A stretch of DNA of 64,000 bases from Xiphophorus maculatus (taxonomy: Eukaryota; Chordata; Actinopteri; Cyprinodontiformes; Poeciliidae). Below, in pieces: positions 1 through 64,000 of this stretch. A model generated the notes under the pieces. The model was not told where the DNA came from, did no database searches, and saw nothing but the letters and a program-made list of their open reading frames with translations. How positions within the stretch are numbered: position 1 is the stretch's first letter; every line of letters starts with the position of its first letter. The DNA lies in the NCBI RefSeq assembly GCF_002775205.1, contig NC_036462.1, positions 30,607,084 through 30,671,083 on the forward strand, given 5' to 3'. Made by a program: the position numbers and the translations under genes.

Positions 1-1108
<1,108 letters not shown>

Positions 1109-2148
1109 TCATATCAACAGGACAATAGACAGGGGATGCAAATATTGGCTGGCTCAGAAATTAAAATGCATCCCCCCTACATTAATAGACTAGACAGTAA
1201 AGGATGATATAAAATGTTCTATATAACGGGCTTCTGTTTTGTAATGCTTTAAGCTATTATGGTGTTAAAAAGAAAATCGGGGGAATTTCAAACCATCTGC
1301 GGAGAACATTTTCATCAGACACTGAAAAACCTTCGACTCATACAGTCTGTCTCAATAAAGGTGTAAAAACCGTATTTATTTCAAATAATCTGCGAAATAA
1401 AACCCACCGAAGTTTCGTCTTCGGTCATATTTCAGAAATAATAACGCCTCGAATCAGAAACGAGGTAAAACAAGAAACTTTTTTTCTTCGCCGTTAGGCA
1501 CTTTTAACAGCAAACCAAACGCGACGTTTCGGTGAGGATCAACCTTCTTCAGGCCGTTTGCTGTTCCAACTGAGGAACTCAGTGCAACAACAACTATTTA
1601 TAAACAAAAACTCCAAACTTCGAATTTACAAAGTATTTACAGTCAGCCGGGCTCTGATTGGCCCTTAGGATTCATATTGTAACGTCATCTGTATCCATGA
1701 GGGAGGATGAGGATGATGATGTCATCATTCTGGGGAGGACAGAGCTGCAGACACACACTCTTCTGTTTCTGAATCTGTTGTGGGTAAAATGTGTTTTTCC
1801 TCTAAACCCTCCACTAGAAACAAAAATATAAGATCCTTATTTCAGAAGAACATTGCTACTACACCTTATGTGACCCACTACTGGAGACAGTTTTGTTTCT
1901 GATATCAAATGGTCAACGGTTTGGACTCTGCCCTCCAAATACATCATTAGGAACAAACCTTGTGATGTGTGCTTCAAACTTCTCCACTGGTGCTACCCTG
2001 CAAAACAAAACCTGCCCCAGGATATAGACCGTAGCTGCTCTTTCTGTAATTTGGACAATGAGACAATAGTCCACTTATTCTGGAGGTGACCCTTCGCTGT
2101 CTCATTCTGGAAAGACGTTGTTTATTATATTCAATCTCATATTCTCAA
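1109..2148 (+). mobile_element. Duplicated block R1 (copy A) ending in an L1-like LINE remnant
   Basis: This block matches 20985-22077 nearly base for base, with a 57-bp deletion near 1405. From about 1860 it encodes, across a frame change, residues such as WSTVWTLPSKYIIRNK and CSFCNLDNETIVHLFWR. These are characteristic of the C-terminal part of ORF2 in fish L1/Tx1-type LINEs. The LINE stops abruptly at 2148, where copy A is joined to sequence equivalent to 25682 of copy B. I see no other gene in the first 700 bases, only non-coding duplicated sequence. Confidence 0.6.
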
Positions 2149-2990
2149 GCACAAGATCTTGTATTCTTCATTGATGACCCTTCCTTCCACTGCATCATCG
2201 TGCACCTCCTTTTCAGCCATGTCCCAAACCTCACAATGACACAATGGACAAAAACAAAGGAAGTCGCAAACTGCTACTTCTTAGCAGATCCGTGGCTAGT
2301 TGTCAGAGCTGAGCGTCATCACTCACTCTAAATTTTGCTCACTCTAAATTGCGTGTCAATCATATGAAAACCTTAAAAGTCATAAATAGGCCACCCATTC
2401 CCTTCGTAGCTATGTGCTTTTAAAATGTAAGGTGATTGCGCCCTCTACTGGTGATTACGGAGCACTGGGATCAGTCAGACTGTTGGTATTGGAATAATAG
2501 AAGCAGCTGGGCTGCAGTACACTGCCGGTATCTCTGGCCCTCTCTGTTACTCATTGCTTCTTCAGTTGAATTGAATTGAATTCAAAAATACTTTGTTGAT
2601 CCCAAAGTAGAGGAATAAAGCATTCTATCCCTGAAATTGTGATTCCTTAAAACCTGATGCTTCCAGTGTTCAGGTTCATTTTCTGTCTGAACACATAGGA
2701 AATCTTAAAAACTAAGTTTCTAGTTGTTTCCATCATTTATGTGTCTGTTAGGAGTGTTGAAATGGAGTTACAACAATGTGGGAAAAATAAACGTTTTCTC
2801 ACCGAGAGAAGCTTAAAATGGCCATTTCTTAAAATCTGATGCCTGTTTTGAATGTTCAGATTGATTTAGTGTCTGAGCACACCACGAAGCTTAAAATGGA
2901 AGTTTCTAGTTATTTTTGAACAGACACATGTTTGTATGGGGTTAGTGCCAGTGGACGCCTTATTTCCATTTCCATCTGCCTCCTACAAAT
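2149..2990. other. Duplicated non-coding spacer
   Basis: Non-coding sequence shared with 25682-26523. Two diverged direct copies of a ~180-bp segment lie at about 2643 and 2825 (shared words include CTTAAAA, TGATGC and GTTTCTAGTT). A GAATTGAATTGAATTC stretch followed by ACTTTGTTGATCCCAAAG at 2570-2610 resembles the 3' tails of fish non-LTR retroelements. No coding capacity is recognised; an 81-codon frame across the 2148 junction looks accidental. Confidence 0.5.
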
Positions 2991-3815
2991 GAATTTGGAG
3001 TTGCTCTTTATTTCCCAAAGTTATGGGGGGAGGAAAGGAGAGAATCGATATTTCAGCTGCCAGAAATAATCCGTTCCCCCTCCCTAACATGGGAACAAAT
3101 TAATTTTCCAGAAAATCTTTAACGGTGCTTATTCCTCTCTTCATCAACAACGAATCCTGTGAATTTGGTGACATTTTATCATTATTTGCCAAAGTTATGA
3201 GGGGGGAATTGTATATTTTAGCCATCTGAAATAATCCGTTTCCCCTCTATAACATGGGAACAAATGTTAAACAAGTCTTTAACTCTGTTTATTCCTCTCT
3301 TCATCAACAATAAATTATGTAAGTTTGAAAACATTTGCTCATTATTTGCCAAAGTTAAAAGGGGGAACCACATATTTTAGCTGCCTGAAATAACCTGTTC
3401 CCCAGACATAACATGGGAGATAATTGTTTTTCTCACAATCTCCTTTAACTGTTCTTAGTCTCCTCTTCATCAGTAACAAATCCTGTGAATTTGGTAATAT
3501 ATACCCTTTATTTACCAAACTTACTTGGGGGGGAACCATATATTTTAGCCACTTGAAAAAATTTGTTCCCCCTCCATGACATGGGACCTTATTATTTTTT
3601 CACAAACTCTTTAACTATGTCGATTCCTCTCTTCATCAACAACAAATCCTGTGGATTTGGTGACATTTGATTATTATTTTCCAAAGTTAAAGGAGGAGAA
3701 CCAAATACTTTAGCCACCTGATATAATCCGTTCCCACTCTATAACATGGGAATAAATTAATTTACCAGCAACTCTTTAACTGTTGCTTTGGAAACATTTG
3801 CTCTTCATTTCACAA
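2991..3815. repeat. ~163-bp tandem satellite, copy A (about five units)
   Basis: Diverged tandem units recur about every 160-167 bases. The marker words are ACATGGGA (near 3090, 3252, 3410, 3578, 3744), TCTTCATCAACAA and GCCAAAGTTA. Each unit carries a G-run and a C-run flanked by AT-rich sequence. The same array in copy B (26524-27495) has one extra unit. The array lies directly upstream of the wars1 fragment and forms most of an inverted-repeat arm (see 26524-27641). Confidence 0.8.
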
Positions 3816-4067
3816 AGGTAAGGGGCTTTGGGGTTTAAACTATCTTTCCATAGCTACCTTATATTAAAGTCCTGTAAGGATAAATACCAAACATAGTTTT
3901 CAAAATGTCACTTATTAACCATTATACAACATACATAAACCAACACACCACAGCAAACTCAGGAACCTAAGGCAAACATGCAAAGTACTGATTTTACTGG
4001 TTTTATTTTTTGCTTAATTGATGATATTGTTTGTTTTTTTGCCCCTGTTTTATTTATTTTTCTGCAG

Positions 4068-4479
4068 GCTGAGGTTGATGCTGCTGTCCAGCTGCTACTG
4101 AAGCTGAAAATGGGCTACAAACAGATGACTGGTCAGGACTACAAAGCAGGACGTCAGTGAACGATGCTGCGCCGAACAACAGAACGGCAGCAGATTTGGC
4201 CGGTGAGGACGACACGGTGGATCCATGGACCGTTTCAACCACCAACGCCAAGGGAGCCGATTATGACAAATTAATAGGTGAGAGTCCAGTTAGCTTTAAG
4301 TCTGAGGGGAGGGATAATCCACCGTGGCGGATTGATAAACAATGCTTTCTCTTATTTCATTTTATTTTGTATTTTTAGTGAGGTTTGGGAGCAGTAAAAT
4401 CGACCAGGAGCTGGTGGATAAAGAAGGTTTGTGGACAGAAGCCCCATCGCTTCCTACGAAGAGGAGTTTTCTTCTCACA
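4068..4479 (+). pseudogene. wars1: Tryptophanyl-tRNA synthetase (wars1) fragment, copy A
   Basis: Two exon remnants match cytosolic tryptophanyl-tRNA synthetase. The first (4068-4277) encodes the end of the WHEP domain (EVDAAVQLLLKLKMGYKQMT) and then DDTVDPWTVSTTNAKGADYDKLI-type residues. The second (4379-4479) gives VRFGSSKIDQELVDK and, in another frame, KPHRFLRRGVFFSH, the start of the catalytic core. Two frame shifts, one in each exon, break the reading frame, and the rest of the catalytic domain is absent. Splice borders are kept, so the fragment came from genomic DNA, not from an mRNA copy. Copy B has the same lesions. Confidence 0.85.
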
Positions 4480-5928
4480 CACATGTTTGTTCTTCCAATT
4501 AATAACTGACAGATTAATCATATTAATGCAAAACTTTTCACATTATAACTATGAACTTCAGTATGCTCTATTTTAGTGCATAATTTAGCATAATGTTTTA
4601 CATCTTTTGGAAATAAAAATGATTTCCGATTGTTTTCAGCTCCCTCACTGCAAAAACACTAAACCTCACCAAGTAGTTTTGGTCCAGTTTATTGTGCAAA
4701 CATCTTAGTACACTTAGGATAAGATACAACTAACTTATGAGTAACTTTTCAGGAAGATATAGGAGCTTGTTTTACGTCAGTGATTCCTTAATATTGATGG
4801 AAAAAAATACTAGATTATTTCACTTATAACTGGGGAAGAATGTTTTGTTTTAAGTATCATATTCTGTGAATGGAACTAATAATTCTTCAGCAATTTTAAG
4901 GAATTATTTACTTAAACAAGCTTCTATATCTGCTGAAAAGTTTAGTCAGTTTTGTCTTATTTTAAGTGTACTAAAATATTTTCACTAGAAACTGGACAAA
5001 AGAAAAAAAAAACTTGGTAAAGTGTTGTCTTCAAAATTCAACTTTACTGATCCCAAAGGGAAATTAAATGTTGTTGTGAGTCATATAGATTTGGTTAATG
5101 ATAACATTACCCAAACCACGAATTTCAGTAATTACATTCAAACTAATCAAACTCAATTTCTCAGAAAATAATCCTAAATAATAACTAATTAAAATGGATT
5201 TTAAACACAGAAATAGTCTAATTATGGTAAGGCTGAACAATATTACAATATCATGAAATAAGTGTCTTATATCTGTATCAATAATGTTTTTGTTAGTTTT
5301 TCTGTTTTCAATATTTGGAATACATTCTTGTTTAATCCATAGTTTTCACATCACAATGCTTTTTAATTTCTTTTTTTTATTCTAAGCAATTATGAGGAAT
5401 GGAGGTGAAACCAGAAACTGCTGCTGCGCAAGTGACTCAACAGGCTGTTGCTAGGTAACCAAAGAGCGAGAACATTATTTGATTCCACCAACCTTGCTTA
5501 GCTAGAGAGAGGTTGAGTTGGCGTCAGCTGGGTCAACAGGCCCGTTTCCCCTTTTTCTGTTTTCGGACACAATGTTTCCTTTTGACCTGTGGTCCTCGCA
5601 CCCTGCTGTGCCAGTCCATTGTCTCCCAAGTGTGGATTTCAGCCTTGGTGACATATTACCAGCCGAACTGTCTCCAATAGCCATCAGCTAAGCCGAGCAA
5701 CGTTCAGCCGTAAAGTTTGTTTTTATTCAAACTTCAGCAGTTTTCTAGTTGTTCTGCTTGAGGCAGTGACATCAACGTGTGACATCACGCAAATTGATGT
5801 AACAAAGAGCGATGCACACTTTGTGGAGCTAGAGGGCATCACAGAGCTGCACGCTTGAATTCTACGGTCATAACCATTGAAGAAGAGAGACAGAGAGCAC
5901 GTAGTAGTATCCTAACAAGAGATTGAAA
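4480..5928. other. Duplicated spacer and 5' flank of the coiled-coil gene (copy A)
   Basis: AT-rich sequence shared with 28178-29627. At 5040-5070 a TTTACTGATCCCAAAGGGAAATT motif resembles fish retroelement tails. Sequence from about 5400 is richer in GC and probably contains the promoter and 5' leader of the downstream gene. Several TGACATCA-like sites lie about 125-165 bases before its ATG. No other gene is visible. Confidence 0.45.
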
Positions 5929-7059
5929 ATGAAAGCTTTTCGAGATAAAGAGGCAAATTCTAACACACAAGTCAAGAAAATCATTGAGAAGTTTTTGGAT
6001 TTGTCCAGAGAAACGGGATCAACAATGAGTCGCAGCAGTAAGACATCATCTTGTGATTCTGGAAAGGAAAAAGTACAACAGACATTAGCTGAAGAGACAC
6101 AGAAGCCCCATGGAATATTGAACGAAGTTGGCATGATGTCCATTGTAAAACAGTCTCTGATTGAAAGAAATGAGGAGCTGAAGATGCAAGTTCTGAACAT
6201 AGAACAAGCTGCATTTGGAAAAGACAAGCATCAAGACAAAGACGAGGAATTAAACAAACTGTTGCACGTAAACAAAACGTTAAAGGAGAACAACACCACC
6301 CTGGAGCAGAATACCACTGCCTTGGAGAACAAAAGCACCTCCCTGAAGCAGAGAATCAATGCCCTGGAGAAGGAAAAAAACACCCTGGAGCAGGAAAAAA
6401 CTGCCCTAGGGCAGAAAAGCACCGCTCTTCAGCAGAGAAACAATGTCCTGGAGAAAGAAAAAAATACGCTGGAGCAGGAAAAAACTGCCCTAGGGCAGAA
6501 AAGCACCGCTCTGGAACAGAGAATTAACACCCTGGAGAAAGAAAAAAGTACCCTGGAGAAGGAAAAAACTGCTCTAGGGAATAAAAACACGACTCTGGAA
6601 CATATAAACCATGCCCTGGAAAGGGAAAGAAATACCCTGGAGATGGAAAACACCATTTTCGATGAGATAAACACCGTCTTGGAGCAGAAAAGAGCCTCCT
6701 TGGAGGAGAAAAGCAACTTCTTGGAACAGATAAACACTGCCCTGACGCTGAGAAGCACCTCTCTGGAGCAGAAATGTTCTATCTTGGAGAATATCAACAC
6801 CACCTTGGAGCAGGAAAACGAGATCCTGGAGCAGAAAAATACTGACTTGAAGAATATGAACACCGACCTGCAGCTTAAACTGGAGCAGCTGAACCAGCAG
6901 CCACCTGAACAGAAAATCAGCGAAAACATCAAATCAGTTTCAGATCAGCTACAGAAGCAGCCTATATTCAGACGTGTCATCACTGGCGTTTCCAATACCT
7001 TCCTGAAAATGTACCAAACAGGTACTATCAGGTACTGGGTTGACACTTGGTACTGCTAA
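5929..7059 (+). CDS. Intronless heptad-repeat coiled-coil protein, copy A
   Basis: Single-exon open frame of 376 codons from ATG 5929, with an A at -3 and an in-frame stop upstream. Residues 1-110 are a mixed, charged head rich in Ser, Lys and Glu. Residues from about 115 to 325 are a nearly unbroken run of heptads with Leu every seventh residue (pattern T-A-L-E-Q-x-x, as in KSTALEQRINTLEKEK), predicting a long, regular coiled coil. The tail ends FRRVITGVSNTFLKMYQ and is aromatic. There is no signal peptide or membrane segment. The stop codon runs into an AATAAA poly(A) signal (7059-7064). The family is not recognised; generic coiled-coil similarity to golgins or interaptin would be expected and uninformative. 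Copy B encodes the same protein with six substitutions and five fewer residues. Confidence 0.7.
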   Translation: MKAFRDKEANSNTQVKKIIEKFLDLSRETGSTMSRSSKTSSCDSGKEKVQQTLAEETQKPHGILNEVGMMSIVKQSLIERNEELKMQVLNIEQAAFGKDKHQDKDEELNKLLHVNKTLKENNTTLEQNTTALENKSTSLKQRINALEKEKNTLEQEKTALGQKSTALQQRNNVLEKEKNTLEQEKTALGQKSTALEQRINTLEKEKSTLEKEKTALGNKNTTLEHINHALERERNTLEMENTIFDEINTVLEQKRASLEEKSNFLEQINTALTLRSTSLEQKCSILENINTTLEQENEILEQKNTDLKNMNTDLQLKLEQLNQQPPEQKISENIKSVSDQLQKQPIFRRVITGVSNTFLKMYQTGTIRYWVDTWYC

Positions 7060-7400
7060 ATAAAGAAGTGTGATGAGGGCTCCAAGCTTCATGCTTGAGT
7101 ATCTGTGGCAGAAAGACTAGAGGACAACAGAACTACCGTGTCAGGGGAGCTTGACACTTGGGGACTTATGGCGGAAAAGCTTAACGCTTGAAAGATGTTG
7201 ACAGGAGAGCTTGAGGCCCGCAGGACTGCGGTGCCATGGGAACTTGAGGCCATCGAACACAGGTCTCCTTCGTCACCAGACAATTCCTTTGTCGCCAGGT
7301 CATCAGACCCTTATTTATCTTATGAACTCTAGTTTTGCTTTTATTTTAGTTAGGCGTCAGATGAGGAGCTTGGTCTGCTGACCCCAAGCTCCTCCCGGCC
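7060..7400. other. 3' flank of coiled-coil gene, copy A
   Basis: Non-coding sequence shared with 30744-31084. It contains repeated AAGCTT-centred words (CCAAGCTTCATGCTTGAG, AAAGCTTAACGCTTGAAAG, GGAGCTTGA) spaced by tens of bases, an irregular tandem structure. It leads directly into the 42-bp minisatellite. Confidence 0.45.
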
Positions 7401-7531
7401 TGCCTCCAGGGCTTCGTAGCGAGTCCTGTTGGTCTCCAGGCTGACCTCCAGGGCTTCGTAGCGAGTCCTGTTGGTCTCCAGGCTGACCTCCAGGGCTTCG
7501 TAGCGAGTCCTGTTGGTCTCCAGGCTGACCT
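7401..7531. repeat. 42-bp minisatellite, copy A (cut by assembly gap)
   Basis: About three units of a 42-bp GC-rich repeat (core words CCAGGGCTTCGTAGCGAGTC and CTGTTGGTCTCCAGGCTG) are visible before the run of N begins. Copy B has about eight units at 31085-31418. The unit length is a multiple of three, so several frames stay open through it. I treat these frames as a by-product. Confidence 0.9.
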
Positions 7532-8030
7532 NNNNNNNNNNNNNNNNNNNNNNNNNNNNNNNNNNNNNNNNNNNNNNNNNNNNNNNNNNNNNNNNNNNNN
7601 NNNNNNNNNNNNNNNNNNNNNNNNNNNNNNNNNNNNNNNNNNNNNNNNNNNNNNNNNNNNNNNNNNNNNNNNNNNNNNNNNNNNNNNNNNNNNNNNNNNN
7701 NNNNNNNNNNNNNNNNNNNNNNNNNNNNNNNNNNNNNNNNNNNNNNNNNNNNNNNNNNNNNNNNNNNNNNNNNNNNNNNNNNNNNNNNNNNNNNNNNNNN
7801 NNNNNNNNNNNNNNNNNNNNNNNNNNNNNNNNNNNNNNNNNNNNNNNNNNNNNNNNNNNNNNNNNNNNNNNNNNNNNNNNNNNNNNNNNNNNNNNNNNNN
7901 NNNNNNNNNNNNNNNNNNNNNNNNNNNNNNNNNNNNNNNNNNNNNNNNNNNNNNNNNNNNNNNNNNNNNNNNNNNNNNNNNNNNNNNNNNNNNNNNNNNN
8001 NNNNNNNNNNNNNNNNNNNNNNNNNNNNNN
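7532..8030. other. Assembly gap (N)
   Basis: 499 undetermined bases. By comparison with copy B the gap falls between the minisatellite (about 31210) and position 35743, about 4.5 kb apart there, so the true missing sequence could be much longer than 499 bases and could include another C1orf50 copy. Confidence 0.95.
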
Positions 8031-8489
8031 AATTGGAAGTATTTGGTTCTGGAGGCAAATATTTAGATCCAGTACATAAACTGTGGACTACAGTGAGAAA
8101 GTGACTGTAATCCAGAAAAAAAGAAAGCCTCGACAGAGGGCTGTTTAACAGCTTTTATTTGTGTTCAAGGTTTGTTGGGAATGTTACATTCATAATGGTT
8201 CTGGTCTCATTTTAACAACAACATAATAAAAGAAGATATTTTTTTTGGAAGATCCTTATTCTTCCATCTCCAGAGTGAATTCACAGTGATTGCAGAGTTT
8301 CTCCAGACAGATCAGGATCAAAGTTCTTGTAGTTTACGCAAAGGCTCAGTTGCAAAGGAGTGAATGATTAGATACATTTACATGATTTGGTTAGCTTGTT
8401 GAGGCACAACCAGAGTAGTCAGTATCATTACGTCTGCATCCAGCCACTGAGAAGTCTTCCGGAGATGCTGCCCTCTGCTGGAAGGGAGC

Positions 8490-11400
8490 TTAATACTCGA
8501 TGGTCACTGCTTTTGTCTTCAGGTATTCATTCAGGGCCTCTTGACCTGTTGACAGAGACGCAGACAGCAACACACTCTTCAGTCATTATTTTGACTACTT
8601 CCCTTTCACACCCACTTAACCATTCCTACTCTTTCACTGCATATCAGTTCGTGTCGGCTCAAGTTTTATTACATCCGAACCCAGTTTGAGTTCTGAGTGA
8701 CGCCGTAATCCCTCACCCAGGTCTTTGCCAAATCCGGACTGCTTAAAGCCTCCAAAGGGCGTGGCCACATCTGTTTTGTTGTAGGTGTTGATGAAGACAG
8801 TGCCGGCGTTGAGCCTCTCGCTCACATACAGAGCTTTGCTGATGTCCCGGGTGAAAACTCCTGAAGCCAGTCCGTACTCCGTAGCATTGGCTCTCCTCAG
8901 GACGTCGTCCACCTCTCTGGAGGACGTTGGGAGGAAGCGCATCAAACCAAACCATTCACATGCACAACGCAGCTTTGGATTTCAGCTTACCCGGTCTTGA
9001 ACTTGGAAACGATCATGATGGGACCGAATGACTCTTCCTTAGCGATGTACATGTGGTCCTGCACATCAGTAAACACCGTGGGCTCAAAGAAAAAACCTGG
9101 AACCGCAGGAAAACAAAAGCGCAAATTTAAGAGCTGGATGAAGAGCAAACAGGACTCAGTCGCCATTCCCGCTCCTCCTGCTGCCTCACCGGGTCTCTGG
9201 ACCTGCTTTCCTCCGTAGACGAGGGTGGCTCCCTCCTTTATTCCCATCTGACAGAACTCCAAGAGTTTGTCCAGGTGGGCTTTGTGATTCTGAGGGCCGT
9301 GGTCTGTGGAGCGGTCAACGGATCGCCAATCTTCATCTTCTTAACCTCCTCTACCTGGAAAAAAAGATAAACAGGATCGTCTTTCAAAGCTCAAATCAGG
9401 ACTGTTCAAATGTAGCAAAGGCTCAGTAGCAAAGGAGTGAATGATTAGTAAACAAGTTTACATGACTGTGATTGTTTAGCTTGTTGAGGGCACAACCAGA
9501 GTATCAGTATTATTACTCTGGTCTCTGTGGATGTCTGCTGTGTGTCTCCATGCTGGCCAGTGATAGATAGTAAACCAGTCCGGGGTGAAACGTACCACTT
9601 TTGTCAAAACTGGTCATGGATGGTCTCCTCCACAAACAGCCGGCCAGCTGCGATGCAGTTCTCTCCTTTGTTGAAGAACACGGAGCTCATGCCCTGTAAC
9701 GCAAACAACAGCCGGGTGTTAGTGCTGCCAAACGTAAACACAAGCACCGACTGATGAACAGTCCTCCGAAGGGACCGACCAGGCGCACAGCCTTGTCCAT
9801 GTCACAGTCACCGAAGATGATGAGAGGGGATTTTCCTCCGAGCTCCAAGGAAACCTTCTTGACATTACTGACTGCACAGCTTGGGGTGAAGCAAGCGCAC
9901 ACACACGATGAGAGCAGTTATGTTTATTTCTGGGTTTTAAATTTCAGAGTGTTGTGTGAGGGCGGCTTCTCACCTCTTCATGATGTGCTTGCCGATTTCT
10001 GTAGAACCCGTGAAGCCCAGCTTTCGCACGTCAGGATGGTCAGACAAACGCGGCCCACCAGAGCGCCTAAAAGGAAGACGGAAGTTTCAGAAAGCGTCTC
10101 CGTCTTTCCTTTCGGGAATGGAACAAGTCTGAGATACGTGAGTGTACCTGAACCAGGCAGAATGTTAACCACCCCTTTGGGCAGTCCCGCTCTTGCTGCC
10201 AGTTCAGCAAACTTGAGCGCTGTAAGCGGAGTGGACCTGGAATCAAGAGGATGCGAAAGTCTGAAACACCTTCAGGGTTTCCCTCTCTCTTGGTCCGGAG
10301 TGTAAAACGTGGATCCTACCTGAGCTGGTTTGAGGACGACGGTGTTTCCTGCTGCCAGGCAGGCTGCGGTCTTCCACGCCAGCATCATCAGCGGATAGTT
10401 CCACGGAATCACAATGGCACACACTCTGACGAGAGCAAGGGGAGCTTATCTGGGCTGACTGACTGTAACCATCACACAGCACACAGACTGGAGATCTCCA
10501 GATGTACTGATGTCTCATTGAAGGCCATGTTTGCTGTGTGTCTCTCAGACTAGTTTATTTCTGCAATATTTTGACTGAATTTACTTGGTAGAAAGTGGCA
10601 TAGGTGACACTGCTTCGGTGGTGGCTATATTCCGGGTCTTACACGGTTTAATAACCAAAAACATAATCATTTTGAAAATAGTTATCTACAAACAGGTAAT
10701 ATAACAAACACATTGCCCAGAAAACAGGCAATGGCTTTCCAAAACAGCAGCAGAGGCAGCTGCCAGAAGCTGACAGTACTAAGCTGTGGCAGCTTCCGGT
10801 GCCACTGGACGAGCCATAATTAGCTGCCACTGCCACAATTTGAGCTCAGCAGTTCTACAAGAAGTTCCACTCTGAGACCTGGTTTCAAAAAGTGCTGGTG
10901 TCAGAGATTCTGGTCACCCGAAGGGTTGTAAACAAATGGCTGGACGGGAATTGATATGTTACGGTTTCACTGATGGCTGACTCCATGTAAGCAGGTCTTA
11001 TCTTTTTAAAAATGTTGATGGTATAAAGTGTATAATCGTCACAGCTGTGAACATCCAGGTACCACAGCAAGCCAGAAACAGTTCTGGGGGGTTTGAACCT
11101 CTGAACATCTTTCATGCAACTTGAATAAGTTCAGCATCTTGAAGTTATTCTTAGTGTTTATATGATTGTAAAAGTAAGTGGTAAATAAGGCATTGTGTTA
11201 AGAAATGAAAAAATATTTGAAAAAAAAAAATCCTCACCCAATTGGCTCCTTCTTGGTGAAAGTCAGATTACGATTGGGTCTGGCCTGGTTGATGGGAATG
11301 GTGCTGCCCTGGAAGAAAGTTACATTATTTTTAAAAAGGGGAAATTAGAAGTTTTAGTTACAGATGTGCAAAGATTTTTGTATCTGAAGATGGGATTTGG

Positions 11401-13591
11401 CTGATTCTTATAAAGTCAGCTGTCTTACCTGGATCTTGTCACACCAGCCAGCAAAATAACGGAACGTCTGGATGGACATGCCCACATGAGTCTTGAGGGC
11501 CAAAGTGTAAACGGCTCCAGAGTCCATAGCTTCAATAGTAGCTAACTCATCCTGGTGTTCCTCCATCAGGTCCGCCAGTCTGTGGGAGGAGTTGGAGGAA
11601 AAAGCAGAGTCTAGAATGCCAGGAATTATGTTTGATACTGTAAATCAGTCAGCAAGCAGAGCAGTCTGACAATGTCTAAAGTCTGTCAGCTTCACCTGCA
11701 TACAATATGTCACCAGTGTTATGGATGAACGAGTTCAAATACATATGTTGATGACTAAAAGTCGCATATTTGACAACTTTGAAATGAATGATGCTGAATG
11801 ATGGTGGAGACTGGGAAGGTAACGCAGATCCTTATTTAACGGCGCTCAGTTTGGGAGTGAGCTCAACGTTTGCATCGTGTTTTTGGACAAACTTTGGACA
11901 CTTTCAGCCTCAACGTGGCTGTTCTGGGTTTTACCGCATGTCTTCCACCTGTCTCCATCCTGTTTCCTGCCCATTTAGTGTTCAATAAAGGCCACTATTG
12001 GCAAAAAAATCTATGTATTGTTATTTATTGAGGTCTTTGAATTTATTCTGATTTTTGAGTGAAGGATATCTGTGTTTTCATCTTGGACCTATGCACTCCT
12101 TCTACAGACAGGCTTAGCACGATAGATGGACGGAACTGGTTTATCTAACATCGTCCAACGGTCACAAAAAAAACATGCCTTATAAATATTACTTTGTCAT
12201 TATAAGGCATTGTTCTGAGTTATTCTTTACACTAAAGTTTAGAATTAAGTAGAAACCAAGCTACAAGCCAGATACATTAAATGCTAAATGTAAAATGTAG
12301 CATACCTTAGATACCAAGCATCATCCAGCACTACTTACTTGTAGATGAGTCTTCCTCTGTCCCTTGGGTTCATCTTGCCCCACTCCCCCGATTCGAACGC
12401 CTCCTTAGCAGCAGCGACTGCTTTGTCCACATCACTGATCTGGGCCAGAGACACTTCACAGATGGCCTGTAAGACACATCACTTGTCTAGATTTGCTCGT
12501 CTCCTGGTGGCGGCGCGTCGGGAGTAGACCCATTGAGTTAGTTCTGATTTTTAGACTTTTGGTCATATTTTTTGGTTGAGACGACTGGACTGTTGTCTCT
12601 TCCAGGTCCGGATGCTGTGCAGTTGGAGGAATGTTTACTCTTACTTTCAGACAGTTGCTACGATGTGTAGCCATGGTAACAAGGTATTGTTATTTTTGGT
12701 TACAAGTGGGAGCAGCTGATTAGTGTCTCAAAAACTGAACTAGTACCTGAACTACGACCCCAATATTGGGCATTTCTGCTGCCCATTATTGAGCTGTTAG
12801 CATGGCATGAAAGTCGTGGTTGCTCAGGAAGGGCAGTTGTGGCTACGGTGTAGCTGAATGCTATCAGTGTGTGAACATGTGGATGACTGCGTGCAGCGTA
12901 AAGAGCTTTGTGGTCCTCTGACTTAATTTTATATTTATATTTATACTCCGGAGTAACCTCATAACATTGGAACCTCAAAACATTGTTCTGAGCTGTATGC
13001 AACGAAATTTCGTTCTGTATACACCCTGTGCATGCAAAATGATAATAAAGTCAGTCTAAGTCTAAGTTAAGAGCTGTACAAGTACTGCTACTTGTCTTTG
13101 AAGATACTTGGATGATATGAGTTGAATTTCCCAAAGGGCAACATTTAATTACCAGTACAGGTAACACAACCAATGAAAGAAATCAGCCAGACCGGCTCTG
13201 CTCGGTTAGAATCTCTCTTTAAAGAGGAAGATGTCATGCTGTTCATCTCTTACCGTGCCATCAGTGGGGTTGATGGTCTTGTAGGTCTTTCCGCCATCTG
13301 CATCCACAAACTCTCCGTTGATAAACAGCTGATGGGGGATCTTTACCGTCATGTTGTTGATGTTCTTTTCCACCTGGGAAGGCAAACCGTTAATGACTAA
13401 TGCTGTCAGACATTGTTTCCTGGTGGGGGTACCGACCGCGTACATAGTCAACCACGAGCTCTTCCTCCCCGTCCTCCCCTCGTAGTTTCCTGACACACAT
13501 CTGGATGAAATCCTGGAAGGTGGTGTTCATGTAGACGTCCTCGTTCTGCAGCTGGCAGGTGCTGGCGCGAAGCTTCACTTCCTCAACAAGC
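8490..13591 (-). pseudogene. aldh1l1: aldh1l1 partial duplicate (exons 9-22), copy A
   Basis: Fourteen exons equivalent to coding exons 9-22 of the intact gene. From 3' to 5' they are 8490-8545, 8717-8916, 8991-9096, 9190-9354, 9596-9693, 9780-9879, 9974-10066, 10148-10236, 10320-10425, 11238-11308, 11429-11579, 12339-12466, 13254-13373 and 13444-13591. They encode the end of the carrier-domain region and the whole aldehyde dehydrogenase domain, without the formyltransferase domain. Four exons differ from the intact gene by one base in length: one base too long near 10230, and one base short near 10051, 9606 and 9316. Each breaks the frame. Introns also match copy B closely. Homology runs from 8031, just after the gap, to 13864 in intron 8. 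A 3'-UTR AATAAA (minus strand) lies at 8154-8159. It is probably non-functional, or an assembly duplicate with base errors. Confidence 0.9.
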
Positions 13592-13863
13592 CTGGAGGTT
13601 AAGAGAGAGACTTGTATAAAAATATATATATAAAGCTTCCTTTAAAGAATTAATGTTAACAAAGACTTCTAGAATGTTAACTAGAAGGTTTTTTATTATT
13701 ATTATTATTTTAGGATTTGGCCAATAACAATAGGATATCCATATCAAAGCTTCTTCAATGAAAGAAAAAGATGCTAGTAGATTTTTGTATTTTACAATTA
13801 ACATACTGTTGTGACGCTCAAGCTTCATTCGTTCAATTTTGCAAATGACAATGAAAGAGTTAA

Positions 13864-13865
13864 TC
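13864..13865. other. Duplication breakpoint of copy A
   Basis: Sequence identity with copy B (41646, aldh1l1 intron 8) ends here after GAAAGAGTTAAT. The following sequence is unrelated to aldh1l1 and leads to serinc3-like exons. Confidence 0.8.
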
Positions 13866-14829
13866 TTCCTATTAAGGGTAGAAAGCTGTACTTGTCCAGA
13901 TTGGGGAAAATCAGCTTAACTGTGAAATAAAAAGCATATTGTGTCCTGAGTAAGTCTGGATGAAATCTGACTTCCTGGTTTGTCAATGTAGGAAGTTTAG
14001 TTTTGTAAACTTCACTCAGTACAATTTATGAAACTGGGCGGACTGGACAGATCGCCTAAAAACTTTGTGACAAATAATAAGGTGAAGGAAATCTAAATCG
14101 AAGTAAAACAAACAAAACATTTGCTATCCAGAAATGATTCATTTTATCCCTTGAAATGTGAAATAAAGAACAGTCTAGAAAATCAAACATCTGTCCAGAC
14201 TCACTTCTCATTTTCCATACTTACATGAAGATTTTGATTGGCCTGTTTTGGACTCAATGACTGTAAACATAAAAACATTAGACACAGAGGTTATAGAAAC
14301 TGATGAAGTTATATATATTATATAGCTGTTTTCTGTCCTGGCCTGTTTAGTTAGGTTAGGCCTGTTGAGGTTACTTTAGGTTGTTTTTTTTTTTAAGGAA
14401 AACATGAAAATATCTCACCTCTGCAGCAAACAAATTGCTATTAAGAATGTGTATCAATCAATGTTGTTGCTTTTAAACTGTTTCGTAGTTTGTTTTAAAC
14501 TTTTGCTTTGGTGTGACCAGGTTGTCGTGTGTTGCATATTTCTGCCCAGGTCCCTTTTGAAAATGAGATCCAGCTCTCAATGGGTTAAATAGAGGAAATA
14601 AAAAAATAATAATTCCAGTTTCACTGTTATCATAATTTATTGTGTCCACGCACCTTAAGCACCTTATTTGGCCGTGTGGCAGTTTGACGCCAAACAACGC
14701 GAACAGTCTACGAGAAAACTGGAACATAATACGTCGTCGTGCCGTTATGTTACAAATAATCGTGGTCATGTGAAATATTTCGTATATATACGATATATAC
14801 CGATCGTCACCGATATCTCTTGTCCGCAG
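13866..14829. other. Non-coding segment between copy A and the serinc3-like exons
   Basis: AT-rich sequence with no recognised exon on either strand. If the serinc3-like gene is real, this should be its last-but-two intron, but no earlier serinc exon appears before the duplication breakpoint. Confidence 0.5.
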
Positions 14830-15329
14830 CATACGCTCCTCCAACACGAATCAGGTGAACAAGTTGACCATGGCCTCCAAGCAGTCGACTGTCCTCATTC
14901 AGGGGTCCGGCAGCAGCGGCAGCGACATGTTGGAGGGCCCCAGGGGGCCCCGGCGGGCGGAGGACAACGAGCAAGACATGGTCCAGTACAGCTACTCCTT
15001 CTTCCACTTCATGCTCTTCTTAGCTTCCCTCTACATAATGATGACACTCACCAACTGGTACAGGTCAGTGACCCCTGCACTCTTAAACATTTAGCTCGAC
15101 TTTAAAGTTTTCATTGGGGACAATTTGTTCACCTGTTGTAGAAATGTCTCATTAGAAAACTTATGTCTTTGTGTGTGATTTTCCATTTCACAGCCCAGAC
15201 GCAGACTACACCATAACAAGCAAGTGGCCAACAGTGTGGGTAAAGGTCTCCTCGAGCTGGTTGTGTTTGGCCCTTTACATTTGGACCCTTGTGGCCCCTA
15301 TGATTTTCCCCAACCGAGACTTCAGCTGA
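14830..15329 (+). CDS. serinc3: serinc3-like serine incorporator, last two exons only
   Basis: Exon 14830-15063 and exon 15194-15329 have GT-AG borders and join in frame to a stop. The peptide contains [49 protein letters not shown] and [20 protein letters not shown], ending PNRDFS. That is the conserved C-terminus of SERINC family proteins (multi-pass membrane proteins linked to serine-lipid synthesis and virion restriction). The SPDA and SSSW details resemble SERINC3 more than SERINC1 or 2. Two membrane segments are visible. The upstream exons are missing, and copy A of the duplication lies where they would be expected. It is either truncated by the rearrangement or split by a mis-assembly. 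Both exons themselves look intact. Confidence 0.75.
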
Positions 15330-18300
15330 TGCTGTGACGAGGGACAGAATAATTTCTTGTGGAGATGGACCTGGAACGGCGGATCTGTCTGACCAGGATT
15401 TGTTTGTAGAGAATTGGCGATCAGGTTAAGTGTGCCAAAAGATGAGCAATCCACGGAAACATCTGTTGTGTCATATACAGCTTGGGGTTCTCCTTATGTA
15501 CCATTTAAAGGGTGTATCTCTGCACTATGCATTTATTTATTTATATATATATCTCGTTTGTGTTTTTGACCTTAAAATAAGAAGTACGCTGCTCTTAGGG
15601 AAGACAAAACCAGAAATATGACATGTATTTTTGAAGAGCTTTACATACACCTAAGAGAGAATAGAGTCTAACAAGAGAATAATAACCCAGAAGTCAACAT
15701 GAGAGCCTAGTGGCTTCCTGTAGTCAAGAAGGGGAAGTGGAGAACTACAGCCAGATTAAGTTAGGATTTTTATCAAGATTTGACAGCTAATAATCAGAAG
15801 GATAATGTTACTTGGACACGTGGTGATGGGCTACTGCTGCACGTAGGCAACGCCTGATACTTTCACGGCCTTGAGATGTTGCTCAAGGCCGTGGGACTGA
15901 GTCTATTCCCTCGCTCCCTTCCTTCCAGACTGCTTTCAAACTAGTTTATGAAATCAGAAACACATGGCAGTTTCTGAGTTCAGAAACATGCAGCTTACAA
16001 AATATTCTATCCCAGACATGATAACGAGTCTTATCGGCCGCCTGGTGCATTCCACAGAGCTATCACTCCTAAACTGCCTGAGACTGGCCGCACAGAGCTC
16101 TCCCCACCTGTCTTATGACCCTGCACAGAGTTAAAATAGCAGGTTTAATGACCCGAGATTAACACACATCCCATACAATATTTTCAGACTCAAACATGCT
16201 CAGTTGGAAGATTAATACTTGAGCACCAACTATAAAGCCTTAAAAATGCAAACATTTTAAAAAGATTTCAAAAAATAAATAAGCATTACTTAGCCTGGTA
16301 GGGGCACAAGTAAAGCCTGGTGACCCGCCAGGCTTATAATAGACTGGGGGAAACCCTGTTATGCTCAAGATTTTTCTGATTAGTTTTCATGTTTTTTATA
16401 TAGTGATCTACAAACATTTTCAAATGAGTGTATGTGGCCTACACACTTTTAAGAATAGAATAGAAGTACTTTATTCATCCCAGCAGGGAATGTGATCTAA
16501 CATGAAACGCCACTAATTATACTAATTTTGGTTAAATTGTGGAATATTGCATTTAATTTAAAATGCTCTAATAATTAGACTATGCGTTGATTAAATCGTT
16601 TTAATCAAAAGATTTAATTTAATCAAAACAATTTAATGTTTTGTTGTAGGCGAAAGCATTAAATTGAAGCCTACTAGAAACAACGATAACTCAATCTAAT
16701 ATTTCCACTAAACAGAGTCTGGAATGTTCAGAGTCAGCTGCTGTATTTTTTGTTTTGTGAGATGAGAAAACCGTTTGTGTACATGTTGAGAAGAGAAATA
16801 TATTTTAATTAACAGCTTTATGTTTTTCCAGGGTTCATCATTTAAATGACTCATTAATGTACCCAATGCCCGTGTAAACAGACATGGGGTCTTATGGAGA
16901 AACCCTCACAGGAGTGATATTTACAATTTGTATGATTATTATCAATAATAATAATAGAAATGATGGTGATATACATTTTTTGTCAACTGCCTGTGAATGA
17001 TAATTTGACAATTGTTTGTTAACCTAAAACACAAGAATAATGCTTCATTAAAAAGTGTTTTTGATATTCCGATTATCGAGTGATCTTTGATCAATAATTT
17101 TGTCTTTTCAGTGGTTGGACTGTCAGTTATTTGACTTGAAGCAGTCAAAAGATCCTATATATCCCTGTAGATATGATAAAGTTTAACTAGTAATAAATGC
17201 CAAGGGCAACTATTGGTAAGTAAAGTTTATTTATGAAGCACCTTTCACAGATATAAAATCACAAAGTGCTGTACAATAAAAATCCATTTTAATTTTTTAT
17301 TTTTAATCTTTATTTTACAAGGATAAAAAACCCAAGAAAGCAACAAGAATGGGAAATCTCTCTAACAGAATGACCAAAATTAGTAATTCAGATCCTGCAT
17401 TGGAAAATTACATGGTAATATTATTACCATGTAATGACATGGTTATTACCATGTAGTTACTTTTCAGTTTTATTTTCAATAATTTTTTTATGAGACTGAA
17501 ATCAATAAATGAAGGGTTTTCGTGCAATGCTAAATTAGAAATCAATTACCTTTTGGATTGATTAACCTATTGGAGTGATAGATCTAATAGTATTTTGTAC
17601 TACCAAGATGGCAGCCTAAAACCCATCACCCTCACTGGTTGTTGGCTTAAAATGGACATGCAGAAGCTAGCAATTCTTTGGTTTAAAACCCTCTTTAAAG
17701 TCCACGTGTACTTTAAACACCTTAACAGCAAAGTTAATTGTTTATTAGCATCAACATTAGCAGAGATTTTGGCTTCTACCGTTAGCGGATAATGGACTCA
17801 ACTGAGGTTAGTTAAGGGTTATTTTATGTAACCGAGTAATAAGAATAAAAAGCTCATGTTGGATGATTAAAATAAGTCAATAACCATCTAAAGTGCTTAA
17901 CACTACAGACACTTCAGACACTCAAAACAATATTCAAATAATTTATCATATCTGCAGTAATTCCTTCAGTGTTGATATCTGTATTCCTGACAAGTTCCTG
18001 TTTTGCATTAAATTATGGAAAATAATATCACTGCTGCTGCGTCGTTTCTCAACCTCATTCCATTACGGTTTTCCGTGGTTTCTGTGGGAAATTTGAACAC
18101 TTCTGTAAGAATAACAGAACAAATAGTTTTCGATGCTGTTGAAGCTCTCTGCAAACCAGGAATTTGACTTTAAGACTCCTGCTTGTTGACCACCCAGCCT
18201 CTATTCCATGTTAATCAAATTTATGCTCTTTGGGGATGAGTCTGATCTATACACTGTAATTGGATCAAAAGGTGTGGGAACTTTTATCCACACCTTTCTT

Positions 18301-18406
18301 AACACACAGATCCTATCAATTTCTATGGAACAATAAACAGAGGGAACCTCAATTTGCAATGTAACATTCAGTACGGATAAAAAGAAGCATTAATAACTTG
18401 CAACAT
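15330..18406. other. Intergenic region between serinc3-like end and tp53rk
   Basis: No gene is supported. The first part should be the serinc3-like 3' UTR. A fragment ACTTTATTCATCCCAGCAGGG near 16470 and TTTATTTATGAAGCACCTTTCACAG near 17225 are fish retroelement tail motifs. A short hairpin built on ACATGGTAATA/TATTACCATGT lies at 17411-17432. The rest is AT-rich and unremarkable. Confidence 0.5.
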
Positions 18407-18412
18407 TTTATT
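18407..18412 (-). terminator. tp53rk: Poly(A) signal of tp53rk
   Basis: AATAAA on the minus strand about 120 bases past the tp53rk stop codon, in the position expected for 3'-end processing. Confidence 0.6.
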
Positions 18413-18530
18413 AACAAGTGTGTTTGTTTCATTTATAGCACAGCATCATACAGATTAATAACTTCACCCTGTCCAATCGTTGACCACTCGTCTGAACCTC
18501 AAAGTAAGTGTTCGTCCGTCCACCTCATGA

Positions 18531-19973
18531 TCACCCCACCATGGACCTCTTCCTCCCTCTCAGCCGTACCTCGTCAAGCTTTTTGATGACTGACGCCGAC
18601 ATCTTGGAAGTGGCAGCGTAGCTCTTTAGCAGCTTCTCAAACAGCATGTCTGTGTCGGGGTGAGTACTGAGAAAAGCCTTCTCCAGGACAAACAGATCCA
18701 CGCCCTTGTCCTCGGGCAAAGCCGAAATGTAACTCAGGCCGAAGTCGATGAAGACGAGCTCCGGTTCCGTGGCCTCTGGCCGGTGCCTCAGCAGCATGTT
18801 GGAGGTGGTCAGGTCGCCGTGGATGACGTTCTCGTCGTGCATTTTGGCTAAGATCCGACCGACTCTCTCGGCTAGCTCGTGCAGACCTCGGTCTGCGCAG
18901 GAGTCGCGCCGCTGAACGGAGTTGATGTGGTCACGCAGAGTCGAGGAGCCAACGATTTCCTCCAAGAAGATGCAGTGGTACTTGTAGTCCACGAAGTAGA
19001 CAGCTGGAGCCGGAATACCTGATGAGGAAAAATAAAACATGGTCAAGTACATTACATCAGTCTGTAAAAAAAAAAAAAAAAAGAGTTTTGTTTGTGTTTT
19101 GTTTTTTGTAAAACTATTTAAAAAAAAAAATTAATTCAATCTGAATATAGAACTCAAAATATTGGGACAAAATTGGGCAAACAAAAACTGACAGTGAATT
19201 TTCTTAAGAAAAGTTTATTTATGAAAGACAGCAACCTAAGAGGTTTATGTGTTGCTATATTTCACACATGTTTAAGTTTAATAAGGTGAGAGAAGAAATT
19301 AAATTCTGTTTTTTTTAATTGAGCATATAAAACATAGCCTTTCATGTTATGAAAAGACGGTCGGCCATCTTGATGCAATAGAAAACTCGGGTTTATAGGA
19401 GAATGGCCGCTTATCAATTAATCGTTAGTCAATTGATAAGATCAATCAACTGCAGATTAACTACATGGATGTTTACTTGGAAGTTTTGTTGTTGTTGTTG
19501 TTTGTCTACTTGTTTCGACTAACTGTAACGCTATTTATTTATCTATTTGGGCAGAGACCACGTACAACATTTCATCAACCTTTTAAAAGAAGAGATGCCT
19601 GATACCAGGCTATAGGGAAAACACTAAAATATGATTTAACAGATCATGGTTTAAAGCCAGTCTACACACACACACACACACACACACAAATGTGTGTGAT
19701 CAGTTACGTACATACTTGATAAGTCATTCAGATCTCACTAAAATCAAGCACACCAAACTACAGACCAATTCATGAAATAATTGATTTGCCTTCATCAATA
19801 ATGAATACAAATCTGCTTATTTATCAGACATATTTTTGCCAAATTACTAGAACTTTGTTGATGGTCCTTAAGGGAAATACTGCGTTACGGAGGCACTTAA
19901 ACACATGATATGAAAACATCGCTGCATGTTCTTTTGTTGTTGTTGTTTTTTTGTTATATATATGGGCTGAAGT

Positions 19974-20033
<60 letters not shown>

Positions 20034-20676
20034 TACAGACCAAAAGTTTGGACACACCTTTTAATTCAATGAGTTTCCTTTATTTTCATGACTATTGACA
20101 TTGTAGATTCACACTGAAGGCATCAAAACTATGAATAACACATGTGGAAATATGCACTAAACAAAAAAGTGTAAAACAACTGAAAATAGCCCTTATATTC
20201 TAGTTTCTTCAAAGTAGCAACCTTTAGCTGTGATTACTGCTTTGCTCACACTCTGCATTTTCTTGATGAGCTTCAAGAGGTCGTCACCTGAAATGGTTTT
20301 CACTTCATAGGTCAACCTGCCCTGTTAGGTTAATAAGTGGGATTTCTTGCCTTATAAATAGTCATGAAAATAAAGAAAACCCATTGAATTAGAAGGTGTG
20401 TCCAAACCTTTGGTCTGTACTGTATATATAAACACTGGGTGAACGTCTGCCGAACTTCACCGAGGACCCACCTGCTTTTCTGCAGCGCAGGATGGAGCGG
20501 ACCTCATGAGCTGTTCTGCGAGAGTTCAGCTTGTCGTGCAGCTCTGGATGTCGGTAGAGTTTAGGAAACCTTTCTTTGATTATTGTCGGCTTTCCTAAGA
20601 ACGCTGCCCGATACAAGCGAGCTTCCGCTCCTTGTTTGACCAACTCCGCCGTAGAGAGAAACTGAGGGACCGCCAT
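18531..20676 (-). CDS. tp53rk: TP53-regulating kinase (Bud32/PRPK)
   Basis: Two exons: 20472-20676 (start ATG at 20676) and 18531-19018. They join within a glycine codon to give a complete 230-residue protein, close to the family length. It is the atypical kinase/ATPase of the KEOPS complex, which makes the t6A base of tRNA. It was also reported to phosphorylate p53. Visible motifs are the Lys in [16 protein letters not shown] (K34), the catalytic loop [11 protein letters not shown] (D137, N142), [10 protein letters not shown] (D160 of DFG), and the basic C-terminal tail [11 protein letters not shown] typical of Bud32. No lesion is seen. The intron holds CA and TA microsatellites and a Tc1-type MITE. 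The upstream flank contains a long GAA/TTC tract within 30-90 bases of the start codon. Confidence 0.96.
19662..19688. repeat. (CA)n microsatellite in tp53rk intron
   Basis: Thirteen or so CA units in the tp53rk intron. Confidence 0.9.
19975..20030. repeat. (TA)n microsatellite
   Basis: An uninterrupted TA run of about 50 bases directly abuts the terminal repeat of the Tc1-type element, consistent with that element's TA target preference. Confidence 0.9.
20031..20422. mobile_element. Non-autonomous Tc1/mariner element (MITE)
   Basis: The ends are inverted repeats of about 45 bases: the left begins CAGTACAGACCAAAAGTTTG and the right is its inverse with a few changes. TA lies on both sides. 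At 392 bp with no transposase frame it is a non-autonomous Tc1-type element, of a kind widespread in fish genomes. It sits inside the tp53rk intron. Confidence 0.9.
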
Positions 20677-20708
20677 GACGCTCCGACGGGTCCACTCGGA
20701 GAATGTTC

Positions 20709-20766
20709 CTCCTTCTTCTTCTTCTTCTTCTTCTCCTCCTCCTCCTCCTCCTTCTTCTTCTTCTTG
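20709..20766. repeat. GAA/GGA polypurine microsatellite at the tp53rk 5' end
   Basis: A TTC/TCC tract of about 58 bases begins roughly 30 bases upstream of the tp53rk start codon. Such mirror-type polypurine tracts can form triplex DNA. It lies in the likely 5' UTR or core promoter. Confidence 0.85.
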
Positions 20767-20984
20767 GATTTATTGGCGGTTGGCAACAAACTTTTAGTAG
20801 CATTACCGCCACTTACTGGTATGGAGTGTGGTTCGTGATGGTCTATCTATTTATATATATATATATAAACTCCTACTACTACTACTACTAATAATAAATG
20901 AAATAAATTAAATAAATCCTACCTATACATATAAATATAAATAATTTGTAATGACACTTGTTCTCTGAGCTACTGCTGTAAGTT
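20767..20984. other. AT-rich flank upstream of tp53rk
   Basis: Contains TA-rich and ACT/ATT-type short tandem repeats (20850-20900). No gene is visible. It ends where duplication block R1 begins. Confidence 0.5.
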
Positions 20985-22494
20985 TCATATCAACAGGACA
21001 ATAGACAGGGGATGCAAATATTGGCTGGCTCAGAAATTAAAATGCATCCTCCTACATTAATAGACTAGACAGTAAAGGATGATATAAAATGTTCTATATA
21101 ACGGGCTTCTGTTTTGTAATGCTTTAAGCTATTATGGTGTTAAAAGAAAAAATCGGGGGAATTTCAAACCATCTGCGGAGAACATTTTCATCAGACACTG
21201 AAAAACCTTCGACTCATACAGTGTGTCTCAATAAAGGTGTAAAAACCGTATTTATTTCAAATAATCTGCGAAATAAAAACCCACCGTTTTAGGGCTTACA
21301 TGGTTAAGAAACGTGATAATGTTACGAATATCTTTAAAAGTTTCGTCTTCGGTCATATTTCAGAAATAATAACGCCTCGAATCAGAAACGAGGTAAAACA
21401 AGAAACTTTTTTTCTTCGCCGTTAGGCACTTTTAACAGCAAACCAAACGCGACGTTTCGGTGAGGATCAACCTTCTTCAGGCCGTTTGCTGTTCCAACTG
21501 AGGAACTCAGTGCAACAACAACTATTTATAAACAAAAACTCCAAACTTCGAATTTACAAAGTATTTACAGTCAGCCGGGCTCTGATTGGCCCTTAGGATT
21601 CATATTGTAACGTCATCTGTATCCATGAGGGAGGATGAGGATGATGATGTCATCATTCTGGGGAGGACAGAGCTGCAGACACACACTCTTCTGTTTCTGA
21701 ATCTGTTGTGGGTAAAATGTGTTTTTCCTCTAAACCCTCCACTAGAAACAAAAATATAAGATCCTTATTTCAGAAGAACATTGCTACTACACCTTATGTG
21801 ACCCACTACTGGAGACAGTTTTTGTTTCTGATATCAAATGGTCAACGGTTTGGACTCTCCCCTCCAAATACTTCGTTAGGAACAAACCTTGTGATGTGTG
21901 CTTCAAACTTCTCCACTGGTGCTACCCTGCAAAACAAAACCTGCCCCAGGATATAGACCGTAGCTGCTCTTTCTGTAATTTGGACAATGAGACAATAGTC
22001 CACTTATTCTGGAGGTGACCCTTCGCTGTCTCATTCTGGAAAGACTTTGTTTATTATATTCAATCTCATATTCTCAATAGTTTTTCACTTTTATACACAG
22101 ATGTACTTTTTGGTTTCTACAATGTCTGTCCTGCTAATAAGAATCATTTTTATGTAATTAATCTATTGTTAATTCTAGTTAAATTTCATATTCATAAATG
22201 CAAATTTTCTGGCACAAAGCCTCTATTTGATCTGTTTTTATCTGAATTACAACACTATGCAGGGTCTATATGGACCTCTACCAATCCCAGGGCTGTGGGG
22301 AATCTGGAAGCCCTGAAGTTCGTTGGTTGTATTCCCTGAAGCGATGCCTTGTGTTTGTTTCTGTTTTGGCTCCTTGTGTTATGCTTTCTGTTGTTTTTTT
22401 TCCCTTGTATCCCCTGGCACTTTGTTTTTCTCGTTTTCCCCTTTTGTATACATTGTATTAACATTTTGATGCAATAAATAAAAAATAAAAAAAC
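20985..22494 (+). mobile_element. Duplicated block R1 (copy B) with the 3' end of an L1-like LINE
   Basis: Matches copy A from 1109 and continues beyond the point where copy A is cut. From about 21760 it carries the ORF2 C-terminal remnant (WSTVWTLP, CSFCNLDNETIVHLFWR, then FHIHKCKFSGTKPLFDLFL) with frame changes. It ends in an A-rich tail, AATAAATAAAAAATAAAAAA, at 22474-22494. It is a 5'-truncated, inactive L1/Tx1-type copy. The first 700 bases are non-coding. Confidence 0.65.
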
Positions 22495-22659
22495 TCCAGT
22501 AGCAGCACGGGTCAGCACGACGTTGGATTTCCATATTGGATTTAACATTGCATTTCTTTCATAGCTTTTCTGATACATTGGTTGGACAGTCAAAATGTCG
22601 CCATTTAAAACTGATTTTTTTTAACAATATCCCAAATTAAACAAATGCTTATCTTGGCT

Positions 22660-23530
22660 CTGGATTGGCTAAACACAGTCAGAAAATACAGGAGTTCTTC
22701 CACGAGACCAGCAACACCAGAAGTATGTGGCAAGGCATAAAGGCGATCACAGATTACAATCCATCCTCCCCCCAGTGGGTGAAGTTGATGCTGACTTTCT
22801 AAATGGACTCAATAACTTTGTTGGGAGGTTCGAGGCACTGAACAGTACTCCAGCAAAGAAAACTGTTCCCCACCAGGAAGAGGAGGCACTCTGCCTGGAC
22901 ACAGCCGATGTGTTGAAGACTCTGAAAAGAGTCAACCCACGGAAGGCCCCAGGCCCCGACAACATACCTGGGCGGGTGTTCAGGGAATGCGCAGGTCAGC
23001 TGGCTGGTGTCCTAACAGACATTTTAACACCTCACTGGACCAAGCCAAACTGGACCAAGCCACAGTGCCAGCCTGTCTCAACACTGCCTCCATCATTCCG
23101 GTGCCAAAGAAACCTCAAGTCACCTCTTTCAACGATTACCGGCCTGTGGCACTGACTCCCATCATGATGAAGTGCTTTGAAAGGCTGGTAAAAGAACACA
23201 TCGTCTCCAGACTCCCCTCCACATTCGACCCGTTCCAGTTTGCCTACCGCCGAAACCGCTCCACTGAGGACGCCATCTCCTCCGCCCTACCTGAGCCTGG
23301 CTCACCTGGAGGAGAAGAACACTCATGTGCGGATGTTGTTCCTGGACTTCAGCTCAGCGTTCAACACAATCATCCCACAGCATCTGGCAGGAAAACTGGG
23401 ACACCTGGGCTTCAGCACCCCCCCTGCGCAACTGGCTGCTAGACTTCCTCACCGACAGATCTCAGTCAGTCCGGATCGGACAACACACCTCCGATGTCAT
23501 CGGGGTCAGTGCGACGTGTTCTCATCCGTC
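22660..23530 (+). mobile_element. LINE reverse transcriptase fragment (jockey/L2/Rex1-like)
   Basis: Spread over at least three frames, the segment encodes [82 protein letters not shown] and [15 protein letters not shown]. These are successive reverse transcriptase blocks of a fish non-LTR retroelement of the jockey superfamily. The copy stops before the QGCVLSPLL/YxDD blocks and joins directly to nuf2 intron sequence, so it is truncated at both ends and inactive. Confidence 0.88.
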
Positions 23531-23544
23531 TCTTCCTGACCCAG

Positions 23545-25413
23545 GACCATCCCACCAGAGCAGCAGGCCGAGGTAGATGAGCTGGCTGCCGCTCTCTCTG
23601 AGCTGCAGGCCACCACCGTGCATGAATACCAGGAAGTGGTAGGCGCCGACACGGACACACACGGTCGAAGTTGTGGTGTGTAATTGTGTGTTCAGTTGAA
23701 GTCTGACACTGTCGTTTTCCTTTCAGAACGTCAAAAACGAAAACATTGCAGAGTGGAAAACCAAAATAGCAGAGAAGACGCAGAAGCTGGTATGTGATCC
23801 AGACTCGTATGTCTAAGCTCGCCGAGTCTCTGCTGTGTCTATAAACGTGTACATGTGTGTCTATTTGTGTTTCAGTCCCAAGTGAAGGTGGACGTCATTA
23901 ACCTGAAAGAGGACATCACCAAACTCAAGTCTCAGATCGTGGAGTCTCCAGAGGAACTGAAGAGCCAGAAGGAGAAGATGAAGGAAGCTGTGAAGAAAAT
24001 CAAGAACTCCATAGTAAGTAGGAAAATGTTTGGTCTGCAGATGTAACTCGATCTTTCCTGCGTTGCACTAGTTACTAGGATTAAACCGTCTGTTATATAA
24101 AAGTATATAACAATCTAAGGTCAACTCTATAAATCTATAAACTGGATGTATTTGGGTGAAAAATAACCAACTTCTGTAGGACAACATTACAAAAGGTTTG
24201 GGCCTAAGAGCACAAATGACTGGACAAAACCATGGCACAGATGAAGAAAAGATAAAGACGGGGAGCGCCTGATCTTAATGTCACATCATAGCAGTTTCTG
24301 AAGTGTTTAGTCAAGCATAAGAACAATCTGAGTAACAGAAGACATTTTGTGTAATTAGAATAACATAGAAATACAACCCTGTTACAGAATAGAGCCAATA
24401 TGTTGGGATTTCTCGCACACCCGTTTAATTTTTTAAATTTTTAATTTTTTTTACTTTAAGGCAGAAACAGACGAGTATGTGGTGGAGATGCAGAACAGGG
24501 TGCAGAGCGTGGCCCACGCTGAGGCCGAGCTCCAGCAGATGAACAGCCTGCTGCAGGACCTGGAGAGCAGCATGAACAACACCAGGCTGCGTCAGGAAGA
24601 GGTACGCTCCGCTCTTACATCCACCTGGGTGTCGGGTTTCAAATTCCTAAGCTTCCATCTTTTTCAGAGACGATCCATCTGACTGAGCTATCGTTCGGTG
24701 TTTAGATGTTCGAAGCTAGAAGAGACATGCCTGCAGCCAGAAGACGATTCTACAAAATAAACGCCACACGTTTCCTATTTTTATTTGTAAAAACATTTTT
24801 CCATTCACATAACAGTTATTCAGTCACTTGTGTTGCTCTGCTGGGTGAAACCCCAACAAAACGGTTTGTGGTTGTGGTATGACAAAATATGAACAGAACA
24901 GCTGTCAGAGTGGGGAAATGTGACCTAATGTTCACTATAGAACGCACACAGTAGAAGTTGGTAAAGGGAAAACAATATTTAAAGGTTGTTTTTTTTGTTT
25001 CTAATGTTGCATGTTAACAGTACCAGGAGCTGTTGATTCAAAGCTAGAAGATGCAAAAGGAGCTGAAAAGTCTGTGCAGCGAGGAGGTCCAGCTGAAGCG
25101 GGCTCTGGGCATGAAGCTGGATAAGGAGTGCAAACAGAACATCCGCAGGCAGAAGAAGAGAGAGACGAAGGAACACCATGTCCAGGAAGTGCTGGGGTAC
25201 CGACTCAAACGTCTCGACCCGTAGAGTTAACCTGAGCAATGCGTTCGTTTGGCAACCTAACACCAGCTGTTCTCCAGGCAGTGCAACCAAATCCACCAGA
25301 AACGCGAGGAGATGGCGGATAAGATCCAAGCGATCATCGGAGAGACCCGTCAGCTGAAGGCCAAGATCAAGAGCCTGAGAGACGTCTGCAGCAAAGAGAC
25401 GGAGAAGGCCCAG
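23545..25413 (+). pseudogene. nuf2: nuf2 kinetochore protein fragment (six exons)
   Basis: Exons 23545-23638, 23727-23789, 23876-24013, 24461-24601, 25021-25196 and 25278-25413 keep GT-AG borders. They encode the middle coiled-coil part of Nuf2, a subunit of the NDC80 complex that binds microtubules at kinetochores. Diagnostic residues include QIVESPEELKSQKEKMKEA, matching the KIVDSPEKLKNYKEKMKD region of human NUF2, and CNQIHQKREEMADKIQAI. An in-frame TAG lies at 25045-25047. The N-terminal calponin-homology exons and the last C-terminal exons are absent. A LINE fragment abuts on the left, and shared duplication sequence starts at about 25680 on the right. It is a captured genomic piece, not a retrocopy, and is deleted from copy A. 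Confidence 0.88.
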
Positions 25414-26523
25414 GTACGTTGATGATAGGCCCAGGTACAGCCTCTGACGTTTAAGGGCGAAAGCTTTGCGGGGCTCTAGAGGTAGGTAATTTTAAAGACA
25501 CACGTGAAAGTGTGACGTCTAAAACAAAGTTTTGACATTAAAGCATTTCTATCAACAGGACTGAAGTAAGGAAGAGAGAACATCCAGAAACATTCAAAGA
25601 AAAGAAATCCGAAAGCCTAGAGAACTGTTCAACTAAAGAAGCAACATTAACGTACAGTACTGAAACGAAACAAAATGACAAGCACAAGATCTTGTATTCT
25701 TCATTGATGACCCTTCCTTCCACTGCATCATCGTACACCTCCTTTTCAGCCATGTCCCAAACCTCACAATGACACAATGGACAAAAACAAAGGAAGTCGC
25801 AAACTGCTACTTCTTAGCAGATCCGTGGCTAGTTGTCAGAGCTGAGCGTCATCACTCACTCTAAATTTTGCTCACTCTAAATTGCGTGTCAATCATATGA
25901 AAACCTTAAAAATCATAAATAGGCCACCCATTCCCTTCGTAGCTATGTGCTTTTAAAATGTATGGTGATTGCGCCCTCTACTGGTGATTACGGAGCACTG
26001 GGATCAGTCAGACTGTTGGTATTGGAATAATAGAAGCAGCTGGGCTGCAGTACACTGCCGGTATCTCTGGCCCTCTCTGTTACTCATTGCTTCTTCAGTT
26101 GAATTGAATTGAATTCAAAAATACTTTGTTGATCCCAAAGTAGAGGAATAAAGCATTCTATCCCTGAAATTGTGATTCCTTAAAACCTGATGCTTCCAGT
26201 GTTCAGGTTCATTTTCTGTCTGAACACATAGGAAATCTTAAAAACTAAGTTTCTAGTTGTTTCCATCATTTATGTGTCTGTTAGGAGTGTTGAAATGGAG
26301 TTACAACAATGTGGGAAAAATAAACGTTTTCTCACCGAGAGAAGCTTAAAATGGCCATTTCTTAAAATCTGATGCCTGTTTTGAATGTTCAGATTGATTT
26401 AGTGTCTGAGCACACCACGAAGCTTAAAATGGAAGTTTCTAGTTATTTTTGAACAGACACATGTTTGTATGGGGTTAGTGCCAGTGGACGCCTTATTTCC
26501 ATTTCCATCTGCCTCCTACAAAC
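25414..26523. other. Spacer between nuf2 fragment and satellite
   Basis: 25414-25681 is the broken nuf2 intron and flank. From 25682 it matches copy A 2149-2990, including the two diverged ~180-bp direct repeats and a retroelement-tail-like motif at about 26110. No coding capacity is recognised. Confidence 0.5.
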
Positions 26524-27641
26524 GAATTTGGAGTTGCTCTTTATTTCCCAAAGTTATGGGGGGAGGAAAGGAGAGAATCGATATTTCAGCTGCCAGAAAT
26601 AATCCGTTCCCCCTCCCTAACATGGGAACAAATTAATTTTCCAGAAAGTCTTTAACGGTGCTTATTCCTCTCTTCATCAACAACGAATCCTGTGAATTTG
26701 GTGACATTTTATCATTATTTGCCAAAGTTATGAGGGGGGAATTGTATATTTTAGCCATCTGAAATAATCCGTTCCCCCTCCCTAACATGGGAACAAATTA
26801 ATTTTCCAGAAAGTCTTTAACGGTGCTTATTCCTCTCTTCATCAACAACGAATCCTGTGAATTTGGTGACATTTTATCATTATTTGCCAAAGTTATGAGG
26901 GGGGAATTGTATATTTTAGCCATCTGAAATAATCCGTTTCCCCTCTATAACATGGGAACAAATGTTAAACAAGTCTTTAACTCTGTTTATTCCTCTCTTC
27001 ATCAACAATAAATTATGTAAGTTTGAAAACATTTGCTCATTATTTGCCAAAGTTAAAAGGGGGAACCACATATTTTAGCTGCCTGAAATAACCTGTTCCC
27101 CAGACATAACATGGGAGATAATTGTTTTTCTCACAATCTCCTTTAACTGTTCTTAGTCTCCTCTTCATCAGTAACAAATCCTGTGAATTTGGTAATATAT
27201 ACCCTTTATTTACCAAACTTACTTGGGGGGGAACCATATATTTTAGCCACTTGAAAAAATTTGTTCCCCCTCCATGACATGGGACCTTATTATTTTTTCA
27301 CAAACTCTTTAACTATGTCGATTCCTCTCTTCATCAACAACAAATCCTGTGGATTTGGTGACATTTGATTATTATTTTCCAAAGTTAAAGGAGGAGAACC
27401 AAATACTTTAGCCACCTGATATAATCCGTTCCCACTCTATAACATGGGAATAAATTAATTTACCAGCAACTCTTTAACTGTTGCTTTGGAAACATTTGCT
27501 CTTCATTTCACAAAGGTAAGAGGCTTTGGGGTTTAAACTATCTTTCCATAGCTACCTTATATTAAAGTCCTGTAAGGATAAATACCAAACATAGTTTTCA
27601 AAATGTCACTTATTAACCATTATACAACATACATAAACCAA
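26524..27641. repeat. Left inverted arm with ~163-bp satellite (copy B, about six units)
   Basis: Tandem units with markers ACATGGGA near 26625, 26788, 26952, 27110, 27275 and 27442. The first two units are nearly identical (same TTCCAGAAAGTCTTTAACGG run), showing a recent one-unit expansion relative to copy A. The outer end (GAATTTGGAG) and the inner end (ACATACATAAACCAA) both reappear in reverse complement at 31426-31774. The array and its inner flank therefore form one arm of a long inverted repeat around the wars1 and coiled-coil segment. Confidence 0.75.
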
Positions 27642-27765
27642 CACACCACAGCAAACTCAGGAACCTAAGGCAAACATGCAAAGTACTGATTTTACTGGTT
27701 TTAGTTTTTGCCTAATTGATGATATTGTTTGTTTTTTTGCCCCTGTTTTATTTATTTTTCTGCAG

Positions 27766-28177
27766 GCTGAGGTTGATGCTGCTGTCCAGCTGCTACTGAA
27801 GCTGAAAATGGGCTACAAACAGATGACTGGTCAGGACTACAAAGCAGGACGTCAGTGAACGATGCTGCGCCGAACAACAGAACGGCAGCAGATTTGGCCG
27901 GTGAGGACGACACGGTGGATCCATGGACCGTTTCAACCACCAACGCCAAGGGAGCCGATTATGACAAATTAATAAGTGAGAGTCCAGTTAGCTTTAAGTC
28001 TGAGGGGAGGGATAATCCACCGTGGCGGATTGATAAACAATGCTTTCTCTTATTTTATTTTATTTTGTATTTTTAGTGAGGTTTGGGAGCAGTAAAATCG
28101 ACCAGGAGCTGGTGGATAAAGAAGGTTTGTGGACAGAAGCCCCATCACTTCCTACGAAGAGGAGTTTTCTTCTCACA
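27766..28177 (+). pseudogene. wars1: Tryptophanyl-tRNA synthetase (wars1) fragment, copy B
   Basis: Same two exon remnants as at 4068-4479, here at 27766-27975 and 28077-28177. They cover the end of the WHEP domain, the linker with VDPWTVSTTNAKG, and the first catalytic-core residues up to FLRRGVFFSH. The two frame shifts are shared with copy A, so the breakage predates the duplication. At the first exon's donor the last exon base is A here but G in copy A. The remainder of the synthetase is not present. Confidence 0.85.
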
Positions 28178-29465
28178 CACATGTTTGTTCTTCCAATTAA
28201 TAACTGACAGATTAATCATATTAATGCAAAACTTTTCACATTATAACTATGAACTTCAGTGTGCTTTATTTTAGTGCATAATTTAGCATAATGTTTTACA
28301 TCTTTTGGAAATAAAAATGATTTCCGATTGTTTTCAGCTCCCTCACTGCAAAAACACTAAACCTCACCACGTAGTTTTGGTCCAGTTTATTGTGCAAACA
28401 TCTTAGTACATTTAGGATAAGACACAACTAACTTATGAGTAACTTTTCAGGAAGATATAGGAGCTTGTTTTACGTCAGTGATTCCTTAATATTGATGGAA
28501 AAAATACTAGATTATTTCACTTATAACTGGGGAAGAATGTTTTGTTTTAAGTATCATATTCTGTGAATGGAACTAATAATTCTTCAGCAATTTTAAGGAA
28601 TTATTTACTTAAACAAGCTTCTATATCTTGCTGAAAAGTTTAGTCATTTTTGTCTTATTTTAAGTGTACTAAAATATTTTCACTAGAAACTGGACAAAAA
28701 GAAAAAAAAAACTTGGTAAAGTGTTGTCTTCAAAATTCAACTTTACTGATCCCAAAGGGAAATTAAATGTTGTTGTGAGTCATATAGATTTGGTTTATGA
28801 TAACATTACCCAAACCACGAATTTCAGTAATTACATTCAAACTAATCAAACTCAATTTCTCAGAAAATAATCCTAAATAATAACTAATTAAAATGGATTT
28901 TAAACACAGAAATAGTCTAATTATGGTAAGGCTGAACAATATTACAATATCATGAAATAAGTGTCTTATATCTGTATCAATAATGTTTTTGTTAGTTTTT
29001 CTGTTTTCAATATTTGGAATACATTCTTGTTTAATCCATAGTTTTCACATCACAATGCTTTTTAATTTCTTTTTTTTATTTCTAAGCAATTATGAGGAAT
29101 GGAGGTGAAACCAGAAACTGCTGCTGCGCAAGTGACTCAACAGGCTGTTGCTAGGTAACCAAAGAGCGAGAACATTATTTGATTCCACCAACCTTGCTTA
29201 GCTAGAGAGAGGTTGAGTTGGCGTCAGCTGGGTCAACAGGCCCGTTTCCCCTTTTTCTGTTTTCGGACACAATGTTTCCTTTTGACCTGTGGTCCTCGCA
29301 CCCTGCTGTGCCAGTCCATTGGCTCCCCAGTGTGGATTTCAGCCTTGGTGACATATTACCAGCTGAACTGTCTCCAATAGCCATCAGCTAAGCCGAGCAG
29401 CGTTCAGCCGTAAAGTTTGTTTTTATTCAAACTTCAGCAGTTTTCTAGTTGTTCTGCTGAGGCAG
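28178..29465. other. Duplicated spacer upstream of coiled-coil gene, copy B
   Basis: AT-rich sequence equivalent to copy A 4480-5764, with the same TTTACTGATCCCAAAGGG motif near 28740. Sequence from about 29100 is less AT-rich and may hold promoter elements. No second gene is visible. Confidence 0.45.
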
Positions 29466-29503
29466 TGACATCAATGTGTGACATCACGCAAATTGATGTC
29501 ACA
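29466..29503. promoter_or_regulatory. Cluster of TGACATCA (CRE/AP-1-like) sites
   Basis: Three TGACATCA sites (two forward, one inverted) lie within 38 bases, about 125-160 bases before the coiled-coil ATG. The last two form a perfect inverted repeat, TGTGACATCA, 7 bases, TGATGTCACA (29477-29503). Copy A has one changed base in the third site. TGACATCA is one base from the consensus CRE (TGACGTCA) bound by CREB/ATF-type bZIP proteins. The regulatory role is inferred from position only. Confidence 0.4.
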
Positions 29504-29627
29504 AAGAGCGATGCACACTTTGTGGAGCTAGAGGGCATCACAGAGCTGCACGCTTGAATTCTACGGTCATAACCATTGAAGAAGAGAGACAGAGAGCACG
29601 TAGTAGTATCCTAACAAGAGATTGAAA

Positions 29628-30743
29628 ATGAAAGCTTTTCGAGATAAAGAGGCAAATTCTAACACACAAGTAAAGAAAATCATTGAGAAGTTTTTGGATT
29701 TGTCCAGAGAAACGGGATCAACAATGAGTCGCAGCAGTAAGACATCATCTTGTGATTCTGGAAAGGAAAAAGTACAACAGACATTAGCTGAAGAGACACA
29801 GAAGCCCCATGGAATATTGAACGAAGTTGGCATGATGTCCATTGTAAAACAGTCTCTGATTGAAAGAAATGAGGAGCTGAAGATGCAAGTTCTGAACATA
29901 GAACAAGCTGCATTTGAAAAAGACAAGCTTCAAGACAAAGACGAGGAATTAAACAAACTGTTGCACGTAAACAAAACGTTAAAGGAGAACAACACCACCC
30001 TGGAGCAGAATACCACTGCCTTGGAGAACAAAAGCACCTCCCTGAAGCAGAGAATCAATGCCCTGGAGAAGGAAAAAAACACCCTGCAGCAGGAAAAAAC
30101 TGCCCTAGGGCAGAAAAGCACCGCTCTTCAGCAGAGAAACAATGTCCTGGAGAAAGAAAAAAATACGCTGGAGCAGGAAAAAACTGCCCTAGGGCAGAAA
30201 AGCACCGCTCTGGAACAGAGAATTAACACCCTGGAGAAAGAAAAAAGTACCCTGGAGAAGGAAAAAACTGCTCTAGGGAATAAAAACACGACTCTGGAAC
30301 ATATAAACCATGCCCTGGAAAGGGAAAGAAATACCCTGGAGATGGAAAACACCATTTTCGATGAGATAAACACCGTCTTGGAGCAGAAAAGAGCCTCCTT
30401 GGAGGAGAAAAGCAACTTCTTGGAACAGATAAACACCGCCCTGACGCTGAGAAGCACCTCTCTGGAGCAGAAATGTTCTATCTTGGAGAATATCAACACC
30501 GCCTTGGAGCAGGAAAACGAGATCCTGGAGCAGAAAAATACTGACTTAAAGAATATGAACATCGACCTGCAGCTTAAACTGGAGCAGCTGAACCAGAAAA
30601 CCAGCGAAAACATCAAATCAGTTTCAGATCAGCTACAGAAGCAGCCTATATTCAGACGTGTCATCACTGGCGTTTCCAATACCTTCCTGAAAATGTACCA
30701 AACAGGTACTATCAGGTACTGGGTTGACACTTGGTACTGCTAA
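29628..30743 (+). CDS. Intronless heptad-repeat coiled-coil protein, copy B
   Basis: Open frame of 371 codons from ATG 29628. An in-frame TAG at 29604-29606 excludes an unspliced upstream extension. The architecture is that of copy A: charged head, about 30 consecutive Leu-spaced heptads, and a C-terminal tail ending YWVDTWYC. By eye it differs from copy A by six amino acid replacements (for example G/E and H/L near residue 100), three silent changes and a 15-base indel before KTSENIKSV. The frame is intact in both copies. An AATAAA signal (30743-30748) overlaps the stop. Its heptads may be a protein-level expansion of a 21-base unit. Function unknown; it could be a genuine lineage-specific gene or a passenger ORF of the duplicated element. 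Confidence 0.72.
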   Translation: MKAFRDKEANSNTQVKKIIEKFLDLSRETGSTMSRSSKTSSCDSGKEKVQQTLAEETQKPHGILNEVGMMSIVKQSLIERNEELKMQVLNIEQAAFEKDKLQDKDEELNKLLHVNKTLKENNTTLEQNTTALENKSTSLKQRINALEKEKNTLQQEKTALGQKSTALQQRNNVLEKEKNTLEQEKTALGQKSTALEQRINTLEKEKSTLEKEKTALGNKNTTLEHINHALERERNTLEMENTIFDEINTVLEQKRASLEEKSNFLEQINTALTLRSTSLEQKCSILENINTALEQENEILEQKNTDLKNMNIDLQLKLEQLNQKTSENIKSVSDQLQKQPIFRRVITGVSNTFLKMYQTGTIRYWVDTWYC

Positions 30744-31084
30744 ATAAAGAAGTGTGATGAGGGCTCCAAGCTTCATGCTTGAGTATCTGTGGCAGAAAGA
30801 CTAGAGGACAACAGAACTACCGTGTCAGGGGAGCTTGACACTTGGGGACTTATGGTGGAAAAGCTTAACGCTTGAAAGATGTTGACAGGAGAGCTTGAGG
30901 CCCGCAGGACTGCGGTGCCATGGGAACTTGAGGCCATCGAACACAGGTCTCCTTCGTCACCAGACAATTCCTTTGTCGCCAGGTCATCAGACCCTTATTT
31001 ATCTTATGAACTCTAGTTTTGCTTTTATTTTAGTTAGGCGTCAGATGAGGAGCTTGGTCTGCTGACCCCAAGCTCCTCCCGGCC

Positions 31085-31418
31085 TGCCTCCAGGGCTTCG
31101 TAGCGAGTCCTGTTGGTCTCCAGGCTGACCTCCAGGGCTTCGTAGCGAGTCCTGTTGGTCTCCAGGCTGACCTCCAGGGCTTCGTAGCGAGTCCTGTTGG
31201 TCTCCAGGCTGACCTCCAGGGCTTCGTATCAAGTTCTGTTGGTCTCCAGGCTGACCTCCAGGGCTTCGTACCGAGTCCTGTTGGTCTCCGGGCTGACCTC
31301 CAGGGCTTCGTACCGAGTCTTGTTGGTCTCCTGGCTGACCTCCAGGGCTTCGTAGCGAGTCCTGTTGGTCTCCAGGCTGACCTCCAGGGCTTCGTAGAGG
31401 GTCCCATCGGCCTCCAGG
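31085..31418. repeat. 42-bp minisatellite, copy B (about eight units)
   Basis: Units of 42 bases with core GGGCTTCGTAGCGAGTCCTG; middle units vary (GTATCAAGTTC, GTACCGAGTC). It begins about 340 bases after the coiled-coil stop. The length is in phase with codons, so a 141-codon minus frame spans it, but this has no start context or family match. Confidence 0.92.
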
Positions 31419-31425
31419 TTCGTAT

Positions 31426-31774
31426 TTGGTTTATGTATGTTGTATAATGGTTCATAAATTACATTTTGAAAACTACGTTTGATATTTATCCTTACAGGAC
31501 TTTAATATAAGGTAGCTATGGAAAGATAGTTTAAATCTCAAAGCCCCTTACCTTTGTGAAATGAAGAGCAAATGTTTCCAAAGCACAGTTAAAGAGTTGC
31601 TGGTAAATTAATTTATTCCCATGTTATAGAGTGGGAACGGATTATATCAGGTGGCTAAAGTATTTGGTTCTCCTCCTTTAACTTTGGAAAATAATTTCTG
31701 GCAGCTGAAATATCGATTCTCTCCTCTCCTTCCCCCATAACTTGGGGAAATAAAGAGCAACTGTTTCCAAATTC
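31426..31774. repeat. Right inverted arm (reverse complement of 26524-27641, internally shortened)
   Basis: Reads as the reverse complement of the left arm. It holds the inner flank (GGTTTATGTATGTTGTATAA, then CAAAGCCCCTTACCTTTGTG) and the terminal satellite portion (CTGAAATATCGATTCTCTCC and AAATAAAGAGCAACTG). Most satellite units are missing, leaving about one and a half. Together with the left arm it encloses the 3.8-kb wars1-coiled-coil-minisatellite segment. Confidence 0.75.
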
Positions 31775-32860
31775 TCAAAAAATATTATGTGTGATAGCAT
31801 GTAATATACTATAAATTTCCTTAATCCAGTAATCTGTCATATTTTACATTAGAACAGGATTTACCAGGAAGTCTACACTCTCATCTTTTCAGGAAGTCTT
31901 AATGTTTGTGCCCTGCTATCAGCAGCTTCCATCCTCTATCAGCAACGAACAATTAGAAATACACACTTCGTGTTGGAAAACTGTGTTTGGTGACTGACTT
32001 TTATTTGTCAGACTTAAGTGACAGAAGTTGGAAAAAGAGCGATTCTCTTGGCGTTTAAAATAACAACACAAAACAGCGTAAGAAGACCTCGTTTATTTAT
32101 TTATTTTACAATTTTGTTATAGCTTCTTTTTAAAACAACAGCTGCCGATTAAACTGAATGTTACAACCTTGACATGATTATATGAGTTGTTTTAGTTGTG
32201 TATGAGTTATATGAGTTGTCTTCCATTTCTCGGCCCGAGAAGGAGAAGGATCAGGCCTGGAAAGCTCTGAAGGAGAGAGAAAACATTCTCAAGCTATTAG
32301 ATGGAGAAAAAGAAGCAATGTTTGGTTTTTCTTCTTTCTTTAACCCACATCTCATCCTGTCCTTACAGACTCAGACAGGAGAAACTGCCCTGTAGTGTAA
32401 ACATTTATGTGACATAGTTTTAATAGTGTGTAAAATCAGCCATCTGACTCTCAGCCTTGAGTAACGTTTTACTCAAATGATCTGAAAATGATGGTCAGAT
32501 CATTTTCAGATCATTTTCAGATCATTTTCAGATCTGACCAGCACGGATCGTGCAGTGACGACACTGTGGACATAGAAATGAAGACGTAGATGTGCCTCTA
32601 ACCCTGAAAGCTTTACGTCAGTATCGCCCCCTTTGCGTCGGGTCCTGTTCGACGCAGCTAAACACCAGCTGACCAAATCCAGCTGCTTCCTGGAGCTTTA
32701 TTGTAAGAAAATAAAAATTTTATGATTGAAAATTTTGTATTGAAATTTTCTTAATTTCTATGGAAGCCCGTTTCCGTCACTCTGTTAAAAATAAATGATC
32801 TCATTATGATATAGTATCTCAAAATAATGAGTTACTATCTCATTATAATGAGACAGTGTT
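31775..32860. other. Intergenic region upstream of C1orf50 copy B
   Basis: No gene is established. A short frame at 32219-32310 reads RPEKEKDQAWKALKEREN and looks protein-like, but has no start, family match or clear splice sites. At 32486-32535 there are four tandem copies of ATCATTTTCAG preceded by an inverted ATGATCTGAAAATGAT. Confidence 0.4.
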
Positions 32861-32970
32861 GTGGTGAACCTGGTTGAGACCAGCACGGCCCCCAGTGGGA
32901 TGGAACTGGTCAGCTCCTATCAGACCAACAGAGTGGGGGACCCCATGGACCCCCACTCTGTTGGGGGTCC

Positions 32971-34308
<1,338 letters not shown>

Positions 34309-35742
34309 AGTCCCGTTTAAACTGGACCAAAAATATGATCGGTACATACAGATACATGTCCCACGCAGGGAGAACCACCGTTTTGTCTTAGGCTGCCATA
34401 AATGCATTTTCAAAGAATGTGTGTTTTTCATTTTCTGGAAAATATCAAACCGGGACTCATGAGAGTGCGTGTGTTTAATTTAAACTGTTTGGAATGTTTT
34501 TGCTGTGCTTGTATTTGACCAATCATTAACACAAACCAATGGTTTACATGGGACAGTCATACCTCTACAGCAGTCGGACATCAACACGCTTCGGAGACAG
34601 AGAAAAACGTCACAGAATAGAAAAAGTGTCTACATTTTCTTTTCACCATCAACAGGTGCAGTTTCTGGAATTCTGTTCGGAAAGTAAAACTCCTGTAAAC
34701 TCGTTCCACACAGAGAAATGCATCTCAAGTGTTTACTTTTCTTAATTTAATTTCTGGTGTCAAGTTGACGAAATCCCCAAATGGGAGTTTTTCAAAACAT
34801 TGAAATGTTGCATCAGGCTAATAAAACCAGATTTTCTTACAGAAACGTTCTGTGCAGCACTCAGTACTTGGTCAGGGCTCCTTTTGGATGAAACACTGCA
34901 TCAATGCGCCGTGGTGTGGAGGCAGTCAGCCTGTGGTTCTGCTGAGGTGCAACCGCAGCACAACAGAGACCTACATCTGTTAGTTCTGGTTTGTCTTACT
35001 TACTCTTCCCAAAAGCCCTGTGGGGACTTGGAGCAAGTCTGACTAATACAAGAAAAATAATAATAAAAAAAACATAGTAATTCATCATGATTTGATCTAA
35101 AGGCAAGTCCTGAAATATTATTATTATTCTATTATTATTATATCATCCATCATCAATTATTATCCTAATATATCACTAATACAAAGAGACAGCAAGATTA
35201 CACAAAATCAAAGTGTTCCACTGTTTCGAAACCGTTTACATTTACAACATAATTATTGCTTTAATTTATCTTTTCTCATGATCATGTTTCCTCATGAAGG
35301 CTCTGGTTTCAGGCCTCCATGTCACAATGCTCAGATAAGGGATTGGGAGGAGTTTTTTACTGGTTAACTATTACTCTTCCAGTTTTATTCTCTTTTTACT
35401 GTAAACAGTCTTTAGTTTTGACAAATTTATTTGCCTTTAATTTTATTTGTCTTCTTTTTTAGATGAAACTTGCCTCACCAGCCAAGTGCATTCACCAAGC
35501 AGCAGAGAGGAATGTGGCCATCTTCACTGGGAGCAGGAAGGCTGACACTGGACCGGGTTCTGGTTCTGCTGGAGGTTGCTATGTGCAACTGGGTCTAACT
35601 GACTGTATTTCTATATTAAACTGGGCATTTGAAACAACCTTTCTTGTGAACTGGCACCACATTTATAAGCGTAATGAGTTAAATTTGATTAAACTTCACC
35701 AAATGCCACATTTGGTATTTAGTATTTAACATTCGGTGGAAT
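34309..35742. other. Interval between C1orf50 and aldh1l1 3' ends
   Basis: The two genes converge here. The sequence holds the C1orf50 3' flank and AT-rich, ATT-rich spacer (35110-35170). An 88-codon frame starts at 35463 right after a splice-acceptor-like TTCTTTTTTAG, but I recognise no family. Similarity to copy A resumes at 35743. Confidence 0.45.
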
Positions 35743-35862
35743 TGGAAGTATTTGGTTCTGGAGGCAAATATTTAGATCCAGTACATAAACTGTGGACTAC
35801 AGTGAGAAAGTGACTGTAATCCAGAAAAAAAGAAAGCCTCGACAGAGGGCTGTTTAACAGCT

Positions 35863-35868
35863 TTTATT
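35863..35868 (-). terminator. aldh1l1: Poly(A) signal of aldh1l1
   Basis: AATAAA on the minus strand about 330 bases beyond the stop codon; the same signal is present in copy A at 8154-8159. Confidence 0.65.
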
Positions 35869-36199
35869 TGTGTTCAAGGTTTGTTGGGAATGTTACATTC
35901 ATAATGGTTCTGGTCTCATTTTAACAACAACATAATAAAAGAAGATATTTTTTTTTGGAAGATCCTTATTCTTCCATCTCCAGAGTGAATTCACAGTGAT
36001 TGCAGAGTTTCTCCAGACAGATCAGGATCAAAGTTCTTGTAGTTTACGCAAAGGCTCAGTTGCAAAGGAGTGAATGATTAGATACATTTACATGATTTGG
36101 TTAGCTTGTTGAGGCACAACCAGAGTAGTCAGTATCATTACGTCTGCATCCAGCCACTGAGAAGTCTTCCGGAGATGCTGCCCTCTGCTGGAAGGGAGC

Positions 36200-39100
36200 T
36201 TAATACTCGATGGTCACTGCTTTTGTCTTCAGGTATTCATTCAGGGCCTCTTGACCTGTTGACAGAGACGCAGACAGCAAACACACTCTTCAGTCATTAT
36301 TTTGACTACTTCCCTTTCACACCCACTTAACCATTCCTACTCTTTCACTGCATATCAGTTCGTGTCGGCTCAAGTTTTATTACATCCGAACCCAGTTTGA
36401 GTTCTGAGTGACGCCGTAATCCCTCACCCAGGTCTTTGCCAAATCCGGACTGCTTAAAGCCTCCAAAGGGCGCGGCCACATCTGTTTTGTTGTAGGTGTT
36501 GATGAAGACAGTGCCGGCGTTGAGCCTCTCGCTCACATACAGAGCTTTGCTGATGTCCCGGGTGAAAACTCCTGAAGCCAGTCCGTACTCCGTAGCATTG
36601 GCTCTCCTCAGGACGTCGTCCACCTCTCTGGAGGACGTTGGGAGGAAGCGCATCAAACCAAACCATTCACATGCACAACGCAGCTTTGGATTTCAGCTTA
36701 CCCGGTCTTGAACTTGGAAACGATCATGATGGGACCGAATGACTCTTCCTTAGCGATGTACATGTGGTCCTGCACATCAGTAAACACCGTGGGCTCAAAG
36801 AAAAAACCTGGAACCGCAGGAAAACAAAAGCGCAAATTTAAGAGCTGGATGAAGAGCAAACAGGACTCAGTCGCCATTCCCGCTCCTCCTGCTGCCTCAC
36901 CGGGTCTCTGGACCTGCTTTCCTCCGTAGACGAGGGTGGCTCCCTCCTTTATTCCCATCTGACAGAACTCCAAGAGTTTGTCCAGGTGGGCTTTGTGATT
37001 CTGAGGGCCGTGGTCTGTGGAGCGGTCCAACGGATCGCCAATCTTCATCTTCTTAACCTCCTCTACCTGGAAAAAAAGATAAACAGGATCGTCTTTCAAA
37101 GCTCAAATCAGGACTGTTCAAATGTAGCAAAGGCTCAGTAGCAAAGGAGTGAATGATTAGTAAACAAGTTTACATGACTGTGATTGGTTAGCTTGTTGAG
37201 GCACAACCAGAGTAATCAGTATTATTACTCTGGTCTCTGTGGATGTCTGCTGTGTGTCTCCATGCTGGCCAGTGATAGATAGTAACCAGTCCGGGGTGAA
37301 ACGTACCACTTTTGTCAAAAACTGGTCATGGATGGTCTCCTCCACAAACAGCCGGCCAGCTGCGATGCAGTTCTCTCCTTTGTTGAAGAACACGGAGCTC
37401 ATGCCCTGTAACGCAAACAACAGCCGGGTGTTAGTGCTGCCAAACGTAAACACAAGCACCGACTGATGAACAGTCCTCCGAAGGGACCGACCAGGCGCAC
37501 AGCCTTGTCCATGTCACAGTCACCGAAGATGATGAGAGGGGATTTTCCTCCGAGCTCCAAGGAAACCTTCTTGACATTACTGACTGCACAGCTTGGGGTG
37601 AAGCAAAGCGCACACACACGATGAGAGCAGTTATGTTTATTTCTGGGTTTTAAATTTCAGAGTGTTGTGTGAGGGCGGCTTCTCACCTCTTCATGATGTG
37701 CTTGCCGATTTCTGTAGAACCCGTGAAGCCCAGCTTTCGCACGTCAGGATGGTCAGACAAACGCTGGCCCACCAGAGCGCCTAAAAGGAAGACGGAAGTT
37801 TCAGAAAGCGTCTCCGTCTTTCCTTCGGGAATGGAACAAGTCTGAGATACGTGAGTGTACCTGAACCAGGCAGAATGTTAACCACCCCTTTGGGCAGTCC
37901 CGCTCTTGCTGCCAGTTCAGCAAACTTGAGCGCTGTAAGCGGAGTGACCTGGAATCAAGAGGATGCGAAAGTCTGAAACACCTTCAGGGTTTCCCTCTCT
38001 CTTGGTCCGGAGTGTAAAACGTGGATCCTACCTGAGCTGGTTTGAGGACGACGGTGTTTCCTGCTGCCAGGCAGGCTGCGGTCTTCCACGCCAGCATCAT
38101 CAGCGGATAGTTCCACGGAATCACAATGGCACACACTCTGACGAGAGCAAGGGGAGCTTATCTGGGCTGACTGACTGTAACCATCACACAGCACACAGAC
38201 TGGAGATCTCCAGATGTACTGATGTCTCATTGAAGGCGAGGTTTGCTGTGTGTCTCTCAGACTAGTTTATTTCTGCAATATTTTGACTGAATTTACTTGA
38301 TAGAAAGTGGCATAGGTGACACTGCTTCGGTGGTGGCTATATTCCGGGTCTTACACAGTTTAATAACCAAAAACATAATCATTTTGAAAATAGTTATCTA
38401 CAAACAGGTAATATAACAAACACATTGCCCAGAACACAGGCATTGGCTTTCCCAAAACAGCAGCAGAGGCAGCTGCCAGAAGCTGACAGTACTAAGCTGT
38501 GGCAGCTTCCGGTGCCACTGGACGAGCCATAATTAGCTGCCACTGCCACAATTTGAGCTCAGCAGTTCTACAAGAAGTTCCACTCTGAGACCTGGTTTCA
38601 AAAAGTGCTGGTGTCAGAGATTCTGGTCACCTGAAGGGATGTAAACAAATGGCTGGACAGGAATTGATATGTTACGGTTTCACTGATGGCTGACTCCATG
38701 TAAGCAGGTCTTATCTTTTTAAAAATGTTGATGGTATAAAGTGTATAATCGTCACAGCTGTGAACATCCAGGTACCACAGCAAGCCAGAAACAGTTCTGG
38801 GGGGTTTTGAACCTCTGAACATCTTTCATGCAACTTGAATAAGTTCAGCATCTTGAAGTTATTCTTAGTGTTTATATGATCGTAAAAGTAAGTGGTAAAT
38901 AAGGCATTGTGTTAAGAAATGAAAAAATATTTGAAAAAAAATCCTCACCCAATTGGTTCCTTCTTGGTGAAAGTCAGATTACGATTGGGTCTGGCCTGGT
39001 TGATGGGAATGGTGCTGCCCTGGAAGAAAGTTACATTATTTTTAAAAAGGGGAAATTAGAAGTTTTAGTTACAGATGTGCAAAGATTTTTGTATCTGAAG

Positions 39101-42100
39101 ATGGGATTTGGCTGATTCTTATAAAGTCAGCTGTCTTACCTGGATCTTGTCACACCAGCCAGCAAAATAACGGAACGTCTGGATGGACATGCCCACATGA
39201 GTCTTGAGGGCCAAAGTGTAAACGGCTCCAGAGTCCATAGCTTCAATAGTAGCTAACTCATCCTGGTGTTCCTCCATCAGGTCCGCCAGTCTGTGGGAGG
39301 AGTTGGAGGAAAAAGCAGAGTCTAGAATGCCAGGAATTATGTTTGATACTGTAAATCAGTCAGCAAGCAGAGCAGTCTGACAATGTCTAAAGTCTGTCAG
39401 CTTCACCTGCATACAATATGTCACCAGTGTTATGGATGAACGAGTTCAAATACATATGTTGATGACTAAAAGTCGCATATTTGACAACTTTGAAATGAAT
39501 GATGCTGAATGATGGTGGAGACTGGGAAGGTAACGCAGATCCTTATTTAACGGCGCTCAGTTTGGGAGTGAGCTCAACGTTTGCATCGTGTTTTTGGACA
39601 AACTTTGGACACTTTCAGCCTCAACGTGGCTGTTCTGGGTTTTACCGCATGTCTTCCACCTGTCTCCATCCTGTTTCCTGCCCATTTAGTGTTCAATAAA
39701 GGCCACTATTGGCAAAAAAAATCTATGTATTGTTATTTATTGAGGTCTTTGAATTGATTCTGATTTTTGAGTGAAGGATATCTGTGTTTTCATCTTGGAC
39801 CTATGCACTCCTTCTACAGACAGGCTTAGCACGATAGACGGACGGAACTGGTTTATCTAACATCGTCCAACGGTCACAAAAAAAACATGCCTTATAAATA
39901 TTACTTTGTCATTATAAGGCATTGTTCTGAGTTATTCTTTACACTAAAGTTTAGAATTAAGTAGAAACCAAGCTACAAGCCAGATACAAGCTAAATGTAA
40001 AATGTAGCATACCTTAGATACCAAGCATCATCCAGCACTACTTACTTGTAGATGAGTCTTCCTCTGTCCCTTGGGTTCATCTTGCCCCACTCCCCCGATT
40101 CGAACGCCTCCTTAGCAGCAGCGACTGCTTTGTCCACATCACTGATCTGGGCCAGAGACACTTCACAGATGGCCTGTAAGACACATCACTTGTCTAGATT
40201 TGCTCCTCTCCTGGTGGCGGCGCGTCGGGAGTAGACCCATTGAGTTAGTTCTGATTTTTAGACTTTTGGTCATATTTTTTGTTGAGACGACTGGACTGTT
40301 GTCTCTTCCAGGTCCGGATGCTGTGCAGTTGGAGGAATTTTTACTCTTACTTTCAGACAGTTGCTACGATGTGTAGCCATGGTAACAAGGTATTGTTATT
40401 TTTGGTTACAAGTGGGAGCAGCTGATTAGTGTCTCAAAAACTGAACTAGTACCTGAACTACGACCCCAATATTGGGCATTTCTGCTGCCCATTATTGAGC
40501 TGTTAGCATGGCATGAAAGTCGTGGTTGCTCAGGAAGGGCAGTTGTGGCTACGGTGTAGCTGAATGCTATCAGTGTGTGAACATGTGGATGACTGCGTGC
40601 AGCGTAAAGAGCTTTGTGGTCCTCTGACTTAATTTTATATTTATATTTATACTCCGGAGTAACCTCATAACATTGGAACCTCAAAACATTGTTCTGAGCC
40701 GTATGCAACGAAATTTCGTTCTGTATACACCCTGTGCATGCAAAATGATAATAAAGTCAGTCTAAGTCTAAGTTAAGAGCTGTACAAGTACTTTATCATT
40801 TTACCATGTGCCTTTCATTCAGCAGTAGTCTTCAGTCAGAAGCCTCTTCAGATTTGTTGAAAGGCTGACTGCTACTTGTCTTTGAAGATACTTGGATGAT
40901 ATGAGTTGAATTTCCCAAAGGGCAACATTTAATTGCCAGTACAGGTAACACAACCAATGAAAGAAATCAGCCAGACCGGCTCTGCTCGGTTAGAATCTCT
41001 CTTTAAAGAGGAAGATGTCATGCTGTTCATCTCTTACCGTGCCATCAGTGGGGTTGATGGTCTTGTAGGTCTTTCCGCCATCTGCATCCACAAACTCTCC
41101 GTTGATAAACAGCTGATGGGGGATCTTTACCGTCATGTTGTTGATGTTCTTTTCCACCTGGGAAGGCAAACCGTTAATGACTAATGCTGTCAGACATTGT
41201 TTCCTGGTGGGGTACCGACCGCGTACATAGTCAACCACGAGCTCTTCCTCCCCGTCCTCCCCTCGTAGTTTCCTGACACACATCTGGATGAAATCCTGGA
41301 AGGTGGTGTTCATGTAGACGTCCTCGTTCTGCAGCTGGCAGGTGCTGGCGCGAAGCTTCACTTCCTCAACAAGCCTGGAGGTTAAGAGAGAGACTTGTAT
41401 AAAAATATATATATAAAGCTTCATTTAAAGAATTAATGTTAACAAAGACTTCTAGAATGTTAACTAGAAGGTTTTTTTTATTATTATTATTTTAGGATTT
41501 GGCCAATAACAATAGGATATCCATATCAAAGCTTCTTTAACGAAAGAAAAAGATGTTAGTAGATTTTTGCATTTTACAATTAACATACTGTTGTGACGCT
41601 CAAGCTTCATTCGTTCAATTTTGCAAATGACAATGAAAGAGTTAATGTTCAGTCAAGCAGATAAACGTTTTTAGATTGATTAGTTTTATTTACCTCACCA
41701 CATCCATTGAAGCTGCACCAGACTTGAAGAAATCTGTGGAGTCTTCAATCTGGCTGACATTCGTCAGGATACTCTTCCATACCGCCTGACAGAAAAATGC
41801 AAAGGAGAAGTAAGATCTAAGTAAGATCTTTGGTTTGACCAGACTTTATCATTCCTTGTTCAGTACATAAGTTCATCCCACCCTCATCTGCTCAGCGAAG
41901 CTTTTCTCTTCTTCGGTGAGCTCCACAGCTGTGCTGCCCCCGGAGCAGAAGTACTGGGCTGCTGGAATCATCTTGCCGTCCTCAAACTGCAGATTCTTCA
42001 CCAGCAGCTGAAGAGAAAAGTAATGAAATGAGCATACGCAGTACGATATAATCATAGTGATTATATCTGCACATACTGTGATAGTTCCTGAAATACATCT

Positions 42101-45100
42101 GGATAAAAAAAATAAAATAAAATGTATTTTTTTCAAAAACGTCACTCAAGTAATTGGGTAAATGTAACTAGTTACTACCAAACTCTAGTGCTATGCTCCG
42201 AGCCACTTGCCCAAATAAATCTGAACAGGAATAAATGATTGTGTTTACTTGTAGAAATGTTATTTTAAAAGAGCAAAATATAATTGCTCCAAAAGTAGAG
42301 AGGTCGTAAACCACAGGCCTGCTGTAGTGAGACGGCTTGAAAGGTGAAAGTCAGAGCTGCGAGCAGCAGGGGGCGCTAGCGAGAACACAGGCAGCCTGGA
42401 TGGTGTGACTGTGCGGCAGCAGCATCCTCCGCGGCGGCTGCTTCAGGAAGCCTTTAGCCTTCGGCTCGTTTTTAAAGAGGAACATGGCCGCCGCTACTCT
42501 GCACTCGTTCAACGCCTTCCTCACGGAGAGGCTGACCGCTGCTGCCGTGGACATCTATGGGTTCGTTGAAAAGACGGTGGTGGAGTACCAGGAGGAGGTC
42601 TACCGAACCCAGCTGGAGAACCAGAGGCTGCAGCGGATGCTGGACCTGGTCTACAAACCGGACATAAGGCTCCACAGGGCAGGTAGGGCTCTCAGGTTGC
42701 TGCCCGCCACCCAGCGGTCCACTGAGCCGAACCCTCGCGGCTCACATCAACCTGTGGTTCGGGGCCTGTTCCAGCAGCTTCCTGCCTCCTGCTGCTGTTA
42801 GCCGGTCCGGGCTAACCGCTGCGGGTCCCGGGCATCATTCTGGAGAAGTCCCCCTGCAGGTTTGGCTGGATTAAAGGGCTGTTTCGCCCCGTTTACCCAG
42901 TCTGTCTGACTGGTCCAGTTTAAAGCGGATTATTTACAGTGTGTTTTTGTTTCATACGCAGTGGAGGATTTATAAACGCCTTCAGTTACTGAAAACTCTC
43001 AGAAATGCATTTAAGAAAATGGCTTGTTTCTAAATCAGTGTCGTGTCAAAACACGAGTTCATCACGACAGAGTATCAGTTATCTGAACATTATTTCAAAT
43101 GTTAAAACATCATGTATGTCGGTTCAAAAGTCAGAGAGCTGCAGCGTTTTAAAGCTCAGATGCTAGTCATTCATTTCTTTCAGTTTCCATTAAAAACTGT
43201 AGAAGAAAAACTACATTTCAGCAAGAAGGTCTCACACATTAGTATAGTGTTCAGCAGTTAGTGGTGAATATTTTAAAGTCAGACTTGTAACAATGTTTTC
43301 ATTCAGCTTTACGGTGCTATTGTGCACCGAGGCTTGTAGAAAATATTTTTAGGCATAAGATTCTCATGCATCATTATCAGCTTGGATTGACACTAGTACA
43401 GTCAAAACCAGAAGTTTACATACACCAAATAAAAAAAGAAACCCAGTAATGACAGAATATGTCAAATGCATGTAACGCTTTTCATGTGTACCATCAGTGA
43501 GAGACGTACTGGACAGGTTAACTGAGCCATCTGAGATAGACGGACACAAACCTGTGCATGTATTTCAAGGCCACAGCAGAAAACGCACTGCTTTCTGGTT
43601 CGACCCAATTGGAAAGTCCAAAGAAATCAGCCGAGATATCAAGAAGAGAAATATGGCTCTGCTGCAGTCTGGTTCATCATTGGGAACAATTCCCAGATAC
43701 TTGAAGGTTCATTCATCCCTTCAAACAATTTTACGCTAGGGGTGGGCGATATGGACTCAAAAGTTCTATCACAATACTTTATGGTACAATTGTGAAAACA
43801 GTAAAAGTTATAAGAATTATTTGTTACTTTTTTTTTTACATAACTGTATAGCTGTGACTTCATGACAACAATCATGGCCCACAAACACAAATCTCTCTGA
43901 GGCCACATACCCATTTATAATACTCTTCTTTAGGACACCAGTCACATAAACTAGTGTCTTTTATGCCACTAAACTGCAGACACTAAATGCATTTAATCAA
44001 TATTTTAAATTATTTTTGAACAGAGACAGTTCACTGAGAGTCTAGTAAGTCTAGTACAGTAAAAAATAATTTCAACAACCCAGACAGTTTTATTGGGTTT
44101 TAAGTATCGTTAACTAGAATTTCTTGTGACGACGATAAATCAATATTCTTGTCACAAGAAATGTACCCTGATAAATGATCAACGATACGATAAATGCTTA
44201 TTATGCGCAAGTATAGAGAGGCTGTGGGTGGAGCTGAAAAGGTATGATGAGTGAGGCGGCCCAGAAAACGGACTCTGTTACACCGGTTCTGTGAGGAATG
44301 GGCCAGAACTCCAAACTGTATGAGACTTCTACGTTGTGGAAGGAAAACCCGAAAGGTTTGACCCAAGTCATGCAGTTAAAAAGATGATAATGAATTCAAA
44401 GAAAGTTGCAAAAATTGCTTTGTGTAAGCCTAACTGATCTAAAACAACAGAGGTTTGGTCTGATTTAACTGCAGACAGTAAGGGGAAAAAAAGGTGCCTT
44501 CTTATCTGGAATGTAAACGACTGGTTTACCACCAGGTCGATCAGGAAGTTCAGCTGGTTTTCAGCGTGATGTTGTTCTAAAACCACTTAGTCTCAGCATG
44601 TGAACAATAGCGACACCTTGTGGACTCATACGGCAGTACAACGAATCTTGAGGAAAAGAAAGCTAAGCAAAGGTTGTGACTGCAGAATGAATTGTAGGCA
44701 ACAAATGTCCTCCCTCAAGATGTGGAGGCTTCAAACGGGGCATGAAGGCATTCAGCTGGATGATATCCATATCACACTTCCAGCTTTATCCATCATAATC
44801 ATTTGTGATTGAGGAGCTAGGCCTGCTGATCTGAATTTTCAGAATTTAAAGCTACTGATGGGGAGAAGTATTTAGTTCCACTTTTTGACGGTCCTCATTT
44901 GTGTTTGTCATTATAGATGCCAACCCTCCAGTAACTACGTCCACAGAAGAAGTTGCTCCTAAGCAGCAGGAGTTGAGCGTGGAGGAGCCGGGGGGTTCAG
45001 AGGTCAAAGAGGAACAGAACGAGGAGCAGCGGGAGGAGCTGTGGAGCAGCAGTATGAAGGAGGAGGCGTCCATGGAAGACAGCGACGACGGCGACGCCTT

Positions 45101-48100
45101 GACCAGAGAGCTGATCAAAACCGTTCAGCAGTTGGAAGACTGCAGAGCGGCGGAGGAGAGCACAGGCTCCCAGCAGACCTCTCCAGAAGATCCCAAACTG
45201 CCTGAGGAAAAGACCACCACCACGCTGTACCGCTGCCACATCTGCAACTACATCTTCACCAAAAAGATCGTGCTGACGTGGCACCTCAAGATGCACGAGA
45301 GCAAAGCCAAAGACGGCAAGGGCAACTTCGACTGTCACATCTGTGGCAAGCACATCCCCTGCCAGAGCAACCTGCAGAACCACATGAGGGTCCACACCGG
45401 GGAGCGGCCCTACAGCTGCCATTACTGCGGGAAGGGCTTCAAGCTGAAGGGCCACATGACCGAACACCTGAGGACTCACACCGGAGAGAAGCCCTTCAGC
45501 TGCCACATCTGTGACAAATCCTTCAACAGAGGCTCCACCCTGAGGAAACACGTGTTGGCGAAACATAAGGAGCAGCGGCCGTACCGCTGTGACTTTTGTT
45601 ATGAGTTATTCACTGAGAAGCTGCTGATGAAGAGACACATCAGGAAGGTCCATAGTGTCAAAGCCCAGTCTCCCAGTCAGAGCCAGGCCTAGCTCAGCCT
45701 TAACGGAGCTTCTGGAATGTTGGCGCTAGACCCCCTGAAATCTTTCACAATGTTACCTTGATGACTTTAACACTGACTCTGAACGTTTATGTTGAATGTT
45801 TTCTTAGCTTATATGTGGACTTGTAAACTATCTTATGTTATTAAACTAGTGGACGTAGAGTTTTACGGTTGACACCGGGCCTGGAGACAACACGAAGATT
45901 TTATCTGTTAAGGAATAAAGTTGGTCTCAGCTGCTATTCACTGTCAAACCTGTTTGAATAAAAAACTGTTTTATTGCCTTCTACTCTGGTAAGTCATTGT
46001 ACTGGAAACACATTCACACCTGATCGATGTCTGTAAACCAGGAGACCACCAGCGGTCCAGCTTTATTCCAGCATTAGTCATTTCTTGCAAAAACAGAGGT
46101 AAAATAAGGTCAGACTGCTGGCAAAGAGGCCTGAGGTCAGGCATGGAGAAGTTCTGTAAGCCAGGTGTGCATCTGGTACCAGAACTCAGCAGGAAGGAAG
46201 GACAGTCTGCAGGAAGTGACTTTTAGATAGTGGGAAACAGAATAATGTCTGTAAATACAAATATTTCCAAACCTTGATTTTCTTTTATCCAAACCCATTT
46301 TATACTTTCCTAGATTTTGAAGACTGTGTGATAACTCTGAGTTGGGGTCTCTCCAGATGAGAAGTGGTTGGTAAATAAACTCCCTGATGTAATTACCAGT
46401 TATTTGTACTGCATGTTGCCCGGCTGCTTACCTGCAGAAAGCCAAACTTTTAAAAATGCTGCAGTCGGAAAGCTACAAGCAGAATCAGAATGTCGGGTGT
46501 AGTCAGTGGGATACAAAGTGCTGTTTTTCTGTTTGAATTCAGGGAAATTAAATCGTCTTTTAGCATTTTCTCTTCTGCTGCCTCTTTCTCCAAACATTTC
46601 CATCTTAAAGCTGCAGAGAGCGCCTCCCTCTGGCCATTCAGACATGACAAGTGAAGAGGCAACGTCTCACAGTGGTGAGCTTTTACAGAGGAACAACACC
46701 TTGACATCTGTTACCTGGCTGTTCAAAACAATGACAGGCCAACTCTGTATGAAGCCTGTTCTGAGTCTTGTTTACACTTTAAATTCTGCAGCTGGCTAAT
46801 CTGGCTAAAGCTCCACTGACTTGTGAAGCTGGCGCCCCCTACAGGTCAGCTGACGCAGGGCTTTGACTACCTCCATTGGTGAGTCAGAGGCAGGTTGACC
46901 TTGACCAGAATACATCAGTTGCGACCTCTAACCTTTACAGGACCTGTACTCCTCCAGGACTCCAGCTCAAATTACAGCCTGTTGGACCTCCTGCCCTCAG
47001 AGACTACGGTCCATCTGGACCAGAACGTCCTGCCACAAGAAAAGTTTCTTTCGCTCTGCCATTAGACTGATAAACAATAGTTAATTGACTCTGGCATAAT
47101 ACAGGACACACATCCACCTGCTACTCTGCATGTGTATGCATATTGTATATATATCTTTATCCCCCTCACCGTCTTGCCGTCATTTCCGAACAGCACCAGA
47201 CCAGACTTGGTGACGATGCCGGGCTGGCTGGCTCCAGGAATGTCCAGAGGCTGGCCATTGGCCGCAGTGCCGTTGTCCACCAGAGTGGAGCCAAAGAAAG
47301 TCACTTTCTGTAGAGAGAGAGAGGTGGCTAAGTACTGCAGTGAAATAGTGGAAACTTGCTCCAGAAATGAACATCTCTGGTTCAAGATCTTTGCATTTTG
47401 AATGCATGAACATATCAGCTATTAACTTGACAAGATGTTTCCTGATGTGGAAAATGAATTAAAGTCTGTGTGGAATAAAGTATGTCCTGATGTGCCCAGG
47501 GTGAGAACAAACCCAGGGCCTGTGAGGCTCTTCTGTTACCTGTCCATCAAGCTCTGCCCAGGCCCCAGGCACTTTGTCATTTCCTCTGATCCAGTTGTGA
47601 ATGGCCTCAGCCGACTGGTTCCAGTCAATCTACCAACACAGAGAGCAGCTATCATCTGTATCTAAGGGGAGGATTGTTATCATTGAACAATTTTTTAATG
47701 TTCCTATAACGACAGTTTTCGCCAACGAACAAAGACTGTCCTTACAGGCTACGTTGACGCAGCAGGCAAATGCGGCTTTTTCACCGCCGTCTGAACGGCC
47801 CGATTATTCATTATTTATTATTCATTGATGTGTGACATGCATCATAATTCTGCACCAAAAAAAGCCAGACATGGTAAAGTTGGACGTAAACAATTACTGA
47901 AAATAATGATTATGAACGTATGAAAGAAGTCTGTCAGTGAAGTGTCAGTCCAAACAGTTCTCTACAGAAGTTGCAGTCAACGCTCCACAAAATGCCATTG
48001 CTGTTAGTCCTTCTTATCAGTTTCCTTTGTGTTATGACCATGTGACGATACTGTTGATTCCCATTACTGAATAAAGGTTAAAATTGATACACAGACTGCT

Positions 48101-51100
48101 CCATTCAGTATTGCTGCCATGACGTAGTATGAAACGTCTACGTTCTTCTTCTGTGCAAGTGGGTTGCTATGGGGTTGTAAACCACTGGTGTTGGGAAATA
48201 AACTCAGAGAAAAATGTGTCACTTGTCAGAGCGGTGATCCATAAATTACACTCCTCCTCATTACATGAGAGATGATTATAATAAAGAAGGTTCATTCATT
48301 CATTCATTCATTCATTCATTCATTCATTCATTCATTCACGGCATAATTATAAGTGAATTCTGAAGTCAGAAATAAACACTTTTGCAAAGACTTCAGACCC
48401 GGATAAGCATTTAAAGTGCTAATGAGGCTCACTCCATGTGTTTTGCCTCAACATCATTTTTATGTCGTAACACAAGGAGTGTTTTTGTTTCGCTTACCTT
48501 CGAATTGTCTTTCTTCTGAATGCACTCATAAGTGGCTCCCTCTTGAGGTTGTGTGATCCTTGGGGCCTTCCCTTTGGCGATTAGCCGGACCGCTTCTACC
48601 TGCAATCACAGAAATGTTATTCAAGCTGTTGAAGCAAACATATCAATCAATCAATCAATCAAATTTTATTTGTATAGCACATTTCAGCAGCAAGGCATTT
48701 CAAAGTGCTTTACATCATTACAAACACAGAAACACAATGCAACATAGAATCAAAAACAAAGCATTAAGTCAAGTTCCATCAATAAATTTGTAATTGATTA
48801 CATTTCAAATACAATTCTAAACAGGTGGGTTTTTAGTTGAGATTTAAAAGAACTCAGTGTTTCAGCTGTTTTACAGTTTTCTGGAAGTTTGTTCCAAATT
48901 TGTGGTGCATAGATGCTGAAAGCTGCTTCTCCTCGTTTGGTTCTGGTTCTGGGGATGCAGAGCAGACCAGAACCGGAAGACCTGAGAGGTCTGGAAGGTT
49001 GATACAATAAAAGCAGATCTTTAATGTATTGTGGTGCTAAGCCGTTCAGTGATTTATAAACTAACAACAGTATTTTAAAGTCTATTCTTTGAGCTACAGG
49101 GAGCCAGTGGAGGGACTTTAAAACTGGTGTGATGTGCTCTATCTTCCTGGTTTTAGTGAGAACGCGAGCAGCAGCATTCTGGATCAGCTGCAGCTGTTTG
49201 ATTGATTTGTTGGACAGACCTGTGAAGACGCTGTTGCAATAATCAATACGACTGAAGATGAACGCATGGATGAGCTTCTCTAGATCTGGCTGGGACATTA
49301 GTCCTTTAATCCTGGAAATGTTCTTCAGGTGATAGAAGGCCGACTTTGTAACTGTTTTATGTGGCTCTGAAGGTTCAGGTCAGAGTCCATCACTACTCCC
49401 AGGTTTCGGGCCTGATCGCTGGTTTTCAGTTGTAATAACTGATGATAACCTTCAAGATTTTTCTGCCCCAGTCTGATCATGATGGAGACTTGTAGAAGAT
49501 AAGGAGAGGATAAAGAGAAGATGAACCCATAAAACAACATAGTTATGTAGGACTGTCATTTGCTTTACTACATTCTGTAATGGGCCAATATTAGAATAAT
49601 TGGGATTCCCATAAAACGAGGCGTTTATTTGGAACAACCCAACAATCAAGATGCTCAATAAGAGGCTCAAAAAGTCCCTGAACAACTTTATGTTATTAGG
49701 TAAAAACTCACCTACAATTTAAAAAATCTGAGTCTTTGGAATCATCTGAGAAGAGTGGCTGTTATAATTTTTCTGGATCAAAATCAATAACTGAGCAAAG
49801 TAGATCCATGTGATCAGCCTTTATACAAAAGGTAACTCAAAATGCCTCAAAGCAAAACAAATCCAGCCAGCAGTAGCAGACTGCCTAATACTGTAAAATT
49901 ATGTAATTAATTTCACATAAAAATAAAATCAATCAAATAGTGTCTCTCTTCAGGAGATAAGTTGCATTTATGGTTGTCATTATAAGAAACTGAATTAGTA
50001 TTATCTTTAGATACAGTTCTAAATGGGTACTGGACACTCTTGACCCCTGTGTAGAACCGCCCATGGACATCATACATTCACTAGAGTCCCAAAGACTGGA
50101 TGTACTCTGCGGCTGACCTCCGTCACTCACCATGCCTTTGATGCCCTCTGGGAAGAGAAATCTCTTGTAGATTGTGTTGACCGTGTCATTAGGTTCAACG
50201 TCACACTCTCTCTGCAGCAAAATCGGTCCCGTATCAAGTCCATCATCAGCCCAGAACACCGTGAAGCCTCCCTTCTTGTCTCCGTGGATGAGGGTCCTGT
50301 GAGGGACAGTCAAGCAGACGTTGGGTCGCTACCAGAAATCCCTTTCAGTTCCAACATGAGGGTCACTGACCAGTTGATTGCCGAGGCTCCCCTGTGGCGA
50401 GGCAGCAGCGAGGGGTGGTAGATAATAGAGCCATGTTTGGGGTGGTCAATGACCTCCATGGGGATGAACTGGGAGCAGAAGGGCAGGACATTGAGTTCTG
50501 CTCCTGTAGCCTTGTACCGGTCCACCACCTCTGGGATGGCCTGACCCTTCACTCGCCAACGGGGGAACTTAAAAACAGGGACGCCATCCTTCTCTGCCAC
50601 CGTGGCTGCAGCAGAAGAAGAGAAAACAGGCAGAAAACCGCCATGTTTAGATTTCACCAACATTAAAAGGCAAATCTATATTATCCCCATCACCAGCAGT
50701 TTCAAGTATGAATAGCTAGAGTTGAAATGGAAGGCATTATTAATGGCATTACTTTTCTTTCAGGAACCTAATTATTTACTTTTTCCGTCGTTACAACGTT
50801 TTTAACATTAGTGACAGACCAGCTAATCAAATCTTTATGTGAAATGTGATCTACACCTGGGAAACAACGTTATTCTTTATACACAACGAGAAAATTATGA
50901 AACAACGTCACACACTCAAACAAAACCAATGGACGAACGGACATTGGCTGTCAAAACATTGGTTTCTTCATGATGTTTTTTTTAGTTTTACTTATACTGA
51001 GTCAGATTCCGTATAATAGGGATTTACTGACACCTACTGGACATTGGTCAGCGAATTTAATTTGATCAGTTCAGCAGAACTGCTGAGGCTGTCGGCATGG

Positions 51101-51840
51101 TGTCACTGTCCGTCCTTCTGTTTGTGTTTCTGATTCAACTATTATGTAATATGGAGAGAGGAACATTTCAGGAGTTTCCATTATTTTCTGGTAGTAAATT
51201 TTTCTGTTCAATGACCATTTATTTAATCATGCACTCAGTGAAATGGAAAGTATTCAATTACATTTTGCCAGAGCAAGTATTTAAAGGAAGAGTAAGGCAT
51301 TGCAAAATAACAACACTCAGTCTACTTATAGTCTATCTCCCTGTCCAGACTGACACAGAGGTCACTGACTTTGTTTCTCATCGGTTCTTGGAAACCTACT
51401 TCATTTTGTTAGACTGGTTCCATTTCAGTAATTCGTGGATGTACAGGTCTGTCAATAATCAGACGTGAGTGTGATTCTTTGACTTTAATCAGCTTTGTTC
51501 CCTTAATATCTTTGTTTATTGTTCATGCTTTTGATGGTCTAAATAATTTAACTCACACAAAAAGCAAACTTAGAATAAATTCATAAGGAGGATAAATAAT
51601 TTTAATTGCACTGTAAAGATTCAGAAAGAAAGAACGTGTCTATATAAAACAATGTCTAAAGACAGATCACGGTTTCTCATAAATATCTGCTGTGTTGAAT
51701 AAGGTTTTCTCACCCAGCGGGTCGGCCTTGCCGTCCTTGTCTGGAATAGTGAAAACCCCAACAACGGTGTGGCCGTCCTTCCTCAGCTCCTTGTAAACCT
51801 CCTGGCCGAACAGGCTCTGACCGATGACTGCAATCTTCAT
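36200..51840 (-). CDS. aldh1l1: 10-formyltetrahydrofolate dehydrogenase, complete
   Basis: Cytosolic enzyme converting 10-formyl-THF and NADP+ to THF, CO2 and NADPH. The 22 coding exons are 51714-51840, 50371-50605, 50131-50296, 48498-48599, 47540-47629, 47170-47307, 41882-42007, 41694-41785, 41227-41374, 41038-41157, 40046-40173, 39140-39290, 38949-39019, 38032-38137, 37861-37948, 37687-37780, 37492-37591, 37307-37405, 36901-37066, 36702-36807, 36428-36627 and 36200-36255. They total 2709 bases, 902 codons plus stop, equal to human ALDH1L1. The N-terminal formyltransferase domain has His106 (YHPSLLP) and Asp142 (DDGLDTG). The carrier domain has Ser354 (SGAAS), the phosphopantetheine site. 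The ALDH domain has Glu673 (SLELGGK) and Cys707 (KGENC). The sequence starts [16 protein letters not shown]. It could be aldh1l2, but no mitochondrial leader precedes this start. Intron 6 hosts a zinc-finger gene and intron 3 a LINE. Confidence 0.97.
40700..40768 (+). repeat. Retroelement tail-like sequence in aldh1l1 intron 10
   Basis: CAACGAAATTTCGTTCTGTA followed by ATGATAATAAAGTCAGTCTAAG resembles the 3' tail of common fish non-LTR elements. The same copy sits in copy A at 12990-13065. Next to it, copy B has 78 bases (from about 40790) that copy A lacks. Confidence 0.45.
42390..42483 (+). promoter_or_regulatory. GC-rich 5' flank of the nested zinc-finger gene
   Basis: Locally GC-rich with CpG pairs (CCTCCGCGGCGGCTGC) immediately before the zinc-finger start codon, in contrast to the AT-rich intron around it. 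No TATA box is seen, so a CpG-type promoter and 5' UTR is a reasonable inference. Confidence 0.4.
42484..45692 (+). CDS. C2H2 zinc-finger protein, five fingers, nested in aldh1l1 intron 6
   Basis: Two exons, 42484-42682 and 44917-45692, with GT-AG borders, joining within an Asp codon to 324 residues. The ATG has a strong context (GAACATGG). Residues 1-66 ([20 protein letters not shown], then [10 protein letters not shown]) form the short helical N-terminus seen in many fish zinc-finger proteins. Residues 67-165 are acidic and low in complexity. From about 170 to 320 come five C2H2 fingers, three joined by TGE(R/K)P linkers, beginning [40 protein letters not shown] and [10 protein letters not shown]. 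It is probably a nuclear DNA-binding regulator; targets are not predictable here. It is transcribed opposite to its host gene. AATAAA signals lie at 45915 and 45957. Confidence 0.92.
43395..43738 (+). mobile_element. Tc1-like transposon remnant
   Basis: Begins with ACAGTCAAAACCAGAAGTTTACATACAC, a Tc1-type terminal repeat. At 43620-43738 a frame encodes [20 protein letters not shown] and [17 protein letters not shown], matching the N-terminal paired-like helix-turn-helix of Tc1 transposases. The catalytic DDE part and right end are missing. It lies in the zinc-finger gene's intron. Confidence 0.75.
43739..44190. repeat. Dispersed repeat starting GGGGTGGGCGATATGG
   Basis: Starts with the GGGTGGGCGATATGG word common at the end of short fish repeats and contains CGATAAAT/ATTTATCG-type inverted words near 44130-44195. 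A related start, GGGTGTGGGCGATATTG, occurs at 60246. Boundaries are uncertain. Confidence 0.4.
45693..46880. other. Intron 6 of aldh1l1 beyond the zinc-finger gene
   Basis: Holds the zinc-finger 3' UTR (two AATAAA signals) and then non-coding intron sequence without recognised features. Confidence 0.5.
46885..47085 (+). mobile_element. LINE 3' end remnant (Rex1/L2-like)
   Basis: Encodes [35 protein letters not shown] and FALPLD followed by TGATAAACAATAG. This parallels the C-terminal end of fish jockey-type LINE ORF2 (typical ...RRLRSIRTKTSRHKNSFFPSAVRLINK). Short, heavily 5'-truncated and degraded, in aldh1l1 intron 6. Confidence 0.6.
47630..48497. other. aldh1l1 intron 4
   Basis: Non-coding, with a (TTCA)n tract at 48292-48338. 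Nothing else is recognised. Confidence 0.5.
48292..48338. repeat. (TTCA)n microsatellite
   Basis: About eleven tandem TTCA units in aldh1l1 intron 4. Confidence 0.95.
48641..49690 (-). mobile_element. LINE ORF2 C-terminal remnant (L2-like) in aldh1l1 intron 3
   Basis: On the minus strand an open stretch of 166 codons (48798-49298) reads [60 protein letters not shown] and [20 protein letters not shown]. That is the region after the reverse transcriptase core in fish L2/CR1-type LINEs. A further piece ([20 protein letters not shown]) lies at 49400-49500 in another frame. The 3' end is a run of TGAT units (plus-strand ATCA) at 48641-48660. It is 5'-truncated and inserted in the same orientation as aldh1l1. 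Confidence 0.88.
50606..51713. other. aldh1l1 intron 1
   Basis: AT-rich, no recognised element. A 123-codon plus-strand frame at 51097-51468 has no family match and is probably chance. Confidence 0.45.
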
Positions 51841-53757
51841 TCTCGGGACCTTGATGTTATTTCTGAGAGGACAAACGTGTGTCCACGCAAAGACAAAGTG
51901 AGCCGTCCGGGGTAATGTTTTTCGGGATTCTCTTAACCCACATGCAGAATCAGAGTCAGAGAACACAGAGCTGAAAAGGCAATGATGTTTATTTACAAAG
52001 TGAGAAATGTACATCAGGGGAAGGTCTGGTTCAGCAACCCCTGGAAGAGAGAGTGGATTAGCAGGCCGATGGATCTTTGGAATATTGATTCACTCTTACT
52101 GTTTGTTGAGGATGATGACAAGTCGGATGACAAGCTCATCAATTCATCAATCTTTTAGCAGTGATGCAAATCCACCTGACTTTACATCTGTCAAATGTTT
52201 GAGAAAGTGGCTGCTTGATGTATACATGGACAAAACCAGAGCAAATATTAATTCTTAGCTCTACCTCAAAGTTTTGTGTTTTGATGGTAAGGGGTATGGC
52301 ATGCTGTGGTTGCTTGTTCCTTTGTTCTAAAGGGAGGGGAAAGGAGGAAATTTCTCAGTTTTCCTTCTCAGCAAAGAAAAACGTGATTATTTTTATTATA
52401 TTGAATTTTTTCTGGACCAACTTGTAAACACAGGGATATAAGCCAGCATTCACACACATTTAGAAATGTATGTAGTTTCTTTGATGGAACTTTTTCATCA
52501 GCCCAAAAGCAACTGTAAAGACTTGTATACCGATGTAATACATTTGGAATGCGTTATCCTTAACAAGCATTGAAAACATTTTTCATCAGGTGAAACTAGC
52601 ATTTTTAACCATTAGAATGTTCAGCAATTAACAATTACTTCTACCTTTTATGATAACATTAAGCCATGTTTATTATTATTATTATTCATGAGTGTTTTAC
52701 TTATAGGACCATCAACCGATAGTTTGGGGTTTATCTGTTAAGGATTTGTTTCTATTGCTAAAACCACTTAGATTGTTAATGTCTTTCTGTGTATTTTTGT
52801 TTGATTAGAGCACAGGTGCACCTCAGGGCTGTGTGCTGAGTCTGCTGCTTTACTTATTGTACCCCCATAGTGATTCAACTGACAAGAAAAAAAGACTTGA
52901 ATTATATCACTCAACGTGTGAGGATTCTATGTAATATCTGAGCTTTACTTTCTGAGATAAAATAGAAAAACTATCGCATGTTTATGCCATATTCACATTT
53001 TTTGAGATGTGCTGGTGTTGAAAGTGCCCTAAGATACTATATGACTGTGACTATATAATATTGCATGACGTACAGAACCAGACAAAAAAACTAAACACAG
53101 AATCAATGGTGATACGCTAAAAGATCATTGGCTGCTGCCTAAATTAGATGGCATTGGAACTTCCTGCTGTCTAATCACAACCAGGAACATCGTTAATTAA
53201 AAACGTTCAGCTGCTCTCATCAGGCTTGGGATGCATAACTGATTAAAGTTGCTGCTCATATGCTTTGATTGATGTGTGTGTTTTTGTGTGTGACTCTTAT
53301 GTACCAAATGATCCAAATCCAGATGCATCTTTCACTGCTATTCTACTCTAATTGAGTTCTGAACAATGAATTAGTGGATGCCTTAGCAGAGAGCTAACAC
53401 TGATAATTAAGATTCAGCCTTTCTGGATAAGCAGCTTAAAGTTGTTGGTTTTTTTCCATTTGTTTCTGCAATATTAGAAAAAAATGAGAAAATTGTCACA
53501 CAGCAGTTCAACACAGTTTGTGCTCAGCATTCATGACTCCAACTTAGCAGTTTATCTGGCATACAGAGACCAGGGCAGAGCCTGGACTTCTGCCCGCCTG
53601 CTCAAACCAATCAAGTTCCTTTATTCAGTTCATCCCTCTGGTCCTGGCCAATCAGATGCTCTCATTCGCTATGGAAGCTTCACAGGAGCAAAGTTCACAC
53701 ACAACTCTAACATTACAATTTTAAACTTCGCTCAATGAAAATCGATGTACCCCACAT

Positions 53758-53810
<53 letters not shown>

Positions 53811-54300
53811 TGAACACGTCACACAGTGATTTCTTTCCTTTCATATATCTGTGTATGACTTTTATATGCTGAATATTGTTCTTGAACAAATTATCTTTCC
53901 GTGGGTGTGTGCGTGCATGTGTGTGAGTGGCTGCAGATGTGCTCTCTCCTACAGAGAGAAAGTGCACCAAAAGTAAAAGCTAACATGCTGTCTGCCTTAC
54001 CCTGCTGCAGACTTGGTTCTCCTCTTGCTGGAAAGGAGTGAGCAGAAGAGAAAAGTTGCTTTAAATCCCTCCTTCCAGTCTCACATGCAGGCTCCTCAAT
54101 TACGTAACGTGTAAACGCAGCCGAGCAATTGGACAGGGCAGACCACTTAGGAGTGCTAGAGTGGGCCAGTCTCTGAGTGGGCCCAATCACAACAAAGCAA
54201 AGCTCTGTCAGCTGTTATCTACCAAGCACACTGACTGCTTTATCTGTCCAGACACACACAACTGAGCTTAAACTCTGCTTTAAATAAGAACTAAATATGT
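51841..54300. other. 5' flank of aldh1l1
   Basis: Contains the 5' leader upstream of ATG 51840 and perhaps non-coding first exons, which I cannot place. A (CA)n run lies at 53757-53807. No protein-coding exon is recognised. Confidence 0.45.
53757..53807. repeat. (CA)n microsatellite
   Basis: About 25 CA units upstream of aldh1l1. Confidence 0.95.
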
Positions 54301-55550
54301 GGTTCTAGCTTCATTATTATTCTGTATTAGTTTCTCATTTTGATTTGATCCGTCTTGTTCCTGTTTTTCTTTAGTTCAGTCCTTTCTTAGTGATTCTAGT
54401 TTATTATGTTTATTTATTGTGTTTAGTTATTCTTAGTCTAGTTTCATTATGTTTAGTTTTGCTTTACTGTTAGGTTCATTTCCTAGTCCTCTGTGCCACT
54501 TTCTCTCTCTCTCCCCTCACACTAGAAATCAGTTAGCCAATCAGCCCAGGTCCTTTGTTCCAGCATTCACTCTCCCAGTAGCTGTACACGTTTCTTCTTT
54601 TCACTCCACACCGCTTCCTCCCATTGTATCCCATTGTTCCCTGCCGACCTTTTCTTTTGGATTTATGTTTTTTTGTTCTTCTCTGGCTTCCTTGGTTCCA
54701 TGTAATTTTTGGTCTTAATTTTTTTTTACTAAATCAATGGAAAAACTACTTGACGCCTCAGCCTGCTGCATTTGGGTCCACACAACCTACACCATGACAT
54801 TAATACATAATTACATTCTCACTTTTGCACTAACATCTGTGTTGCTTGGTTTCCAAAGCTTTCCTGTTTTCTGAAGATTAACAAACATAATGCGCTCGTA
54901 GTTATATGGCACTCTTAAAGCAATTCTGCTGAGCCAGAACATTAGTTAGGTTAGTGAAATGCTTTATAATGATGCGAGTCGTTTTTAAACTATAAATAAA
55001 CAATAACATTTTAGCGGCTACCTCTTTCTTTACCTGGACCGTTGAAATGTTACAAAAGTTAAACCCAATCCAAGAACTTGATCTCTGCTTGGCAGTTCCA
55101 GTTTAATCTGTGCTGAACTGTCTGAGTTTCAAACAAGATGTAATTATTAACAAAAACAGCCATGATGATAACATTTCTGTTCTGCACAGGCCTACTGTAC
55201 CTCTCTTGTGGGTGTGTGTGGGTGTGGGTGTGTGGGGGTGTGTGTGAACGTGTCACTGGGTTTAGCTTGAACCACGGCCCGTCCCTGGAGCCACATGTGG
55301 ATTATTTTTTGTTTTCATGGAAACAAACTCTTTTGGGTTTGTCCATCAGAAAAAACTTTCCGTGGGTTTTCCTGAAAACAGAGCTGTTCTAAAGGAACCG
55401 TCCAACCACAGGGTCTGCACAGCTGGTCTGATGGTCAGCTGATGTCCTGAGTGGATCATTAACTTGTGGTACTGCTAAGGACCAGAACCGCCTAGTTCAG
55501 TTCAGACGAACTAACTCAAATACCTCCCCACTTTTTCCCCACTGTCCACA
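54301..55550. other. Non-coding region
   Basis: Pyrimidine-rich on the plus strand at 54350-54720, then a GT/GGGTGT-rich patch at 55205-55250. No gene is supported. Confidence 0.45.
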
Positions 55551-55860
55551 CCCCCCCACACACACAAACACCCCCACACACACCCCCACGCCCACACATG
55601 TTTGAGTGGCTATCTTTGTGGAGACTTTCCATTGACGTCCATTCATTTCTACAACCTAAACCTTACCCTTACCCTCACCCTAACCCTAACCAAAACTCAA
55701 TTCACACCTTAGTCCTAAATCTGACCCCTGATCCAAAAACGTTTCCCTTTGTGGGGACCAGGCTTTGGTCCCCACAAGGAGCAGTGGGTCCCCACAACTT
55801 AGTATGTGTCAGGAAAATGGTCCCCACAAGGTATTACAAAGCAACTCACACAGAGAGACT
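55551..55860. repeat. Dispersed repeat with telomere-like core
   Basis: CACACCCC-rich start, then CCTTACCCTTACCCTCACCC and CTAACCCTAACC (55660-55693), then several GGGGACC/GGTCCCCAC words (55755-55835), some inverted relative to each other. This layout matches a widespread fish interspersed repeat; the CCCTAA units are internal and short. Family is not certain. Confidence 0.55.
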
Positions 55861-57800
55861 CTTCCTCTTCCTGTTGAACTGACAGTGGGTTAACGCCACC
55901 TGGTGCTGCGCTGTTCTGGTCAACTAACTGGAGGAAGCCTCCAACAATTTTCCCCTGCTTAAGTTTAAAAAAAATTTTTGACTTTTGAGAAATTGTTCCA
56001 ATTGGTAAACAAGGTAAAGCACTGAACTGCCTTGTTGTTGAAAATGTGCTATATAAATAAAATTACACTACCTTACCTAAAGGTAGGGCAGATAGATTAA
56101 CTAAACTGAACCAATTGACAAACAGACAAGACTAACTGACAAATTTGTCTTGGGCAAAGTGCTATACTGTTGCAAATAAAAACATTGAAACAACCCATGA
56201 GGATAAAAAAAAAACTACTAATCAACGATGCAACAAGTAGATGGTACAATACAAGGTGTCAGCTGTAGCATGCAGCGTGGTAATGGAGTAATGTGCTTCA
56301 GAACCAACTCTTCTGCTGGAGGCTCTTTAGCAGACTAGCTTTTGGCATTGAATGAGACACGCATGAAACCTAATTTGGCTTTGTGTTGTTCCTCTATTGT
56401 TTTAAGCACACACATTTCATTTCACATGGGTACATTAAATTAGACATGTCAACTGATGTGACGCACAATAAACCAGTAGGAAAATAAATGAGAGCACTAA
56501 AAGACAAAAACATTCAAAACATCAAGGCAGTTTTCAGTCTGTTGGTCCTATAATGCTCCACCCTAATGGCAGCCCGTCGTATTCAGTGAACATTGGCTGT
56601 TCATGGTCTGTGGACGTGATTGTTGCTGTTCTTATCGCTGCCTGTTGGGTTTCTAGTCTTTTGCAGCATCAGACGGCTGATTGTAACACATTGTAGCATA
56701 TCTTCAACTAATATTGCGTCTCTTATATATTGTCCTCGGTAAGTCATCCATTACTGTGATTGGTCTTTACGTCTGGTTCATGTTGGTGACCGGCTTCATT
56801 AAATCCCAGGTTTGCTCTGTGTCAGAAGTGTGAAAACGGTTCCGTGGCTTTCTTACAACATTTTCCTGGCCTTATTTAGATGGCATCTGACTCGCTCTGT
56901 GCCATTTGCAGGAAAAGTAATGGCGCGCCAACCTTCATCTACAGAAAAATACAATTTTAAGTTTAAAAGCGACAAGCAGGATGCTTGAGGAACCAGGAAA
57001 GAGGGCAGGTCCTACCCAAGCAGACAGCCCGAAGAATTAACTAGCTACTTTCAATATCTGTGTTAATCTATAAAAAGGCAGAGCAGCAAAAAATTTGCAA
57101 ACCTTTGTGCATTTTCTTTATTTGCTTAACCTTAACTGTCACCCCAAAAGCACTTACATATAAGTAAATTAGTCCATGAGGACACAAGTGTCATTATTAC
57201 AGTTAAGGGTTAAAAAATAGTTTTTAGGCTGACAGATAAGGCTATAAATTATTGTATTACTATAAAAACATAAACATACTCACTGAGTTTGGAGCTCCAG
57301 CTGAGGAACAATTTTCAGGTGGACTTTAATAAGTGTAGGCCCATATAAAAAATATAACAATTTAAGTTACCTCATCAGAATTATTCAGGGGGGTACATGG
57401 GGTTAAAGTTTTTATGTTTTCATTGCTTTAATCAAACACAAGAGGGCAGCATGCTACAAAAGATCAAATAACATAGAAGTCCCTGCTGGAATCAGGATTC
57501 AGAGATTCAAAGTATGAATCTCTGAGTATGATTGTTTGCATCCTTTATCCAGAGTCCTGGGCATCATCAGAATGGCGCCCAGGGCTCTACTCTCCTGTCA
57601 CCCTACCAACAGCCAAATACACGTCCATGAAAAGGGCAAAGTTTAATTTAATTTAATTTAATTTATTAGAAACAAAATGAAAAATGATCATCAGAAATGA
57701 AATGTTTCAGATAGATAGATCAATAGGTCTGATTGACTTTAAATCGGTATTATGAAATGCTTAGCTTCTTCATGTATCACTCTTACTCTCTCTCATGTAC
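55861..57800. other. Non-coding region
   Basis: AT-rich with a short (AATTT)n run at 57643-57664 and a TATAAATAAAATTACACTACC retroelement-tail-like word near 56050. No gene is recognised. Confidence 0.45.
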
Positions 57801-57867
57801 GTTCCACTGCACAACAGTTTATTCATTGTGAATATTCTCTAGTACAAAAATGAATGACAAACTACAG

Positions 57868-57995
57868 CCCAGTAAGGAATCCCACACAGATGCCCAGAGA
57901 CACTCTCCGGCTAATTCCGAGAGATCCCAAGACATTCCCATTGGCCATATCTCAATGGGAAAACTTTCAAAGAGAGGCAAGCGGGAGGCATCCTG
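57868..57995 (-). mobile_element. Probable fish LINE 3' remnant
   Basis: On the minus strand, words such as GGATGCCTCC, CCAATGGGAATGTCTTGGGA and TCTCTCGGAATTAGCCGG follow the order found in the 3' coding end of a very common fish LINE (typical GGGAACGTCTCGGGATCCC, then CGGAAGAGCTGG). It is diverged and short. The call rests on remembered consensus patterns. Confidence 0.4.
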
Positions 57996-58313
57996 ATCAG
58001 ACAGCCTACATGAAAATCTAATTTTGGCCACTTGTTTCTGGGATGTGGTTGTTCAGTCATGATATACACGTCACGACCAAAAGCGATGGTCAGAATGTAG
58101 ATGGACCAGCAAACAAAGAGCTTTGCTATTTCTTTTTCTTTGCTTAGCATTTTCTTAACACCAGCAGTCATTTTAGTGTTGATGCACTAAAGTGAGCAGA
58201 CATATTGATATAATCTGCCATAGTGTGCATTTTATGCCTCTGGAAATCAGAAAATATGTACCAGAGCTGTTTAGTTCCTTGTCAAGTTGAATATCTGTTC
58301 AGTTGTTTGATCG

Positions 58314-58534
58314 CAGGTGTCAAACTCCAGCCCTCAAAGGCCGCTGTCCTGCAGTTTTTAAATGTGCCACAGGTACAAAACACTGGAATGAAATGGCTTA
58401 ATGACCTCCTCCTTGTGTAGATCAGTTCTCCAGAGCTTTAATGATCTAATTATTCTGTTCAGGTGTGGTGCAGCAGAGGCACATCTAGAAGTTGCAGGAC
58501 AGCGACCCTCGAGGACTGGAGTTTGACACCCCTG
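58314..58534. mobile_element. Non-autonomous hAT-like MITE
   Basis: 221 bp with inverted ends CAGGTGTCAAACTCCAGCCC and the inverse of CAGGGGTGTCAAACTCCAGT. It contains the paired words AAGGCCGCTGTCCTGCAG and TTGCAGGACAGCGACCCT. No coding capacity. The family is abundant in fish; the target duplication is imperfect (TGATC on both sides). Confidence 0.75.
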
Positions 58535-61489
58535 ATCTAGATAAACTGCAGCTAGTCCAAAATAAAGCTGCATGACGAGCATTTTGGATGTCACTTTAGA
58601 ACAAATGTTAATTTTATGCATCAGTGCCTGTCATGGATGAACGACTAGCATGCTTTACATAAAATCTGGACTTCACATGAACTGTTGAGCCTTTTCTCTC
58701 AGTTGTTACCAACCTACAATAGATATTATTTTTAAACCTCTATTATTACTTTTGTATGACCACTGCCTCAAACTAACACTCTCAAAAAAAAACATATATC
58801 TGTGTGCAGAGCAGTTTCTTTCTGGAACATTCTAGCCAGCACACATATGTGGGCCCCATATGGGATAAATGAGGCCCTACGTGGAAACCAAGGACAAAAC
58901 CTTGTAGAACCCATATTGTTATCTCTCACTTATTCCATATTGGGCCCCACTTAGGTATGATGACTGGGATGTTGTCTTCTGCAAGTATATTAATGTTGAA
59001 AAGAACCTTAAGAAACTGATAATAGATTATAAATTGATATTCGAAGTTTGTTGTCATTTGTTTTTAATCTATTTTTGTTTTTGACCTTTGAAATTGCTGA
59101 AATTGTTCTTGTGTGTTTTAATGTATATTATGGGATTCTTTTGCAGTGTTTGCAAAAAGTTGCAATTATTGAAGCGGTTGATTAGAATTTACCGTTTAAT
59201 TTCATTTTGTTTGTGTCTTAAACAACAGCTGAAGTTTTACTCCAACTTCAGTTATTCTTCCGTACCGTCAGATGAATACACTGATTATTTAGGCGGGGAA
59301 ACCACCACGTTTCTTTTCTTGGACTCTCTATTACAAGAAAATCAACAGTAAAACAAAGTCATTCTGTTGATCAGGTGAGTGATGAAGATGGCACTTCCAC
59401 CGCGCCTTTGAACAACCCTGTTTATTCACAGCTTTAAATAAACATGGCTTTTACTGCTTCCAGGAGCCACAGTGGCACATAATTTAGCCGCAGTGTGTGA
59501 TTCACAGTTAAGATTCAAGCACAGAGGAGGCTTTACATGAATATACATTGGGAAAAGAAGTCACCTTTGCCTCCTCTGAACTAAAAGCAGACAAACAGCT
59601 CTTAGAATATCAGATCTATACCTCCAAGTGTTTCCACTTCATCTAGTTATAGCTGAGTACATATGACGTGTTTGCTGTGTATAAAGCGAGTTGGCTCTGG
59701 GAGCCGTGGGGCAGACAGGAGCGCCACACATCCATCACACTGAACGACCTCCACAGGAACCTCTGTTACATATCTGTGCTGTGCTCTCTGAGCTGGTTTG
59801 ATGCAACTGGCAGCTATTATTGTAACACTTGTGTTAGATTAAGATGCAGAATTAGTGCCTGTTACATTTAGTTATAGTTTCTTAAGGGGATCTACAGTAT
59901 TATAGAAAATTTGCTTTCTTTTTGTGTTTGGGTCTCTACTTATTCTTCCCTCGCAGAACAACTTCATCGAACTAGACAGACAGATAGCGGCATGGAGAAA
60001 AGAGAAGTTCAGAAGTTTTGTTGAGGACTGATGTCTTTCCCTTTCCCTCAGCTTTATTTCTTCAGTCTCTTTCCTTTTTTTTCTTTCTACAGGACTTAAA
60101 CAATAAACAGAAACACAACATTCAATTATTTCTTTTGCAAACTGAAATATAAAGTTACGGTATCCGAAAACGTTGCCTACGCAGAAGTACAGCAACAATA
60201 GAAGTAAATATGCCTAAGAGTCTGAACACAAATAATTGCTTTCAGATGGGTGTGGGCGATATTGCAAAAAAAAGATAAATAAATAAAATAAAAACGATAT
60301 CACGATATATTTTTTAAATACCTTAATATTTTCCACATTTTCTGCTTGTTATTTTTTGGGGGTTACTTTCCTTTAAAGTCACTACATAAAAAAAAAACAC
60401 ATTAATATATAAATACATACAAAATCGCACAACATGTTTAAGAACCACAAACCACAAAATAGATCAATAGAAGTGTAAACTAAATTGGCTAACAAAAAGC
60501 AGTCTGAAATCAGCTACAAAATGGAAATAAAAATACTTAAGTACAAACATAAAAAATTTTTATAAGATGTTAAAAAGTGTTTCCCCCTCATGTTTATTTT
60601 TAAACGCACAAATTGTGTTCAATACTAAGGATCTTGTTTTAACATAAAAGAAAGTCTTTCTTTTAAAAATGCCCAACACAATTTGTCAAAACCCCTGGAA
60701 ACAGTAAAAGCTTTTGCACACTTCATAATGATCTAGATTTTTGTTCATTTTCATTTCTTGTTACGGACATTTCCGATGGAGACCGTCAGTGTTTTGATTT
60801 TTAGCTTTCATGTCCTTCACACTCCTCCCCGCAGCGCCGTTTCCATTACTTTACCAACAATGGGCTGAGTTTATTGTTTAATTTTTATTCTTTTCCCCAA
60901 AATGAATATCTGATTCGGGACCTTCAACTCCGACTGACCTGTACCCAGAGCTGGTTGCTAGTATTTCATGAGGTGACCCAAAGACAAACAGGGCAAACAT
61001 TATTGCACGCAATTACCTGGGGGGCAATTTAGAGCAGCCAGTTTACTCCATTTTTACCATCTCTGCACACGACCGTCATCCGTCTTGTTGGGCCTCTTGG
61101 TTTACCCAGCCGTCCCTTCAGTACAGAGCAGGTGCTTCCACTGTGTCAAGTTAAAAATCCTTCTCAGCTGTTTGTGCAATGGACACTATTAATCCCGTGT
61201 GTCCCACTATACAAGACCGAAACTGACATAATTAAAAACAATAGCAGAAATATATAAATGACCCAATAAATTAATCAATCAAGTATTAAGTTAAAAAAGG
61301 AAAACTTAACATCATGTTATATTATTTGATGTTCATGGGAGAGGGGGGAAGTTTAGTTCTAACAACCTATGAATTTAAGGGCATGATGTAAGTTTTTCCT
61401 TTTACTAGATACATTTATTTCTCTTTGTAACTTCATCTTTTTAGTTGCATTTGTTCTTTTTACATTTTTATGTCTTCTTTCTTTACCGT
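58535..61489. other. Non-coding region
   Basis: No gene is supported. An 87-codon frame at 59088-59351 has a protein-like end (YSSVPSDEYTDYLGG) but no family match. At 60243-60330 a GGGTGTGGGCGATATTG start with CGATATCACGATATA is related to the repeat at 43739. Confidence 0.4.
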
Positions 61490-61535
61490 GTGCCTTTTAC
61501 TCTCATTGTGCAAATGAGGGTCATTATGCAAATGA

Positions 61536-61571
61536 GGGTCTTTAGGCTTTAACTTCTGCCTAAAGACCCTG
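61536..61571. repeat. Short hairpin
   Basis: AGGGTCTTTAGGC and its exact inverse GCCTAAAGACCCT are separated by 10 bases. They are preceded by two tandem TGCAAATGAGGGTC words. Confidence 0.6.
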
Positions 61572-63743
61572 CTCTAAAGGCCACAACAAAGATGGCAACC
61601 TGCAATCAGTTTATCAGTGACTTAGCAACTTTATTTGCGCTTTTACACCTGAATTGACTAAGGGTGATTTTACATCTGATTCCTTTTGATTGGGGAGCAA
61701 AATTGCAACATTAGTAAAATTTTCAGCTGGGGCGGTTCGCTTTCACACTGCACTGTGTCGAACGACCCAAGATAATTGAACAAGCTGTTCCACGGCTCGC
61801 CTGTGGCAGCGCTGCACCAAGAACCGCTGAAAGAATCGACACAAAACTTCTAAAGACCAACGCGACTTTCTTCTTCACGAAATGTGAACAAAAACGGAGT
61901 CTTGTCAAATGTTAGCGGTTGTAGGATTTCTTCGTTGATATACATTACTGTTTTTGGACATCGTTTTTACTTATTTATTTTTGTTTCGGAAACCCAAATT
62001 AAAAATTCTACAGTATGGTTTCGCTCACCTCATATACAAGTCGCGTGGTGCTGAGGATGTGGTTGTGTTGCTGTGAGTCAGGTGCAGTCATGGTTTTGTG
62101 CGTACTCTACATTGATAGTGAGACTGTTTTAGGCCAGACTAAAAGAATTGCAAAAAAATGTAAAAATTCACACAGAAACATAAAGATAGAACCCGAAATA
62201 ACCCATACTGACAGTTTATGAGGCAAAAAACTGAAGAAAAAGAAGAAGACTGATTTGGGGACGAGTTTCACTTTAAAGTAGGTAAACCATTTACATTTAT
62301 ATGTTTCATATAACAATAACCTCACGTGAGCAACTTTATATCGATGTGACGTTTTCAGATATATCTTCACTAAGCTGATCTTGCAGTAGCTACATCTGCA
62401 TCAGTTCTCTCACTATGTGCAGAGCTATTCTTACAGTGTGGCTAAAATACATGACCATCCATCATGTTGCCTTTCTGGGCTTATTAAAACAGGGAGCATG
62501 TGGAAGCTGTGAGTTTATCAAGTTTTAAATAACACAGTCAGCTGCTGGATGACTTCAGTCCACATTTCTGTGGAAACACTCTTTACTGAGAGCAGCTTTT
62601 GGACTGGAATCTGCTCTGAAAACCCACCAAACCAAACCCAACTGCTCATAAGTGACGTTAATGTTTGTTTTCTTGGCAGCCCATGAGCCAGACTAAGTTT
62701 TCAGGGACTAGACTTTAACCAGAGATGTTTTTCTAACTCAACACAGGCTTGTTCTTAGACCTGCTTCATCCCGCACTTCATGTTTTTTGATGATGGGAAG
62801 GAACAGGAAAATCTATTTGCTGAATTAAAACCTTGCCTTGCATAATTGTGAAGCACTCATGTAGAAGGGGAAAGTGTGGAGCCATAGTAAAGAGCTGTCC
62901 CCAAATGAATGCCACACACTCAGGAACATGTAGTTGTCCAAAATCCATTGGTATTGACCTTTTGCAGTACCAAAGTGTCAATACCGGCATCTATGAGCCC
63001 CAGCCAAGTGTGTTACGTTCACAGACAAATTAGCTTGACACGAACAAGTAGAAGTCGTGGTTAAACTGGCAAAAACAGGTTGGGAAAATAATTTCAGTCG
63101 CTCTGTTCAACACTCCCGTCCCTCACTTCCGACGTCCATCATGGCGCCTGTAGTGAGTAAGTTACATAGTTGCAAAGGGTCAATAATGAAACATTGAGAG
63201 CTAAGAGTTTTACTAGGCCTAAGAGTCTGAGCCCAGCTCCTGTAAAACATCCCGACACCCTAACATATTGATTCTGTATTAACACCATTCACTGTGAGCA
63301 GCAGAACATGACATAATACCAAAAGTTTACAGAGTTAAACATGTTGAGGCAAACACATTGAGCTTTATGCTCAACACAGACAGCGCATGCTGTGTTTTCC
63401 AGCACCTTCCGGCAGCTTGCCTCTGTCTCTAAGTCAACATCACCACAGACCAGCTTAAAGCCAGTTTAGCTATCGTTTTTAAAGCGTCGATTCATCATGG
63501 CTCCAGGTTTGACTGGGTAAATGGTCCCCCAGCTACAGGCCCGGCAGGATAAGTAAATGAAGAACAGGCGAGCGGTTCTCTGCTAGGACAGAGACCGCAG
63601 TCTGGCCCAGAACGGCCCCACAGAATACGATACCAGCTGTACTGGTGGATAACACTCAACAAACATTGGGTCGCATTACATTAGTCCACCTTTCATTTCC
63701 TCCTTGGAAATGACATACATATGAGCAGGAGTGGAAATTAGTA
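61572..63743. other. Non-coding region
   Basis: No exon, repeat family or RNA gene is recognised with confidence. Confidence 0.4.
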
Positions 63744-63785
63744 ATGATCAGTTACTCAGTTCTCAAGTACTGAGTAACTGATCAT
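63744..63785. repeat. Perfect 17-bp inverted repeat
   Basis: ATGATCAGTTACTCAGT and its exact inverse ACTGAGTAACTGATCAT flank an 8-base loop. It may be an end of a larger hairpin-type repeat continuing beyond view. Confidence 0.6.
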
Positions 63786-64000
63786 ACTGACAAAACACAA
63801 ATATATATACATGTATTTATGCTAGAAATATCTTCACTTGACCTCCAAATGTCTCAGCGGTTAGAAAACAGAGCCTGTGTGCAAACAAGAAGTCTTTCTT
63901 TAATATAAACTGTTTCTCGTCCATTTGTGGTTAAAATATGTTTTTTCTTCATTCTGTGAATTTTCTTGCAGTGGGTAAAGTATTTAGAAATTTTACTCAA

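Follow-up and report, generated by a model that had tools for sequence, protein, structure and literature searches.

The DNA analysed here, hereafter the window, is a stretch of 64,000 nucleotides from Xiphophorus maculatus (assembly GCF_002775205.1, contig NC_036462.1, positions 30,607,084–30,671,083, forward strand). It holds an intact intronless gene for a coiled-coil protein and remnants of wars1 exons, lying together between long inverted arms. The features, in window coordinates, are:

2991–7531, forward strand: second copy of the unit, nearly identical to the first
26524–26603, no strand: left arm, outer part, inverted relative to 31691–31774
26581–27481, no strand: 165-bp satellite array in the left arm, about 5.5 units
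27371–27641, no strand: left arm, inner part, 97% reverse complement of 31426–31695
27766–27975, forward strand: remnant of the wars1 WHEP exon with a frameshifting 7-bp deletion that copies L020 and L009 do not have
28077–28176, forward strand: after an intron, the remnant of what we take, judging by eye, to be the next wars1 exon, with a 5-bp deletion relative to L020
29148–29160, forward strand: GTTGCTAGGTAAC, presumably an X-box-like motif, in 5 of 12 aligned promoters
29421–29540, forward strand: promoter core kept in divergent copies (12-row alignment), with a cluster of CRE-like TGACATCA at 29465–29502
29628–30743, forward strand: intact intronless coiled-coil ORF, 371 aa counted from the ATG at 29628
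30746–31086, forward strand: conserved 3' flank of the gene cassette
31087–31418, no strand: 42-bp minisatellite, found downstream of the ORF in 11 of 11 divergent loci fetched
31426–32194, no strand: right arm (inner part 31426–31695, outer part 31695–31774, extension 31775–32194)
32195–32540, no strand: segment that separates the arm from the terminal block in copy L025; no terminal block was found in the window copy

The initial annotation had described outer and inner ends that are mutually reverse-complementary, and our alignments agree, with about 97% identity for the inner arms and about 91–94% for the outer arms. The intact intronless ORF, the CRE-like cluster in its flank, the minisatellite and the broken wars1 piece with introns were likewise recovered, the last through a Pfam WHEP-TRS match at 27766–27858 (3.7e-10) and the second exon remnant. 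The interval proposed for the element, 26524–31774, is correct in that its inverted arms are real, but the ends lie outside it: neither 26524 nor 31774 is an arm end, since the right arm reaches 32194 or beyond, and 32194 is not the true end either, since other copies go about 110 bp further. True termini were sought on both sides of this copy and neither was found, so no target duplication is expected there. The 165-bp satellite retained in the left arm is mostly gone from the right arm of the window, and neither a transposase nor an integrase was seen in the window copy. A 499-N gap at 7532–8030 interrupts the second unit, and the outer left arm was absent from all seven C20 copies for which the left side was fetched. 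The C20 copies form a local, tandemly duplicated amplicon; the copies in the window are end-truncated, and their number has risen recently by segmental duplication. A locally inverted amplicon, raised earlier as an alternative to an element, is thus right in part, for the C20 copies. Within this one genome, copies were found beyond this locus, with ends related to the inverted arms.

Dispersed copies, in unrelated surroundings, break off at one sharp terminus, GGTCTTGTGCGAAATTCTGTTCCCC when read inward. We scored this terminus at 40 of 150 candidates, so that it occurs in at least 40 places, on 16 contigs, a count that is a lower bound, with 33 distinct end-plus-flank sequences. Elements start with GGTCTTGTGCG, or with TCTTGTGCG if the boundary is moved by 2 bp. 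Inverted pairs of termini lie 2.5–8.5 kb apart on C24, C17, C14, C5, C8, C4 and C3, and interiors were read in the elements on C24, C4 and C3:0.17. The arms combine the terminal block with segments of about 420 and about 80 bp, 165-bp satellite units in varying number and up to about 270 bp of further sequence. Galileo, Foldback and Tetris of Drosophila are likewise described, in the excerpts available of the relevant reports, as having very long inverted arms that contain tandem repeats (PMC3573991, PMC3688188, PMC4079207), and the present family resembles them in this respect.

The gene forms a cassette of CRE-like promoter, intronless ORF and 42-bp minisatellite that recurs in about 63 places across 15 contigs. 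Its best match is stop-free at 41 of these places and interrupted at 22, in 16 cases by a single stop, and some copies are plainly dead (for example C20:30603622, with 15 stops). Searches against Pfam and NCBIfam returned generic weak coiled-coil matches only. The copies on C8, C15 and C19:3.14 start at the ATG corresponding to 29724, with a stop just upstream, and frameshifts affect the C-terminus of 3 of the 11 divergent ORFs. When the N-terminal parts of 15 ORFs were placed in a protein tree, just 2 of its 12 inner branches received strong support, and the tree was left unused.

In pairwise comparisons of the N-terminal part, the median dN/dS was 0.40 and 99 of 101 pairs lay below 1, where the pairs are non-independent, span about 75 codons and include one row (C11:24.63) that is partly out of register. 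Furthermore, all 11 divergent loci, which were taken from the best matches and so favour open frames, have a frame open over 377–760 codons; when neutral evolution was simulated with 0.27 substitutions per site, 0 of 2000 remained open. On these codon comparisons, the coiled-coil ORF appears to be under purifying selection across divergent, dispersed copies.

Selection on the ORF would also fit an ordinary host multigene family in which the arms are flanking repeats co-duplicated with some of the genes. Gene copies do cluster locally on C20, C8, C10 and C15, and among the flanks of 15 gene loci three (C11:20.67, C12:8.30 and C19:4.20) are armless as far as fetched, two (C24:6.07 and C17:17.05) have mainly arm satellite and ten have clear arms. 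However, arms flank the cassette on several contigs, on both sides at C1:6.80 and C19:3.14, on the left at C1:14.44 and on the right at C5, C10 and C17:14.98, with a right terminus at the C8 array. At C1:14.44 and C1:6.80 they directly adjoin the promoter, and the copies on C5 and C19 share the sequence after the minisatellite as far as the inner arm. Gene-free elements, moreover, have the same arms with precise termini. We regard a host gene family with incidental arms as quite unlikely.

The idea of an arm-bounded DNA unit with one cargo gene and host exons stands in so far as copies with the same arms lie on many contigs; the cassette recurs family-wide, but wars1 exons were seen in only some members. 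We consider it probable that the window holds end-truncated, duplicated copies of a foldback-type transposon whose cassette ORF has been kept by selection, with integrase supplied in trans and wars1 decaying. The coiled-coil cassette would be a self-contained gene in a foldback family with long terminal inverted repeats. Larger elements with the same ends would encode a Gypsy/GIN-type integrase that binds the repeated arms and moves the family in trans, including gene-carrying members without integrase. One branch would have captured the wars1 exons that are now degenerating, and segmental duplication would have added the recent copies at the window locus.

The two longest elements read with these termini (8.5 and 7.5 kb), on C3 and C4, hold pieces of a Gypsy/GIN-type integrase gene of the same lineage. 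Exons of the C3 element match Integrase_H2C2 (2.1e-14) and rve (1.5e-12), and the C4 element contains an rve piece (82% over 44 residues, two stops). The integrase exons sit in short frames within the inverted arms and are apparently intron-split; by eye, GFLGPYTV in frame 2 of L056 may be a GPY/F motif, and SH3_Tf2-1 matches weakly (0.028). The C3 gene is spread across several frames and may be dead, and no intact integrase copy was found among the elements with these termini that were read. Genomic Gypsy-like matches in long frames show 33–47% identity. The C3 element aligns with the right arm of the window at 80% identity (positions 4–768 of 769) and shares a 192-bp stretch (90%) with gene-bearing C19:3.14. 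The terminal block is common to the C3 and C4 elements and gene-bearing C1:6.80, C1:14.44, C5:7.50 and C8, and is shared less completely with C19:3.14 and C20:31.11. We infer that the gene-bearing copies fit a non-autonomous DNA transposon with gene cargo, their termini matching those of integrase-bearing elements and the integrase being the putative transposase.

The arms and gene could instead be mobile through some other transposase that leaves no target-site duplication, the integrase on C3 and C4 being a passenger. In line with this, none of seven paired-end copies shows a target-site duplication at the observed junction, the termini lack the TGTNR pattern with or without a 2-bp boundary shift, and short-frame integrase places on C13, C1, C7, C12, C9 and C18 overlap none of the 40 scored termini. 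Against it, the integrase lineage is the same in both of the longest elements bounded by the termini, and among 16 ORF pieces of at least 90 aa from them Pfam gave only the integrase as a credible match, with no P-superfamily transposase, reverse transcriptase or other transposase family. The C3 interior is also shared with short foldback copies (92–97%), and after a 2-bp inward shift both C3 flanks read CCGG, the Ginger1 target, and the C4 flanks CTGG and CCGG. A passenger integrase is somewhat unlikely in our judgement.

Among the closest known systems are Ginger1 and GIN, DNA transposons that likewise have a Gypsy-like integrase with H2C2 and rve, perhaps also GPY, which here seems to be intron-split. 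Excerpts of the Ginger1 description give TIRs of about 40–270 bp, TGTNR ends and 4-bp CCGG/CCGT duplications (PMC2836005), whereas the arms here measure several hundred bp to more than 1 kb, the ends read GGTCTTG and the observed junctions lack a duplication. We therefore leave the family out of Ginger1, since TGTNR ends and short TIRs fail and there is no clear target duplication. Galileo, as far as the excerpts go, belongs to the P-element superfamily, whereas the sole transposase-like gene found here is the Gypsy/GIN-type integrase; unlike Galileo, Foldback and Tetris as described there, some members also carry a selected coiled-coil gene. The family joins foldback architecture to a Gypsy/GIN-type integrase, a combination that the titles and abstract openings searched did not contain, which is no proof of its being unpublished; nor did these lead from Zisupton/KDZ or Helitron to these ends. 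It is unlikely that we are dealing with an undescribed, superfamily-level, integrase-driven foldback lineage without target-site duplication and with two complementary types, integrase carriers and coiled-coil carriers, the coiled-coil protein then being a second transposition or arm-binding factor selected for acting on its own element.

The wars1 exons are in frame in two copies, whereas those C20 and C7 copies that were compared have frameshifts (7-copy alignment); by this alignment they are an old passenger that is decaying. Pack-TIR and Pack-MULE elements capture gene fragments, and a host exon–intron fragment inside inverted arms resembles them; the fragment here, however, rides along with a separate gene that is intact and selected. 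In general, a coding gene is not expected to stay alive in elements that lack a transposase of their own, yet many dispersed copies keep the coiled-coil gene open while the host fragment that some of them carry is decaying. This contrast allows a direct test of whether the transposon, the host or both benefit from the gene.

Helitrons transpose by a rolling circle and are not known to bear long inverted arms. Within the foldback reading, it is a serious possibility, though not the one we would favour, that the protein is kept for a host role, for instance in germ cells under CRE control, with the element as vehicle. Purifying selection on the ORF and retention of the CRE-like cluster in 11 of 12 aligned promoters accord with this, as does the precedent of texim in the same fish, an SGNH hydrolase gene that, in the excerpt available, is mobilised by a Helitron in platyfish (PMC4021074). 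Texim, too, is a fish gene that a transposon has spread in many copies, though a different gene with a different vehicle. We identified no single-copy armless host gene, and the wide variation in ORF length between stops also speaks against service to the host. As to a coding role for the minisatellite, one of its frames at C1:14.44 runs for as many as 755 codons without a stop, but its repeat unit contains few near-stop codons.

In the window, the initial annotation had assigned inverted arms and the interior between them to a unit at 26524–31774. Both were confirmed, and wars1 remnants, a promoter region, an open intronless ORF and a 42-bp minisatellite lie between the arms:

26524–26603 and 31691–31774: outer arm parts, inverted, 91–94% identity
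27371–27641 and 31426–31695: inner arm parts, inverted, about 97% identity
29628–30743, plus strand: the coiled-coil ORF
2991–7531: a second unit, running into a 499-N gap
7532–8030: the 499-N run, interrupting this second unit (the first in window order) inside its minisatellite and hiding its right arm

In the left arm a 165-bp satellite is repeated about 5.5 times, and a stretch of roughly 0.9 kb lies between the wars1 exon remnants and the promoter region. The window itself is a segmental duplication, in which parts of 1–13868 match parts of 20985–41650, mostly at 98–99% with one block at 91%, and local amplification on C20 is best explained by segmental duplication.

The window occupies C20:30607084–30671083 of a genome of 704 Mb in 101 contigs. 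With 40 of 189 candidates scored, searching this genome with the left arm gave at least 61 matches, located on C20 and C100 and on a further eleven contigs. The proposed unit end at 31774 was not borne out: the right arm of dispersed copies runs on to 32194 and extends about 110 bp beyond, to a sharp terminus, CAGAATTTCGCACAAGACC read outward. Scoring 40 of 150 candidates gave at least 42 matches to this terminus, spread over 16 contigs and no fewer than 40 places, and 33 distinct end-plus-flank sequences were read, those alike in the terminus and the first six bases of flank being counted once. Besides C3:0.37, seven places have terminus pairs in inverted orientation with 2.5 to 8.5 kb between them. 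The window copy yielded neither terminus, and the outer left arm is absent from all seven C20 copies with the left side fetched; the copy at C20:31.11 Mb retains the right terminal block. We describe a dispersed family that shares sharp termini and long inverted arms containing repeats, and that has both gene-bearing and integrase-bearing members.

The two longest terminus-bounded elements, C4:220673–229157 and C3:166962–174419, have a common interior at 82–95% identity, and the C3 arm matches the window right arm at 80% over positions 4–768 of 769. Several short frames of the C3 element encode Integrase_H2C2 (2.1e-14) and rve (1.5e-12) domains, with an apparent GPY motif, judged by eye; no further credible Pfam family was found in the 16 listed ORF pieces of at least 90 residues from both elements. 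An rve-exon query found about ten places with short frames at 49–100% identity (150 of 648 candidates scored); one of these lies within the C4 element, with two stops and 82% identity across 44 residues. Most other matches scored were 33–47% identical, in long frames like Gypsy polyproteins. Short foldback copies look like deletion derivatives of the C3 element, because their interiors are 92–97% identical to it.

Among the 15 gene loci or clusters with inspected flanks, which do not include C15 and C11:24.63, clear arm sequence was present at 10 (C20, C7, C19:25.5, C8, C19:3.14, C5, C1:14.44, C1:6.80, C10 and C17:14.98). Two others carry mainly satellite units (C17:17.05, and C24:6.07, whose other side has a single 59-bp piece of arm), and arms were absent from the fetched flank stretch at C11:20.67, C12:8.30 and C19:4.20. 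The C1:6.80 element, read without about 1.35 kb of its middle, is flanked by arms on both sides: its left arm, cut off inside the terminal block, adjoins the promoter; next come one cassette and the 3′ portion of another, then a right arm that is complete and has its terminus.

In the layout of its arms the family resembles Galileo and Foldback elements, and its likely enzyme is of the kind that Ginger/GIN elements use. It is kept out of Ginger1, since its TIRs differ in length and its ends do not follow TGTNR. Integrase from the long members would act on the arms of all members, with the satellite units as binding sites that expand and shrink, and the coiled-coil protein would benefit either element or host. 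Fish, platyfish among them, have GIN2, a host gene that arose by domestication of such transposons (PMC3424704), so some related integrase genes of this genome may be host genes.

No direct repeat was found at the junctions of seven paired-end copies; the C24 pair has 4-base flank matches at shifted offsets only, and two ends among these copies, C5 left and C14 right, are themselves altered. Were the boundary placed 2 bp further inward, both C3 flanks would read CCGG and the C4 flanks CTGG and CCGG, in the manner of a Ginger1 target by the criterion in PMC2836005. At C17:17.39 Mb (fetched stretches L063 and L064), both flanks start TGTTTTG read outward, a palindromic junction, as though the target were palindromic or conversion between the arms had reached into the flank. 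The C14 insertion lies inside a palindromic repeat. In the C5:7.50 Mb right arm (L044/L030/L045), GTAGTATACTAC-type palindromic repeats replace most of the 420-bp block and the terminal block, and the final 21 bp of the terminus still match at 95%.

The ORF protein matched at least 148 stretches (110 of 997 candidates scored), reduced by hand to at least 63 places on 15 contigs; this removed secondary pieces as well as weak hits on C6, C7:30.4, C10:0.6, C11:8.3, C12:2.6, C23:10.3 and C25. The best-matching stretch is stop-free in 41 of the 63 and holds at least one stop in 22, exactly one in 16; essentially end-to-end, stop-free matches occur at 15 places, including the window's own. In the C8, C15 and C19:3.14 copies inspected, the single stop lies just ahead of a conserved TM(S/N)QSSKAS, which is likely the true start. 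All 11 divergent loci fetched, picked from among the best matches, have an open frame of 377–760 codons and the minisatellite. Ten share the upstream region and ten the 3′ flank, promoter sequence being undetected at L031 and the 3′ flank at L035; frameshifts have removed the conserved C-terminus (RVI..SN..LKM....RYW) from three (L031, L034, L035). At C8:23789434–23833463 at least six gene-bearing units form an array, three of five spacings being about 6.3 kb, and at C1:14.43–14.44 Mb (L033/L040/L052) the minisatellite has expanded to span 5.8 kb, with at least 108 units detected and one plus frame open for 755 codons.

Twelve aligned upstream regions (window, one close copy, ten divergent loci) have in common a core, about 100 bp long, in which TGACATCA/TGATGTCA motifs form a cluster, mostly lost in one. 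Motifs of this kind would suggest CREB/ATF or germ-cell control.

The coiled-coil gene carries a signature of selection, while the captured wars1 exons decay. Over the N-terminal part (about 75 codons, 15 ORFs), median dN/dS was 0.40 and median dS 0.54, with 99 of 101 pairs below 1, the pairs not being independent (4 of 105 dropped for low or undefined dS). The C-terminal segment gave 0.57, and 72 of 74 likewise non-independent pairs were below 1 (of 104 pairs computed, 30 were dropped on the same grounds). In a neutral, substitution-only simulation, no copy out of 2000 kept an open frame when substitutions reached 0.27 per site, and 1.4% did so at 0.1. The wars1 exons serve as an internal control. 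The first remnant in the window matches WHEP-TRS (3.7e-10) and the second was identified by eye; likewise by eye, copy C19:3.14 has both exons in frame, and the C8 copy L009 has the first. In the alignment, deletions of 7 bp and 5 bp affect these exons in four C20 copies and one from C7, all five of which have a stop-free coiled-coil ORF.

Elsewhere in the window, open frames judged by eye resemble a TP53RK/Bud32-type kinase exon (18531–19052, minus strand) and C2H2 zinc-finger repeats (44901–45692), and a 72-copy TG dinucleotide run occupies 33592–33735.
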